A DNA stretch of 64,000 nucleotides from Phytoseiulus persimilis (lineage: Eukaryota > Arthropoda > Arachnida > Mesostigmata > Phytoseiidae), in the NCBI GenBank assembly GCA_037576195.1, contig CM075102.1:6820001-6884000 (forward strand), given 5' to 3'. A model generated the notes under the pieces. That model saw only the letters and a list, made by a program, of their open reading frames with translations, was not told where the DNA came from and did not search any database. Both the position numbers and the translations under genes were made by a program. Position 1 is the stretch's first letter, and every line of letters starts with the position of its first letter. Of the stretch, positions 1 to 64,000 are shown piece by piece.

Positions 1-713
1 GCGCCGTAATCTGCGAATTTCAAAGCAAAAATGCCACAGTCGTTCCCATTTCGCTGCTTCGGAATATTTTCGACGTGAGTTAAGAGCCAGTCATTGACGT
101 TGAGTTGACGTTGCTTTTTGTCCTCGAGCTCCTGGCTCAAGTAACTTAATAGAAGCTCCAAGCACGGCTGATTCCTGCCCCCCATAGAATCGAAGTACTT
201 GAGTTCATTGCAACGGAGATCTATGATGACCATGGTCCAGTGCGATTTCATATGCACGGGGACAAGCAGCATGTCATTGGAGAAAATATCTTCCTGCCGT
301 GTCCAACGGCGGACAGTGCTATAGTTCCCTCCTTGGAAGATCTTCAGGAGGAACGTGCTGAAGGCAAAAACGCTCGGCAGGAGGTCACTGTCTTTGCTCC
401 GTCTTACAATCAAGCTCAGGTGAACGTTGATAATCACATCGTTTATCCAGTTTTCACCGACAAGGGTCTCCACATCATCCCGAGTGTTGGGCGTCTGCGA
501 CACGTTTTCGAGCATCTCCCCGGAGGGCTTTCTGAGGGCTTTCTTGATCGTCATGGGAATTTCCTTGGAGATCGGTGGGATTTGAGGATTTGAGTAACTG
601 TTTCGGCTATGATTTTCAGGGACCTGACTCTGATGTGATGGATTCTGCGAGCAGCCGGTTTCTTCTGGAGCTGAGAACCTAGCATAACCATGGTCCCCGA
701 AGGGATGGCGCAT
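1..713 (-). CDS. Ulp1/SENP-family SUMO protease, C-terminal catalytic domain (cut by window edge)
   Basis: Reading the minus strand from about 740 down to base 1 gives one open frame of about 237 codons from the first ATG (711-713). After about 70 low-complexity residues comes a C48 peptidase core: ENWIND, then a VRRWT.QEDIF segment, then LVPVHMKSHW with the catalytic His, then KYFDSMGG with the catalytic Asp, and finally IPKQRNGNDCG with the oxyanion Gln and catalytic Cys. All four key residues are present. The family cleaves SUMO or related modifiers after a Gly-Gly. The frame runs off the window after FADYG. It lies about 360 bp downstream of the MULE transposase on the same strand, so it may be a host gene or a gene carried by that transposon. 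A 5' exon could exist upstream of the stop at 741-743. Confidence 0.85.
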   Translation of the reverse strand, partial: MRHPFGDHGYARFSAPEETGCSQNPSHQSQVPENHSRNSYSNPQIPPISKEIPMTIKKALRKPSGEMLENVSQTPNTRDDVETLVGENWINDVIINVHLSLIVRRSKDSDLLPSVFAFSTFLLKIFQGGNYSTVRRWTRQEDIFSNDMLLVPVHMKSHWTMVIIDLRCNELKYFDSMGGRNQPCLELLLSYLSQELEDKKQRQLNVNDWLLTHVENIPKQRNGNDCGIFALKFADYG

Positions 714-784
714 CGCTTTGAGATCGTATTCATGACAAGGTCAGATTGGTCCCGGAGTCACCCCCATATGTTCCAGAAAAAGTG

Positions 785-850
785 CGGACGAACAGACGAA
801 CTGACAAACTTACAAACTGACAAACTTACAGACGAAGCCGATTATATATA
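785..850. repeat. Short simple-sequence tract
   Basis: A short run of imperfect repeats built on gacaaactta and cagacgaac units, followed by a TATATATA stretch. It lies in the 350-bp gap between the Ulp1-like gene and the MULE gene. No coding frame is convincing here. Confidence 0.5.
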
Positions 851-1069
851 GTAAGGATCATTCAGGGCCGACTGTCCTTCCATCCACGCGATTGCTCTCG
901 TCTGGCGTCGTCCATGTATTGTGAATTCTCCATTCTTGTCCGGGGAGCCACGCTGGACGGCCGCTGGAAGAATCTTCGGATGAGGAAAAGCAATCGATAG
1001 AGATCGTCGACTGACCGCTTCACCTAGTAATTATACGGCCTCCCCGACCTCAAACGAAACTGGTTGGAT

Positions 1070-2987
1070 GAAGACTCACCTCCGCCGACTCTGTGTTTCA
1101 CTCTTTCGATGAATTCCCGCGGCGTGATGATGCCTTGTTCGAGGCGATTCCATGCCTCTTCGATGTTCTTCTTGTTCTCTAAGGTAGCTCAGCTAGACTT
1201 GGAATCAATGTGTTCCACGCCGTCAGCTCGAGTGTTGATCCCAATCGCGACGTCGTGTGAAATTTGACAGATCACTCCTGTAATGCACGATGAAGTTTAT
1301 GGACACTGCCATCAATGGGCGGAGCAAGGGAATTGGTATTCGTAGAAGTGACGGGGAAATACTTAGGAAGATGGATCAAGAGCACCCACCGATCACGTCC
1401 CACAATGCTGGGTTCTCCCGGAGTGTGCGCTTCAATTTGCAGTGGCTCGCCTCGACGAAATTGTTGGTTCGGTTCATCACTCTGAACAGGGAAAGCTCTC
1501 TTGGACCAATCTTCCGCAACCAATGTGTTCTCATGTAAGCTATGAAGGGCTGAAACTGTAATGTCGAACGTGTCTGAGGTGTGATTGAGAATGGCAAGGG
1601 TACGTCGCCGGAGTGAAATTGCCGTCTTCTGGAATGACTGTCATGGAGCCGGACTGTATGAATCAGGCTCACCTGCGTGCTGCTAGCCAAAGCCTCGTTG
1701 GCAAGCTCTTCAAAGACGGAGAGAATTTCATCGGGCGGCAGCAGAGGGAGCGCGATGAACGCCAACAGCTTACTCAAGATCTCTCCAGGTTCTCGGAGTT
1801 GTTTCGCAGAGCCCGCCCGGCTGGAGCTCGCACGGCGCATGAGGGCTTGAGAGTAGTGAAATAAGCAACCCCGCACTCGCACTCGTGGGAATTCCGCTCT
1901 CACTGCCGAACGCATGGCCTTGTCGAAGTCCCCCATGTATGAAGGAACGTCGCCATGAGTCTCGTTCTTGAGGAAGCGGAAAACCTCTCTGTATGCTTCC
2001 GCTGAGCAAGACTTCATCAGTGCAACAACGACGATCCCGACCTGGAGTTCATCAAATCGAGCTCGTTCGAATAGAGTTCACATACTCCAAGATTGCAATA
2101 CCGAAGAAAACGAAAGTTCAACGCCATTTCCCTACTTACATAGCCGTTCCAATTTGAATGAATCGTGAAGAGCTGGCGGAAGGGTGTTCTTCTGACAACT
2201 TTGTATGTAGCATCCGCTTGGATTTCGGCTGAATGCGGCAGTAAGTCAAGCTGCCTTCTGGTTGTCAAAATCACCGTTCGGGTCCCGCCACAGAAGAAGC
2301 TCAGCAGTCGTTCACCGTCTTTGGTGACAGTGTAATCCGGCACACTTTTCGCTGCTATCACCTCATGGAGTCGCTCGGGGGTGCGAACAGGGGTAGGCCG
2401 TTTCCGTGCACGGTGGCGTCGGGCACTCCTTATGTGACTGAGCAAGTGGATTTGCCCCGCAGCCGCCATCGGTAATCTGGTTTGGGAAATTATCTTAGGA
2501 ATACGCATCAGGCTAACACAATTGGGGTGAATCTCATGACTTCTACACCGAGTTATATGGAATCGAGATGTGAATACCGCATGTCCTTGGCCGTTGTGCT
2601 CCGCCCAATGATTGTGGATCCCCGTGATCCTAGTTACCACACCTTCATCCGTTATCTTGCCTCTCACTGGACACTTCGTCGGACTGAAGAAAAACTGATA
2701 CCTTAGAAACGGTGATTCCAGGATGTGCGGACAGGGATAGAATGGGCCACCCAACCTCGCCATTGGATCTGCGAGGGGACGTACGCGGCATAAATAACTC
2801 ACGCTTTCCATTTCTTGCACCGTATCGTGTATGCACCGTCTTTGTGAAGTCGCTCGCGGTGGAAAAAGTATTCTGAGAATCCTCTCCGACCCTCTATCTC
2901 ATACTCTCCCCCGGAGTCACACCACACGAAGTGCCCGAAGTGAGCTCCATCGCATAACTTCAAACGATATTCGACGCGATTATTCAT
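1070..2987 (-). CDS. MULE (Mutator-like) transposase with FLYWCH domain, five exons
   Basis: A Mutator-like transposase can be followed through four canonical GT-AG introns. Exon ends on the minus strand are 2803, 2140, 1673 and 1390; exon starts are 2683, 2041, 1555 and 1277. Exon 1 and the start of exon 2 hold a FLYWCH zinc finger (DGAYTIRC..., CPVRG, then HNH). Exon 2 carries the first catalytic Asp (IQADATYK). Exon 3 carries GDFDKAMR with the second Asp and a CLFHYSQAL motif. Exon 4 has the NNFVEASHCKLKR segment with the probable catalytic Glu. Exon 5 continues with AIGINTRADG, meets an in-frame TGA (1189-1191), then continues with a typical MULE tail (EEAWNRLEQGIITPREF). So it either ends early or has one nonsense change. 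The start codon and terminal inverted repeats were not found. Confidence 0.78.
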
Positions 2988-3415
2988 ATTGCACCATCCG
3001 TTACTCGAAATTCAAAATGCGCTAACCGCTCGGTCATCAACGACGCTGATGACGTTGTCCCTCTCCACTGCGGCGGAATCCCATGTGACCAGCGTTCTAA
3101 TAGCTGGAGAGTTGGCGTTGAGTGATCTTAACCGCGTACTTTCCGTCGTATTTCTCTTTTTTTTTCTTTGTTGAACAACTTATAAAGGGTAGACCCTACG
3201 GTTTGCAAAAGGAACCGTGAGTGCGAAAAAAAGGAAAATGTGGGGGGATAGAAGAGCCATAGGGAAATGTAAGCACGACCCAGAAGGATGGAAAATTCAG
3301 CTGGAGTGTGGGGCTCATATAGACAATACCCCCAAAAAAAACCTATAGCTCAAATGGTTTGGGGACGACTTTGAAAAATGAAGTCTCTCTCCAGTATGAC
3401 TTCAAGGTCCCGTTC
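2988..3415. other. No gene recognised
   Basis: This stretch between the MULE transposase and the next coding-like block holds a T-rich run near 3153-3170 and short low-complexity patches. I see no open frame with recognisable protein features. It may be the 5' part of the MULE element. Confidence 0.4.
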
Positions 3416-3710
3416 TCAGATCGCCCGATGATCAAAGGAGTCGAACGTGAAGATTTCCTCAAGATCTTTCGGAACTTCATCGGATTCCATGGGTAGAGGC
3501 TTGACTCCCCAGAGGTTTCTGAAGCAGTCGGCGGCGGTCATGTTCGCGTTGTGGAGCAGAAGCTCCATTGCGTTCTCCGGGTGTTTGAATTTGTCGCAAA
3601 AGGCTCCCAGGGACGGAACGATGCTTCTGGGAAGAACTATCATTCGGAATCATAGCGATGTCAACGATAAGACGCAAGAAGCTGAGTGGAGCATGCTCCG
3701 AATATTCCAA
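3416..3710 (-). CDS. Unassigned coding-like stretch
   Basis: Two overlapping minus-strand frames look protein-like: one starts MEYSEHAPLSFLRLIVDIAM, the other ends with HPENAMELLLHN, NMTAADCFRNLWGV and EIFTFDSF before a stop at 3416. The switch between frames near 3640 could be an intron or an indel. The leucine-rich helical look resembles part of a repeat protein, but I do not recognise a family. It could be a degraded host gene or a transposon remnant. Confidence 0.3.
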
Positions 3711-3779
3711 TTCCGGAACTCACTGATCGCGGTCGACTCTCCTCGGTGCAATCTTGTCTCGACTTTTCGTCAATCATGA

Positions 3780-4371
3780 CTCATCGTTAACTTGCTTGTG
3801 CCTCTTTGCACCGGCAAGACCCAATCTACGAAATCCGGGTCAAACGAAGAAACCCCCGGTGTGAGCGAAACAGGTGAGTATGTCTGGCTCCAGGGAATCG
3901 GGCACGAGGGATGATTTAATTAAGCCTGGAGTATCTCGGTGAACCCTAGTGGACCCTGCGTCGCTGAGTTAGAAAGAACCGGGAACCGATCTAAGCAATT
4001 CTAAACGATTCCAAGACACAAAGTTGCTGGGAGAGCCTGCCCATTGGGGAGGGCGGGGATGGGGGAGCGCGGCGGGTCGCGCTGGTCACTCTCTCATAAT
4101 GAGAATCCCGATCCGCGATCACCCAAAGATATCCCATCGTATCGTATGCCCATCGTCCAGCCGTTTTCCCATTTATTCTTTGAACGAATTTGTATCTCCC
4201 TTGAAAGTTAATGGATAATTAGCCCGTATGTGTGGACAGCAAGCTCTATGCATGAGCCTTATTCCAGGGTAGCGAGCAGTTGAAGTTGGGAACTGCAGTT
4301 AGATGGTCAAGGCGGCGGAGGGGGAATTCTTGAAGACAGATTTCCTGGAAAGTCCAATTATAAGTACACGA
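3780..4371. other. No gene recognised
   Basis: Unique-looking sequence with no convincing frame on either strand. A G-rich patch lies at about 4040-4080. No repeat ends were identified. Confidence 0.35.
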
Positions 4372-4720
4372 CTACATAGCTCTCAACCCCAGATCCCAAC
4401 ATGAGGCCATGCCATTCCCTTGTATGCGATGATCCCACTCGAGTGGTCTTGTTGGAGCAGCCGATATCCTCAACGAGCCTTCGGTTATTTGAATCGGGCG
4501 CGCTCCCTCTCCGACGGCCGTGAGTGTCGGCTCCTCCTCTCCCTCGAAAATCTCGACGTCTGCTACATTGTTGGCGACCATTTGGCCGTTTACCAAAAGA
4601 CGTACACCCAACGTCTCTTGGCCCGAGTCATCGAGCCCGCGACAGGCGGAGAGAGTGTGGGCAAGACGTCGAGAAGACAGGCGATCAAAATCCGATATGG
4701 ACAGCGCCGCTCCTCTGTGC
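4372..4720 (-). CDS. Unassigned coding-like stretch
   Basis: One minus-strand frame stays open from about 4720 to a stop at 4372. It contains ISDFDRLSSRRLAHTLSACR, then LGVRLLVNGQ, ADVEIFEGEEEP and a C-terminal EWDHRIQG. The composition looks coding (charged, balanced), but no family is recognised. There is no clear start, and a possible splice acceptor lies upstream near 4735. It may belong with the 3416-3710 stretch. Confidence 0.3.
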
Positions 4721-5242
4721 CGTTGAACTGCACCTGATGTTCGGACGAAATCCGGTTATACCGAGTGCCGCAGCGGCAGTTGAACCGGAGGCTGCAGTTC
4801 ACAGCACTAGCGTAGCCAGGGGGGTCTATGCCATTCGATCTGAAGTAAACAACAACGCAGACGACGGATTAGAGGGAGATATAGATATATGGAGGTTGGT
4901 CGGGGGCATTGAGAGAATTGAGAACATGGAGAAGCAGGCGCAAAAAACCTCTGAGAAAGCGACTAAACTGAGCAGAAATTATCGAACTCTGAGTTGATCG
5001 TGCTGAATGACATGAAGTATCGGAGTCACCAAGCACTGAACGACTGGCAGGTGACTCGAATGGAGACTACAGACGTCAGATCGAAGGAGATCCATGTACT
5101 CATCTCAATACGGGGACCGTGGCTCACGGGCAACAGAATTCCTTCCTGGAGGGGTGCCCCCGACTTTTAGACAGAAGCATTGGTATTGGTATTTATTTAT
5201 CCTCATGTATATATGACACTTTCGTTTCAGTGGCGAGTTGCC

Positions 5243-8200
5243 TCAGCGGATATTTGTAGTTTCTTTCTCCCACTGCTGTAGGAGTCTCTTGGTGGGGCCT
5301 GTCATCTCTGAGGAGGGGTTTTCGTCGAGCCCCAGTCGATTTAGTGTTTCCTCTTCCTCGTGGTATATTTCGTTGCATTCCCAGATGACGTGGCTCAGGG
5401 TTTCCTGGTATACTCCACATCTAACGCATGTGGTATCTAATCCCGGTTCGGAGTTTTGTCTGAATTCTCTGGTCCTGAGCATACCTGCTCGGCTCAGTGC
5501 CAGTAGAGCCGAACCTCGACTGTTGTCGTATGGACTGTTTCTGTGTCCCATTCCAGTCGTGTGGGTTCGGTAACGGGTCAGGCTACTTTTGTATCTCATC
5601 GAGCTTCTCCAGTTAGCCATTTCAGTTTCGCGTATCCTTTCCTTGATCGCTTTGTTGAATATCCCCTGTAGAGGTGTACCTAGTTCCGTGTACGTCAGTG
5701 TGACGTCTTCGCACTTGTATACACGGCGTAGCTCCTGTTCTCTCCGATATACTTTTGTTTCGACTCCGGTTAGATCCATCATGTTCAGTATGGCTTTCGG
5801 CCATCTATGGTCAGGCATGGACTTAATTCTGGTGAAATATCTTGTCTTGCTCTGGGCTTCTCTCGCCTCGAACGAAGACCAGCCCAGTTCTCCTGTGACG
5901 AATTCGTTTGCCACTCTACTGTTGGGGATACCAAGAGCGTACCTCCCCGCCTCCGTTTGGGCTGTTGTTATTTTCTTTTGCAGAGTTTTGGACATAACTG
6001 TGACCGCATTTGCGTATGTGAGCGATGGAACTGCTACCGCTTTCCATAGAGTCCTGTAGATTTCAAATCGATTGAATCCCCATAAGGCTCTCGCTCTCAA
6101 TTGGTTTTGGACTCTCTGAGATTTTTCTAGCCAGATGGTTTCCTGGCGATCTAGGTAGTTCTCAGAGTTCGAAATAGTTATTCCCAGGTATTTATAGTGC
6201 GTGTCGCAAGGTATTGTCTTCCCTTGGATTGTTAGGGTCTCTCCTGTGCTGTTCCGCCCTTGGAGAATACCACAATCGCACTTTTTGAGGGATTGAATGT
6301 TAGTTTCTTTTCATCGCCGAACTGCGAGGTGATTTCCAACAATCTTTCCATTTCTGAGAAGTCTCTTCCCATTAATATGAGGTCATCGGCAAAAAGAAGA
6401 GCGGCTATGTTGGAGTATTTCTTCTCTCGCACATTCCAGAAGTCTCCTTTTTTCTTCACCCGGAAGCCTAGTCCACTGTTCTGTAGTCGAGTTTCCAGGG
6501 AAGCGATGTATAGGAGGAATAGGATTGGGCTGGCAGGACAACCTTGTCGAAGGCCTCCTGTGGTATTAACCCATTCCGATTTCTCTTTTCCGTGTATCAG
6601 TTTGCATCTGGTGCCGGAGTAGATGTTTCGGAGTAGTCCTATCCATGCTTGGTTCATCCCCTGTTCCTCCAGGGTTTTCCATGGTGTTTCTCTGCATACT
6701 CGGTCATATGCGGCCGAGCAGTCCAAGAAACAACACACCAGTCCGTTTCTGAGCCGTCTGGATATTTCTATGGCACTCGTGAGGATGAAGATATTGTCTT
6801 CCCCTCGGCGGTTCTTTCGGAAGCCGGCCTGTGCCTCTCCTATCAGATTTTTCTCTTCCATCCATTCTGAGATTTTGGATCCCAGTATCTTCATGAATAT
6901 CCGGTAGAGTACTGGGGAGATTGTGAGTGGTCTGTAGGTAAGCAGATTTCCTCTGGTAGAGTTTGGCTTCTCTATCATGACGAGTCTACCTTCTTTCCAC
7001 TCTCTGGGGATTTCTTCTTTGCCAGCTAGGATCTTGTTGAATAGTTGGGGTTATGTATCCCCTTCCTACTTCATCGAAATCCTTAAGTATACCACTTGGA
7101 GTCCCGTCCAGGCCCATCGCGGATGCTTTTGACATGCTGGCCAGTGCCTTCGAGATGTCCGTCTCTGTGAGTATAATTCCGGTCTCACTGATTCTGTCCG
7201 CTGGTGGGATCACGTCATTAGCCGGCGTGTCCCCGAAGAGTTTCTTCCCCACATGAGTCAAGTGGCTAACAATGTAGGGTCCTGGTACTACATTCCCGGA
7301 TTCGTCCCTCAATGTTTCTTCCTTGTGTCGGCTTCTATCGTTTCGATTCACGATCCTCCAGAAGCGTCTGCTCTTCTCATGTCTCGGTGAGTTTAGGATG
7401 AATGAGAGGGTTTTTCCTTCTCTGTTTCGTAGCTCCCTCTCCACCGCTTCTCTGACCTTTTGTTGTTGTGCTCTGTAGGCATCCAAGGCATCTTCCGCTC
7501 CTACGCCGGCTTTTCGTGCCGCGCGGTATACTCGGTTAGCCTCTTTCCTCAGTTTGGTCTCCCGTTTGACTTCCGTGGAGTGAACCATAGGGCGATCTTG
7601 CATCTTAAGAGTCCGGCGGGCTCGTTTCGACGCGGATTCGATTTCTCCCTTGAGCACATCATATGATATGTCATCTTTCAGCATTTTCTCCCACAGCCCT
7701 CTCTGGGCTATGGTTGCTGCTTTTCGGGAGTCTATGACCGAGGAGTGGATTGTTTTGGGTTTGTCCTTCCCGCGCATCTCACATTGTATCATTATGAGGT
7801 TGTGGTCAGATATATCAGTTATCAGTCTCTTCTCGTCAATGTACATGTGTTGGACAGTCTCACCTGCCAGTGGACTATGTGCCAACACATAGTCAATTAC
7901 CGCTGATTTCCTGGTATATGTACCATTGCATTTCTCCGATCCATTTAATATGATCAGATCGTTTTCCCTTGCAAAGCTTTCGAGCAATTTTCCTCGCATA
8001 TCTGATTTCCCATCATATTGCTGGATATGCCCGTTCATATCTCCTCCGATCAGGACAACGTCTGTTATCGTACATTTGGTCCTGATCAGATTCGACAGCT
8101 CCTCATAGAGTTTTTCATTCTCATCTTTGTTCTCGTGTGCTACGTATATTGAGACCAGAATGATTCGTTTCTCTTCACATCTAGTCGCTACAGCTATCCA

Positions 8201-8806
8201 ATCTCTTCCCTTCTCGATCCATTCTTGGTCGAGAATGGAGCTGAGTAGGATGCCTGCTCCTCCGGTGGCAGTTTTTCCTGCTGCCACGTTTCTGTTGCTT
8301 CCCAGCCATTCGAAACCCTGGATTTTCGGTGGCGTTTGTAGGTTTGCTAGATGTGTTTCCTGGATCAGAACTATATTGATATCCTCATTCTCGAGCATGT
8401 CTAGTTCTAATTGAGCCCATTTGGAATTAGTACACCCATTGATATTTAATATTCCGATTTTTATTGAGACATCACTCTCGGGCGTTCGTCCCTTCCTGAC
8501 TCTCTTTGGGCGTTTTCTCCGTGTTATTCGGGCTGGCTCTCTACCCAGAGGCTCCGCCCTTCCACACTTGTTGCCGCCACCCGATTCGAAGTTTCCTCTT
8601 GCTCGATTCTGCTGCTCTCTGGGTGCGGCTTCCAAGGTGTTAGGAATGCTTCTTCGCCGGATGACCACGACCTCGGCCCCGTCCGCGGCCTCTAGCGGGG
8701 TGTCCTCTTGTCGGAGCTTGCGTTTGTGGTCGTCGACCACTAGTGCTTGCTCCTTCCTGACCTCGTGGTTGGAAGTGTGGGGTGTTTCGCTCCCTCCTTC
8801 CTTCAT
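5243..8806 (-). pseudogene. Non-LTR retrotransposon ORF2: endonuclease and reverse transcriptase, two frameshifts
   Basis: The N-terminal frame (6986-8806) begins with a basic leader and then an exonuclease-endonuclease-phosphatase fold: GILNINGC, VLIQETHL, GGDMNGH and ISDHNLI. A one-base shift near 7040 moves into the frame 6232-6978, holding the reverse-transcriptase fingers and palm (AGFRKNR, LDCSAAYDRV, GGLRQGCPASPILF and the catalytic FADDLIL). A second shift near 6245 leads to the C-terminal part, with the CVRCGVYQETLSHVIWEC zinc-binding motif typical of this class. Every domain is present and only two indels are seen, so the copy is fairly young but inactive. Confidence 0.8.
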
Positions 8807-9524
8807 CCTGTCTTCTCCAGTCCTGTCGCTGGTTTCCGAATCTGCGCTTGGTCGCTTGCGGGCGATCTGGCGCTTCTACCCGCCGCATCCTGGCGGCCTC
8901 CGCTTCTCTCAGCGCGGCGACTCGGTTTTTTCGGAGTTTCTCCTCCTCCTTTTCTTGCCGAGTTTTCTCTTTCTCGAGCTTCGCCTGCTGTTTTCTAGCG
9001 AGGATCTCCATCATCTTCGCTCGATTTTCAGCGATCTTATTGAGCGTGTCTTCCTCCGAGCCCAGTTTGCTCCTGAATCTTTCAAGCAGGAGTTTTTTGA
9101 TAACTCTATACCCCTCCTGGGTATACGTGGTCCTGTACGGATCGTCGGATCCTGCTCTTTGGTCCACGAATCGGTCATCTCTGGATATGTTTCGGAGATC
9201 GACGAAGTCAAATTCTCCTCTGTGGTGCTCCACAGAGTTCTTGAGACACGCATTTACCTCCGTGATGTTTTGGCAATTTGGGTGTTCCACCATGGAACAC
9301 ATTTGAACACTGAGTACTCTCGCCGAGAGTTGTTTCAGTTTCATAATTGCCGTCGCCATCGCCTTAGCGATGTTCGGTCCATCTAGTCCAGCGGGCACGC
9401 CATCCTTGACGTCCTTTTTTTTCCCCTTCGCCACCCTTTGGATCCGCCACTGCTTCCAAAGTATCACATGGTCCAGCCATACCCTCGCGATCCGAGAACT
9501 GTGGTTCATATTCTCTGTACACAC
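8640..9524 (-). CDS. Non-LTR retrotransposon ORF1 (gag-like RNA-binding protein)
   Basis: A 294-residue minus-strand frame. The middle is strongly charged and predicted coiled coil (KLEKEKTRQEKEEEKLRKN). The C-terminus is rich in Arg and Gly (a GRGRGRGRG run), which fits RNA binding. No CCHC zinc knuckle is present. It overlaps the start of ORF2 by about 170 bp in another frame, a common arrangement that allows translational coupling. The listed start may not be an ATG-proximal true start; upstream sequence is unclear. Confidence 0.6.
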   Translation of the reverse strand: MCTENMNHSSRIARVWLDHVILWKQWRIQRVAKGKKKDVKDGVPAGLDGPNIAKAMATAIMKLKQLSARVLSVQMCSMVEHPNCQNITEVNACLKNSVEHHRGEFDFVDLRNISRDDRFVDQRAGSDDPYRTTYTQEGYRVIKKLLLERFRSKLGSEEDTLNKIAENRAKMMEILARKQQAKLEKEKTRQEKEEEKLRKNRVAALREAEAARMRRVEAPDRPQATKRRFGNQRQDWRRQDEGRRERNTPHFQPRGQEGASTSGRRPQTQAPTRGHPARGRGRGRGRGHPAKKHS

Positions 9525-9540
9525 TTCCTCAGCTCATCGA

Positions 9541-10407
9541 AGACGTAACGAAGATTACGCCGCATCGTATTGAGATAAGTACATGGATCTCCAAGCATGC
9601 GGAATCAAGCTCAACGATCTTGAGTTCGGAAGTGTCGAATTTCGCCAACCTTTTCGTGAGTGATGATTGATAATACCTTATGCTCATCGGGAACATAGAA
9701 GCGGAATTTTCGAATGGGAAACTTGAAAAACAGGATGCTGAGAGTGGACATCCATCTGGTGCCGACCATGTTTGAAGTGCATGGCCCTGTCGGAAGAATC
9801 TCAGCCCACCTTCTGGCCCGCGGGAGATATTTGGTGCCCGCGGGAGATATTCCGTGCCCACCACTGGCCTAGAGGAATATGGGAGCGTGGAGGTCATCCT
9901 TGAGAAGAAGCGTAGATTCAAATGTGCAATCCGGACTGGGAGGGGCGCATTGCTGAAGCGTTGCATCACGTCCGAATCGGACGATTTCATGTGGAAAAAA
10001 CAATGCACAGGCTCCCGTTACACCTCCAGCTGAGACGCGGAACCTTTTCCGTTTCCTCGGGTCGTTTCCGAGCCTTTCGCCATTTATTGTATCGTCCAAC
10101 CACAACCTGTTCAGTTCAACCTATTTAGGTCCCGCCAGAAGGCCGATAGGACGTACAGCAAATGTTTCCTTTTGTGCCTCTCCCGACCATCAGTAAAGAC
10201 AGTGAGGGCTGTGTTCTCCATTCGATGCACAGATCCATGCACATGGTGTAGTTTGTGGATTTTTGTATCCCCGTTGAGATCGAGAGATCGGAAATTGTAT
10301 CAAGAAGTACTCGATTCAGTTTTCTCCAGGAAGGCAGGGTTGATGAACATATTCGAGGAGTTATTGCTTCGTAGGAGGACCGGTCTACCTCTACCCATTT
10401 GAGATCT
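9541..10407. other. No gene recognised
   Basis: The stretch upstream of the non-LTR element has long frames on the minus strand (for example 9529-10008), but their composition is not protein-like and no domain is seen. A short direct repeat (gcccgcgggagatatt, about 9818-9851) occurs twice in a row. Confidence 0.35.
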
Positions 10408-10559
10408 ACCTTACGACCTCGACCGGAGGATCTCATCCCTCCGGCCGAGCTCCCAGGGCCTACCGCCACCCTGGGAGCTGAGGACCCCTCACTCCTTCCT
10501 CGCCTCAACTCTTCCTTGAGTCCATGCGATGTCGGGTGGGGCCCTCGGGCCCACAAGCT
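10408..10559 (+). repeat. 152-bp GC-rich repeat, copy 1
   Basis: First copy of a 152-bp GC-rich unit, repeated without indels 230 bp further on. Inside it an 11-bp perfect inverted repeat (AGCTCCCAGGG/CCCTGGGAGCT) can form a hairpin, and the end holds the self-complementary GGGCCCTCGGGCCC. Frames through it differ between copies and do not look coding. Confidence 0.8.
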
Positions 10560-10637
10560 CTTGGCACGTATATGTACTTGCTGGTTTATACATCTCGTTT
10601 CGTTGCGCCTTTACACTTTTCACAGGGTTAGAGAGTT

Positions 10638-10789
10638 ACCTAGCGGCCTCAACCGGGGGATCTCATCCCTCCGACCGAGCTCCCAGGGCCAACCGCCGCC
10701 CTGGGAGCCGAGGATCCCTCACTCCTTCCTCGCCTCGACTCTCGATTCAGTCCATGCGATGTCGGGTGGGGCCCTCGGGCCGACAAGCT
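10638..10789 (+). repeat. 152-bp GC-rich repeat, copy 2
   Basis: Second copy of the 152-bp unit, about 90% identical by eye to the first. The central hairpin arms are nearly conserved. The 78 bp between the copies is unrelated AT-richer sequence. Confidence 0.8.
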
Positions 10790-11373
10790 GCGTCTGTGCG
10801 CCTCCCCTTCTAACTCTTTGTTAGCTATATAACATCGTTGGAGGATGAAACAAGTCACGGGCCGCATTGAAAAGCCGGAGCAAATGGTGCCAGCTATGAG
10901 ACGTGGAAACTGACTCGGGATTGAGCACGAATTGCGAGTGGCACAGTCAGGAGTCGAGTTGAAGAAGAGCCTGGACTGGAGATGTTTGTGCAGTGTATCC
11001 ATTCCCCGCTAACTTTCACGGGTTCCCAGACGCTCACCCCACGCAGAAGGACAAGAATACGATGTACCCATTTTCCAAAACTTGATGTAGTACTTCTTCA
11101 TCCAACAAGTCTACAGGATTCAGGGAGTAATCATGATCGACTAGGGCCTGCGTCTAGGAGGGACGTCCATGATCCTGGGCTCCATCGTGTGTCTCTTGGC
11201 GTATCTCTTGCGAAACCGCGTCGTCGACGTCCAGAACTCGGTCAAGCGACCCTTGCTGCTGTTTATTCGGTTGCGCTTCTTCCTCGTCTTCACAAAGAGA
11301 AGATATTATACACGTGAGAACCATTTATTAATTATGTCGAAAGCGAATCATCACATTGGTGTCAAGTCTACAT

Positions 11374-11817
11374 TATACGTGCCGCACAAGGAGGCAGCGA
11401 CACCGGTCATTCGGACTTGTCAAGGAATGAAGTACGAGAGAACTTCAATGGCGCACTCGGAATCACGAGTCACAGGCTCTAACGTCAGCACGGCTTCTCC
11501 CGCTGACGTCAGCTTCTCCAGACCCTGGAGCCAGCTGATCGTTCTGGCTCCAGCGGCCATGCTAAGATATATTGACCCCGAAGCAATCGGCTCACGTGAG
11601 GATCCAACGGAACGTCCCGGTTCAGTGTGTAAACTCGGTCCCCGAGTTTGAACTCAAGCTGGATTCCTAGCGATTCCCCCTCCGGAGCCTATAGTTCATT
11701 ATTTCAACAGCATAAGCCGCTCCGGCGCCGCCAGTAGTGAATTCCCAGTGCGCCCAGCGTCCCTCTCGGAGATAGACAGCAGACGTGTTTCCCTTATCCT
11801 TAGGACCGTGGGTCACA
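11374..11817 (+). repeat. 5' LTR of BEL/Pao 1
   Basis: This 444-bp stretch aligns along its whole length with the copies at 35291-35731 and 37726-38166 and ends in CACA. It is directly followed by a TGGTGTCAGAAGTG-type primer-binding region at 11821. The expected TG start has become TA. It differs from the later copies at roughly 7% of positions by eye. Confidence 0.75.
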
Positions 11818-12136
11818 AAATGGTGTCAGAAGTGATTACATCCCAGTCCGATTGAAACTCATCGGCATCCTCAGCGGATCGTCTTCAAATAGCGATCGCA
11901 ACTATCAGCACCCGCAACAGTACGTGGGTAAGCCTCGCGTCAACACGACGCTCCCCGTACAAGCTTCGGTGCACAAGTGAGCAAACATCGAGTCAAGCCT
12001 GCCAGTCAAAATCATCAAATCTCAATCGACAGATTATACAGCCGGTCCAACGCAAAGAACGTAGTCTTCGATAACCATTCTCAGCGTTCCGGTCCGTACA
12101 TCGCGTATGCTTTCGCAGCAGGCGGCAGCTTAGCTC

Positions 12137-13461
12137 ATGAGTGATTCTACAAAACTTAATACCGATCTTCAAGAGCAAGCGTCAAGCGAGGTAGTCGGGG
12201 TCAGACAAGCAGCGCCAGACAGACGCGCAGACGCTTCAAGCTCCGCCGCTTCAGCAGCGCCCGTCAAACGCGCAGTAGCTTCAAGCCCCGCCGCTTCAGC
12301 AGCGTCGGACAGCTTCTTCAACTCCACGCTAACTGGGTTTTCGTCTTTCGAGACCTCAGGCGGGCAGATGGAAGGTGCCCCAATCACAACCGAAGAGGGA
12401 GACCAGATGAACGTCAACAGAGATTTTTCACAGGGGGTCACTCCGGCGCAACATCTAACGGACTTCCGCAGCATTCAAGATCAAGAAAATGCGGGGAACG
12501 CTTCGCAGGACGAAGCTCAGGTCAGACGGAGCTCGTCGACAGGTCATGATTCCCAGCAGGAAGTTAAGAAGATCAGACGGAGGCTGAACGCCGTCAAAGC
12601 CCGAGCGAGCATCTTCTCCGGGGACACAGCAACGTTCTACAGCACCAGCATGGATCGCCGCGAGGCGATAGCCAAGGCGGACGCCTGAAGAACACGCTGT
12701 CGTCTCTCCTGGATCAGTGGACCTGTCGGCGCTCGTGGACAACTCAGACGACGACCTGGATCAAGAATTCCACGTCGAGTCGGCAAAAAAGGAGACAACC
12801 TGTTGTATCTCAGGTCTTTGCGAACATTCCTGGTGAACGACCTAACACAAGATTCGAAAGAATCAACGTTCGGGTCAAGATCCATCACGGTACCTGTGTT
12901 ATCGCGAGCCGAGCATCAGGGAACACCACTCCCCCTGCAGACCTCCAGGAATGGAGACTGGAGAGCTTCGACGAAAAACACAAGGCCAATTCCTTCACCG
13001 GGCCCAAAAGACCCCGAGATTCCGCTCGGTGGGGTGGAAGGAATCAATATTACGAAACGTTCAAGCAACGATGGCTCAACGATGGCGGAATCAGGATAGG
13101 GAGCAGCTCCCACCGGTCCCGTCAGTTCACCAGCTTGGCGGACCGAGCTCCTCCCCGGCAGAACGCCCCTCGACACCCAGCGGATGGCGCCCTCCTATGG
13201 TCAACCCGGCAAGCACCGGTTCGTATATTCAACCAGCATCAGCAAGCACACTTCGTGCGGAGGACCCGAGTAACCACCTGCCGAAATTGTCGGACAACTT
13301 TAGAATGCCTCAATTCAGTGGGGACGTCAAAGAGTTCAGAAGATTTATGAACACCTTCAACGCATTCGTCCACAACAGACAGATTCCGGACCTTCAGAAG
13401 GTGATGCTCCTGACTCCTGAGCGGGGCTCTCTCCGGGAAAGCTTTCCAATGTGTACGGCAT
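12137..13461 (+). pseudogene. BEL/Pao 1 gag, N-terminal part
   Basis: The first frame (12137-12688) is Ser/Ala-rich with charged stretches, as expected for the N-terminus of a BEL gag. After indels, another frame (12951-13456) carries the family's capsid signature (LPKLSDNFRMPQFSGDV, EFRRFMNTFNAFVH). This closely parallels the same region of BEL/Pao 2 at about 61090-61160. The frame is cut where the copia LTR begins. Confidence 0.65.
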
Positions 13462-13806
13462 TTTTGGATTTCCGTTCCCTGAAGGCAGTCGGCAGACACT
13501 GATCTGGAATGTTCTCTGGAAGCTGGAAGATCACGGCACCAAATGAACAGACAGAGTTCCGGTTAGGGAATGCGTAGCTCCTCAGGTGCGAAGCTTCTTT
13601 ATTAGCAGTACATATACCAGTAGGGAAAGCGTGAGCCGACCGGGGCCTGGCTCGAAGCGGGTAGCGTTCGAGCCAAGGCTACACGTCTTAGCTCGGCGCT
13701 GCAATCCCGTGGAGTAATCACGCGCACGGCTTGTCCTTATCCCCGTTACGGGTGTGAGTAGTTGGGACATGTTTCAGATACTGAAGTGTAACGATATTTC
13801 TCAACA
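13462..13806 (-). repeat. Copia 1 3' LTR
   Basis: This 345-bp copy aligns end to end with 27744-28090 and with the solo LTR at 44016-44355. On the plus strand it ends CTCAACA. The other end has lost the canonical dinucleotide (TG changed to TT). Differences from its partner are scattered single bases, so the insertion is not recent. Confidence 0.9.
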
Positions 13807-13929
13807 CCCTCCCTCAGATGAAACAGTCTCATACTAGGGGTAACAATACACTGCTTGTTAGTAATACTTCATATCGATGTCCTGCTCTCATGCACTAATA
13901 GGCAGGAAATATGTATGTGGGGTGTTACT

Positions 13930-14655
13930 TTATTCCCAAGTGAAACACTGACCCCGGATTTCATGGGGAATGGCTCTGTAGCCGTCAAACCCAACCCTGA
14001 TACCATACATGTGTCTTATATTTTGGAGTAACACCATGTCCGTCTCACATTTCAACGATTCAGAGTGATGTTCAGATATATAGTTAGTTATTCGCGACAT
14101 AAGATCTGATAACAATACTCCTCTGACCATTGACATGGAATCCTTTTTGTGTCTCGGGGTTGTACTCTCCCACATTTTGTCTAGCACTTTTGAGTGGATG
14201 ATTCCTTTGTGGCACCAGTTCTTTACCTCGTGAATTTGTTGACGAAAGGCTTGCATTACTAATTCGTCGAACTGGGGCCCGGAATCTGCATAGATGGGCT
14301 ACTTGATGAGCTTGTAATAAGCCTTCTTTACTGCACTGGTAGTTTTTAGGCGGCTGATGCACTCAGTGCGGACCTTTACATATCCAATACAGGGTATGAC
14401 CCAGGTTGGTCCGCCGAAGCTAGGATGTCGTCTGAGCCTACTCGGGTGCATTTTGGTCACCCTGCCACAGTCCCAGCAGTTGTCGTCTAAGCAAGGGAGA
14501 GCCCAGTGGTCAACACTTACTATGGAGGAATGGTGTGGTGTTTTCAGAAAATGTTCCAGGCTAGCTGTATGATATAGGTCCGTGTATGGAAACACCAGCG
14601 TAGCTCTGGCATGAAGCACTAGCTGTTCCGGGCTCATTTTCTCCAACTCTAGCAT
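13930..14655 (-). pseudogene. Sense ORF X of copia 1, between the antisense genes and the 3' LTR
   Basis: A frame starts MLELEKMSPEQLVLHARA at 14655 and runs to 14299. A one-base shift then leads into the frame ending at 13930. Together they give about 240 residues, with a compact Cys/His cluster (CLDDNCWDCG...H...H), a GPQFDELV segment and a helical C-terminal half. It reads in the sense direction of copia 1. No counterpart is seen in copia 2 or 3. I do not recognise the family; it could be captured cellular or viral sequence. Confidence 0.45.
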
Positions 14656-15158
14656 GATGCACGAGAGTTATTGTTGTCGGGACACACGAGCAATCTGATG
14701 TTCCAGTTGTCTCCCCTGTGTTCGAGCCACAAGTGTTTCAAAAAACAGAAAACAGTGGTGAGGGATGTGAACCACTTCCATGTGGCCCCCTATTCACCAG
14801 AAACCGTCATCCACCACTCTTCTTTGAGAAGATTCATCCCATTGTTCCTCAGCAGGGTTGATCGAAATTCGACCCCTGCATCTTTCTACACTTTACAGCT
14901 TTGCTGTCTACATGTGGCTTTGATCAAGGTGTATACAACTTGTTAGATTCCAACCGTATCATGCTGCGTTCTTGTGAACCCAGCTGGAACTTCCTCACGA
15001 GTCAGTCTTTCGATTCAAGTGTTTCACACACATCTTTGATCGTAATTTTCCAAGTTCATTCTGGATTTTGTTCAGTCTGTCTCTTTGGACTTTGTCACCT
15101 GTTGTCTTGGAAGATGTCCTCGGCTTTTCCTGATCGAGGTTCTCTCTCAAATCGTGGA

Positions 15159-15165
15159 TATTTAA
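15159..15165 (+). promoter_or_regulatory. TATA-like box of antisense gene A
   Basis: TATTTAA at 15159-15165 lies 111 bp before the ATG at 15276, in the right place for a core promoter whose start site would be near 15190. Confidence 0.4.
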
Positions 15166-15275
15166 GGTCGTACTCGCCTTTTCGAGTTCATTCTTGCTTC
15201 TCCGTCCTGCCGAGACTGTTCACCTCCAGGTCCCAGCCGCCACCTCAGGTATTCAAATTTTCCCAGCCTGTTGTC

Positions 15276-16876
15276 ATGGAAGACAAGAAGTTTGAACTCG
15301 TTCCTAGGCCTCCATCTGAGGTGGTTGCGCCGGTGGTCCCCCGACCGCCGGATGGGAACCTGGTCATGGTAAACGTCCAGGAATCTGCTCTGGCCGCCAA
15401 CTACGGCAAACTGGTGATGGACAGGATAATGAACGTGGAGAACAGCATAGAGCTGTGTCGTGAAGAGTCCATGCAACGCTCTTCACAACTCCAGCGAGTG
15501 TACGATTTGTTCGGTAAAGTCCATCAACTGAGTTCTCAGCAAGAGGTTTTCACTGAAAACTACACCAATCTGTTGGCGCAGCTCAACCTCTTTGCAAAGT
15601 CGGTAGTTCAAACTCCAGTGGTCACTGGTGTCATCGAGTCTCTGGAATCGATGAAAGCCACTCTGAATGAACAGAAAAACACACTCCACCTGACTCAACA
15701 AGATCAGGCCGGACTGGGCCTTCGTCAGGATTTCATCGCTGGGAGCATGGTGTCTCATGATCAGGCCCGTCACCTGCAGAGTCTTATATCAGAGTTACGT
15801 CAGGAGGTGACCGAGTTCCAGCTAAAGGTCAGTCACCGTGCGACTGAGGTTTCCAGCTCAGTTCCTTCGACCGAGTACGCGCTCTCAGGCGATATGGACA
15901 ACATAAAGGATCTTGTTCATAAGATCGATGCAAAATTCCGTCGGCTAGAAGAAACGGTAAAGAAGAACTTCTCGACCACCGCCGAACGCGCAGTTGATTT
16001 GGAGTCGACGTTCAGGTCCTTCGAGTCAAAAATCAAGGTCTTAACCGACCAACTGGATCTCAAGTTCCAGTTAGAAGACACTTTCGATCAGGAGTTGAAA
16101 GCGAAGCTCTCGAGAAACGCGGCTTACATCAATCATCTTTCACACGAGATTGATATCGTAAAGTCCGATCAAATCAAAATATCTTCCGTGGTCTCAAAAG
16201 TGAGTTCATCCACCGACCCACCGACAGAGGGTCCACTCAACTCTCAGGTGGGAGAGTCCACTCCTGGGGACTCGATCCCTTCAGATTCACACGGTGTCCG
16301 GGCTGCAATTCAGGCCTTCCTTACTCAACTGGTGGCCTCTAGATACCGACGGATGTGGGTGCTGTTGGTTCTCACAGCCTCCCTCCTTTTTGGTGAGTTT
16401 TACCGCAACCGTTTTCCATCCATCGTGATACTATCGGAATGATCAGTTGGGATTAATTTTTCGGATTGTTTCCAGCAGGATTCATCTGGGTACTCGCCTC
16501 GAATGGATCTACAAGATCCCCTACCGCTCCCCGTCTCAATCCTGGATCTGCAACTGATACCAATGTCAGTGGTGGGCAGGGCTTTCCCCCCGCTCCCTCC
16601 ACTGCAGCTCCGTCTTCGGAGGATGAAGACTCCACCACTCCATCTCCAACAGTCTCATCGACTTCTTCAACCACTCCTCCTCGCTTCATCGTTTCCGCCA
16701 GAGCATATTGGTGTGCTGGTTTTGATGATGGGTGGAAATGTCGCCATCGTATTGGCTCGGAGTGCCTGCTTGTTGACGGAAATCATCCGGTTCCATCACA
16801 AGTATCTTGTTCTGCCCGAGAGGCATCCGGCGAGTGTGGTGATGGAGGGTCAGTTCGTTATTGTAAACGAACTTGA
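15276..16876 (+). CDS. Antisense gene A of copia 1: coiled-coil type II membrane protein, two exons
   Basis: Exon 1 (15276-16392) encodes a Pro-rich start, then about 300 residues of predicted coiled coil (KLVMDRIMNVENSIELC; LLAQLNLFAKSVVQ), then the first half of a membrane segment (MWVLLVLTASLLF). A GTGAGT donor at 16393 and an AG at 16477-16478 define an 86-bp phase-1 intron. Exon 2 completes the membrane segment (FIWVLAS), then a Ser/Thr/Pro stalk, then a cysteine domain (YWCAGFDDGWKCRHR, CLLVDGNHPV) ending CKRT: about 504 residues. The N-terminus should be cytosolic and the cysteine domain outside or luminal. AATAAA is at 16981. The family copy at 50488-52205 keeps the coil motifs, the intron position and the C-terminal cysteines. 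Function unknown. Confidence 0.75.
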
Positions 16877-17057
16877 TCGATCCGCCGCAGTTTCTGCGCT
16901 TCTAGGCATTACAGCCTCTGGAGTCAAATTGTTTTGGCTTTCTGGGCAATTATTTTGCTTTTCTCTTTTTACAGAAGACAAATAAACAATTCGGTTCGTT
17001 TGATCATGGTGTTTCTCAATTCTGGGATCAGAGTGTCAATACCCATTTACACCCTCC

Positions 17058-17064
17058 TATTTAA
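17058..17064 (+). promoter_or_regulatory. TATA-like box of antisense gene B
   Basis: TATTTAA at 17058-17064, between the AATAAA of gene A (16981) and the gene B frame. It is the same heptamer found upstream of gene A. Confidence 0.35.
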
Positions 17065-17088
17065 AGCCGAGATTATGTCCGGAGTGAT

Positions 17089-18676
17089 TTGATCATTTCA
17101 TTTCACATTCGCAACCGTACGGACATTATCGCTCCCTTTAGTTACGGTTTCTTTAGTGCTTTGGTGGTTGTCGGCATTTTGACCATTTTAGCCCACGTCT
17201 TTCAGGGTTTCTCATTTACTTGGCCCTCATCCCACCGGTTTGAGCACCCTCCATGTTTAAGCCATTCAGCAGAGAGCAGCCACGGTGCTCAGTCATTGCT
17301 GGCTTCATGGACCGACATTCCCCAGCTTGAGACAAGCTATGTCTCACCATGGTTTTCACACCGTCAGGAGTCATATTCTGTTTCTGACATGACTCCAGTA
17401 CTTCTTTCTAGTGAGACTTTCCTTGAGCTATCATTTGATTCTTCTTCTGTCGTTCAGAGAGTGGTTTCCTCTGGGTTGCCACTCACTCCACTATACGATG
17501 CGTCTTCCGAGAGAGACGGTGTTCCGACCCCTGTTTTCATTAGTCCAACTCGAACGTTGCGATCTGTATCCACCTCGCTTTCGAGTTCAGTTTCTCGTCA
17601 TGAGTCGGATTCTCTTCAAGCCTCCCGTGATGCAGCCCACGAAGCATACATCCGGGATACTGAATTCTTTCTTGGATGGAGTCGGGTCGTGCAGGGGCAT
17701 ATTGATTTCACATCAAGGCTCCATGCCGACTTAGCTAAATTCCGCTCTGGCACGAATACGGCTATCGTCCGAGCATCCTCTACTCGGACTCCGACCCACT
17801 CACGAACAACGGACTATCGGCTCGAGAGCATCACAGAGATGCCTCAGTCAACAATCAAACCAGTTGTTCTTCCGACCATCTCCCTCCCTGACTTGATTTC
17901 CTCGTCTCTTCCAATTTTGAAGGCGTCAAGAATTTCTTCAATGGGAGAGTCGGTGAGTTCTCTTACTAATTTTGAATAGTGAAATTTTATGTCCTTCACT
18001 TTGCTATGTGACTTTTCACGTTTTGCTTTCCAGAATTCTCCTGCCATCATCCTGGTTTCATAAACCGTCGTCCCTGGATCCACCCTGAGTTCTCAGGTGC
18101 TGTTACCTACTCTCAATACAGACGTCAACCCAACAGAGGTATCCGTTGATGATACACCTCACTACGAATGGATTGAGCAGGCCGTTGCCGAGGAAGCCGA
18201 TCTGGATCTGAGTGTCGAGGAATCGAAACCGAAGCGATTCAACTCGAGCACCCCCTTCAAGCACTCTCTCGACCTCCACCGTCACAGCTGATACCACTAC
18301 TCCAACTCCGACTGACGCCACTGAGGCTCCGACAACAGAGTCAGACAGCAGCAGCTCGTCGTCTGACGACGACAGCACCACCGGGTTCAGTGCTCCGGAC
18401 GCAGCTACCGACCCACCGATTGATGACGTCACCACCACGGAAGTTTGGTCCATGAGACTTCCCATCCCCACCAGGAGGTACCGATGTGCCATATTAGAGT
18501 ACAATCGACTCTGCAAGTCAGTGCTGGACAGAAAATGTATTCTAGTCCAGGGATCCACTCCTTTGCGGCTCGAACTTCTCGTAAACCAATATGTTGGAAA
18601 CGAGGAGTTCGCTGCTGCCTCGGAGCATATGAAATTTCAAGGATCGTGCACTGGTTTTACCTGGTTCTATGCTTAG
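17089..18676 (+). pseudogene. Antisense gene B of copia 1: Ser/Thr-rich membrane protein, broken
   Basis: The first long frame (17089-17979) has a hydrophobic segment near its start (FFSALVVVGILTILAHVF), then about 240 Ser-rich residues. No good ATG opens it: an ATG at 17075 is one frame off. A GTGAGT donor at 17953 and a strong acceptor at 18031-18033 suggest an intron. Downstream, two frames cover an acidic stretch (EWIEQAVAEEADLDLSVEE) and a mucin-like stalk of Thr/Ser/Asp, then a cysteine domain (YRCAILEYNRLC, RKCILVQG) resembling the C-terminus of gene A and the protein at 54253. At least one indel separates the blocks. AATAAA follows the stop by 2 bp. Confidence 0.5.
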
Positions 18677-18677
18677 T

Positions 18678-18728
18678 AATAAAATCGAATGCCAATACCT
18701 TAGGGGGGCTGGATTGGAAGTCTTTATT
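18678..18728. promoter_or_regulatory. Facing polyadenylation signals (tail-to-tail genes)
   Basis: AATAAA on the plus strand at 18678-18683 ends the antisense gene, and AATAAA on the minus strand at 18723-18728 ends the env-like gene and the element's sense transcripts. The two start 45 bp apart, so the mature 3' ends should touch or overlap. The same spacing recurs at 54223-54273. Confidence 0.6.
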
Positions 18729-18756
18729 TGGCATTGAAGAGCCAGTTCTTAGAGAT

Positions 18757-19251
18757 TCAAATGTTTTCAACCGTGGGCTGATATGGTGACTCGATGCCGC
18801 TTGGGCGATCGTCCGCGGTGGGTTGTGTTCTACTCAACTGCTGGTACTGTCTCCGCCGCCATGTTTGGATCAGGCATGATATGCTGTTGGAGCAGGCATA
18901 CATCACAACAAGTGTAGTGAGTGATGCCGCGTAGATCAGGAGGAAGTTTGTTCTTTTCGATGGAACGGGTGTAGGTGCTGGTGGTTTTTGATGTGTATAG
19001 TTATAGAAGTCAATCCAGATACTGGTTCCGCCAAACGTTGTTCCATTCGGTAACAGGCAGGCTACACCAGGGGACGCTTTCTCAATGCAGGTCTGGTTGC
19101 TTATCAAGCAATCACACGGGAAGAATTCGGGACTCATTTCGGATATGGTACAGAGTTGTCTCTCTCGGATGCACTGTGGTAGACAGTTATCCTCGTACTG
19201 GAAGTATGCGGCCGCTCTTGCCGCTACCATGAGGAGGGCGAACTGTATCAT
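18757..19251 (-). CDS. Small env-like membrane glycoprotein of copia 1
   Basis: 164 codons from the ATG at 19251. Residues 1-15 are a signal peptide (MIQFALLMVAARAAA). The ectodomain starts YFQYEDNC and has eight cysteines, FPCDC, two N-glycosylation sites (NGT, NYT) and a Pro-rich stretch. A membrane segment follows (FLLIYAASLTTLVVMYA), then a basic cytosolic tail ending SPYQPTVENI. The protein at 53700-54184 shares the cysteine pattern, IWI...N.TH and the PY.PT.E.I tail. It overlaps the end of pol in another frame; a possible splice acceptor (acttgcag) lies just upstream of the ATG. Much smaller than retroviral envelopes and without a visible fusion peptide, so calling it an envelope is by position only. 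Confidence 0.75.
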   Translation of the reverse strand: MIQFALLMVAARAAAYFQYEDNCLPQCIRERQLCTISEMSPEFFPCDCLISNQTCIEKASPGVACLLPNGTTFGGTSIWIDFYNYTHQKPPAPTPVPSKRTNFLLIYAASLTTLVVMYACSNSISCLIQTWRRRQYQQLSRTQPTADDRPSGIESPYQPTVENI

Positions 19252-20529
19252 CTGTGATACCTGCAAGTGTTCGCAGTCGGATAAACTGAGGTTCCGCTAA
19301 ACCTTTCGTTTCAAGATCTGCCAAGTTTAGTTGCGATGGGCAATGGGTGATTTTGAACTCACCCTCTTCTATTCGTTCCTTCAACCAAAAGTAACGTATG
19401 GCAATATGTTTGGAACGCTTCGATACCTGGGCTTCAGTTAGCAGTTGGATACAACCAGTGTTGTCCACATGAGGTGTCGGAGTAATTTGGTCCCCGACAT
19501 CCTGAAACAGTCTGCCAAGCCACAAACAGGTTTTTCCCGTTTCGCTGCAAGCCACTATTTCACTTTCAAGAGTGGAAAGAGTGATGCAGTTCTGCCGTCT
19601 AGAAGACCAGCAAACTGGTGCTCCGCCAGACATTAGCACAGCGCCACTGGTACTACACCGAGTACTCCTGCAACCGCCCCAGTCGGCGTCGCAACGGGCG
19701 TCAATTTTGGCTTGAGCTCCACCTATATAAGTCGGACCATGGTTCCGGGTCTCTGACAGATACCTCAGTATTTTTAATCCACTGTTCCATAGATGGCGTG
19801 TTGGCTTATCCAAGTATCTGGACATCAGCCCAACCGCATAGGAAATATCTCCTCTCGTTCCCACAGAAACGAACATCAAAGCCCCCACAAGCTCTCTATA
19901 CTTAAGAGTAAGATCGATTTCTCCCTCAAATGCAGATTTCGACGTTGAGTCGATTGGTACTGGAGACACTTTGCAATCTGCCATCTGGAATCGATCTAGT
20001 AGCTCGGTGATATATTGGGCTTGATCCAAGTGGATCCTACCTCCGTCGGGAGAGATCGCAATTCTCAATCCCAAGAAAAACTCAAGTGGCCCTGAGGTAA
20101 GTTTGGAGGTTTTCTCTAGTTCCTTTGTTATCCTTTGATTCATTTGTTCTGAGTTTGAGCCTATCAGGCAATCATCAACATAGATTAGAACAAATACTCG
20201 AGTCGGAGGGTTGGAAAAGTACAAGCACGGATCCAACTTGCTTCTGGTCAATCTGACTGTATTAAGGCTCAACAAAGTGTTGCTCAATTTCTGATTGAAC
20301 ATCTTTGGAGCGTGGACTGTTCCATAGCTAGCCTTAAGTAGCTCACAAACCCGGTTTTTGTCATCCTCAAAGCCAGCGGGCTGTTTCATAAAAAGTCTCT
20401 TGTCCAATGGGGCTGACAAGAAGGCCGTGCCTATGTCCGTGTGGTTCAAACGGAGATGCTCCTGGGCGGCAATTGACAGTACTGTCCGAATGGTATCGAA
20501 CTTCGCCACAGGGCTGAACAGACTATCAA

Positions 20530-20711
20530 TGTTAACTTTTTGTAACTTAAGTGGGTTCTTTCGAGATATTCAAAAATCCGACAGGGACAACACGAGGCCT
20601 GAGTTGGCTGCTACAACGAGACTGGTGTCACGTGGAAAGGGTGTGACACTTCTTTTTATTCACGTTGTGTGGCGGTAGCGTTCGAACGTGTAGGAGATAC
20701 TAACTCTAACA
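20530..20711 (-). repeat. Gypsy 1 3' LTR
   Basis: 182 bp, starts TGTTAACTTTTTG and ends CTAACTCTAACA on the plus strand; the same as the copy at 24831. Confidence 0.93.
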
Positions 20712-20769
20712 ACTCTCCCCTTCTTGAATTATGTACAGTTTAAGATTATTATTATTGGGAATATCACAA

Positions 20770-23700
20770 TCAGTGCGGTCGATATCGGTCCGGTGGAACA
20801 CCGGCCGTAACTCGACTGGATCTTCGTATCCGTTCCTGAGGGAGATCCTCTTGAGCTTCCTCAAAGGTCTCTGAGGCGTCCTCAAACAATGCTGAGTCGG
20901 CTTGATTTCCATCACCAGTATTTTGGGATGGCACTAGTACCGCCTGATCAGAAGGATTCTTATCTGGCTCGGGGTCTGCAAAAAGCAGGGCGGGATTCAG
21001 CTCATCGTCGGGCGATTCGGCCACGATTCCGCCGTTGAATCGCCTGAGCTGATTGTGGTGTCGCTTGGAAACTCCTTGCGGCAGTGCAACCATGGCAACC
21101 TTTCTTCCACAGAGTTTGACGATCTTGCCCAGACTCCATTTCTGGGTTCTGTTATACACTCGAGCCATGACCCCGTCGCCGATGCTGAACCTGGACGTAT
21201 TCTGCGATTTGTTGTTCCCGGATTCAGTTTCATGTTCGGAATAGTGCGTGGACTGCGGTTGTTCGCTGAGCAGGTCCAGGCGACAGCGGATTTGACGACC
21301 GATCATAGCCTCGGCTGGTGTCCTGTTTGTTGTCGAGTTCGCTACCATTCGATATTGAAACAGGAACCTTTGCAGCGCGGTATGAAGGTCTCTCTCTCCT
21401 CCACTCTTGATTTTCTTCAATCCCTGTTTGACAGTTTGCACGTACTTCTCAACTTGACCATTTGAGGCCGGGCTGTACGGAGGGCAAGTTTTATGGATTA
21501 TGCCGTTTCCACGACAGAATTTGTTGAAATCTTGTGAAGCGAATGTCGGGTCGTTATCGGAGACGATGACCTTGGGCAACCCGAACCTCGCGATGACCTC
21601 TCTGAGGTGTTTAAGAGTCGTATAAGTTGTTTTCGTGGTTGATGCGAAGACTTCTAACCATTTAGAATTTGCATCGACGAGCAGGAAAAGGTACTTCCCG
21701 TCAACGGGGCCAGCATAGTCGATATGCACCCGATCCATGGGGTGCTCAGCGGGCATCCACGGATGATACGATCTCGGAGGTAGTCTTGCGTGTTCAGCGC
21801 AGACCATGCATTCCTTCACCAGCTTTTCGATTTCAGAATTTAAGCTCTCCCACCACACGTAACGTCTTGCGAGCTCCTTCATCTTGTCGACGCCGAAGTG
21901 TCCCTCGTGCAGGGCCACCAGGATTTCGGGACGACAGGACGACGGGATCACGACCCGATGTCCACGGAAGATCGCACCGTTGATTGTTGAGAACTCGGAG
22001 ATGTCGAGTTTCCAAAACGTTTTCGCCGATGCCGTTGAACCTTCAAGGCATTTAAGCAGCGGTTTCAGAATTCCACAATTCCGAGTTTCTCTTGCGATTC
22101 TAAGTAGGTCGATCGGGACGTTGTCGGTGACTTCCATCAGAAAGACATCTTCAGCCTCTTGCCTGATGAGAAACTGCTCACTCTTCACCGGCAGTCGCGA
22201 GAGCATGTCAGCGTTCCCGTGATCATTCGTGTTACGGTAGACTATGTCGTAACTGAACGATTGTAGAAACATGCTGTAATTCATCATCCGCATTGCAGCG
22301 AGCGGCGGGAGCGCTTTCGATGGTGAGAATATAGAAACCAAGGGTTTGCTATCTGTAATCAAGGTGAATCTTCTCCCAAACAAGTAGTAGAAGAATCGAC
22401 TCATCCCTTCCTTTATGCCAAGAGCTTCTCTTTCGAGTGGAGTGTACCTTTTCTCCACCTCCGTCAGGGTTCTGGAATAGTAAGCGATAGGACGCTCCGT
22501 TTCGTCGTCGTAGCGGTGGGAAAGGACGGCTGAAATTCCATACGATGAAGCATCCGTAGCCAACAAGAGGGTCTTTTCTGGATCAAATGGCACGAGAACT
22601 CTTGTGGAGCACATTTCGGATTTCACAGCTTCGAACGATTTGTTCATTTCTTGGGACCAAACAAACGGTTTCTGGCCACCTCCTTGGAAAGCTTTGTAGA
22701 GCGGATGCGCCAGATCGGCAAGTTGCGGTGCGAATGAAGAGTAGAACTGGATCATCCCGATGAAACTTCGCAATTCGGAGACAGACTGGGGAACTGGAGC
22801 TTGCTTGAAACATGATATCTTGTCATCACACTTGTGAATCTCTTGATGCTTTAAACGGAACCCGCAGAACTGTATCTCCTCCGCGAAAAACTTGCATTTC
22901 TGTAGATTTAGTCGAATATTATGAGTGTTCAGGCGCTGTAGAACAGTCTCCAGGCGCTTCAAGTGGTCTTCATCAGTCGACGCAGTCACGACGATGTCGT
23001 CGATAACGACCTCAACACCATTGATGCCTGCTAGTATGCCTTCCATAAACCGTTGCCAAATAGCCGGCGCGGACGCAAGGCCGTTACACATGCGTTTGAA
23101 ACGGTACAAACCGCGATGTGTGTTGACGGTGACGAATTTCTGGTCCTCCTCTCGGATAGGCATGTGTAAGAACGCGTTGGAAATGTCGAGTTTCGTGAAT
23201 CGCTTGCCGATTCCAATGTTGTCAAGAGCATAACGAATGTTTTTCAGCGGGTGGTCATCCACCAAGAGATGTTGGTTTAGACCGATCTTGAAGTCTCCGC
23301 ACACTCTTGCCCTTCGCTTCACGTTGTCTCCTTTACCTCGGAGCGCGATGACCACCGGATGAGCCCACTCGCTTGCGTTGATTTTCTCGATGACGTCGAA
23401 TTTCTCCAGTTGATCGAGCTCTTCATCGACGAGCGGCATCAAAGCGTGTGGCACGGGTCGAGGGCGGAAGTGTGCTGGTTTTGGATTTCCCCTAAGATGC
23501 AATGCAGCCTCGACAGTTGGAATCTTCCCGATGCCTTCCTTGGAGAGGTTAGGATACTTGAGAAGAAGTGATTTTGCTTCTTGCTCGTAATCGATTCCGT
23601 TGTGGTAGCACCGATCGAACCCAAAGGAAGTCGGTTTGATACTCCGCAGCCATGATCTTCCAAACAGAGTGGGAAAGTTGGGTCGATCAATAAGGTAGAG

Positions 23701-24813
23701 TTTCAAGTTTTCTGACCGGTTTTCGAGGGTCACTGGAACCAGGGCGTAAGAATGTGGTTCAAAATTTTCACCGGTGGCAGTTCGAAGTCTGACGTCATTT
23801 GTATGCAGAACCTCGTTGGGAAACATTTTCCGGAACTTGTCCAGCGCCATGGCAGATATTCCGCTTCCTGTGTCCAATTCCATCGACACCTCACGATCAT
23901 AGATGCGCACATTCAAGTTCATCGGAGCTTTATCAAGTCCTTCGACAAAATTGAAGGGAACCTCCTCCAGCAAATGATGAGTCTGACCTGAACGGCACAC
24001 CAATGGGAGATGTCCTTTCTTCTTGCATAGACGACACTCAGCAGATTTGTGTGGGCAATCTGGAGCGAGGTGATTTGGGTTTCCACAGCGGTAGCATTTT
24101 CGGGACGAGTTTGGTCTTCGGGAATTTCCGCGATCATTGGAATTCTTGGGCATGGGTCGGCATGCCTTGTTGCCAACGTGAACCCTGTTGACGTTCTCCA
24201 TTTTCGCGGGATCATTGTGAGAATTCCGAAGCTTGGATGTAGCTTTTTTCGCTCGCAACAGTTCGTTCGTAATGTTGAACACATCGGCCAAGTCTTTCGA
24301 AGCCGCGCACTTGACCAGAATCGCTTGTTGAGTAGTATGGTCGTCGAGTCCACCTATGAACTGCTCGATGAGGTTCATCTGGAGTTCTTCGCCCGTCCAT
24401 TTGCAGTTCCGGCCAGCAGTGCGGATGCGAGCTTCGTAATCGTCGAGAGTTTCGCCCGAGCTTTGTCGGACTCTTCGGAATTCCAGACGCACGTTCCATA
24501 TATTCTCGCCCGGCTCGTAGATTTTCTTGAGCAGTGCGGTGATTTCTTCGTATTTGAGTGTATTCGGCGTTTTATCCGAAGGAACTTTGTCGTAGAGCCT
24601 CTTGAAAGCTGTAGCACCCATGAACGCGAGAATGGCGCAGTGTTTCTCCTCGGTCGAAGTTTTCTTCTCGTAGAGCAAGTAGTTCTCGAGACGACATAGC
24701 CAAGATGAGAACCGCTCATTTCGCGGTTCAAACGGCGCGAATGTTGCACTGGATGCAGGCATAACAGAATCTCGACCTTGGTTCGCCGAATCGGAAGTAC
24801 ACTTTCGATTCAA
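20770..24813 (-). CDS. Gypsy 1 Gag-Pol polyprotein (1347 aa)
   Basis: One uninterrupted frame. The gag domain occupies roughly the first 220 residues, then two zinc knuckles (CYRCGNPNHLAPDC and CRLCKKKGHLPLVC) at about residues 245-280. The aspartic protease follows (LDTGSGISAM). The reverse transcriptase has RVCGDFKIGLNQ, LDISNAFLHM and a VIDDIVV active site in place of the usual YVDD. RNase H has LATDASSYGI, LEREALGI and ITDSKPL. Integrase has an HHCC zinc segment (HEGHFGVDK...CMVC) and a complete D,D,E set (IDYAGPV, VSDNDPTF, GQVEKYVQ). Gag and pol are fused without a frameshift, as in some Ty3/gypsy lineages. There is no env gene. All catalytic residues are present, so the copy may be competent. 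Confidence 0.92.
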   Translation of the reverse strand: MNRKCTSDSANQGRDSVMPASSATFAPFEPRNERFSSWLCRLENYLLYEKKTSTEEKHCAILAFMGATAFKRLYDKVPSDKTPNTLKYEEITALLKKIYEPGENIWNVRLEFRRVRQSSGETLDDYEARIRTAGRNCKWTGEELQMNLIEQFIGGLDDHTTQQAILVKCAASKDLADVFNITNELLRAKKATSKLRNSHNDPAKMENVNRVHVGNKACRPMPKNSNDRGNSRRPNSSRKCYRCGNPNHLAPDCPHKSAECRLCKKKGHLPLVCRSGQTHHLLEEVPFNFVEGLDKAPMNLNVRIYDREVSMELDTGSGISAMALDKFRKMFPNEVLHTNDVRLRTATGENFEPHSYALVPVTLENRSENLKLYLIDRPNFPTLFGRSWLRSIKPTSFGFDRCYHNGIDYEQEAKSLLLKYPNLSKEGIGKIPTVEAALHLRGNPKPAHFRPRPVPHALMPLVDEELDQLEKFDVIEKINASEWAHPVVIALRGKGDNVKRRARVCGDFKIGLNQHLLVDDHPLKNIRYALDNIGIGKRFTKLDISNAFLHMPIREEDQKFVTVNTHRGLYRFKRMCNGLASAPAIWQRFMEGILAGINGVEVVIDDIVVTASTDEDHLKRLETVLQRLNTHNIRLNLQKCKFFAEEIQFCGFRLKHQEIHKCDDKISCFKQAPVPQSVSELRSFIGMIQFYSSFAPQLADLAHPLYKAFQGGGQKPFVWSQEMNKSFEAVKSEMCSTRVLVPFDPEKTLLLATDASSYGISAVLSHRYDDETERPIAYYSRTLTEVEKRYTPLEREALGIKEGMSRFFYYLFGRRFTLITDSKPLVSIFSPSKALPPLAAMRMMNYSMFLQSFSYDIVYRNTNDHGNADMLSRLPVKSEQFLIRQEAEDVFLMEVTDNVPIDLLRIARETRNCGILKPLLKCLEGSTASAKTFWKLDISEFSTINGAIFRGHRVVIPSSCRPEILVALHEGHFGVDKMKELARRYVWWESLNSEIEKLVKECMVCAEHARLPPRSYHPWMPAEHPMDRVHIDYAGPVDGKYLFLLVDANSKWLEVFASTTKTTYTTLKHLREVIARFGLPKVIVSDNDPTFASQDFNKFCRGNGIIHKTCPPYSPASNGQVEKYVQTVKQGLKKIKSGGERDLHTALQRFLFQYRMVANSTTNRTPAEAMIGRQIRCRLDLLSEQPQSTHYSEHETESGNNKSQNTSRFSIGDGVMARVYNRTQKWSLGKIVKLCGRKVAMVALPQGVSKRHHNQLRRFNGGIVAESPDDELNPALLFADPEPDKNPSDQAVLVPSQNTGDGNQADSALFEDASETFEEAQEDLPQERIRRSSRVTAGVPPDRYRPH

Positions 24814-24830
24814 CCGTCTTCGTCGCCAGT

Positions 24831-25012
24831 TGTTAACTTTTTGTAACTTAAGTGGGTTCTTTCGAGATATTCAAAAATCCGACAGGGACAACACGAGGCC
24901 TGAGTTGGCTGCTACAACGAGACTGGTGTCACGTGGAAAGGGTGTGACACTTCTTTTTATTCACGTTGTGTGGCGGTAGCGTTCGAACGTGTAGGAGATA
25001 CTAACTCTAACA
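24831..25012 (-). repeat. Gypsy 1 5' LTR
   Basis: 182 bp, with no difference seen from the other LTR. It is followed outward by the ATCAA target duplication. Confidence 0.93.
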
Positions 25013-25382
25013 ATCAAAGTCAGTGCCAGGTCTTTGTTTATATCCTCTTACCACGAGCCTAGCCTTCCTTTTGATTATGTTATTGTCCTTGTCCGTTTTC
25101 AACGAGAAAACCTATCTGTTCGTCAGAACGTTCTGTCCGCGTTCTGGGTCTACCAATTTGTAGACCTGATTGGTTCTAAAGGAGTCCAATTCTAATGCCA
25201 TTGGCGCAAGCCATTCATTCTTATACTTTGAGCGATACACGTCTGCTAGGTTAAGAGGCACGTCTGCCTGTGAGTTGAACCTGCCTAGGGGGTCGCTAGT
25301 TTCATGATTTGTAGTACTACTTGTTACATTGTAGGCTATCCCTGCCTCAAGTTGGCTCGGCTTCTTTGAGGTTCTCCTATCC

Positions 25383-26433
25383 CTAAAGTTGTTTCTGCGT
25401 CCCTCGGTTTGTGCATCCATCCGGTTTGTGGCCAGTGATCAACTCGAATGGGGACTTCCCAGTGGGCTCGTGCTCCTTGGTGGCGTTGAGACAAAAAGTC
25501 CCAAAATTTATCGCCTCAGCCCAGACTCCTTTTCCGAGGTTGCTGTCAAGGATAATTGTCCTTGCAAGGTTAAGCAACGTGCGATTCAGACGCTCGCTTA
25601 CAGCGTTATGCATCGGAGTGTACGGAGCACTGTAGGAGTAATCACATCCTGTTGATTCAAAGAGGGCTTGTAGCCTCTTGTTTTGAAACTCTGAGCCGCC
25701 ATCCGAGTGAAAATGGTATACCTGCTGTCCTGATCTCAGCCTGAACCACTTGAGGAAGTCCCGGATCCGATCAAAGACCTCAGCTTTGTTGTGTAGGGAG
25801 TAGACCTTTCGGAATCGGCTATAATCGTCAGTCCAGTCAGGAAGGCGTACTGACGAAGCAGACATCGCTGTTGATCCATCCAATACGAGGGGCGCGTGAG
25901 CTGCTGGGTTTCGGCCGAAAGCTAGCTCTTGGCATTTTCCCTTTTACACAGCTATCACAGCCAAGGAAATCTTGGAGCACGTCATATCCTTGACGCTGCA
26001 GCATTGACTTGAGCCATTCGATGTTGATATGAGCGAAATTCCGGTGCATGATAGTGAGGCTGATCTTTTTCTTCAGCTCGTTGTTCTCGGCGTTGTTCCC
26101 CTCAGCAAAATCTACGGCATACAAGAGGTAAAGGCCCTTCTTTCTTGTTGCACAAATGGTCACCTCTCCTTGAGTCATACGGACTGTCCTTCTGGAGATC
26201 CTGATTTCGAAGTCCTCATCAGTGAGTTTCGAGACTGATATGAGATTTCGGCGGAGTTGGACTGTTATCGGCTTTCCTTCCTGAATGAATGTCACGTGGA
26301 CGGTTCCGGACCCAGGAGCGCTCAGGGTTCGGGAACCTCCTAGTCTTACTTGACGTAGTTGTTCAAATGGTATGTAGTCGGACATGTGCTCGCGAGAATT
26401 ACACATGTGGTAATTTGTTCCGGAGTCCACCAC
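25383..26433 (-). pseudogene. Copia 1 protease and integrase
   Basis: Opens with the aspartic-protease motif VDSGTNYHM, then the GAG-pre-integrase zinc segment (H...H and CDSCVKGKM), then the integrase core. A small indel near 25850 shifts the frame. The D,D,E residues are visible as INSDV, FHSDGGSEF and AVSERLNR. The frame ends early after FELITGHKP because of a short deletion compared with copia 2. Confidence 0.75.
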
Positions 26434-27632
26434 TTATTCGTTGTCAGGTGTCACAATGTGGGACTCTGCACTCTTCGTTTCACAGTTCAGGATCTCAACT
26501 ACATCAGCTTCTGTGTGATGTGCCCTTGCGTGTTGTGGGCGTTGGCGGTTAAAGGGTCTCCTTCCGCCGCGCCGAGATTGCTGGTTTCGTCTGGTTGGCT
26601 GCGAAGATTGTGAGCGATTCGGGTGTTGCTGTTGGACTCTTCCTTGGTTTTCACTCCCTTGAGGGGTACGGCACTGTGCGCGTACATGACCTGGGCGACC
26701 ACATCCATAGCAGACCTTGGTTGGTGTGCCAGTCGGCATCCTGCCTCCTCTGGGTCTGTTGTTGAACGTCCTTCGGGTGGGTCGTCTACCTGACGGGCCC
26801 CGAAGTCGCGAGAATAGAGCTGTTACTTCACTAGTATCGAATTTTCCTCTTCGAATTGCTTCCATCTCAATGGCTGATGTTAAGTGGACGAGGGATTGAG
26901 CTGTCTCATCTCTGTCAGTAAAGCTCTGCTTGAACGATTCCCAGTTTGGTGACAGACTCGGGAGCAGAATCGTGATTTTCAAGTCAGAGGGCAGGGAATT
27001 CCTGGGGCTTCACAGCGGCTCAATATCTTGTTGAACCTGAGCAGATTTTCGCCAGCGCTTTTGTTGGACAAATACCTGTAGGTGGTGAACTTTGACAGTG
27101 CCACTCTCTTCAGGCCTCCATGTGCACTGTTGAATCGTCCCGTGATGTCCCTCCACATTTCAGGGGCATCAACCGTCTCAGCGTTGGCATGGAAAAGCGA
27201 GGTCGCTAGATCAGATTGGAGTGAAGCAAAGAGAGTATAGCGTGCAGCACGGTTTCCTGCCTCGAATTTTCTTTTCTGGATTTTTGCGGCTGCACTCTTC
27301 GCCGTGGTCGGTGGTGGTATTAGATTTTCCATCGTCATGTCTAGGGCGAATGGATCAGCGTCCAGTGCTGCAGAAATCATTACTCGCCATTCGGTGTAGT
27401 TTGCTCCATCCAGTTTCAGTTTCACCAGATCTCTTGCTCGGTGTCTTGAGCCCATATTGAAGTCGTTCAAGTCCTTGTCAGTGTCGTAAGTGGTCCCAAT
27501 GGTTTTCTGGCTGAAGTCCAACGCCTCATCACCCGTTTTCGCAGAATGTCCTGGCATTTCTTCTCCAACCTCACTAAAGCCGTGGGAGCTGCTGGAATCC
27601 TCTTGTGTTCGTTGACTCTCGACTGGATCCAT
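26434..27632 (-). pseudogene. Copia 1 gag, one frameshift
   Basis: Starts MDPVESQRTQEDSSS at 27632. The N-terminal domain (LKLDGANYTEWRVMISAALDADP) is the copia gag-like fold, shared with the gag at 46610. A one-base shift near 26995 moves to the frame starting at 26982, which carries the rest of the capsid and one CCHC knuckle (CYGCGRPGHVRAQC) in an Arg/Gln-rich tail. A TAA at 26436-26434 separates it from the protease; in copia 2 the same place is an uninterrupted Phe codon. Confidence 0.8.
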
Positions 27633-27743
27633 CTTCTTGTCGCACCTTGTAGTACCTTCACCGGCAGGTCACTTTACACGAGAGTCACAGTGTTCACTTC
27701 CAAACGACAGTGTCCACAGAGTCGTATCGTGCGCAATAACGAT

Positions 27744-28090
27744 TGTTGGATTTTCTTTCCCTGAAGGCAGTCGGCAGACACTGATCTGGAATGTTCTCTG
27801 GAAGCTGGAAGATCACGGCACCAAATAAACAGACAGAGTTCCGGTCAGGGAATGCGTAGCTCCTCAGGAGCGAAGCTTCTTTATTAGCAGTATATATACC
27901 AGTAGGGAAAGCTTGAGCTGACCGGGGCCTGGCTCGAAGCGGGTAGCCTTCGAGCCAAGGCTACGCGTCTTAGCTCGGCGCTGCAATCCCGTGGCGTAAT
28001 CACGCGCATGGCTTGTCCTTGTCCCCGTTACGGGTGTGAGTAGTTGGGACATGTTTCAGATACTGAAGTGTAACGATATTTCTCAACAGG
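27744..28090 (-). repeat. Copia 1 5' LTR
   Basis: A 347-bp copy with intact TGTTG/CAACA ends. It contains a short TATATATA segment and, read on the minus strand, an AATAAA-type signal, matching the promoter and polyadenylation layout of an LTR. Gag starts 112 bp inside. Confidence 0.9.
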
Positions 28091-29112
28091 TATCTGGATA
28101 TTTCGGCGGAGAGCTACAACACGATGCGACCAATCCTGGAGGACGAATTTGGAGATGAGGATCTGGCCGAGGTCTGCCATCTGCGCGCCGTGGACAGCAT
28201 TTTAGCATCAGGAGAGAACATCAGATATGATAAGTTACCTAAATTTGTCGATTCGATCTCACAACACATTTTAGCTACGATAGCATTAGGGGAGTCTTTC
28301 ATGACACTTTCCCCGGCGTATGCGGAGAGAATTTCAGGTAAGCTTTCCAGAGGATTGCAGAGAGAATTCATGAAAATTTTCAGAGACAAAAACAGACAAA
28401 CACACACGTGCAAGCTCGAGGCTCTCCTTCCTTCAGGAGGAGGCCCGTACTGCCGGAGCCCTGAGCGCGACTGAAGAATCCCATTCCAGACCGACGGGAG
28501 GGGATGGCCTTCGTATGGGGAAATTTAATTCCGACTCGCAGAGCTCGAGTACTCGTTCGTTCAACCACTATAGCGGTCATCCGCGGCCGATGGCGTCACA
28601 GTTTACGGCAAGCAACTGTCAACAGCAGTCGTCTCGTAATTCGTCGAACAACTTTCACCTAGCATCCCAGCCAACGTTCCAACACCGCGAAACCCCTCCG
28701 GAGCCGAAACGGAAACTGAAGGTCGGTTGCACATTCTGCGAAGGAGCCGTTCAGATGCCCGGCGCAGCTAACGCCTCAAGAGAGGAAGGACAGAGCCACG
28801 GCAGCTAAGGCTTGCCTCAAGTGCTTGAAGCTTAACCACGAAGCCAAGAGCTGCAAAGAGGCGTTCAGGAAAACTTGCCGTTTCTGCAAAGGCAAACATT
28901 ATTCGATCATTTGCAGCAAAGCACCGGTCGACATGCTCGACAAGAAGTCAAGAGTCTCCAGTGTCAATCTCAAGACAGAGAGCAACGACACCCCAGTCTT
29001 CCTATGGACAGCACATGTGTGGGCGGAGGCGAACGGGAAGCGGGTACTGTGCAGAGTACTAGTGGATCCAGGCGGTCAATCCAGCCATATCACCAATACC
29101 ATGGTGAAATAA
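28091..29112 (+). pseudogene. BEL/Pao 1 gag C-terminal part, zinc knuckles and protease
   Basis: Coding resumes immediately after the copia LTR with YLDISAESYNTM and LEDEFGDEDL, continuing the gag capsid. CCHC-type knuckles follow (CLKLNHEAKSC; CRFCKGKHYSIIC). A protease-like LVDPGGQSSHI motif near 29060 keeps the catalytic Asp but has Pro where the family usually has Ser or Thr. Frames shift near 28475 and 28800, and a stop lies at 29110. Confidence 0.65.
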
Positions 29113-32100
29113 CTGGGCTCGAAGCCAGAGGCTCACATTGACTTGGCAATGTCGACGGCAGGGGGACGCGTCACGAACATCCACAATGGCGGAGTTCACA
29201 GCGTAACGCTGCGTAGTCGATTTGATGAGCAGAAGAAGGTTCAGCTGAAAGCGATAGAGCTGAAGTGTCTGTCAGGAGCGAAATTTCCATTCTTAAAGGA
29301 GGACTTTGGCTATAGCCCGATCGCCGACCGCGTTTCAGAGGGTCAACTGGAGATGGTGGATATCTTTATCGGGTCAGAAAACCTGGCAAAAATCGAATTC
29401 GAGAAGCCTCAGGCGTACGACGAAATTTTCGCATTTCGCTCGGTATTCAGCTGGATTTTCGGAGGTACCTGCGGTGCAACTCCAAAGCCGCCAGCAACAG
29501 CGAGATTCTGCGGTTTCGAGATTTTCCAGGCGACGCGCCGACACGAAGCTCCGTTAGACGGAGATGCAATTCCGGAGGATGAGGAGGGGGAGAGCGTATC
29601 ATCAATGAACTAAAAGAGAGCGCGGACCTTGGAAGACATCAAGTTTCTGTTGCAATCAGAAGAGGTGAGCTTCGAAGACGAGTCTCAGGAGCTCGAAGAG
29701 GAGGAGGATGAGTTGAACAAAGCTCTTGTGGAAAATTTCAAGAAAACCACGAAACGTGACAGCTCAGGGCGTTACATATTACGTCTTTAACTCAAAGACA
29801 ACATCCTATCACTGGGCGACAACCACAACTTATCCTTATCGCTCCTCCACTCACTGCTGGAGAAGCTCAGGATTGATCCAGTTAAACTCCGGGCAGTCGA
29901 TGCTGAGATGAAGAAGTACTACGAGGACGGTTTCATCGAATCGGCAAAACCAAAGATGGAGAACCAGCTCGCACACTACCTTCCGGTACAAGCAGTCTTC
30001 AAGGCGAACCCAAGCGCACCCTCACAGCTGAAAACAAGGGTAGTTAAAGAAGCGAGCGCAAGACGTGCCAACGAAGCGGGTTTGAACGACGTTTCACACC
30101 AGGGTCCGTCTTAGCTTCCGTCGATCTTGAAGGTCGTCATGAAATTCAGGCAGTACAGGTACGCGATAACCGCGGACATCGAAAAAGCATTCAATCAATT
30201 CAAGATAGCGGAGGATGATCGTACGTTACTCCGTTTCCTCTGACCCATGGGCGTTTCGGACAATCCCAAGGCGAACGTAAAGGAATTCTGGACGAACTGT
30301 CTGGACTTCGGCTTGGTCTGCAGCCTTCACTGTCAAGGGGTCAGGCTCCATCTGGAGAACGCACAGCGTCGATACCCGGGGCAAAAGGGATTCATCAAGG
30401 AAATAGCGGATACCATTTACATGGATGACGTATGTTCCGGAGCCGACGACTTACCAGAAGCAAGGCGCCGAATAAGCCTATTGTTCGATGTATTCGAGGA
30501 CGGTCACTTCCCTTTGAAAAAATGGTCGGCAAACGACGAGTCGCTGGGCGACTCCATCGAACGAATTTCTCCGGTCCCAGACACAGCTGTCTCCACGGAC
30601 CAAGTCAACGGCAAATTCTTAGGAATATTGTGGAATCAACACACGGACGGATTGTCGGCTCCAGCAGCGAAAGCTCTGAGAGAGCTGAGCGAGCGTATTC
30701 CGTCGAAAAGAAAGCTCCTACGGGGCCTGGCGCAAGTGTATGACCCGCTCAATATCTTGGCGCCGACGACAATCCGAGCTAAGACACTTCTTCAACGTCT
30801 CTGGAAAAGCAAATGTTCTTGGGACACCGAGCTGGAGGAGTCGCTCAAATTACAATACAACGGCTTCGTCAAACTTTTGGAGGAAACTCGAGAGATCTCG
30901 ATTCAAAGAATCATGTGTCGGTCGAATTCAAAGGTGGTGAGGCGAGAACTGCACATTTTCAGCGACGCAAGTCTCGAGGCCTACGGATTCGTAGCCTACA
31001 TCCGAGAAGTAGTTCAAAATGAGGATCCGGAAATCAGTTTCGTCATGGCCAAAGGTTAGGTCGCTCCAGTCAAGCCGATGAACATTTGTCGCCTAGAACT
31101 TCTGGGAGCGCTCTTGGCGGCGAGATTGTTGGACACCCTCAAGAAGAGATTGGACTTCGAAATCAACTCGCATCATCTCTACACCGACAACTCCAGCGTT
31201 CTGGCCTGGGTAAACTCCCAGCCGGAAAATGGAAAGCCTACGTCGCCAACAGGATACGCCGAATCCACACGCTCACGGGAAAGGCGACCTGGAGCTTTGT
31301 GAAATCGGAGTTCAATAGCGTCGACATCGCCTCCAGGGGAGATGACATCCAGACGCCAGAGAAACAAAAACTTTGGCTGAGGGGGCCACAGTGGCTCTCG
31401 CTGAAGCAACGTCCGGTCTCCGAGCGACACCCGCTTGAATGTCGCGCACGCGAATTCGAGGCCGAAAGAAAAACCACAGTCTCGACTTGCTTGGTTTCGA
31501 ATGTCGTCAAGAAATCGAGCAAAATATTCTTCGAAGATCGTTTCCCATCGTTCGTTCAAGCCGTTCGTCTCTGGGCGTTTATGCTGCGCTTGAAAGCAAA
31601 GGTGGAGAAACTTGGAGCGGGTTTGAGGTCACAGCGACAAAGTGAACATGAGCCGTCGATGCAAGTTGAATCAAATTGCGAAAAGCTGAAAAAATCGAGC
31701 ATTTTGTACCAATATAACCCTTCCGTAGACAACGAGGGTCTCATAAGGTGCCGGTCCCGACTCGAGCGGTCTGAGGACTTGACAGACAATCAGAAATATC
31801 CGATTATCTTGCCACCGGCTTGTGGTTTCACCAAACTGGTGATAAGGGACATTAACGAGCGAAGATATTCCCACTCAGGAGGCATCGCGGCAACACTCCA
31901 CATGTTACGCCAGGACTTATTGGTGATTCATGCCAGGAAGCTCACGATGCAAGTACTCGTAGCGTGCCCGACGTGCAAAATCTTTCATAGCAAGTAGGCA
32001 TCGCTCCCAATCGCTCCGCTTCCAAGTTTTCGCATCGATAAAGCTCCTCCTTTTTTTCATACGGGATGCGACTTTGCGGGCCCATTCAGATACAAGAAAG

Positions 32101-32983
32101 ACACGGGAGAAGTAGCCAAGAGCTACATTCTGCTATTCGTTCGCGCGGTCACCCGAGCGGTCCACATGGAGCTGACCACAGATCTTTCCACGGCAGAAGT
32201 GCTGGGCGCGCTACAGAAGTTCGTCAACAGATTTCCCTCGGTCAGAACGATAACAACGGACTTTCTTTCCAAAGAGCCGCCAAGGAAATCAAATGCATTT
32301 ACGAACACATCAAGGATGGCGATGTAAAAAAGTGGCTGGGAGACTCCTTCATCAGCTGGAGGTTCATCACGCCAGCAGCTCCCTGGTTCGGCGGATACTG
32401 AGAGAGACTCGTCGGAGTGATCAAAAGACCGATCAAGAATATTCTGGGCCCGATGATTCCCCACTCCAGGGACTTAGAGGTCATACTAAGCGGAATGGAA
32501 GCGATGGTCAACAGGCATCCAATCACCACGGCAGCGGCTGGTGCCGACGAGGTCGAGGCTCTGAGCCCAGCGAATTTGCTATACGGGATAAAAGGAGACA
32601 CAATTTTCCCACAACATTCGCTAAAACCACTAAAAAAGGGAGATACGGACAAGATTGTGTTCTCGAGAAGATGGCAATACCAGCAGCGGGTGTTGAACGC
32701 ATTCTGGAAACGGTTTCAGGGCGAACACCTAGCATATCTCAGATCAGCTCATAAACAACCGACGGGAAAGGCAAATCCAATCGGAGTAGGCGATGTCTGT
32801 CTCCTCGAGGACACGGCAAACAACCGAGCGTTGTGGCCGCTTTGCCATGTCATAGCACTGCCAGAACATACGGAGGCCAGCCAAGCAAGATCTAGCACGA
32901 AAAAAACGGCAAAGGGTCAGATTTTGAACCGCCCAATCAAAAAACTATATCCCCTAGAGAGACCACTGGAAACGACAACTTAG
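29113..32983 (+). pseudogene. BEL/Pao 1 pol (reverse transcriptase, RNase H, integrase), decayed
   Basis: Recognisable in order: reverse-transcriptase start (YYEDGFIE, HYLPVQAV) near 29910-30000; ITADIEKAFNQ with a palm Asp near 30165; the YMDD active site near 30420; RNase H (FSDASLEAYGF, ELLGALLAARLL, YTDNSSVLAW) at about 30960-31210; the integrase zinc region (HSGG...CPTC) near 31870-31970; the integrase core with Asp near 32065; and the C-terminal GDVCLLED...LWPL...KLYPLE block at 32790-32960. At least six frameshifts or stops separate these blocks. Confidence 0.75.
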
Positions 32984-33072
32984 AAGTGATATTAAGAGAT
33001 TAGAGTTAAGAAGGAATCAACGGCAGGAAAACAGAACACTCAGGAATTCGGTTCGAAAAATTAACAAGTTTA

Positions 33073-33690
33073 TCATATTACAGGATTATTCAGGCTTTTG
33101 AGGCCTCCGGGCATCGTGGTCGGCTGGGGGGGCGGGCCGGCGGACGGCAACTGGCGTTCCTGCGGGACAAAGCCGCTGGCCGAGTTGACGCCGCCAGGAC
33201 GCAGCGTCCCGGTAGAGTTGCTGCTCCTCTCGGGAGCGCCGCACACGGTCGCGCTCGGCGACCTCTTCAGCGAGCTGGGCGTCGATTCGGTCCTTAAGCT
33301 CCGGGACGCTGAGTCCCGATAGGAAAACCAGTGGGACGGGGGGCTCGGTGGGGGTCCGCAACACGTCCTGCGGGTCACGGCTCGCCACCTCACGCAGGTG
33401 CTCGAGGTATTGAGGGGTGTACAGCGGGCAGGGCACATTGTAGCGAAGGAGACGGGGGGCAGCAGGACCTCCTCGGACACCCGGGACACTCCGACGGTCA
33501 GGAACCTGGCGTACGCTCGGTAGCCCGCCTGCTCCGTCGCGGTCAAGGCAGACCAGGCGTACGTAACGATGGCGCGGCCGTCGGCTCGGGTCTGTAGGTG
33601 AAGCCAGGCAGAGTGCTGCTCCAGCTGCTGGTGGTCCAGGCCCATCGGGGAGTCCTGGTAGGGGACCCGGCGACGCACACGGCTCATGAC
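33073..33690 (-). CDS. GC-rich coding-like stretch, unknown protein
   Basis: On the minus strand a frame beginning MSRVRRRVPYQDSP (33688) follows a possible splice acceptor (tgcgcag). It runs through RADGRAIVTYAWSALTATEQAGYRAYARFL, and after a one-base shift near 33440 continues with YTPQYLEHLREVASRDPQDVL, FLSGLSVPELKDRIDAQLAEEV and a basic coiled stretch, ending ARRPQKPE at about 33086. GC content is far above the flanks. No family is recognised. It could be an exon of a captured or host gene, or part of a GC-rich transposon. Confidence 0.4.
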   Translation of the reverse strand, partial: VMSRVRRRVPYQDSPMGLDHQQLEQHSAWLHLQTRADGRAIVTYAWSALTATEQAGYRAYARFLTVGVSRVSEEVLLPPVSFATMCPARCTPLNTSSTCVRWRAVTRRTCCGPPPSPPSHWFSYRDSASRSLRTESTPSSLKRSPSATVCGAPERSSNSTGTLRPGGVNSASGFVPQERQLPSAGPPPQPTTMPGGLKSLNNPVI

Positions 33691-34063
33691 ACCTGCGCAT
33701 GGGGAACATCGTAGAAACAATCGAGAATTTCGACAATAAGCATCGAGACAAGCGGAACAATACATACCGCGGAGTCGGTGGCCGCTGGAACGGGGCACGG
33801 AGAGCTGCTGGAGTCTCGTGGATTCGTGGGGCGCTGGGCCGGTCCGTTGGAGGTTCAGTTGATTTTTTTTCGCTGAGAAGGCGTGAAAACTTCTTCTTCT
33901 TTTGTTGGAAGACTCACGTGAACGATCGGATCGTCGCGTTGACGAACGTGAGGCTGATACCGACGAACGTCAAGTTAGTGCTAACGAAGGACACACAAGT
34001 ACGATTTGTCGACTCAGAACTCCGGCTCGTCAAGATTTGTGAGAAAGAATTCATTCCCTCAAT

Positions 34064-35059
34064 ATGGGACGAAAACCGGCTCTGACTCCTCAAGAAAGGA
34101 TTCGCATCGATCAATTACACGGCTCTGGGCTCGCAGCAAGAGCTATCGGACGAGAGATCGGCAGAACAGCGGACGTAGTGCTGCGGTATTTGAGATTAGG
34201 GGCGGAGTATGGCATCAGATCGTACAAGAAACGAAGCACAAAGCTCTCAGATCGTCAGAAACGGAAGATAATTCAGGATGCGAGCAACAAGAGTGTCTCT
34301 TGCGCTCAAATCAGAGACCCAAACAACCTCCCAGTGCATAAACAGACCGTCTGGCGCGTTTTGAGAAGTGCGTATCATCTGAAATTCAAGAAAATGTGCG
34401 GGAAGCCCCCGCTGACGAAAAAGCACCGAGACACTAGGCTCGATCGCGCCCAGGAATGGATGAGTTGGACTTCGGAATGGGATAAAGTTGTCTTCAGCGA
34501 TGAGAAAAAATTCAATCTGGACGGCCCGGATGGATTCCATAACTACTATCACGATCTTCGGAAAGAGCCTCGATTCTATTCCAAAAGACAGTCCGGGGGC
34601 GGTTCAGTTATGATCTGGGAAGCGGTCAGTCGCCGCGGGACGTTACAAATCATCTTCGTGGAGACAATAATGCGTTCCGTTGACTATAAGCTGCTACTCG
34701 AGAACCACCTGCGACCTCAAGCTTTGGAGAAAGTTGGAACGGATTTCATCTTCCAGCAAGATTGCGCCTCCGTGCACACGGCGGCGATAATCAAAGATTG
34801 GTTCCGGGAGAGCGGAGTACGTTTTCTTGACTGGCCTCCGAGGAGCCCCGACCTGAACATTATTGAGAACCTCTGGGGAACGTTAGCTCGGCTCGTCTAT
34901 CCCAATGGGAAGCAGTACAACTCAAGAGAAGAACTGAAACATGCGATTCTTTCTTCTTGGGCCAGAATTGGGGAACGAGACATAAAACCACTCTATGATT
35001 CTCTCCCAAGGCGCATTTTTGAGGTCATCAAGGCGAAAGGGGGTTCGACGAAGTATTAA
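34064..35059 (+). CDS. Tc1-like (DD34E) transposase, apparently intact
   Basis: 331 residues from ATG to TAA with no interruption. The N-terminal half has paired helix-turn-helix DNA-binding domains (MGRKPALTPQERIRIDQLH, ARAIGREIGRT, then TVWRVLRS). The catalytic core has VFSDEKKFNLDGPDG (first Asp), FQQDCASVHTA (second Asp) and LNIIENLWG (Glu), with 34 residues between the second Asp and the Glu. Length fits the Tc1 family (about 340 residues). Terminal inverted repeats were not identified; ctgtcgataattt occurs just downstream at 35095 and again at 35266. Confidence 0.9.
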   Translation: MGRKPALTPQERIRIDQLHGSGLAARAIGREIGRTADVVLRYLRLGAEYGIRSYKKRSTKLSDRQKRKIIQDASNKSVSCAQIRDPNNLPVHKQTVWRVLRSAYHLKFKKMCGKPPLTKKHRDTRLDRAQEWMSWTSEWDKVVFSDEKKFNLDGPDGFHNYYHDLRKEPRFYSKRQSGGGSVMIWEAVSRRGTLQIIFVETIMRSVDYKLLLENHLRPQALEKVGTDFIFQQDCASVHTAAIIKDWFRESGVRFLDWPPRSPDLNIIENLWGTLARLVYPNGKQYNSREELKHAILSSWARIGERDIKPLYDSLPRRIFEVIKAKGGSTKY

Positions 35060-35290
35060 CATTCGAGAATTCCGAAATCGTGGAATAAATCAGCCTGTCG
35101 ATAATTTCATGTTACGGCTCGAAATCGATTTTCTGGAATCTTACGCGTCGTCTTCCTCGAATCGAAGAAATATTCTATCGCCACAACCGTGGTGATGCTG
35201 GGAGTATTCCATGGCAGCATCAACATCATCTCTCTTTGTCATCAGGAATAGTCTAGAAAACTTGACTGTCGATAATTTCGTGTTGTGGGC

Positions 35291-35731
35291 TGTACGTGCC
35301 GCCCAAGGAGGCAGCGACACCGGTCATTCGGGCTTGTCAAGAAATAAAGTACGAGAGAACTTAAATGGCGCACTCGGAATCACGGGTCACAGGCTCTGAC
35401 GTCAGCACGGCTTCTCCCGCTGACGTCACCTCCTCCAGACCCTGGAGCCAGCTGATCGTTCTAGCTCCAGCGGCCATGTTAAGATTTGACTTCGAAGCAA
35501 TCGGCTCACGTGTGGATCCAACGGACCGTCCCGGTTCTGTGTGTAAACTCGGTCCCCGAGTTTGAACCCCAGCCGGACTTCCAGCGACCCCCTCTCCGGA
35601 GCCTATAATTCATTATTTCAACAGCACAAGCCGCTCCGGCCCCGCTAGTAGTGAATTCTCAGTGCGCCCGTCGTCCCTCCCGGAGAAAGACAGCAGAAGT
35701 GTTTTCCTTATCCTTAGGAGCGTGGGCCACA
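35291..35731 (+). repeat. BEL-type LTR (solo, or 3' LTR of BEL 1)
   Basis: 441 bp with TGTACG start and CACA end, aligning throughout with the 5' LTR at 11374-11817. No internal BEL sequence touches either side, and the flanking five bases (TGGGC and ATTAC) are not a duplication. It is repeated as part of the tandem duplication. Confidence 0.75.
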
Positions 35732-35739
35732 ATTACTTT

Positions 35740-35867
35740 TCAACTCTGGGGGGATGGTTCCGAGACCAATCTGACCATTACTTTCCAAGTCTGGAGGGGT
35801 GATTCCGAGAGGAATCTGACTATAACTTCCCAAGTCTGGGAAGTGATTCCGAGACCGATCTGACCAT
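35740..35867. repeat. Minisatellite, three units, inverted family member
   Basis: Three 43-47-bp units of the form gGTGATTCCGAG...ATCTGACc. This is the reverse complement of the unit repeated at 41328-42002. The same block recurs at 38175-38302 in the second duplication unit. Confidence 0.7.
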
Positions 35868-36275
35868 GACAACATGTACTCATAAAACGAATGAGAAGAT
35901 AGTGTCAGGAATGATCCCGACCCAGTGAAGAGAGGAAAATGTGCCGCGATGGCAGGGAAGGAAGTCCAACCGCGCAGAGCGCTGCCGACTCCGGTCGGCC
36001 AAAGGCCGGCTGGTCTGTCCATACTTCCCCTCGTTGTCACGGTACTCTGAAAATGCTTTCGCCATGGCTATAGCCAATCCAACATCTATTTGGGATAGTC
36101 CTTGACGATGAATCCGACTGCTCTGAACATCTCTCCTGATTCCGCCAAGCACGCCTCAATATTAGCGCTAAGATGTATAGGAAAACTCGAGAGTTTCAAG
36201 AAAAGCTCCTCTTGTTTGGAATGGGGAAGTTTAGGCGTTCCAAGTGCCACAGGGCTTCTCAGTTCGGGGGTCGAT

Positions 36276-37304
36276 TTATGGGACAAACACACGGCACTGG
36301 AATGATAACACGTTGGCGAATCTGTGAGTGAGTATCATGCGTTTATTTACGACCGACGAAACTCCGTCAGTGAGATGGATGGATCTGTTGTTCGTCGCAC
36401 AAGTTTCCGAATCTCGGCGTGATATTCGACACATGATTTGGTTCTCAACGTTGATATTAGAGCGGTATGTGCTCCTGATCACGGCAACTGCCGAGAAGCC
36501 GGCTTCGCATGAATACGATTTTGCGAATGGGATTAAGACTCTGAGAGCTTCCTGAAGTTGACCTTGTGCACGGAATTGCCTGACAGCTCGATCAGGCTCC
36601 CTTGTTCTCGAACGGTGAATCCGCTTCGAGCTTCGGGTCCGAAAGGGTCTCGTATCCATTCAAAGTTTTGGAAGCCATCACTTGGGAAATACTCCGCGAA
36701 GCACAAGCTCAGCTCTTTGAGGTTACCCATGAATACGAGGAGCTGAGAAGTGCTTAAAGAGAGACCAGTTGAGCAACAAAATTCCTCCAGACATGGGAAA
36801 ACTCCACTGATGTCCTTTTCCATTAGTTTTTGCTGCCAAAAACTCAGCTTCCTCCGGAAGACATTGACTGCTTCAGTGGTGTTGAGAATATGCATGAGTG
36901 GACCCTGGAGTGAAATGTTCAAATCATTCAACTTCTCGAAAATGTCAAACAAAGACGCAATCTTTGTGAGAAAGTTCGAGCCCACGAAGTGCCCGGCAAC
37001 CCTCGTGTTTTTCATCGTTGAGGAAAGCGAAGACTTCGTTGCGCAGTTTGAACGTCCGAAGTATGACGTTACCAATTGAGAGCCATCGGGCATTGCAGTA
37101 GAATAATAGTTTCGTATTCTCTGCACCCATGTCCTCACAGAGCTCCCTGAAAAACCTTGCTTTCACAGGTCGTGTCTCCACATAATTCACTACTCTGATG
37201 GTCGTTCCGAGGACTTGGAAGAGTTCCGTACTCAATTTCCTTGGAGCGAGAACTTCTCGGTGAATTATGCAATGCGTCCGTCCGCGTTCGACGCTCTTTT
37301 GCAA
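36276..37304 (-). pseudogene. hAT (ZBED-like) transposase fragment in duplication unit 1
   Basis: Copy of the C-terminal half found at 38802-39746. Frames contain THCIIHREVLAPRKLS, NARWLSIGNVIL, LNISLQGPLMHILN and FAKSYSCEAGFSAVAVI. A 7-bp deletion near 36434 destroys the last part of the dimerisation domain that remains readable in unit 2. Confidence 0.8.
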
Positions 37305-37697
37305 AGCAGCGCTCTCAATCCGTTGTAGCAGCCGGACATTGAGCGCGCGGGGACTTGCCTCGCGCCCGATTCCGCGAGCCCGAGTAAAGCTCCGCCCAGC
37401 GGACAGCGCGCCGGCTTAGTGAAACTTCTGTGCGGTGCTATGTCGCTTCTGCTAGGAGTTCTCCGGTTACATCATCTTGGCCTAGTTCAAAGCATGAGTC
37501 GCTATCCTTCTCTCTGAACGGAGAAGCGTTCGTAGAGCATCCCTGTGACATCGCCCTCCTGAGTGAATGTGGATGAAGCGCATCGGAGGAGGGACGAATT
37601 GTACTGATTGTTCGGATAGCCGATAATTTTTCATGGAGAATCAGTCATTGATCCCCCCCCCCCCCCCTCAGGGCGCAGTTTCCTCATCCGTTCAACC

Positions 37698-40134
37698 TGA
37701 CTGTCGATAATTTCGTGTTGTGGGCTGTACGTGCCGCCCAAGGAGGCAGCGACACCGGTCATTCGGGCTTGTCAAGAAATAAAGTACGAGAGAACTTAAA
37801 TGGCGCACTCGGAATCACGGGTCACAGGCTCTGACGTCAGCACGGCTTCTCCCGCTGACGTCACCTCCTCCAGACCCTGGAGCCAGCTGATCGTTCTAGC
37901 TCCAGCGGCCATGTTAAGATTTGACTTCGAAGCAATCGGCTCACGTGTGGATCCAACGGACCGTCCCGGTTCTGTGTGTAAACTCGGTCCCCGAGTTTGA
38001 ACCCCAGCCGGACTTCCAGCGACCCCCTCTCCGGAGCCTATAATTCATTATTTCAACAGCACAAGCCGCTCCGGCCCCGCTAGTAGTGAATTCTCAGTGC
38101 GCCCGTCGTCCCTCCCGGAGAAAGACAGCAGAAGTGTTTTCCTTATCCTTAGGAGCGTGGGCCACAATTACTTTTCAACTCTGGGGGGATGGTTCCGAGA
38201 CCAATCTGACCATTACTTTCCAAGTCTGGAGGGGTGATTCCGAGAGGAATCTGACTATAACTTCCCAAGTCTGGGAAGTGATTCCGAGACCGATCTGACC
38301 ATGACAACATGTACTCATAAAACGAATGAGAAGATAGTGTCAGGAATGATCCCGACCCAGTGAAGAGAGGAAAATGTGCCGCGATGGCAGGGAAGGAAGT
38401 CCAACCGCGCAGAGCGCTGCCGACTCCGGTCGGCCAAAGGCCGGCTGGTCTGTCCATACTTCCCCTCGTTGTCACGGTACTCTGAAAATGCTTTCGCCAT
38501 GGCTATAGCCAATCCAACATCTATTTGGGATAGTCCTTGACGATGAATCCGACTGCTCTGAACATCTCTCCTGATTCCGCCAAGCACGCCTCAATATTAG
38601 CGCTAAGATGTATAGGAAAACTCGAGAGTTTCAAGAAAAGCTCCTCTTGTTTGGAATGGGGAAGTTTAGGCGTTCCAAGTGCCACAGGGCTTCTCAGTTC
38701 GGGGGTCGATTTATGGGACAAACACACGGCACTGGAATGATAACACGTTGGCGAATCTGTGAGTGAGTATCATGCGTTTATTTACGACCGACGAAACTCC
38801 GTCAGTGAGATGGATGGATCTGTTGTTCGTCGCACAAGTTTCCGAATCTCGGCGTGATATTCGACACTGCTATTCTGATTTGGTTCTCAACGTTGATATT
38901 AGAGCGGTATGTGCTCCTGATCACGGCAACTGCCGAGAAGCCGGCTTCGCATGAATACGATTTTGCGAATGGGATTAAGACTCTGAGAGCTTCCTGAAGT
39001 TGACCTTGTGCACGGAATTGCCTGACAGCTCGATCAGGCTCCCTTGTTCTCGAACGGTGAATCCGCTTCGAGCTTCGGGTCCGAAAGGGTCTCGTATCCA
39101 TTCCAAGTTTTGGAAGCCATCACTTGGGAAATACTCCGCGAAGCACAAGCTCAGCTCTTTGAGGTTACCCATGAATACGAGGAGCTGAGAAGTGCTTAAA
39201 GAGAGACCAGTTGAGCAACAAAATTCCTCCAGACATGGGAAAACTCCACTGATGTCCTTTTCCATTAGTTTTTGCTGCCAAAAACTCAGCTTCCTCCGGA
39301 AGACATTGACTGCTTCAGTGGTGTTGAGAATATGCATGAGTGGACCCTGGAGTGAAATGTTCAAATCATTCAACTTCTCGAAAATGTCAAACAAAGACGC
39401 AATCTTTGTGAGAAAGTTCGAGCCCACGAAGTGCCCGGCAACCCTCGTGTTTTTCATCGTTGAGGAAAGCGAAGACTTCGTTGCGCAGTTTGAACGTCCG
39501 AAGTATGACGTTACCAATTGAGAGCCATCGGGCATTGCAGTAGAATAATAGTTTCGTATTCTCTGCACCCATGTCCTCACAGAGCTCCCTGAAAAACCTT
39601 GCTTTCACAGGTCGTGTCTCCACATAATTCTCTACTCTGATGGTCGTTCCGAGGACTTGGAAGAGTTCCGTACTCAATTTCCTTGGAGCGAGAACTTCTC
39701 GGTGAATTATGCAATGCGTCCGTCCGCGTTCGACGCTCTTTTGCAAAGCAGCGCTCTCAATCCGTTGTAGCAGCCGGACATTGAGCGCGCGGGGACTTGC
39801 CTCGCGCCCGATTCCGCGAGCCCGAGTAAAGCTCCGCCCAGCGGACAGCGCGCCGGCTTAGTGAAACTTCTGTGCGGTGCTATGTCGCTTCTGCTAGGAG
39901 TTCTCCGGTTACATCATCTTGGCCTAGTTCAAAGCATGAGTCGCTATCCTTCTCTCTGAACGGAGAAGCGTTCGTAGAGCATCCCTGTGACATCGCCCTC
40001 CTGAGTGAATGTGGATGAAGCGCATCGGAGGAGGGACGAATTGTACTGATTGTTCGGATAGCCGATAATTTTTTATGGAGAATCAGTCATTGATCCCCCC
40101 CCCCTCAGGGCGCAGTTTCCTCATCCGTTCAACC
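37698..40134. repeat. Tandem segmental duplication, unit 2 (2437 bp)
   Basis: Nearly identical to unit 1. It is the ancestral arrangement, because the MITE and transposase continue unbroken past its right end. Confidence 0.9.
37726..38166 (+). repeat. BEL-type LTR, copy inside the tandem duplication
   Basis: Identical by eye to 35291-35731 and offset by exactly 2435 bp, so it is a duplicate made after insertion, not a separate insertion. Confidence 0.85.
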
Positions 40135-41105
40135 TGACTCGGAGAAGGAGTGTCTGATCATACTTCCGAAGCGTTGGGCAGTGAACAGCAGCAGGACAGG
40201 AGACGGCAGGGTCAACATTGTTCCGATGCCATATGTTCAATTCGTTCTCTTCAACAACGAGGTCCTGCTCTGTCCTGAGAGGAGCGCATTCATAGAAGCT
40301 TCACTGAGCCGGCGCGCTCTCCGCTGAGCGGCACTTTATTCGGGCTCGCGGAATCGGGCTCGAGGGAGGTAACCGAGCGCGCTCCATCAGTGCACATGTT
40401 GATGCAGTTGGTCCACTTCATGGCGTTCTCGGCCAGGAAGGTTTCCACAATGACGGAGAGGTCTCCGGATTTTGTTCCCGCAGAGATGTCTCGACAGAAG
40501 AGGAAATCTTCCGTGATGGTTCCACCGTCGGCGAAGCGGACGTAGCAGACAAGATGAGCATCTTCGTTGCCGTCGATTGCCTCGTTCAGTTGTAAGGCGA
40601 ACCCGGTCAGCTTCACTCTCTCAACGAGTTGAGCGTTGATGTCTGCTGCCATACGTGAAATACGGCGCCCTATCGTATTATCTGCGAGGGGAACGTTTTT
40701 GATGACATCACTTGCATGATCACCAATCATGGTTCGCACATCGACGGCTGCCGGAAGTATCAGCTCTGTTGCTATTGTATGGGGTTTTTTGCACTTCGCG
40801 ATGCGGTAGGCTACCAGATAAGATGCCAATAACGTGTTCCCTGGGGAGATCATATGCTCGGGTCCCTGAGTTCTTAATTCATGGAGCTTCATGACGAAAT
40901 ACTCGCGAGGTAGAACATCGGAGCCTGGATGTTGAGATTCCATGTGACGCCTGAGTTTATTCGGCACCATGCTCTCTGCGGAGAGAATCATACCGCAAAG
41001 CACAAACTGAGGTCTTTCCACACCTTCGATCACCGTTGAGGTGAAGCCGAAGTTGAGATATCCATGGTGGTATCTCCGATTCTTGCGTCTCCTCGTTCCA
41101 ACCAT
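38802..41105 (-). pseudogene. hAT-superfamily transposase (ZBED-like), interrupted by a MITE
   Basis: The N-terminal half (40375-41105) has a zinc-finger-like start (VLCGMILSAESM...H...H), then SYLVAYRIAKCKKPHTIATELI and the TGFALQLNEAIDGN and FCRDISAGT segments, ending at MCTDGARS. The MITE at 39791-40374 splits this motif. The C-terminal half (38802-39782) has CIIHREVL, RWLSIGNV, SLQGPLMHIL and the dimerisation block (SCEAGFSAVAVIRSTY...) ending HPSH. Two frameshifts lie in the C-terminal half. It resembles the ZBED5/FAM200 type of domesticated or fossil hAT protein. This copy is dead. Confidence 0.82.
39791..40374. mobile_element. hAT-type MITE (584 bp) inside the hAT transposase
   Basis: Flanked by a perfect 8-bp duplication GAGCGCGC (39783-39790 and 40375-40382), the length expected for hAT insertions. 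The ends are imperfect inverted repeats of about 75 bp, whose inner parts match almost exactly (CCCGATTCCGCGAGCCCG). Codons either side agree with the family motif GARS, confirming the borders. No coding capacity. A truncated duplicate lies at 37349-37697. Confidence 0.88.
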
Positions 41106-41327
41106 GAGTGAACTGTTGGATTCCGAACTTTCATTGCAACTTATTGGGAGCTAGACCATTTCAGAGCTTACGTGGATGATCAGTGTCTTCGGAATCTCCA
41201 GGAAACGTAGCTGAGATGGCGAGGGTGGTGCTGCGCATCCGATTCAAGGCACACACGGACTAGCAGAGAACAGATGGAGCGTAGAATCACGCGATTCCGC
41301 TCGGAAAGTTCTGCTATTCTCGTCCTC

Positions 41328-42002
41328 GGAATCACCTTCATAGACCCCCAGAAATATGGTCAGATCGACCTCGGAATCACCTCTTTGAGGCCCCGAAAGT
41401 ATTGTCAGATCGACGTCAGAATCACCTCCACAGACCCCAGGAATAAGGTCAGATCGACGTCAGAATCACCTCTATTGACCCCAGGAATATGGTCAGATCG
41501 ACCTCGGAATCACCTCCATAACCCCCAGAAATATGGTCAGATCGACCTCGGAATCACCTCTTTAGGGGCCCAAAAATATTGTCAGATCGACGTCAGAATC
41601 ACCTCAATAGACCCCCAGGAATATGGTCAGATCGACCTCGGAATGACCTCCATAGACCGCAGGAATATGGTCAGATCGACCTCGGAATCACCTCTTTGGG
41701 GCCCCAAAAGTATTATCAGATCAACGTCAGAATCACCTCCATAGACCCCAGGAATATGGTCAGACTGACCTTGGAATCACCTTCATAGACCCCCAGAAAT
41801 ATGGTTAGATCGACCTCGGAATCACCTCTTCGGGGCCCCAAAAGTATTGTCAGATCGACGTCAGAATCACCTCCATAGACCCCAGGAATATGGTCAGATC
41901 GACCTCGGAATCAGCTCTTTGGGGCCTCAAAAGTATTGTCAGATCGACCTCGGAATCACCTCTTTGGGGCCCCAAAAGTATTGTCAGATCGACGTCAGAA
42001 TC
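41328..42002 (+). repeat. Minisatellite, about 15 units of 44-46 bp
   Basis: Units run from one gTCAGATCGACcTCgGAATCACC to the next. Two variants alternate: one with CATAGACCCC.GGAATATGG, one with TTTGGGGCCCCAAAAGTATT. The period is close to 45 bp, so one frame stays open through it, but the repeated peptide is a by-product. The same family occurs inverted at 38175-38302 on the other side of the hAT transposase. Confidence 0.9.
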
Positions 42003-42357
42003 TGTTGAGTATTTGATGTTTCACCCAGAGCAGTCGTCGGCACTGTTCTGGTAATCAGGGACGACGCCAGTCGAGCACGCAAAGCGTCGGTGAACTTTGA
42101 GCATGATCAACCGCGCGCAGGCGATTACTGCAGATCACTGAGATAGAAATCGGACGCCTGCAGACTGACGTCAAGCGTCAGTAATTACTGCGATTATAAT
42201 CGCCGTGTAACTCTCCCCTGTCAGTGACTATACCAAAAAAAAGTCGGAGTAAAACTCCAGTGTGTTGGGGGAGCCAAACATTCTGTCAACCAGAATTGTC
42301 GTTTTCATTCAGTAGCCGTCGTCTCCGCTCAGTAGCCGCCTGGCATTATCCAAGTTC
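42003..42357. other. Non-coding leader-like sequence upstream of copia 3 gag
   Basis: Begins TGTTGAGTATTTG right after the minisatellite. It may be part of a copia LTR or leader, but no second copy was found in the window, and the N-terminal part of gag is missing. No gene seen. Confidence 0.35.
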
Positions 42358-42960
42358 ATGACGTTCGAGTACCAACCAGGACTATCCGTTGGCAATAACC
42401 CCCTCGCTTACAAGAAAGTCGTCTTCGAGCTCAACACAGTTGGAATCAGCATGCCAGGCGATGTCCAGTGCTCCAAACTTCTTGAGGCGCTGCCAAGTTC
42501 ATGGGAACCGTTCCGACAGGGCTGGAGCACCCGACTGGACTCGGACAAACATCTGGACACACTGACGGATCTGATCGAAGGAGAAGCCATTCGAAGGAAC
42601 CAAAGTGACGTCAACGAGATCACAGCGATGTTCTCCCGATTCAACCCCTCAAGGAATCAACACTTCAGGAGAAGAAACTTCGCCAGAAGATCCAAATACC
42701 GAAGAACATCTGTGCAATCGTCCGAAGTGATATGTTACAACTGCAATCAACGAGGACACATGCAATCAGCCCGCAGACTTCCCCGACAAGGCGGGAATCA
42801 GCGCAGAGGCGGAGGAAGAGGCAGAGGACAATCGAGAACACTACCGCCGCAAGCCAACATCGCCGAAGCCTTGATCGTAGGGTGCCAGCAAGCCGAAGTC
42901 AATCAGGCAAGTGCTGAAGAGATATTGGCTGTTGATAGGGCTCGACCGACCACATGCTAA
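42358..42960 (+). pseudogene. Copia 3 gag, C-terminal part
   Basis: Aligns with the gags at 46610 and 27632 from the middle of the capsid (LLEALPSSWEPFRQGW, LIEGEAIRRNQSDVNEITAMFSR) through one zinc knuckle (CYNCNQRGHMQSA), where the last Cys is lost, into an Arg/Gln-rich tail. The N-terminal 150 or so residues are absent. Confidence 0.7.
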
Positions 42961-44015
42961 CACGCCTGAAGTGGATGACGGACTACAGGCCGTTCGAAGA
43001 CAACCAAGTGGTCGCACTCGGCGGATCAAACACCCTAGGTGCACAGGGGTCAGGAACCGCAATTGTGCCAGTGAACAACGACAACATAATCACAACAATA
43101 CGCCCGAAGGACGCTCTGTACGTATCCAGGCTTCGCAGAGATCTGATTTCAGTTCAAGGCTAGTGAACGAGAAGCTTCGTATTTTGGTAACTGAAGAAGC
43201 CATCACCATACTCCGAGACAACGAAGAAGTCCGAGCTGAGCTACAAAATGGACTGTTCGTGTTCCATGCAAGTGAACCACTGGAGGGAAACTTTGCAGGA
43301 CTAGAGAAGAAAGTAAGTGTGAAAGCGGTACATGGTCGCTCACATCAACGTTAAGACCCTCAGGAAAATGCTGAACCGCGAAGGATACGAGATAATCAAT
43401 GACTCCGTGGAACGTGACGTATGTACCCAAGGCAAGATGCATCGTTCGACCAACAGGCCGCGACCCGGGAAAGTGGTAGCTCCAAGACCAGGGTACATAC
43501 ACGCGGACGCCTGCGCTATGCGTGAGAGATCTCTTGGATGAGCAAATCTGTTCCTCACGCTGACTGACGACATGACTCGGTTTCGAAAAGTGTACTTCTT
43601 GAAATCAAAGGATCAAGTGCCTGACCACATCGCGGAGTTCGTCAAATGGTTCCAGAATCAAAGCGGCTCCACTGTGTATCATCTCCAATCTGATGAAGGA
43701 ACTGCGTTCAAGAACCAGAGAGTGAAGGAGATCATGAGTGCCATCGGAGCTGATGTCAGTTACTCCCCTCCTTTTACCCCTCAACTGGATGGTATAAACG
43801 AGCGATTGAATAGGTCGTTGCTTGACCTGGCAAGGCCCATGTTCATCGACAGTGGCCTTCCCAAGTACCTTCAGGCGGAAGCCGTGAGCTTCTCCGCTCA
43901 CACGGGGAATCGCGTAAAGTTTGTCGAATCGACCGAGAAGACGCCATACGAGATTATCATGAGGAAAAGACCATACATCAGTCTCATCAGAGCATTCGGC
44001 ACAGAGTGCAAGAAG
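42911..44015 (+). pseudogene. Copia 3 protease remnant and integrase
   Basis: A protease-flanking segment (ALGGSNTLGAQGSGT) and the pre-integrase zinc region (HINVKTLRKML...CTQGKM) are spread over frames at 42954-43541. The integrase core in the frame 43572-44021 has LQSDEGTAFKNQ (Asp) and DGINERLNRSL (Glu), ending GTECKK at the solo LTR insertion. The protease active site itself is lost. Confidence 0.7.
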
Positions 44016-44355
44016 TGTTGAGAAATATCGTTACACTTCAGTATCTGAAACATGTCCCAACTAGTCACACCCGTAACGGGGACGAGGACAAGCCGTGTGC
44101 GTGATTACGCAACGGGATTGCAGCACCGAGCTTAGACGCGTAGCCTTGGCACGAAGGCTACACGCTTCGAGCCGGGCCCCGGTCAGCTCACGCTTTCCCT
44201 ACTGGTATAAATACTGCAATAAGCTTCGCTCCCGATGAGCTACGCATTCCCTAACCGGAACTCTGTCTGTTTATTTGGTGCCGTGATCTTCCAGCTTCCA
44301 ACGAACATTCCAGATCAGTGTCTGCCGACTGCCTTCAGGGAACGAAAATCCAACA
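44016..44355 (+). mobile_element. Solo LTR of the copia 1 family
   Basis: 340 bp, TGTTGAGAAATATCG to AAATCCAACA, flanked by a perfect 5-bp duplication AGAAG (44011-44015, 44356-44360). It is the copia 1 LTR in the plus orientation, left by recombination between LTRs. Codons on each side (…CKK and DKLET…) join in frame. Confidence 0.92.
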
Positions 44356-44360
44356 AGAAG

Positions 44361-45550
44361 GACAAGTTGGAAACCAGAGGATTCCCAGGCTACATTGTCG
44401 GAATCGACGAAGATGGACTCAGCTATCGCGTGTGGTATCCCGAGACCAGACAGATTGTCAGGACAAAGGACGTGAAAGTGAGCACCCCCAGCCCACTGGA
44501 TGGAGGAGTTGCCTCAGAGAATGCCGCCGAAGCGGAATCGCCTGAAGACAACGGCGGAGAGCAGATCGAATAAGCCAATCCGGCAACGGATACCAGAGAG
44601 AACGCCTCAGCAAGAGAAGAAGCAGCATCCGTGGGCCCCGTGCCGGAAGATGAATCCTCGGATGAAGGACAAGGCGCCGCAGGAGCGGCTGCCCCAAGTG
44701 CAAATCGCAACCAACGACGCGGGAGATATGAGCTACGAGATCGATCCAAGTTGCGTCCTCCGGAGAGGTACCAGGCCGGCAGCGCCCACGTTGCGATGTG
44801 TGTCAGCGAAACACCAACAGTGGCTTAGTGCGATGGCAGAGGAGATGGCGTCACTCGATTTCCACAAGGTTTGGGAGCTCACCGAACTCCCAAAAGGCAG
44901 ACGCACGGTTAGGAATTGATGGATCTTCGAAGCAAAGAAAGACGCCTTAGGTAACATCGAGAGGTTCCGTGCAAGATGGGTCATTCAAGGATTCAGCCAA
45001 CGTCCAGATAGCGTTTCTGCACTCTGAACTATCGGAAGAAATCTACACGAACCAAGCCAAAGGCTTCGAAGGTGAAACAAATCGAGTCTGCAAACTCTTG
45101 AAGCAGTCTACGGCCTTCGTCAGGCATCAAGGGCTTGGAACCCGAAGATCAACCAGGTTCTGACAGAACTTGGACTCACACAGAGCCAAGCTGATCCTTG
45201 CGTGTACTTCACAAATGGCCCAAAACGAATTTTAGTTCCCTTGTACCTTGACGATGGATTGACAGCGGGATCAGACCAAAACGTCGTGCATGAGTTTCTC
45301 GAGAACATCGATTCCAGAGATCAAAATGCAAGGAAACAGCAGTCCCAATGGACAACAGCTAAAAGTCGAATCCCAGTGACGAAATCAAACCGGAACTGCC
45401 GTATCGTTCAATTGCTGGTGGTTTTATGTACCTCACGATTGCGACGCGTTTCGACCTCGGTCACGTGGTGGGATACCTGTCAAGGTTCCTGGATCGTCCC
45501 ACCAGACGTCTCTGGGATCTCGCGTTGAAAGTGCTGCGCTACCTCAAAGG
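44361..45550 (+). pseudogene. Copia 3 reverse transcriptase, with an internal deletion
   Basis: Linker region (SNKKDKLETRGFPGYIVGI, then an acidic stretch), RT start (QWLSAMAEEMASLDFHKVWEL), a stop, and ARWVIQGFSQR near 44970-45000. A deletion removes the next segment. The frame resumes at EIYTNQAKGFEG, then has the catalytic YLDD near 45245, then SRFLDRPTRRLWDLALKVLRYLKG up to the mariner target TA at 45551. Several shifts. Confidence 0.7.
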
Positions 45551-45837
45551 TATTGGGTGGATGCAAAAGTTCTGGGCTCCTAATTTCAATCGCTCATAAC
45601 CCCGCTCCCAGGTGGCGCAGAAAGGTAATAAAATATACGAAATGTGCGGAATTCAGTCTACTTTCAGATGGAATCAACCGCGACATTTTGGCCACGGCAA
45701 AGCGGAGATATCGGCTCCCGAAGTTTCAATATTTTTGTGTTTTTTTGATGACCCTTTTTCCGCCAGTTGAACGGTCCCATGGATGGGAGGCGCTGGAAGT
45801 TCGTGAAAGTTTCAAAAACTCCAGCCATCACCTCGGG

Positions 45838-46130
45838 ATGGCCAACCGATATCAACTGATCCGGAGCGCAATGCTCTACGAGTTCCTCAAGGGGAATTCA
45901 GCGGCCGAGACGAAGCACTTGAAACCCGTGTTCCGTGAAGCCACTTCGTCCCTTTCCACAGTGGAGAGGTGGTCCGCCAAGTTCCAAGACAGCAACCAAA
46001 CCTGAACGATGAGCCACGATCAGGCCGACCTGTCGAACTGAGTGATGACGACTTGGTTGCCTTCCTCAACGAGAATCCGTCGATAACAACCGGCGAGTAT
46101 ATACCCGATGAATGGGTCGCAGTGGAATGA
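45838..46130 (+). pseudogene. Mariner transposase, N-terminal fragment
   Basis: MANRYQLIRSAMLYEFLKG begins a helix-turn-helix region, continuing with SSLSTVERWSAKFQDSN. After a frameshift near 46005 come DEPRSGRPVELSDDDL and ENPSITTGE, the conserved GRP linker of mariner transposases. Everything C-terminal, including the catalytic DDD residues, is missing. Confidence 0.75.
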
Positions 46131-46280
46131 CTCTTCCGTCGCTGGAGGAGACGAAAATGATTCCGAAAATCCGACTCTGATTCTAAGGTCTCTTCTTGCG
46201 AGCCGAACATTGATGAAAGGCGTTGAGAGGACGTTTCCAAGAGGCTTCTGAGAGTTTCCAGGGGAATTCTAGCGTATCCC

Positions 46281-46544
46281 TGTTGAAATATAGCCATATT
46301 TCTGGGTAGCTGGAATTGGTCTGAAACAATGCAGGGTCCAGAAGACGAGGACATTCTGACCGGAACCCTTTTCTGTGAGATACTGACAATGCCATACATG
46401 AAGGACCTTCCGGTTTTCATGGACTAGCTCTTCTTTCCACAGTGGTATATATAAGCCCAATAAAGCAACGCTCAGGGGGCTACTCTATTCTAACACCGAA
46501 TCCCTGTCTCTTTATTGTGTGCCGTGCTCTTCCCATACATTACA
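46281..46544 (+). repeat. Copia 2 5' LTR
   Basis: 264 bp with TATATATAAGC and AATAAA elements near 46445-46465. About 94% identical by eye to the 3' copy. Confidence 0.88.
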
Positions 46545-46609
46545 GATACTTGTACAGATACAGTGTACAAGTGATCGTTCGGTGCATCGAGTGAAAGAAG
46601 TCCTCGTGA

Positions 46610-47718
46610 ATGATGAATCCATCTGAGAGTCAACGTGGTCAGGAAGATTCCACCAGCTCCCACGGCTTCAGTGATATGGGCGACGACATGCCCGAGCAAT
46701 CAGCTGGACGAGTAGGCGAACAGCTGGAACAAGGCAAAGACGATGGGACAGATGATGAAGACGGTCTCAACATGACTCCAAGGCATCGTCCCCGTGAACC
46801 GGTGCAGTTGAAGCTGGACGGCTCAGATTACACGGCTTGGAAAACACTGATTTCTGCCGCATTGGATGCAGATCCATATGCACTCGATGTTGCTCTGAGA
46901 AATCTGGCACCGCCTCCTGAAACGAAGCCCGACAAACAATCCAAAATACAGAGGCAGAAGTTCGACGCTGGGAACCGTGCCGCGCGATGCACTCTGTTTG
47001 CATCGCTCCAAACTGCCCTCGCTGCTTCTCTGTTCTCCGGGAGATCCGACACCGTGGAAGCCCCAGAAATGTGGCGTGAGATAACCGGCAAGTTCACCCT
47101 TACAAATGGTGCTCTGAAACGGTTGGCTCTCACCAAGTTCCTCAACTTCGTGTACCAGGCGAACAAGACAGCGGGGGACAACCTCTTCCGATTCAAGCAG
47201 ATAGCGGCTCATGTTGCGTCTCTTGGCGTCCAACTGCCTGATGATTTGGAGATAACGGTTCTTCTCGATAGTCTTCCCTCATCCTGGGAGGCCTTCAAGC
47301 AGGGTTTCAACGCGAGGGAGGATGCGTCCCAATCTCTGACTCATCTGATGGCAGCTATCGAACTTGAGGCGATCAGAACAGGACGTTTCGACGCTAACGA
47401 GGTCACGGCCTTATCCTCGAGACTCCGTACATCCCGTAACAAACAGCATCGTCAGAAGACCTTCAACAGGACCAGTGTTAACCACACCGTCACTCGAACA
47501 ACAGAGAGAACCTGCTACAAGTGCGGACGGACTGGACATCTCATGGCCCAGTGTCGCGTCCCAGTGCAGGGTGGGCACTCCGGCCGAAATCAACGACAGC
47601 ACCATCATAGTCCTCAGCAACAACATCAGAATCACCAGAGACGCCCCGGAAGGCGACCTGGAAACCGGCAAAATCAACAACCCGCAACCGCCAACCACAG
47701 CGAAGTCCGCGCCATCGA
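46610..47718 (+). CDS. Copia 2 gag
   Basis: Open from an ATG at 46610, 66 bp inside the LTR, up to the hAT insertion. The N-terminal domain matches copia 1 gag (PVQLKLDGSDYTAWKTLISAALDADP), followed by the helical capsid (LPSSWEAFKQGFNAREDASQSL) and one zinc knuckle (CYKCGRTGHLMAQC) in a basic, Gln/His-rich tail. No stop occurs before the insertion, and the frame would join the protease frame across it. So gag and pol form one reading frame here. Confidence 0.85.
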
Positions 47719-48301
47719 CAGTGGCGTATCCAGAAATCACGGATGGGGGGGGCGGAATCTCCATTGGAACAGGTGGAACCCCGGGTTTTATTCGCAAATC
47801 ATTTCTGTCAATTCGATAGGTGTTATGTGGCACCAGCAAAGCGAGAGAGAATACCAATCCAAAACCGGGTCTTTGGTTAGTTTATTTGAATAAGCAAGTA
47901 GATTTGGAGCGACAAATCCGTAAATCACAGCAAAAGCTTCATACGACGATCTTGCTTCGCGCCGAATCTATCGACGACCGATTCAATATCCACTTTGATA
48001 TCTCGGTGGATGTTCATCAATGCGAGGCCGGTCAGCCGGTTTTCCGTCATTGTTGTCCTTAGATAGGTCTTCAGACGTCGTAGAGTGGAAAAAGAGCGCT
48101 CTGCAGAGGCCACGGTCACCGGCAATACAGCTAGTACTCTTAGTAGAGAATGAACTGACGGATATATGTCAGAATTGGCGGCATCTAGGGAACTCAACAC
48201 GTCCGATGGTGCTTCGGGAGTACGTTTCCACTTGTTCTTCCACAGAAGCACTTCGTTACGGAGCATGGTTTCATCGACTTGCATCAGCAGTTTCGCCACT
48301 C
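47719..48301 (-). mobile_element. Deleted hAT element (583 bp) keeping a transposase C-terminus
   Basis: Flanked by a perfect 8-bp duplication GCCATCGA (47711-47718 and 48302-48309). Terminal repeats start CAGTGGCG on the left and GAGTGGCG on the right (minus reading). The minus-strand frame (stop at 47925) encodes about 120 residues of hAT dimerisation domain: NSDIYPSVHSLLRVLAVLPVT, ASAERSFSTLRRLKTYLR, RLTGLALMNIHRDI. The catalytic and DNA-binding parts are gone. The domain frame is open to the element's right edge and has no ATG of its own at the start. Confidence 0.88.
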
Positions 48302-49835
48302 GCCATCGAGCTCTACAATTGTGAGTTAGAGGAGGCAGAGAAAAACAACGTGACTCCAAACAATGAGTTCATCGTGGACAGTGGAACGAATTTTCATATG
48401 ATCAACTCCAAAGATCATTTGATCAACTACGTACCATATCCTCAGGCACGACAGGTCAGAATTGGGGGGTCCAGGACTCTGAGCGCTTCTGGGTCCGGGA
48501 CTGCCTGTGTGACCCTTGTGCAGAATGGACAGCCCAAAACTGTTATCCTGAAGGATGTACTGTATATTCCACGACTCCGTCGGAATCTCTTGTCGGTCTC
48601 GAAACTCACTGACGATAGCTTCGATATGCGGATCTGTCGGGATTCTATCCTCATGACAACAGGGAAGATGACCATACGAGCGATTCGTAAAAATGGTCTC
48701 TACCTTCTGTACTCCACTGGAACGGCCGAAGGACTCGAAGCTGAGGGCAAAGAAGAGAAGAAGAAAAAGATCAGCCCAACAAAAGTGATCCGAACATTCA
48801 CCCACATAAACGTAGGATGGCTTCAGTCAATGTTGGAGAGACAAGGCTATGAGGTGCTCAAGGATTTTACCGGCTGCGAGAGCTGTGTAAAAGGAAAAAT
48901 GCATAGAGCGAGCTATTGATCAAAGCCGATGAGCTCCCGCGCCCCTCGGATCGGATACATCTGCAGTGATGTCCGTTTTGTGAGCACCATGTCCTACGGA
49001 GGACATCAAGCATTCCTCACATTGACTGACGACTACAGCCGCTTCCGTAAAACGTATTCCCTCCGGAACAAAGTGGAAGTCTACGATCGAGTAAAGGACT
49101 TCCTCAAATGATCCAGGCTCAGGACCGGACAACAAGTATACCATTTCCACTCGGACGGCGGGAGTGAGTTTGTCAACAGGAGATTGCAGTCACTCCTTAC
49201 CTCAACAGGATGTGACTACTCCTACTCCCCATACCCACCACAGCTCAACTCGATTAGTGAACGCCTGAATCGTACTATTGAACCTCGCAAGAACGATGAT
49301 TATCGACAGCCAGCTGAAGAAGGGAGTTTGGGGGGAAGCGATTTCGTTCTCGACTTCCTGCCTGAATGTCACGAAATTCCTCGACCCTCCTGACAAGACC
49401 CCATTCGAAATCATTACTGGTCACAAGCCCTATCTGGGTAGAGTTCTGAGGTTCGGAACCCGCTGTCGGTTCTACAATATCAAGCCTCACAAAACCAAGC
49501 TGGATCAGAGAGCCATCGCAGGAGCAGTCGTTGGCATCGACGAAGACGGTCTCAGTTACCGTGTACTCGAACTTGGAACGAGCAGGATTCATCGTATCTG
49601 AGATATCCCAGTGAAGGAACCAGCACCCCTGTTCGAGGAAGAAAATCAACTTCCCGAAGAACCTTCACAGAGTTCCCAATCAACGGACAGCAACGAGCCT
49701 CCAGCGAATGATGAAGAACCCTCTCCCAGCGACGCCGGCGGCCGAGACAGCGCCGATGACGACAGCAACGACTGGAGTGGAGAGAGAAATGTGGATGTCG
49801 AATTGGGGATCGGCCCGGATGATGTGCCCGCCTGA
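48302..49835 (+). pseudogene. Copia 2 protease and integrase
   Basis: Resumes with IELYNCELEEAEK, then the protease NEFIVDSGTNFHM, the RNLLSVSKLTDDSFDM region and the pre-integrase zinc motif (CESCVKGKMHRAS). A stop at 48917 and another at 49109 interrupt. Integrase follows: ICSDVRFV (Asp), HSDGGSEFVN (Asp), SISERLNR (Glu). After a shift, HKPYLGRVLRFG and a long acidic linker end at 49835. RT does not follow. Confidence 0.78.
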
Positions 49836-49839
49836 CACC

Positions 49840-50487
49840 GCCTGCCGTAAGTTCGCGCGAACAGAGGACCAGATGGACCAGAGGATGATGTGAGTTCCGA
49901 AGGGGCCGGAATCACATGCAGCAGACAAAGCGTGGAAGATACCTCAAGCCACGTGGTCGATGGCCCAAGGGAAATTGAAGAACTGTCCATCGAGCGAGAT
50001 GTAGACAACGAGAAAGACTCAGAGAGGCAACACGCACTTTGATGATCCTCTGGGCAAAACATTTGGTAAAAAGCACTCTCTTCATCCACTGATGAAAAGT
50101 CCAGATGTCTCACGGAAGGGAGCACATACGACACGAAGACTCCCCAAACGAGATAAAGACTGAGAGCTGAACTCAGCAGAAAGAGGATTACCCCGGCCAC
50201 TCGGCTGGCCAGCGACTTGAATTGAGACATCGAGCTCATCGCGAGTACATTGTGAAATGTGGAAATCTACATCGAGTCAGGTCTTGTATGCCTCCGAAGT
50301 CGATGAGAAAGGGGTCCCCTCTGTCAACACAACTTGGAGTGTTGTTATTTAATTCGACACGGATAGAAAATATGCATTCGTGGTCGTTGGATTACTCTGA
50401 GAAGCTGATCGCGGTATCGATAACACTCGAAAAGCATAAACAAACTCCTGAGATTGAAAACAAGTGGTTTCTGAGATGGTTCATGTC
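49840..50487. other. Remnant between integrase and antisense gene of copia 2
   Basis: The plus strand has no copia RT motif here. On the minus strand a frame (49646-50239) contains a hydrophobic start (SRVAGVILFLLSSALSLYLVWGVFV) followed by Ser-rich sequence. It resembles the layout of the other antisense membrane genes, so it may be the remains of a second one. Weak evidence. Confidence 0.35.
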
Positions 50488-52205
50488 TCAAGCGCGGACG
50501 CACTTGGACGCTGTCCCAGTGGGACTGCATGGTGTGGACTTTACTGAAACACTGCATCTCAGAAAATGTGTCACGGGCGCATTGCCATCAACAAACAGAC
50601 AGGTTTCTTCGCACCGATGTTTACAGGCCCAACCATCGTCATGACGCTTGCATTGAAAATACAGCGTAGAGATTCTTTTGCTGGATGGTGGCGCCGCATC
50701 GGGGATGGAACTGCGATCGGTAACAAGTTCCGGATCGATCGGATTCTGCCATGGATTCAGATTGCTTCTTGCTTCTGAATCCAGAGTGTGGAACATGAGA
50801 ATGTTTCCAGTTCCAGCTGTAACAAAGCAGCGAATTAGTCCGTGCCGGAGAAGATTGTTGAAGCTACCATGGGTCTGTGATGCCGTCTCTGATCAAGAGA
50901 ATTTGTGATTGACGTACCTGTGATCAGGAGGAGAAGAAATCCGATGATCCATTTGCGTCTCTTCACTATCGTTCGAGCATCCCGACGAATGGAGCTCCAG
51001 CGAGTAGTTGGTACATTCGTGCCCTCCACGTGTTCACACGGAACACGAGTCGATTCCTCGGTTTGGGCCTCAGTTGACTGCAGATTTTCGGCAATGGCGA
51101 GTCTCACGGAGTTGAGGGAGGACCGCTGAGATCTCACTGTAGTTAAGAGCAGGTCCACCTCAGTCTGTTGAGAACGCACGCTGGTAGCAAGGCATGAAAC
51201 ATTTGAGCCTAGTATGGTGACTGCAGACGTGAGATTCTTAATCTCCGTGTTCAGGATACACTGCATCGAAACGACGTCGGTAACATCTTTTCCAAACTTC
51301 GTGACCGTGGCAGATTGCTGGTCCTGACGAGTTCGGATGTCCTTGTCTGCTTGGTCCAAGCTTCGATGTCGTTGATTGGTACGGTCAGCGAAATCTCGAA
51401 AGGCTGAATCCATCCGAATGAGACGAACTTCGAAGTCTTGTTGACTATCATGAACATCCTTGATTTGTTTCTTCACGAATTCAGAAATCATCTTGGAGTT
51501 CTCTTCGGCTTGACTCATGGAACGGTTTAGTTTCGGTAACTCGGCCTGAATCTCGGGGGACGCGCTCGGTTGAGATGAACCGACAGACTGCAGATCAATC
51601 GAAATCTTGCCCAGGTCGTCATTAAGAGTGGTCAGCTCTTTTCTGAGACTGGCTGTAACTTCATGCAAGTAACTGATCTGTTCAGTCGTGGCCATGCTGC
51701 TTGCAAAGGCGTCCTGCCGTTCGATCAAAGCCTCTTGAGCTGCTGCGCTCTGGACACTGACTCGGAGCTGTTTTTGCGATTCCACTTGGAGCTCTTCTAT
51801 GGAATGAAGAATCGGCCTAATTTTCTCGGTGGATGCTACAGACTTCGCGAAGAGATCAAGCTGTACCAGGAGTCGCGAGAAGTTGTCAGCGTTCTGATTC
51901 GTCCGGTTCACCAGCTCGCGAATTACTGTTTGCATGTCGCGGGTCGACGAAAGCTGGTTCACGCGGGGAATCATGTCGTTCCGATACAGTTTGATGTTGG
52001 TTTCCATGCGAGCGACACGATCCATGACTAAACGACTTTGGCTTTCAACCCGTGAAATCCCAATGACATTGGAGACGACAAACGAGCTTTCTCGTATCAA
52101 AGGTCCAACCGGTTGGCCAGCGGACTCTGGGGATGGGGCTGCCTCTGTCGATGTCATTGGATGGTCTTCGGACACGTTCACCATGGAGAGCTGTTCTTCG
52201 GACAT
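50488..52205 (-). CDS. Antisense gene of copia 2: coiled-coil type II membrane protein, two exons
   Basis: Exon 1 (52205-50918) encodes an acidic start, then a long predicted coiled coil (SRLVMDRVARMETNIKLYRND; SRLLVQLDLFAKSVAS) and the first half of a membrane segment (KWIIGFLLLLIT). GTACGT at 50917 and ACAG ending at 50817 bound a 101-bp phase-1 intron. Exon 2 (50816-50488) completes the segment, then has a short linker and the cysteine domain (YFQCKRHDDGWACKHRCEETCLFVDGNAPV), ending KCVRA: about 538 residues, no stops. The coil motifs, intron phase and position and C-terminal cysteines match copia 1 gene A, although overall similarity is low. An intact frame inside an otherwise decayed element is notable. 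Confidence 0.78.
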
Positions 52206-52603
52206 GATCACAAGCTGAATCTTCGGAACGTAGGACGAGTGTACCTCTCAGTTCGTAGACTGAGAAGGGAATGAACAGCACCGTCTATGCAACGGGTTGG
52301 AGACAATCTCAGTCTCAAGCCGCGTTCTCAAATGTCGTGCTTGAAGTTTCAAATGTTGTGCACGTCCGCCTCATGGAGCGGGGTAGGTATTGAGTATCTC
52401 GTTCGTTTCTTAAGGAAGCAAAATACTCGGCATCGAAAGCTGTCCCAGTGATGCAGAGCGACGAATATTACTCAAAAGGAAATCCTACTAAACTTTGGTG
52501 GCAAAGACCGAATTTGTCAGTATCATTGAGATATAGAGGAGAGGAAGTGAATTGTTCCCAGTGGAACAAATGCCCTTCCAGACTGATTCCATCTAAGGGA
52601 GGA

Positions 52604-52867
52604 TGTTGAAATATATCCATATTTCTGGGTAGCTGGAATTGGTCTGAAACAATGCAGGGTCCAGAAGACGATGACATTCTGACCGGAACCCTTTTCTGTG
52701 AAATACTGACAATGCCATCCATGAAGGACCTTCCGGCCTTCATGGACTTGCTCTTCTTTCCACAGTGGTATACATAACCCCAATAAAGCAACGCTCAGGG
52801 AGCTACTCTATTCTGACACCGAATCCCTGTCTCTTTATTGTGTGCTGTGCTCTTCTCATACTTTACA
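52604..52867 (+). repeat. Copia 2 3' LTR
   Basis: 264 bp, the same length as the 5' LTR. It is preceded by the polypurine tract at 52595-52603. Confidence 0.88.
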
Positions 52868-53327
52868 GATACTTCTAGGTGAGGTGTCACCAACCGAGCT
52901 ACGTGGACCTTATTCCAACAATCCCATCCATAAGACGTTCAATTGGCGGAAAAAAGGTCACCAAAGAATCACGAAAAAACCGAATCTTTGGGAGCCGCTA
53001 TCTCCGTTTTGCCGTGGCCGAAACGCTCAATTTTTTTTTTCCTGAAACCGCTTATTTTCCGACGAACTCCATGTTTCTGGAGGGAAAACAGGGGTTCATA
53101 ATCTTAGTTTGGCCGGAACTGCAAAATCGCGATTTTTCTAATTTCGACCCTTTCAGTAAAATCGATGCTGTGAGCGGGGTGCTTTGAATATATGTCGCGG
53201 TTGATTCTATCTGAAAGCGGACTGAATCCCGCTCATTTCCTTTATTTTATTATCTTTCTGCGCCTCCTGGGAGCGGAGTTATGAGCGATTGAAATTTGGG
53301 GCCCAGAACTTTTGCATCCACCCAATA

Positions 53328-54184
53328 CCAAGACTTTCGGTCTCCGGTACACGAGGAGCGGTCAAGAGCTGTTCGAGTGCTTCAGCGATGCAGATTTCGC
53401 TGGCGACGAGCAAACGAGACGGAGCACCACCGGATCACTGATTCGGTTCGGAGGCGGAGTCATTTCCTGGGCAAGCAAACGCCAAGCGGCCGTGACGCTC
53501 TCTTCAATGGAGGCGGGGCTTGTGGCCCTTTCCGAAATACTCAAGACCGCGATTTGGACAGCGCGTCTACTCGCAGAGCTTGGACATCCAGTCGTACCAA
53601 AGTTGCTCGTTGACAACCAGTCGACGATCGCTCTTGCTGAGAATCCATCCTTCCACAAACGCTCAAAGCACATCGAGATGGAAACCGTCAAGATGATGGT
53701 CACGTTCGTCACAGTGTGCGTGATGGCCAGCAGCGCGTCCGGGTACTTCACATACTCCGACTGCGACACTGATTGCCAGAAGATGAACTGGCCATGCACG
53801 ATTTCCCAAACAAACGAGAACAACTTTCCATGCGACTGCGTGGAGCTCGAAGCGAGCTGCCTCAGATTGGCGTCAAGAGAAGTTGTATGCCTGATCAAGA
53901 ACAGGACTGCCGTAGGAGGAGAAGACATTTGGATTCCATACTTCAACCATACGCACCCGTCGACGCCATCGCCCCCGGTTCCCGATCCTGATCGGACGAT
54001 TGGATATTGGTTCAAATTTCTGTCGATATACTTTGTAGTTACAAACGTGTTCTCGGTGCTCGCCAGGAGGATCGTCCTCACGAGATGGGTCAGACGAATT
54101 CGAGCGCGTTCATACGCTCGCTTGCCTGATCCGCCTCTTGAACAGGAGGATGGACCATACCGACCGACAACCGAAGAGATTTGA
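53328..54184 (+). CDS. Copia 3 RNase H fused in frame to the env-like glycoprotein
   Basis: The first half is copia RNase H: FSDADFAGDEQTRRSTTG, SSMEAGLVALSE, LVDNQSTIAL and NPSFHKRSKHIEME. Without a stop it runs into the env-like protein: an internal signal-like segment (MMVTFVTVCVMASSASG), then YFTYSDCDTDC with eight cysteines, FPCDC, sites NRT and NHT, a Pro-rich stretch, a hydrophobic segment (FLSIYFVVTNVFSVLA) and the tail DGPYRPTTEEI. Copia 1 has about 40 more RNase H residues before the signal peptide, so the fusion probably comes from a deletion. Translation from the internal ATG near 53694 would still give a secreted protein. Confidence 0.75.
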
Positions 54185-54222
54185 GATATAACTCTTTCTT
54201 GTGAATCTCGCTTTTCCCAAAT

Positions 54223-54273
54223 AATAAAACGCACGTCTCGCTATTTACAAATTTAAAGATTTGGACCTTTATT
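54223..54273. promoter_or_regulatory. Facing polyadenylation signals, copia 3
   Basis: AATAAA on the plus strand (54223-54228) after the env-like ORF and on the minus strand (54268-54273) at the end of the antisense gene; starts are 45 bp apart, as in copia 1. Confidence 0.6.
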
Positions 54274-55663
54274 CATCGATTGAGCGGAGAAGATCGAAAA
54301 GTTAGAACAAAGCCTTTGTATCTCGGATACATCTGGTCCAAAAGCAGCGAAACTACTTGGATCATAGTTTCGAGCTGACAAGCGATCTGGAGTCGGAATG
54401 TGCAGCAGAATGACGACACAGCGTCGATCCCTGCGGTAGATGCAGGTCCGCGCATACGACATCTGGTAACAGTGATATCCACGGATATCCAATTCAAATC
54501 GCCTGGGTCGCAAAGTCGATGAAATCGAATCGGTGCTCATTTCCGAAATCGAACTCGAGAGAGTCGATATGGTACCGGTGTCAGTTGTCATCGAATGCAC
54601 GATTGACTTTGGAGAAGTGAGACGCCTGGTTGTGGAAGTAGAGGGAAGACCTCCGAGTTGTTGCAGTAAGCGGCAGGTCCGAGGCAACAACACCCTCGGC
54701 AGTGGTCAAAGAAGACCGAGTGGTGGTTGTAGTTGATACAGTGTGAATTGCCGTCGTGGGAAGCGACGAGGTGACCCGCGGAGATGGAGTTGATGATGAA
54801 ATGGATTGAGTCGGCGTGAGATAGGAACGTCGCCCGACAGTCGCTTTTTCCAGGAGCCCAGTCCTTCTTAACTTCCTAGATTATGATAATTATCACGGGC
54901 ACGGTTCCATCGAAGAACTATTCGGATGATATCGCTCGTGACCTCTTCATCGTCTTGGCTTACTGTGAACGATGAGTATGTTCGACATGCCAACGATGAG
55001 TCGTCGTTACAAAAGAACGGGTATGCCATGGAGTTGTGGAACTCGGTACCCAGCGACGAGTCGTTGTTTGACGACGTTCCCCATGCCTGACAGCGCGAAC
55101 GGTCGTGGTTGGAGAATACTCTCGAGTCACTTGTCCGGTGAGAGTACGATATATTGGTGTTAATGGAGTCGGTGATGCAGATCTCACAGATTCCGAAATA
55201 GTTGAAGTCTTTACAGTCAATGTCGGGTTTGACGTTGCAGCCGTTGTCGGAGGTCCGACCGAAAAGACTCGTAGCGTTTCGCGGGTGCATGGCCTCGCGA
55301 ACCATGCGCTCACTCTTCGTGGAAGTGGAGCTTAAGAGGAAAACTGTAGGAGAGTAACGAAAAATTGGAATGCAGCTCTCACGGAAACGTAATCAAGATA
55401 TGCGACGACGTCTGAAACATACCCGAGTAGACCAGAATTCCGAGAACGACCGACAACACGGAAATCACAAACAACAAGTATTTCGTCACACCACGGGCCA
55501 CGCGCAGGTTCGGAGCAATCGATCGCACATTAATTTCGCTACTTTGACGAGAAATGCAACATTCATGGTCGATCCCTTGGAGCTCCATCGTGGAGGGTAC
55601 GGATCGAGAGAAAGTAGCTCTCGAAGTAGGTTTGGGAGTAGCACTCGATGTATCAGTGCTCAT
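54253..55663 (-). pseudogene. Copia 3 antisense gene 2: membrane protein with mucin-like stalk, broken
   Basis: Exon 1 (55663-55423) encodes a Ser/Thr/Cys-containing N-terminus and a membrane segment (YLLFVISVLSVVLGILVYS). A GTATGT donor at 55422 and CAG ending at 55344 bound a 79-bp phase-1 intron, and exon 2 completes the segment (VFLLSS). Beyond it the Thr/Ser/Pro-rich stalk jumps between frames (55260-54960, about 54850-54650, then 54690-54530), showing indels. The C-terminus has a cysteine domain (YHCYQMSYARTC, RRCVVILL) like that of copia 1 gene B. AATAAA lies within the last codons, so the true end may be earlier. Confidence 0.55.
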
Positions 55664-56060
55664 CGAGTGATGTCAAGACTCCCACTCCCCTTCCAATGAT
55701 CTTTCAAACATGCTCCATGGAAATGCGTGTATCTGGGTCATACCAAAAGGAAAGGAGAAAATCAAAACCAAACAACCAGCTAGGGGTGGATACAAGATTA
55801 TACAATTCCTTTTTCATTCTAAACATGAGTACACAGTGAGCTCCCCGCACTTTTCGATCATCACAAGCAGTCCCCTCAAGGGCCTGGTGCAGATTGCCAC
55901 CGGCGGTACCGGTTGCTCTACCCGGAGGAGAAGACATCTCCGAGTCTCCCTCGAAAGACACGCCCAGTATCCGCTGAGCCGCTCACACGCTTAGCGACTC
56001 AGGTCCACCCGCTCGCGCAGGACCTGCTCCAACTGCACAATGGGTGGCAACCCATTCGGC

Positions 56061-56332
56061 TCTAGGGGAAGAGGAAGAGAAAACATGCGATCGCGTTGAG
56101 ATGAAATTGTCGATGATGCAGATACCTTGGAGCTGACAGACTCACCAAACATCAATCTGAGCACGTGGATCGCGCCCACAATCACGGCCGACACCAGGAT
56201 TGCCACCCCAGGACGCTCCTTAATTCGTCGAAGGAGAGCGTCTAGTTGTCGCAGGATGGTGCTACGAACTTCCTCAGGGATCGGCACCACCACGAGTGGG
56301 TAACGACGGTCGTCTTGCATCCTATCCGACAT
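56061..56332 (-). CDS. Copia 3 antisense gene 1: small membrane protein, two exons
   Basis: Exon 1 (56332-56146) encodes MSDRMQDDRRYP, an amphipathic helix (RSTILRQLDALLRRIKERP) and a membrane segment (VAILVSAVIVGAIHVLRLMF). A GTGAGT donor (56145-56140) lies directly at its end; a strong pyrimidine tract and TAG at 56062 mark the acceptor, an 84-bp phase-1 intron. Exon 2 (56061 to the stop near 55991) adds about 23 residues ending LRERVDLSR. Without splicing, the frame also stays open to the same stop because the intron is a multiple of three. A TATA box precedes it. Same exon design as the coiled-coil genes but much shorter; it may be a 5' piece of a longer gene. Confidence 0.55.
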
Positions 56333-56396
56333 GCTCGCTTCTCGATGTTTGCTCAGAAAGGATCGAGTCAGACAATTGCGTGCTTGAGAACACCCC

Positions 56397-56403
56397 TTTT
56401 TAT
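56397..56403 (-). promoter_or_regulatory. TATA box of the copia 3 antisense gene
   Basis: TATAAAA on the minus strand, 65 bp before the ATG at 56332. This spacing places a start site about 30-35 bp upstream of the ATG, an ordinary core-promoter layout outside any LTR. Confidence 0.55.
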
Positions 56404-56509
56404 ACGATTTTTGGCGAGAGTTTGTCTCGAGATACGGTCCTATGTCAGCTCAATCGAAAGCAAATTTCGCGACAAAGATGTCTAGACAAACATCAGCTTG
56501 GAGCTCTGG

Positions 56510-57990
56510 CTGAGCTGGCTGCGAGGGTTCGAACCTGGTCCATCGAGTTTGGATTTCTCTTAACTTGACGAACCACGCTTTGGAGGCGCATGATCACTTG
56601 ATCGAGATTCACTTGACTTGGCGCGGGTTCTACTTCGGCTTCCATCCAAGTCTCCTCATCACACCCACTCTCAACTTCATCGTCGGATATTCTGCGTCCG
56701 CCGTTGCTACGAAGAGAAGGTCGATATCAAAAGCCACAGCATCCCTGCTGAAGACGACTCTTCTCACGGCTGAATCAGAATCGTGGGCGAAGCACTTCTG
56801 TCTCCTCAACCACATGCGATCGACCGCTGACAGTACATTACTCGCTCCGTTGCTGCGGGAACCAAATCCGCAAAGGATTCTCGAGTAGCGCCAGGGTCGC
56901 ATTCTCGAGATACTCTCTAGTGGCTCGCTGAGTCACTCTGTTAAGACCGAGGGCTGCGTTGTTCAGATATCACATTATGGGGGCACTGTGGTGAACATTT
57001 AGTGTCAGGTAACGATCCGGATCACAAAAACAGGCTTTGTCGAACGAGATCGAAAACTTGGAGCCCGGAAAACGATGAATGACATGAGAATTTCTGCGAG
57101 AACACAATCCGAAGAGAATGGAATGCAAGGCTCGGAGTAGCGAAAATGAAACAGAGTGGCACACGACGAGGACTCAAACCTTTCATGCGCAGATTTCGGA
57201 GCTTGATTTGCAGCATAGCTCTCAGCTTCATCGCATCTTCGTGGAGGAACTTATTCAGCGTATTAGCGGACTTTGGTGACGTCGCTTCGGTGGGGATATG
57301 CGCGGCTCAACAGGCGCCTGAATGTGCTAGAAGTGACGTTGTTCGTTCATGCTCACGGTAGACTGGCATACCAGTCGGAGCATATCACTGCTTAGAGTAA
57401 GTCTCGAGAATAAGTTGTCTACTTCTCGCTCGAGTTCTCGGTTTGCTACCCCGCTCAACGGGCCGTCTCCAGTAATGCCATGCTGGGCCTCCAAATGCCC
57501 CATTTAGGTGCTGGTGTTCCGTTCGCTCCTCAGTTGCTAATTAATCGATAGAAAAACGACCGTCAGCCTTCTGAGTGGAAGATTTGAGGGAACGTAGAAG
57601 ACTTACCAACAAGGAACTGCTAGGGGAGCGATGCCAGTGACTTTCGGACAGATCCAAATCTATCAGATATGGGTTTAAAAATGATTTCGAACTAGCGAGT
57701 TCTCACTTTTTGACACAGGATGCACTCGGCTTGCGTAGCATTCTTCTCGAACCAACTCCACACCCAACTTCTGGGTTTTGCAACTCGCGGTCCGGGGGTT
57801 GAAGATTAACACGGATTTCACCTCTGGAACTCCGCAGAGTTACATCCGCATGTCTTGAAACAGATCCGAAGGCGACCCAGCGTCGGATCTGCTCACCACC
57901 TGACACAGTACTTTTCACTGGGTATATTGTTACCACGAAGATGGGGGCATTGGGTAGAAGATCATTTATTACTCGACGAAGCTTGCATTT
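56510..57990. other. No recognised gene; one acidic open stretch
   Basis: A minus-strand frame without an ATG (about 56750-56514) reads SDDEVESGCDEETWMEAEVEPAPSQ, then LDQVIMRLQSVVRQVKRNP. It looks coding but is unassigned and could be a 5' exon of the antisense genes. The rest, to the gypsy element, shows no convincing frame. Confidence 0.3.
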
Positions 57991-58024
57991 ATATAGGATC
58001 GGCCGGTGGCGCTAACATCGCGCT

Positions 58025-60022
58025 TCAATCGGGCACGCTACCCCGACCAGACGTCCGCGTCTGGTACGGCCTGAGATCTTTCACGTTCAGGGTCCGGAGT
58101 CGTCCAGCGGGGTCTTTGAGCTCATAACTCTGTGGAGCGACCCTCCTCACGATGGTCCACGGTCCCACATATCGAGGATGGAGCTTCTTCGACAAACCTC
58201 GACGGGACCTGGTTACCTTGACCAACATCCTCACCCCTGCGGGCCAGACCGGAGGCGCTTTCCTCGAATCGTCGTAACGTCTCTTCGCACCGCGTTGGGC
58301 CCGCTCACGGCTCTGGGGCGCTTCCCGCCGGAGGGCGCTGACCTCTCGACGTTCTTCAGATGGCCTTTCAGGTTCCCCAGGCAGAACAGCCGTAAACCCG
58401 TACAGTAGTTCGAAAGGAGTCTTCCGTAGGGTCTCACTATGGGTGGTATTCATGGAGACGGCGATACCTGGGAGGAGGTCGGGTATAGTCGACCCGCCCT
58501 CCGTGATCGGAGCCGCCAACCCGTCCGTCACGGTACGGATCATTCTTTCAGTGAGTCCGTTGCACTGAGGATGTCCAATCGCTGTCCGTACGTGAGAAAT
58601 ACCCAATCTCCGCACATGGCTCCGGAAGACAGTCCCTTGGAAGCAAGTTGCGTTGTCTGTCACGATCGAGTCGATTTGCCCCATGACGCTCGTTATGACG
58701 GAGAGTGATCGAACGACGAAAAGAGCCGAAGCACGGCGTGTCGGGAACAGGTGAACATAACGGGTACAGTAATCGGTAGCCACGAGAACGTACCACGCTC
58801 GTTGACCTGGCACATTGAGCGGTCCTGCGAAATCCAACCCCACCTCCTGGAAGAGTCGACTGGGCGGTGTGACAGGTTGCATGGATCCGACCTTTTGCGT
58901 TTCCGGTTTCCTGCGTTGACATGCCTCGCAGCTTTTGACGTAGCTCCGCACTTGGGACAGGAACCCTTCCCCGATGTCGAAGCGTTCGTTTACGCGCCTT
59001 CCAGTCTTCCAAATTCCTGGGTGTCCTGCCATGCCGTCTCCGTGGCACAGCCGAATAGCGTCTGATCGCAGAGGTTGGGGAATGCAAAGTCGGCCCTTCC
59101 GATACAGAAGAGGATCTTGGACGGTATACCCCTCCGGCGAAAGTCCCTGTTCGCAACGCTCCAGAAGTGTGCGTGTGGACCGATCCTTGCGTTGCTCCTC
59201 GCGAAACCGTTCTACTTGGAGTGCGGCCACCGTGAGTCGAGATAAGGCATCTGCATTCCCGTTCTTTTTCCCCTTCCGGTGAATCACCTCGAAGTCATAG
59301 TCCTGGATTGCCATCGCCCAGCGGACAAGCTTGGGAGAGAGGTTTGCTCTGCTCCGAAGATAATTCAATGAGATACTATCTGTCACGACTTCGAACTGCC
59401 GACCGTACAGGTAGGAGTGAAACTTCTGAATCGCCCAAACGACGGCTAGGCATTCAGTTTCCGACGAATGACATTTCATCTCGGCTTTCGTGGGGCACCG
59501 ACTTGCGTAGGCAACTACTCTCTCCTTGCCGCCGGACAACTGCGGATAAACGTCGCGTTTAGTTATCGCGTTTAGCTTCCTGTAATCTACGCAGAACCTG
59601 ACGCTACCATCCTTCTTCTTAACCAATACAACTGGCGCAGCCCACGGACTAGATGATGGTTCGATAACTCCAGCGTCCAATATTGCCTCAACTTCTTTTG
59701 CGATCGTCTGTCTTTGTGCGGGTGCTACACGTCCGACGGGAAATGCAATCGGCGGAGTATCGCCTGTAGGGATGGAGTGTTGTACCTGGTTCCTACAGTT
59801 TAACTGATTCGGTTGTCCGGAGAGGTTACGGAAGTCTTTCAAGAGTAGAGACGTGAGCCGTTCTCTCTGATTCTTGGTTAGTTCTTTCCCAAATCGCAAC
59901 TCGTTCCCCTGAGTATTGGTGGTCGATTCTCGGTCACTGGACGTACTCACCGTAACGGGGACATGAACGCGGCCCAGTGGTACGCCCTCTCTCATGTGGA
60001 TGGGTGAATTCTCGAGGTTCAC
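58025..60022 (-). CDS. Gypsy 2 pol with in-frame loss of the reverse-transcriptase palm (665 aa)
   Basis: The N-terminal part has the RT entry ([33 protein letters not shown]), reaches DVYPQ, then jumps directly to [14 protein letters not shown], the middle of RNase H. The whole catalytic palm, including the YVDD equivalent and the first RNase H Asp, is gone, about 250 residues, yet the frame is kept. RNase H resumes with [12 protein letters not shown] and [10 protein letters not shown]. Integrase is complete: zinc region ([10 protein letters not shown]...CEACQ), [24 protein letters not shown], then a chromatin-facing GPW/F-type module (RYVGPWTIV). It can make integrase but no RT. Confidence 0.82.
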
Positions 60023-60537
60023 GACGAGGATCTCGCAGAGCCCGTTTTCATCCGAGCGAACCAGACTGTGAGGAGTGATGTACTGATTCCCCGGCGAATA
60101 GTTCCAACTCTGGAGGGATGATTCCGGAGAAGACCATCCGTCTGTAGCGTACTTGTTGGCATTCCCGTCCTAACTGTGACGTACTGACCGGTTTGAGGGG
60201 GTGTCACGGTTCCTCCGTCTGATTTACAGGAAAGACGTCGTTTCGCGTAGGTATCGGACTCCTGAATGCAGTCTTTATTCACAAACGCGAAAGTCTTAGA
60301 CAAAAAGGGTTTTCCGAGGATTACGTCCTCGGATAGATTATTGATGACGAAGAACGGTTCTAGACTACCATCGACTTCCAGCTCGAGGGCACCGATTACA
60401 TCCATGGTCTGTTTCTGAGCACCTGTAACACGGGTGTCACGCACTCGACAGAGTGCTTTAGAGTTTATTGATAATACCGAATAAAGTACATCCTCAGCTG
60501 TACGCCGCGTGCTGTTCTCTCCGTGCGACAGGCCCAC
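60019..60537 (-). pseudogene. Gypsy 2 protease C-terminal region
   Basis: The frame includes SKALCRVRDTRVTGAQKQTMDVIGAL, FFVINNLSEDVILGKPFL, the C-terminal half of a gypsy aspartic protease (ILG motif). The N-terminal D-T/S-G is cut off. The frame ends just before the next ORF in another frame. Confidence 0.6.
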
Positions 60538-60729
60538 TGCGCATGCGCTGGCAGCGGCGATGCCGGTGGGCAGGCGGCAATCGGTCGGTAGGAGTCAGGT
60601 GTCTCACGGCGGTTGAGAGACAACGCACCGAGCACGAGAGAGAGCGGCCACGACGGCGTCTACAGGAGGATTCCAGATCCAGACCAGAGTATTCCCTCTT
60701 GTAGTATAAGTCCAAACTGTGGCACCACA
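60499..60729 (+). repeat. Probable 5' LTR of BEL 2
   Basis: Begins TGTACGCC and ends CACCACA, then TGGTGGCAGCGAG as the likely primer-binding region. The TGTACG start is shared with the BEL 1 LTR. Only one copy lies in the window, so the borders are inferred. Confidence 0.55.
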
Positions 60730-60954
60730 TGGTGGCAGCGAGTTAAACGACCCCAGCCAGTCTCAAGAAGAAGCGTCAACCAGGATTCCAGATCCGCCGA
60801 TCCAGACGGCGTGAGTTCGGACAGAGTTCGTCGCATTATTCAGTTCATCCAGACGGCCGAAGAGGGCAATCAGCTATCAAGGAGCCTTCACAGTTCTACG
60901 TGAGACTCGCAGCGGATATTTCGGGGAAATATCCAAGTTCCGACAACTTCAAAA

Positions 60955-62155
60955 GTGCCGCGTCAGTACGCTCGAACCGTAAGTTTCCTGAAGAAGAAAA
61001 CGGCAGCAGCGCATGCGAGCCGGTCGAAAGAAGCACCAGACCACGGGCCGAAGACGCCAGAACCAACCCACGCGTGCCAGACTGCAAGCAAGCATTTCAA
61101 ACTACCGAAGTTCACGGGCGACTTAAAGAGGTTTCGGGAGTGGTGGCAACTCTTCAACGTCCACGTCCACAAGAGGGGGATGGACCCCATCGAGAAATTC
61201 ACGCTATTGAAAGAGGCGCTGCAAGGACCCCCATCTTTCGAGATCGCACACTTAGAATTCAGCCCGGACCAGTACGATGAAGCAGTCAGAATCATCGGAA
61301 AGAGGTTCGGATGCCAACGCGCAGCCAAAAAAGAGCATCTCCAGGAAATTCGGAAACTGTGTACAGCCAGGGATCTGCACGCGAACGATAAGTTCTTCCG
61401 TTTTGTTTCCTCGCTGTCCCAGAACGTCAAGGCGCTGCTATCCTTAGGAAAGAGTTTCGAATCAATCTCTATGGCAGTCGCGCAGGACATCCTCAGATGC
61501 CTGCCCAGAGTAATGAGCGAAGAGTTCACGAGAAAGAATTTTGAAACCGTGACGGCGCCAGGCGGCTCGGACAGCGAGCTTAAATTACTTCTAGAGTACC
61601 TAGAGAGAGAGGTAGAGATCAAACGATCTTGCGGTCCGTCGGCTCAGCCGGGACCAAGCAGTCCCCACAGTTCCCGTCTCGGTAGGGATTTCAGCTCTAG
61701 CGATAAAGACAGGCAATTTCATTCAAAACCGGGTAACTGGAAAGGTAGTCAGCGCGAGCCAGGCAGGGGCACCGTTGGATTCCTCGCAAAGAACGCAGCA
61801 GTAGACCACTCTTGCATATTTTGCTCCAGCCCGAAACACGAGTCAAAATCGTGTAGAAAATCATTATCGCATGAAGAAAAGAAAGAACTTTGCGACAAAA
61901 ACAACGCGTGTCTCAAATGCCTCAGGCGCAACCACTTCGCGAAAAAATGCAGAGCTAGAAGTGTCAAGTGCGAAAGGTGCAATCGAGGGCATTACGCGGT
62001 GATGTGCAACGCCGACAGAGCAACGGGGCAGCAATCAGAGGCACTCTCAACCCAGATAGACACGAGCAAACTCAAAAGGACGCCGAAGGGTCTAGTTTTC
62101 TTTCAGACCGGTCCAGTTTGGGTAAACTGCCCTTCAGGCAGGCAAGTGTTTAGAT
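60955..62155 (+). CDS. BEL 2 gag, continuing into pol
   Basis: Open from 60955 to the MITE. The capsid begins FKLPKFTGDLKRFREWWQLFNVHVH and continues to LLEYLEREVEIK. Three zinc knuckles follow (CIFCSSPKHESKSC, CLKCLRRNHFAKKC, CERCNRGHYAVMC), typical of BEL/Pao. The frame goes on through VWVNCPSGRQVF, the lead-in to the protease, where the MITE breaks it. The true start may lie upstream, in the leader at 60730-60954. Confidence 0.82.
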
Positions 62156-62313
62156 CAGGGTGTCGATGGCCGATCTCCGGTTTACAGAGGTGATGCCGGG
62201 GTGGATTTGACCATACTTCTTAGCGTCCACGTAGGTGGATGAAGGGTCGACGGTCGACCCCTTAGGGGACTCGCCTAGGGGGTCGATGGGTGAGTGGAGT
62301 TTGAGAACCACTG
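62156..62313. mobile_element. hAT-type MITE (158 bp) in BEL 2 protease
   Basis: Flanked by a perfect 8-bp duplication GTTTAGAT (62148-62155, 62314-62321). Ends CAGGGTGTCGATGG on the left and, reversed, CAGTGGTTCTCAAACT on the right, the latter the classic hAT terminal motif. Its removal joins the gag-protease frame exactly. Non-coding. Confidence 0.88.
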
Positions 62314-62321
62314 GTTTAGAT

Positions 62322-62700
62322 TCTTCCTAGACTCGGGGTCAGAGCGGTCTTACGTATCAGAGTATGTCGTCAGGGCTCTCAGATTAAAACCCGTATACCA
62401 GGAAAGCCTGGCAATGATCACGATAGGCGGAAACGTATCCAGCTTCAAGAAGCACAACGTGTACCACATCGGGCTTCAAAGCAGATTCGACAGCGAGATG
62501 GCAGTGGAACTCGAGGCGACAGAACTTCCAGAAATAGCCCGGGGGCACTTCCCGGTGTCGCCGGAATCGTGGAACCTCGCTCCGTTGGCGGACCACGGCG
62601 AGAACATAGGCAGGCGTGAGATAGCCGTTCTCTTGGGCTGGGATATCATACCCAAAATAAAGTGCGGAACGGAGCGCGTTTTCGAAAACAGAATGGTCTA
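62322..62700 (+). CDS. BEL 2 protease region
   Basis: The frame carries FFLDSGSERSYVSEYVV (catalytic D-S-G at about 62332-62340), then the ILGWD-type downstream motif (VLLGWDIIPKI), where the last stretch of the BEL protease domain is expected. It stops at 62700, near where unrelated sequence begins. Confidence 0.75.
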
Positions 62701-62759
62701 ACTCCTGCGAGGGTCAAGGAACTTATCATCTTAGATGTTCTAGCTCATTCCTGTTGTTG

Positions 62760-63360
62760 TCCTCCGAGGACACAGTCCCCATCCAGACTTCGTCATACCA
62801 CCAAAGGTATTGTATCTTTCATCTTTCGCAACAGCAGAGAAGAGGAAAGAACTGGTTCATCGAACCAGCGCTGAGGTAGCTCCCACCAACAGCGGTCGAG
62901 CTTCTGATGGGAGTCTGGTCGTGGTGAATGTTCAGGAATCCCAGCTTGCCGCAAACTACGGGAAGCTGGTCATGGATCTTAATTTTCGAGTGATGTGCAC
63001 AGTGATGTGTCTGGCTCTGTGTCGAGGAGTCTCACTCAGTCGTACCGCAGGATTCCAACTTGTCTGGGAATTATTCGACACTGTTCAGCGGTTGGGCGTT
63101 CAGCAGGGGTAATTTGCTGACAACGATGCTAAGCCCTTAGCACAGCTCAATCTGTTCGCGAAGTCTGTGGTCCAAAGCTCAGTGGTAATGGGAGTCATTG
63201 TAGCGTTTGATCAGATGAGAAGGACTGTAGATGAGCCGAAAAACTTACTCCGCTTGGCCAAGGAAGAGCAGCAGGGGCTCGATCTACGTCGGGATTACCT
63301 TGCTGGTAATATGGTATCAATTTGGTCGGGCTCGTCATCTTCAGAGCCTCCGTTTCTGTA
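62760..63360 (+). pseudogene. Fragment of a copia-type antisense coiled-coil gene inside BEL 2
   Basis: Frames 62810-63112 and 63113-63345 align with exon 1 of copia 1 gene A: DGSLVVVNVQESQLAANYGKLVMD, a degraded coil, LAQLNLFAKSVVQSSVVMGVI, then LLRLAKEEQQGLDLRRDYLAGNMVS and a trace of ARHLQSL. A stop at 63110 and a shift near 63330 break it. The membrane segment and exon 2 are absent. The borders with BEL 2 sequence are not sharp. Confidence 0.7.
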
Positions 63361-63479
63361 GCGAGAATGGATGGAGACTCGTAGCGAGAATGGACGAGTC
63401 GCGGAGCGGAGGCGCGCAGTCGTAGGTCTTCGTGACAGCGAATTTGTACCAGCCAGGTACCAGACTGAGATCCGCACAA

Positions 63480-64000
63480 GTTGTCAGTATGGCAACAGCA
63501 ACAGCGGTCAGCACGCTGGAAACCGGCACAGCACCGACTACATCCAGTTCAGCTCTTTTGGGTTCAGCCGAAGACGCGCAGTCAGAGACCGCCGACAGGT
63601 CAGCATTCCATGAGGAAATCAAAGCCGACCTGCAGCTTCTGTGGTCAACAGAATTGCTGGGGATCGAAGATCCAGGCCAGGAGTCGGGCGACGCGGTCGA
63701 GGCAGAACTACAGAATTTTTTCAAAAATAATCTGGAGAAGCTAGAAGAAGGCCGATACATGGTCAGTCTCCCTTTTAAGGAGAATCTGAGAGCGCTGGGG
63801 GACAACGAGAATATCGCGCGAGGCAGCTCAAAGAGATTTCTACTCAAGGCTTCCAAAGACAGAGAACTCCTCGCGGCAGTGGACGAAGAGATGAGTCGGT
63901 ACATAGGGAAAGGCTACGCGGAATTAGCATCACCGAAAAGGCCAGGCGAACTAGTTCATTATCTTCCGATTCTGCCGGTGGTCAAGAGAGACCCAGAGAA
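63480..64000 (+). CDS. BEL 2 reverse-transcriptase start (cut by window end)
   Basis: A plus-strand frame reads ADLQLLWSTELLGIEDPGQE, NLEKLEEGRYMVSLPFKENL, DEEMSRYIGKGYAELASPKRPGELVHYLPILPVV. This is the characteristic entry of BEL/Pao RT (WE.E.LGI, LPFK, HYLPH-like). It is open to the last base, and the palm lies beyond the window. Confidence 0.78.

What the first reader, a model, noticed from the sequence alone, without database searches (positions are those of the whole stretch)
13462..28090. A Ty1/copia element about 10 kb long with an env-like gene and antisense genes between pol and the 3' LTR
LTR pair, near-duplicate target site and standard gag-pol order define the element. Between the env-like ORF and the 3' LTR lies about 5 kb that holds two plus-strand (antisense) membrane-protein genes with their own TATA-like boxes and poly(A) signals, and one further sense ORF. 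Copia 2 (46281-52867), a different family, carries a homologous antisense gene at the matching place between its LTRs. Two independent elements with the same unusual cargo argue that it is a real part of the element, not chance capture. I know of no described animal copia with this layout.
Basis: partly seen in the sequence, partly recalled or inferred. Interest (0 to 1): 0.93.

Follow-up and report, generated by a model that had tools for sequence, protein, structure and literature searches.

The report
Arthropod jumping gene with antisense glycoprotein genes
A family of virus-like jumping genes in an arthropod-like genome carries membrane-protein genes on both DNA strands, the backward ones split by introns, and selection has kept them coding, which suggests that the elements may make virus-style surface proteins in an unusual two-way layout.

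Summary
Window 13460-28088 is a Ty1/copia element (about 10.1 kb without a nested Gypsy): sense env1 after pol, two antisense genes (A, B), then sense ORF C and the 3' LTR. All 14 LTR-paired copies examined contain gene A sequence, some of it degraded. A has a frame-compatible GT-AG intron at the corresponding place in four families, a TATA-like box and AATAAA. A exon 1 has dN/dS 0.09-0.15 (one pair 0.22), a stretch of its opposite frame 1.0-1.5; C 0.09-0.16; B 0.21-0.37. Of 66 A loci, 49 have env1 downstream on the other strand, 34 have copia RT so placed, none has RT on the same strand. At least 57 of 69 B loci end tail-to-tail with env1. A and B look like type II, env1 like a type I membrane protein. 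Best reading: a Copia clade with ambisense coding, its membrane proteins serving the element, perhaps as a surface or cell-transfer apparatus (inferred). The window copy is older and damaged. Nearest precedents: plant Retand antisense ORFs, Sirevirus env-like genes, retroviral HBZ/ASP; none matches. No expression data.

The parts
13460..13807 (-). 3' LTR of the element (element lies on the minus strand); terminal TG eroded in this copy
   Evidence: repeat pair; comparison with other copies (TG...CA; K2P 0.042 to the 5' LTR)
13930..14655 (-). ORF C, sense to the element; no TM by hydropathy, no Pfam match; one in-frame stop in this copy, open (243 aa) in L017 and L019
   Evidence: (dN/dS 0.09-0.16)
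15158..15165 (+). TATA-like box of antisense gene A, identical in the 6 aligned copies that hold the stretch
15276..16392 (+). antisense gene A exon 1: helical, coiled-coil-like segment, ending in the first part of a hydrophobic segment
   Evidence: dN/dS 0.09-0.15, 0.22 with L024; opposite frame over 15483-15788 1.0-1.5; low confidence
16393..16475 (+). intron of gene A, GTGAGT...CAG
   Evidence: (diverges faster than both exons in 4 of 4 pairs)
16476..16876 (+). gene A exon 2: rest of the hydrophobic segment, S/T/P-rich stalk, Cys-rich head
   Evidence: dN/dS 0.36-0.62, not better than its mirror frame
16981..16986 (+). AATAAA after gene A; an AATAAA lies within a few bases in the 6 aligned copies that hold the stretch
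17057..17066 (+). TATA-like box of antisense gene B (varies between copies)
17065..17952 (+). antisense gene B exon 1 (no in-frame start before the TM part in this copy; other copies have one just before an N-terminal TM)
   Evidence: (dN/dS 0.29-0.37 over 17386-17952)
17953..18033 (+). intron of gene B, GTGAGT...CAG
18034..18676 (+). gene B exon 2: S/T-rich stalk and Cys-containing head, probably paralogous to that of A; frame damaged in this copy, open in L019 and others
   Evidence: (dN/dS 0.21-0.36 over 18260-18673)
18678..18683 (+). AATAAA after gene B, present in the 7 aligned copies that hold the stretch
18757..19251 (-). env1: small type I membrane protein by sequence features (hydrophobic start, Cys-rich ectodomain, one TM, tail with YxxPhi-like and PYxxT motifs)
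19190..20569 (-). copia RT/RNase H part of pol, 3' of the nested Gypsy
   Evidence: RVT_2 E=5.8e-36
20530..25012 (-). nested Gypsy element (identical LTRs, ATCAA on both sides), not part of the copia element
25112..26433 (-). copia protease/integrase part of pol, in pieces
   Evidence: by reading
26437..27668 (-). gag, in two frames here; CCHC knuckle (E=0.0013, just under the cut-off)
27742..28088 (-). 5' LTR
49649..52247 (-). antisense genes B (49649-50266) and A (two frames, 50491-50892 and 50838-52247) of copia 2, antisense to its gag; no RT or env1 match between its LTRs
53675..54184 (+). env1 of a third copia in the window
54253..54705 (-). antisense B-type head of the third copia, tail-to-tail with its env1
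62744..63316 (+). gene A fragment of a fourth (subfamily 2) copy

Best explanation
It is a member of an arthropod Ty1/copia clade with ambisense coding. Shown by sequence comparison: gag-pol-env1 on one strand; two antisense genes, A and B, between env1 and the 3' LTR, with conserved splice sites and poly(A) signals, kept under purifying selection, and found with env1 and copia RT in many families. Predicted from sequence: env1 is a type I, A and B are type II membrane proteins, A and B with S/T-rich stalks and Cys-containing heads. Inferred: the LTR drives genomic RNA and env1; internal antisense promoters give separate, spliced A and B mRNAs; antisense introns survive retrotransposition because the copied RNA is the sense strand. 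Inferred with less confidence: env1, A and B form the element's surface or cell-to-cell transfer apparatus, A and B as stalked attachment proteins.
For: 14 of 14 LTR-paired copies examined hold A sequence; LTR K2P 0-0.015 in 11 of 13 measured pairs. dN/dS: A exon 1 0.09-0.15, one pair with damaged copy L024 0.22, against 1.0-1.5 for a stretch of the opposite frame; C 0.09-0.16; B 0.21-0.37. Frame-compatible introns at the corresponding place in 4 families (7 of 8 inputs gave candidates, several each; L060 none); introns diverge faster than both exons in 4 of 4 pairs for A and for B. A: 49 of 66 loci with env1 downstream on the other strand, 34 of 66 with copia RT so placed, 0 of 66 with RT on the same strand. 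B: at least 57 of 69 loci tail-to-tail with env1, 61-367 bp apart. Env1 directly 3' of RT on the same strand in 78 of 90 scored RT loci. Relatedness of A and B heads. TM and stalk features. Three env1 relatives in other sources.
Against: No RNA or protein evidence. env1, A, B and C have no Pfam match over cut-off, env1 and C no convincing PDB sequence match, env1 no significant fold match; a fusion or attachment role is inference. The A model is poor (pLDDT 46). The window copy is damaged in gag, pol, B and C. Subfamily 2 copies moved recently although A, env1 and pol share lesions, so not every mobile copy needs the cargo in cis. A exon 2 dN/dS (0.36-0.62) is no better than its mirror frame (0.32-0.50), and the mirror of B exon 2 is also constrained (0.36-0.46). 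The A-B match includes S/T-rich stalk with the filter off; heads alone are 19-23% identical with three Cys and one Pro invariant. In L074 (RT 40%) the antisense gene matches the heads only weakly, in L075 (RT 35%) not significantly.
Confidence: 0.72

Rival explanations
1. The antisense genes are element genes under selection but act within the cell, for instance as membrane-bound regulators, receptor blockers or superinfection-exclusion factors, not as part of a transfer apparatus.
For: Plant Retand antisense proteins are proposed to be regulatory and HTLV-1 HBZ is (passages). A has a long helical N-terminal part without known fold. env1 (164 aa) is much shorter than classical fusion glycoproteins (recalled).
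Against: A and B have TM segments, S/T-rich stalks and Cys-containing heads, which fits a cell surface better; B runs tail-to-tail with env1 in at least 57 of 69 loci.
Confidence: 0.25
2. Independent captures of host genes: A and B are host membrane proteins that hitched a ride and are not needed.
For: A and B have introns, as host genes do; subfamily 2 moved with damaged copies.
Against: The same layout recurs over RT identities of about 45-100% and A identities of 19-100%; purifying selection; 8 of the 10 divergent A regions fetched (L053-L059, L061) show a B-like TM frame after A by reading, L060 and L062 are broken pieces.
Confidence: 0.05
3. The antisense frames only mirror sense coding, or the strand acts as antisense RNA.
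For: Mirror frames exist and are about equally constrained over A exon 2 and B exon 2 in close copies.
Against: The opposite frame tested over A exon 1 (15483-15788) is unconstrained (dN/dS 1.0-1.5); the + frame of B exon 2 scores higher than the mirror in 8 of 8 distant loci compared; the splice sites found are on the + strand.
Confidence: 0.04

Closest known systems
Retand plant Gypsy elements (also Grande, RIRE2) with antisense ORFs between pol and the 3' LTR (PMC11963269; passages read)
   Same: Antisense coding region in the same place, kept across a lineage
   Different: Gypsy not copia, plants; antisense proteins mostly carry the TRP28 domain, predicted to bind DNA; the paper reports no TM regions in the sense ORFs of that region
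Sireviruses, plant copia with env-like ORF (PMC3414828; passages read)
   Same: Copia with a putative envelope gene
   Different: Plants; [quoted passage not shown] no antisense gene is mentioned in the passages read
Retroviral antisense genes HBZ (HTLV-1) and ASP (HIV-1) (PMC10186651; passages read)
   Same: Antisense protein genes; spliced form for HBZ; ASP is a membrane protein reported on the viral envelope
   Different: Expressed from the 3' LTR; ASP lies inside env; homology to A or B was not tested
sORF2/FAST-like proteins of Drosophila MDG1-group LTR elements (PMC11952523, preprint; abstract and sections 8 and 10 read)
   Same: Small TM protein of an LTR element, shown there to enable transfer into the oocyte
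   Different: 63-107 aa, ectodomain about 30 residues, all candidates forward; env1 is 164 aa with a hydrophobic start and about 85 Cys-rich ectodomain residues
ORF3 genes of bdelloid rotifer LTR elements (PMC5408684; passages read)
   Same: Extra TM, Cys and coiled-coil ORFs shared between lineages
   Different: Retrovirus-like families there; orientation and homology not checked here

Membership tests
Ty1/copia (Pseudoviridae) | copia-type reverse transcriptase (RVT_2) | tested here: met
   E=5.8e-36
Ty1/copia (Pseudoviridae) | integrase before RT in pol | tested here: inconclusive
   by reading: integrase-like ORF 25943-25383 precedes RT 20569-19190; no profile was run on it; Pol_BBD found in copia 2
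Ty1/copia (Pseudoviridae) | LTRs with TG...CA and 5-bp target duplication | tested here: met
   flanks read by eye: exact 5 bp in 9 of 14 paired copies; window 4 of 5 bases; 2 (L025, L027) not matching; 2 (L018, L020) not readable
Sirevirus | sense env-like gene after pol | tested here: met
Sirevirus | plant host | tested here: not met
   112 Chitin_bind_4 matches, an arthropod-typical domain (recalled), 0 in the tool's 14 control genomes, whose kinds are not stated
Sirevirus | Sirevirus RT lineage | not tested
   no tree was made
Retand Gypsy | antisense ORF between pol and 3' LTR | tested here: met
Retand Gypsy | Gypsy RT and TRP28-domain antisense protein | tested here: not met
   copia RT; no Pfam family over cut-off in A or B
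Errantivirus/retroviral envelope | recognisable fusion glycoprotein | tested here: not met
   env1: no Pfam over cut-off, no PDB-sequence match at E<0.1, no fold match at E<=0.001
sORF2/FAST-like proteins | short TM protein with about 30-residue ectodomain | tested here: not met
   env1 about 85 ectodomain residues
HBZ/ASP antisense genes | promoter in the 3' LTR | not testable with these tools
   internal TATA-like boxes suggest otherwise; transcript ends needed

The most novel reading that the evidence does not exclude
A whole arthropod Copia clade has become an ambisense, enveloped or contact-transmitted retroelement: three membrane glycoproteins coded on two strands form a surface complex, with antisense orientation used both for separate timing and to keep introns through reverse transcription.
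Probability: 0.35. Interest if true: 0.92.

Novelty: new variant of a known kind. Interest (0 to 1): 0.82.

Why it matters
Copia elements are generally taken as intracellular (recalled), and the genus said to be the only one often carrying env-like genes is plant-specific (PMC3414828, passages). Here an arthropod-like genome has env1 behind 78 of 90 scored copia RT loci, plus antisense membrane-protein genes under purifying selection. If these proteins reach the surface, ambisense coding, known to me from some RNA viruses (recalled), would exist in LTR retroelements too, and how retroelements pass between cells or hosts becomes testable in one animal. It also offers a natural case of why an antisense intron can persist in a retroelement.

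Tried and rejected
Host-gene capture and mirror-ORF readings were tested and set aside (rivals). Protein database search: A, 0 of 8000 scored candidates; env1 alone, 0 of 54 candidates; env1 profile, 3 of 3061 candidates. Folds: env1, 0 matches at E<=0.001 in PDB and in viral models; A model too poor to search. The Spectrin match of copia 2 A (E=2e-4, under its cut-off) is taken as coiled-coil similarity. A viral-contig scan could not start. A predatory-mite host was guessed from GC near 50% (window) and four large contigs, not tested, and is not claimed. Literature: nine searches listed no animal copia with antisense genes; I saw listings, and read passages or sections of five papers used here plus the abstract of one not used (PMC12440569).

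Limits of counts. One search scored 40 of 137 LTR candidates; the 14 paired copies are those I could pair from its list (L032/L048, given to as a pair, are two 3' LTRs and were dropped; the L051 pair was not dated). One search was given 67 of the 107 rows; the other 40 lie beside them, checked by eye. '42 at 1.6-3.2 kb' is a hand count. One search was given 86 of the 150 env1 rows. Searches scored 150 of 217 and 92 of 637 candidates. dN/dS is pairwise Nei-Gojobori on 8 copies (L019 and L021 near-identical except in ORF C; L023, L024 partial), parts of exons only for B, without a recombination test; L023 rows for B are alignment noise and were dropped. In one search the row A_ex1 was in a wrong frame and is disregarded. 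In one search neither A exon of the window alone reaches the TM threshold, and env_copia3 does not either; type I/II orientation rests on basic residues and Cys placement (rule recalled).
Full report
What is there. The window lies in a 181-Mb genome. It has 112 matches to the cuticle domain Chitin_bind_4, which I take from general knowledge as an arthropod mark; the tool's 14 control genomes have none, but their kinds are not stated. The finding is a Ty1/copia element on the minus strand. LTRs at 13460-13807 and 27742-28088 are about 96% identical, K2P 0.042. RT is copia type (RVT_2). A Gypsy with identical LTRs and ATCAA on both sides sits in pol at 20530-25012, so the 14.6-kb span is a 10.1-kb element plus a recent guest.

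Coding after pol. From pol to the 3' LTR: env1 (sense), gene B (antisense), gene A (antisense), ORF C (sense). In an alignment of eight copies (two partial) variable sites concentrate on third codon positions of the + frame over A exon 1 and B exon 1, and of the - frame over ORF C. Pairwise dN/dS: A exon 1 0.09-0.15, and 0.22 in the pair with the damaged copy L024; its opposite frame over 15483-15788 1.0-1.5; ORF C 0.09-0.16; B exon 1 (17386-17952) 0.29-0.37; B exon 2 (18260-18673) 0.21-0.36, its mirror 0.36-0.46; A exon 2 0.36-0.62, its mirror 0.32-0.50. So A exon 1 and C are clear, B is good, and A exon 2 is not decided by this test alone. In distant copies the + frame of B exon 2 outscores the mirror 'env2' frame in 8 of 8 loci compared.

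Introns and signals. A has GTGAGT...CAG at 16393-16475, B at 17953-18033; the aligned copies that hold the sites keep GT and AG with few exceptions (L024 lost the A donor). At the corresponding point of A, frame-compatible GT-AG candidates of 78-101 bp occur in copia 2 and L056, in L053 and in L055/L059; the script lists several candidates per locus, I take the strongest, and L060 gave none. Introns diverge faster than both exons in 4 of 4 pairs for A and for B. The TATA-like box before A is identical in 6 aligned copies; that before B varies; AATAAA follows A within a few bases in 6 and B in 7 aligned copies. In more divergent families B can be one long frame: 14 of 69 B loci have frames of 470 aa or more.

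Protein features. env1: six Cys invariant over eight aligned sequences, one TM in most, an invariant tail Tyr in a YxxPhi-like setting and PYxxT (motif names recalled). Its profile finds three proteins from other sources at E of 1.2e-31 or lower with the same Cys and tail pattern. A: helical N-terminal part (model pLDDT 46), hydrophobic segment at the exon boundary preceded by basic residues, then S/T/P-rich stalk and Cys-rich head. B: TM near the N-terminus where a start codon is kept, S/T-rich stalk, head. The ends of A and B are probably related: 26-32% identity with E 2e-4 to 1e-9 between genes of one copy, stalk included and filter off; heads alone 19-23% with three Cys and one Pro invariant; the A-head profile finds the B gene of L073 at E=2e-4 and the B-head profile finds its A gene at 6e-4 in a small search. 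No Pfam match over cut-off for env1, A, B or C; no convincing PDB sequence match for env1 or C; no significant fold match for env1.

Is it the element's own? 14 of 14 LTR-paired copies examined contain A sequence, degraded in several. 9 of 14 have exact 5-bp target duplications by my reading. LTR K2P is 0 to 0.015 in 11 of 13 measured pairs; the window (0.042) and L020 (0.078) are older. Genome-wide, A gives 107 matches that I group into 66 loci. Of 66, 49 have env1 downstream on the opposite strand within 12 kb (42 at 1.6-3.2 kb by hand count), 3 on the same strand, 2 opposite but upstream, 12 none. 34 of 66 have copia RT downstream on the opposite strand within 6.5 kb, 0 of 66 have RT on the same strand within 6.5 kb. 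Of 69 B loci, at least 57 end 61-367 bp from an opposite-strand env1. Of 90 scored RT loci, 78 have env1 directly behind on the same strand. In a family with RT about 45% identical (L073) an A-type head (E=4.8e-10) and a B gene are both antisense (the B-head profile included a member of that family); in a 40% family (L074) one antisense TM gene matches the heads weakly (E about 0.001-0.003, small search); in a 35% family (L075) nothing significant. So the antisense genes are at least as old as the 45% split.

Against the simple story. The window copy is damaged in gag, pol, B and C. In the main subfamily A exon 1 is free of stops and shifts in 3 of 6 near-complete copies (window, L019, L021); copies with every post-pol frame open exist. 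Subfamily 2 (LTR 79-83% to the window's) has LTR pairs 0-1.3% apart, yet its copies share lesions in A, env1 and pol; probably they are mobilised in trans, and loss of the cargo is tolerated there. There are no expression data.

How it may work (inference). The sense RNA from the LTR is genome and gag-pol message; env1 overlaps the end of pol. The antisense genes need their own promoters, which the TATA-like boxes may supply. Because the copied RNA is sense, antisense introns are not spliced out before reverse transcription. Tail-to-tail B and env1 would make overlapping transcripts. One type I and two stalked type II membrane proteins suggest a surface or cell-transfer role.

Compared with what is known. 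Copia membership is met by RT, LTR termini and duplications. It resembles, but is not, Retand, Sirevirus, HBZ/ASP or sORF2 systems; see the membership table. Nine literature searches listed no animal copia of this layout. I rate it a new variant of a known kind, widespread in this genome.

Noticed in passing
window 20525-25017: Nested Gypsy with identical LTRs, ATCAA on both sides and a 1366-aa open frame: a very recent insertion.
   Followed up: partly
window 44015-44356: An LTR of the finding's family alone inside pol pieces of the third copia, probably a solo LTR.
   Followed up: no
window 43542-54705: Third copia with copia 2 lying between its pol pieces and its RT end/env1; a 138-bp inverted match 45549-45686 / 53192-53329 suggests a rearrangement.
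   Followed up: no
window 46281-52877: Copia 2 looks internally deleted: gag and part of pol, then B and A, without RT and env1 matches.
   Followed up: partly
L025-L031, L035: Subfamily with shared pol, env1 and gene A lesions but LTRs 0-1.3% apart: probably non-autonomous and recently mobilised.
   Followed up: partly
L021 787-1512: ORF C of this copy is only about 60% identical to the window's although A and B are 75-85%: possible recombination or module swap beside the 3' LTR.
   Followed up: no
L019 1-318, L073 2807-4261, L075 2755-3870: Minisatellite-like arrays open in several frames near copia copies.
   Followed up: no
window 35259-39175: Two 300-nt stretches recur about 2.44 kb further on at 100% identity, pointing to a recent direct duplication.
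   Followed up: no
window 60904-62701: DUF1759 (BEL/Pao-type gag, label recalled) and protease-like pieces beside the fourth copia fragment.
   Followed up: no
P0001-P0003: Env1 relatives on three short contigs of other sources with the same Cys and tail pattern; hosts unknown.
   Followed up: partly
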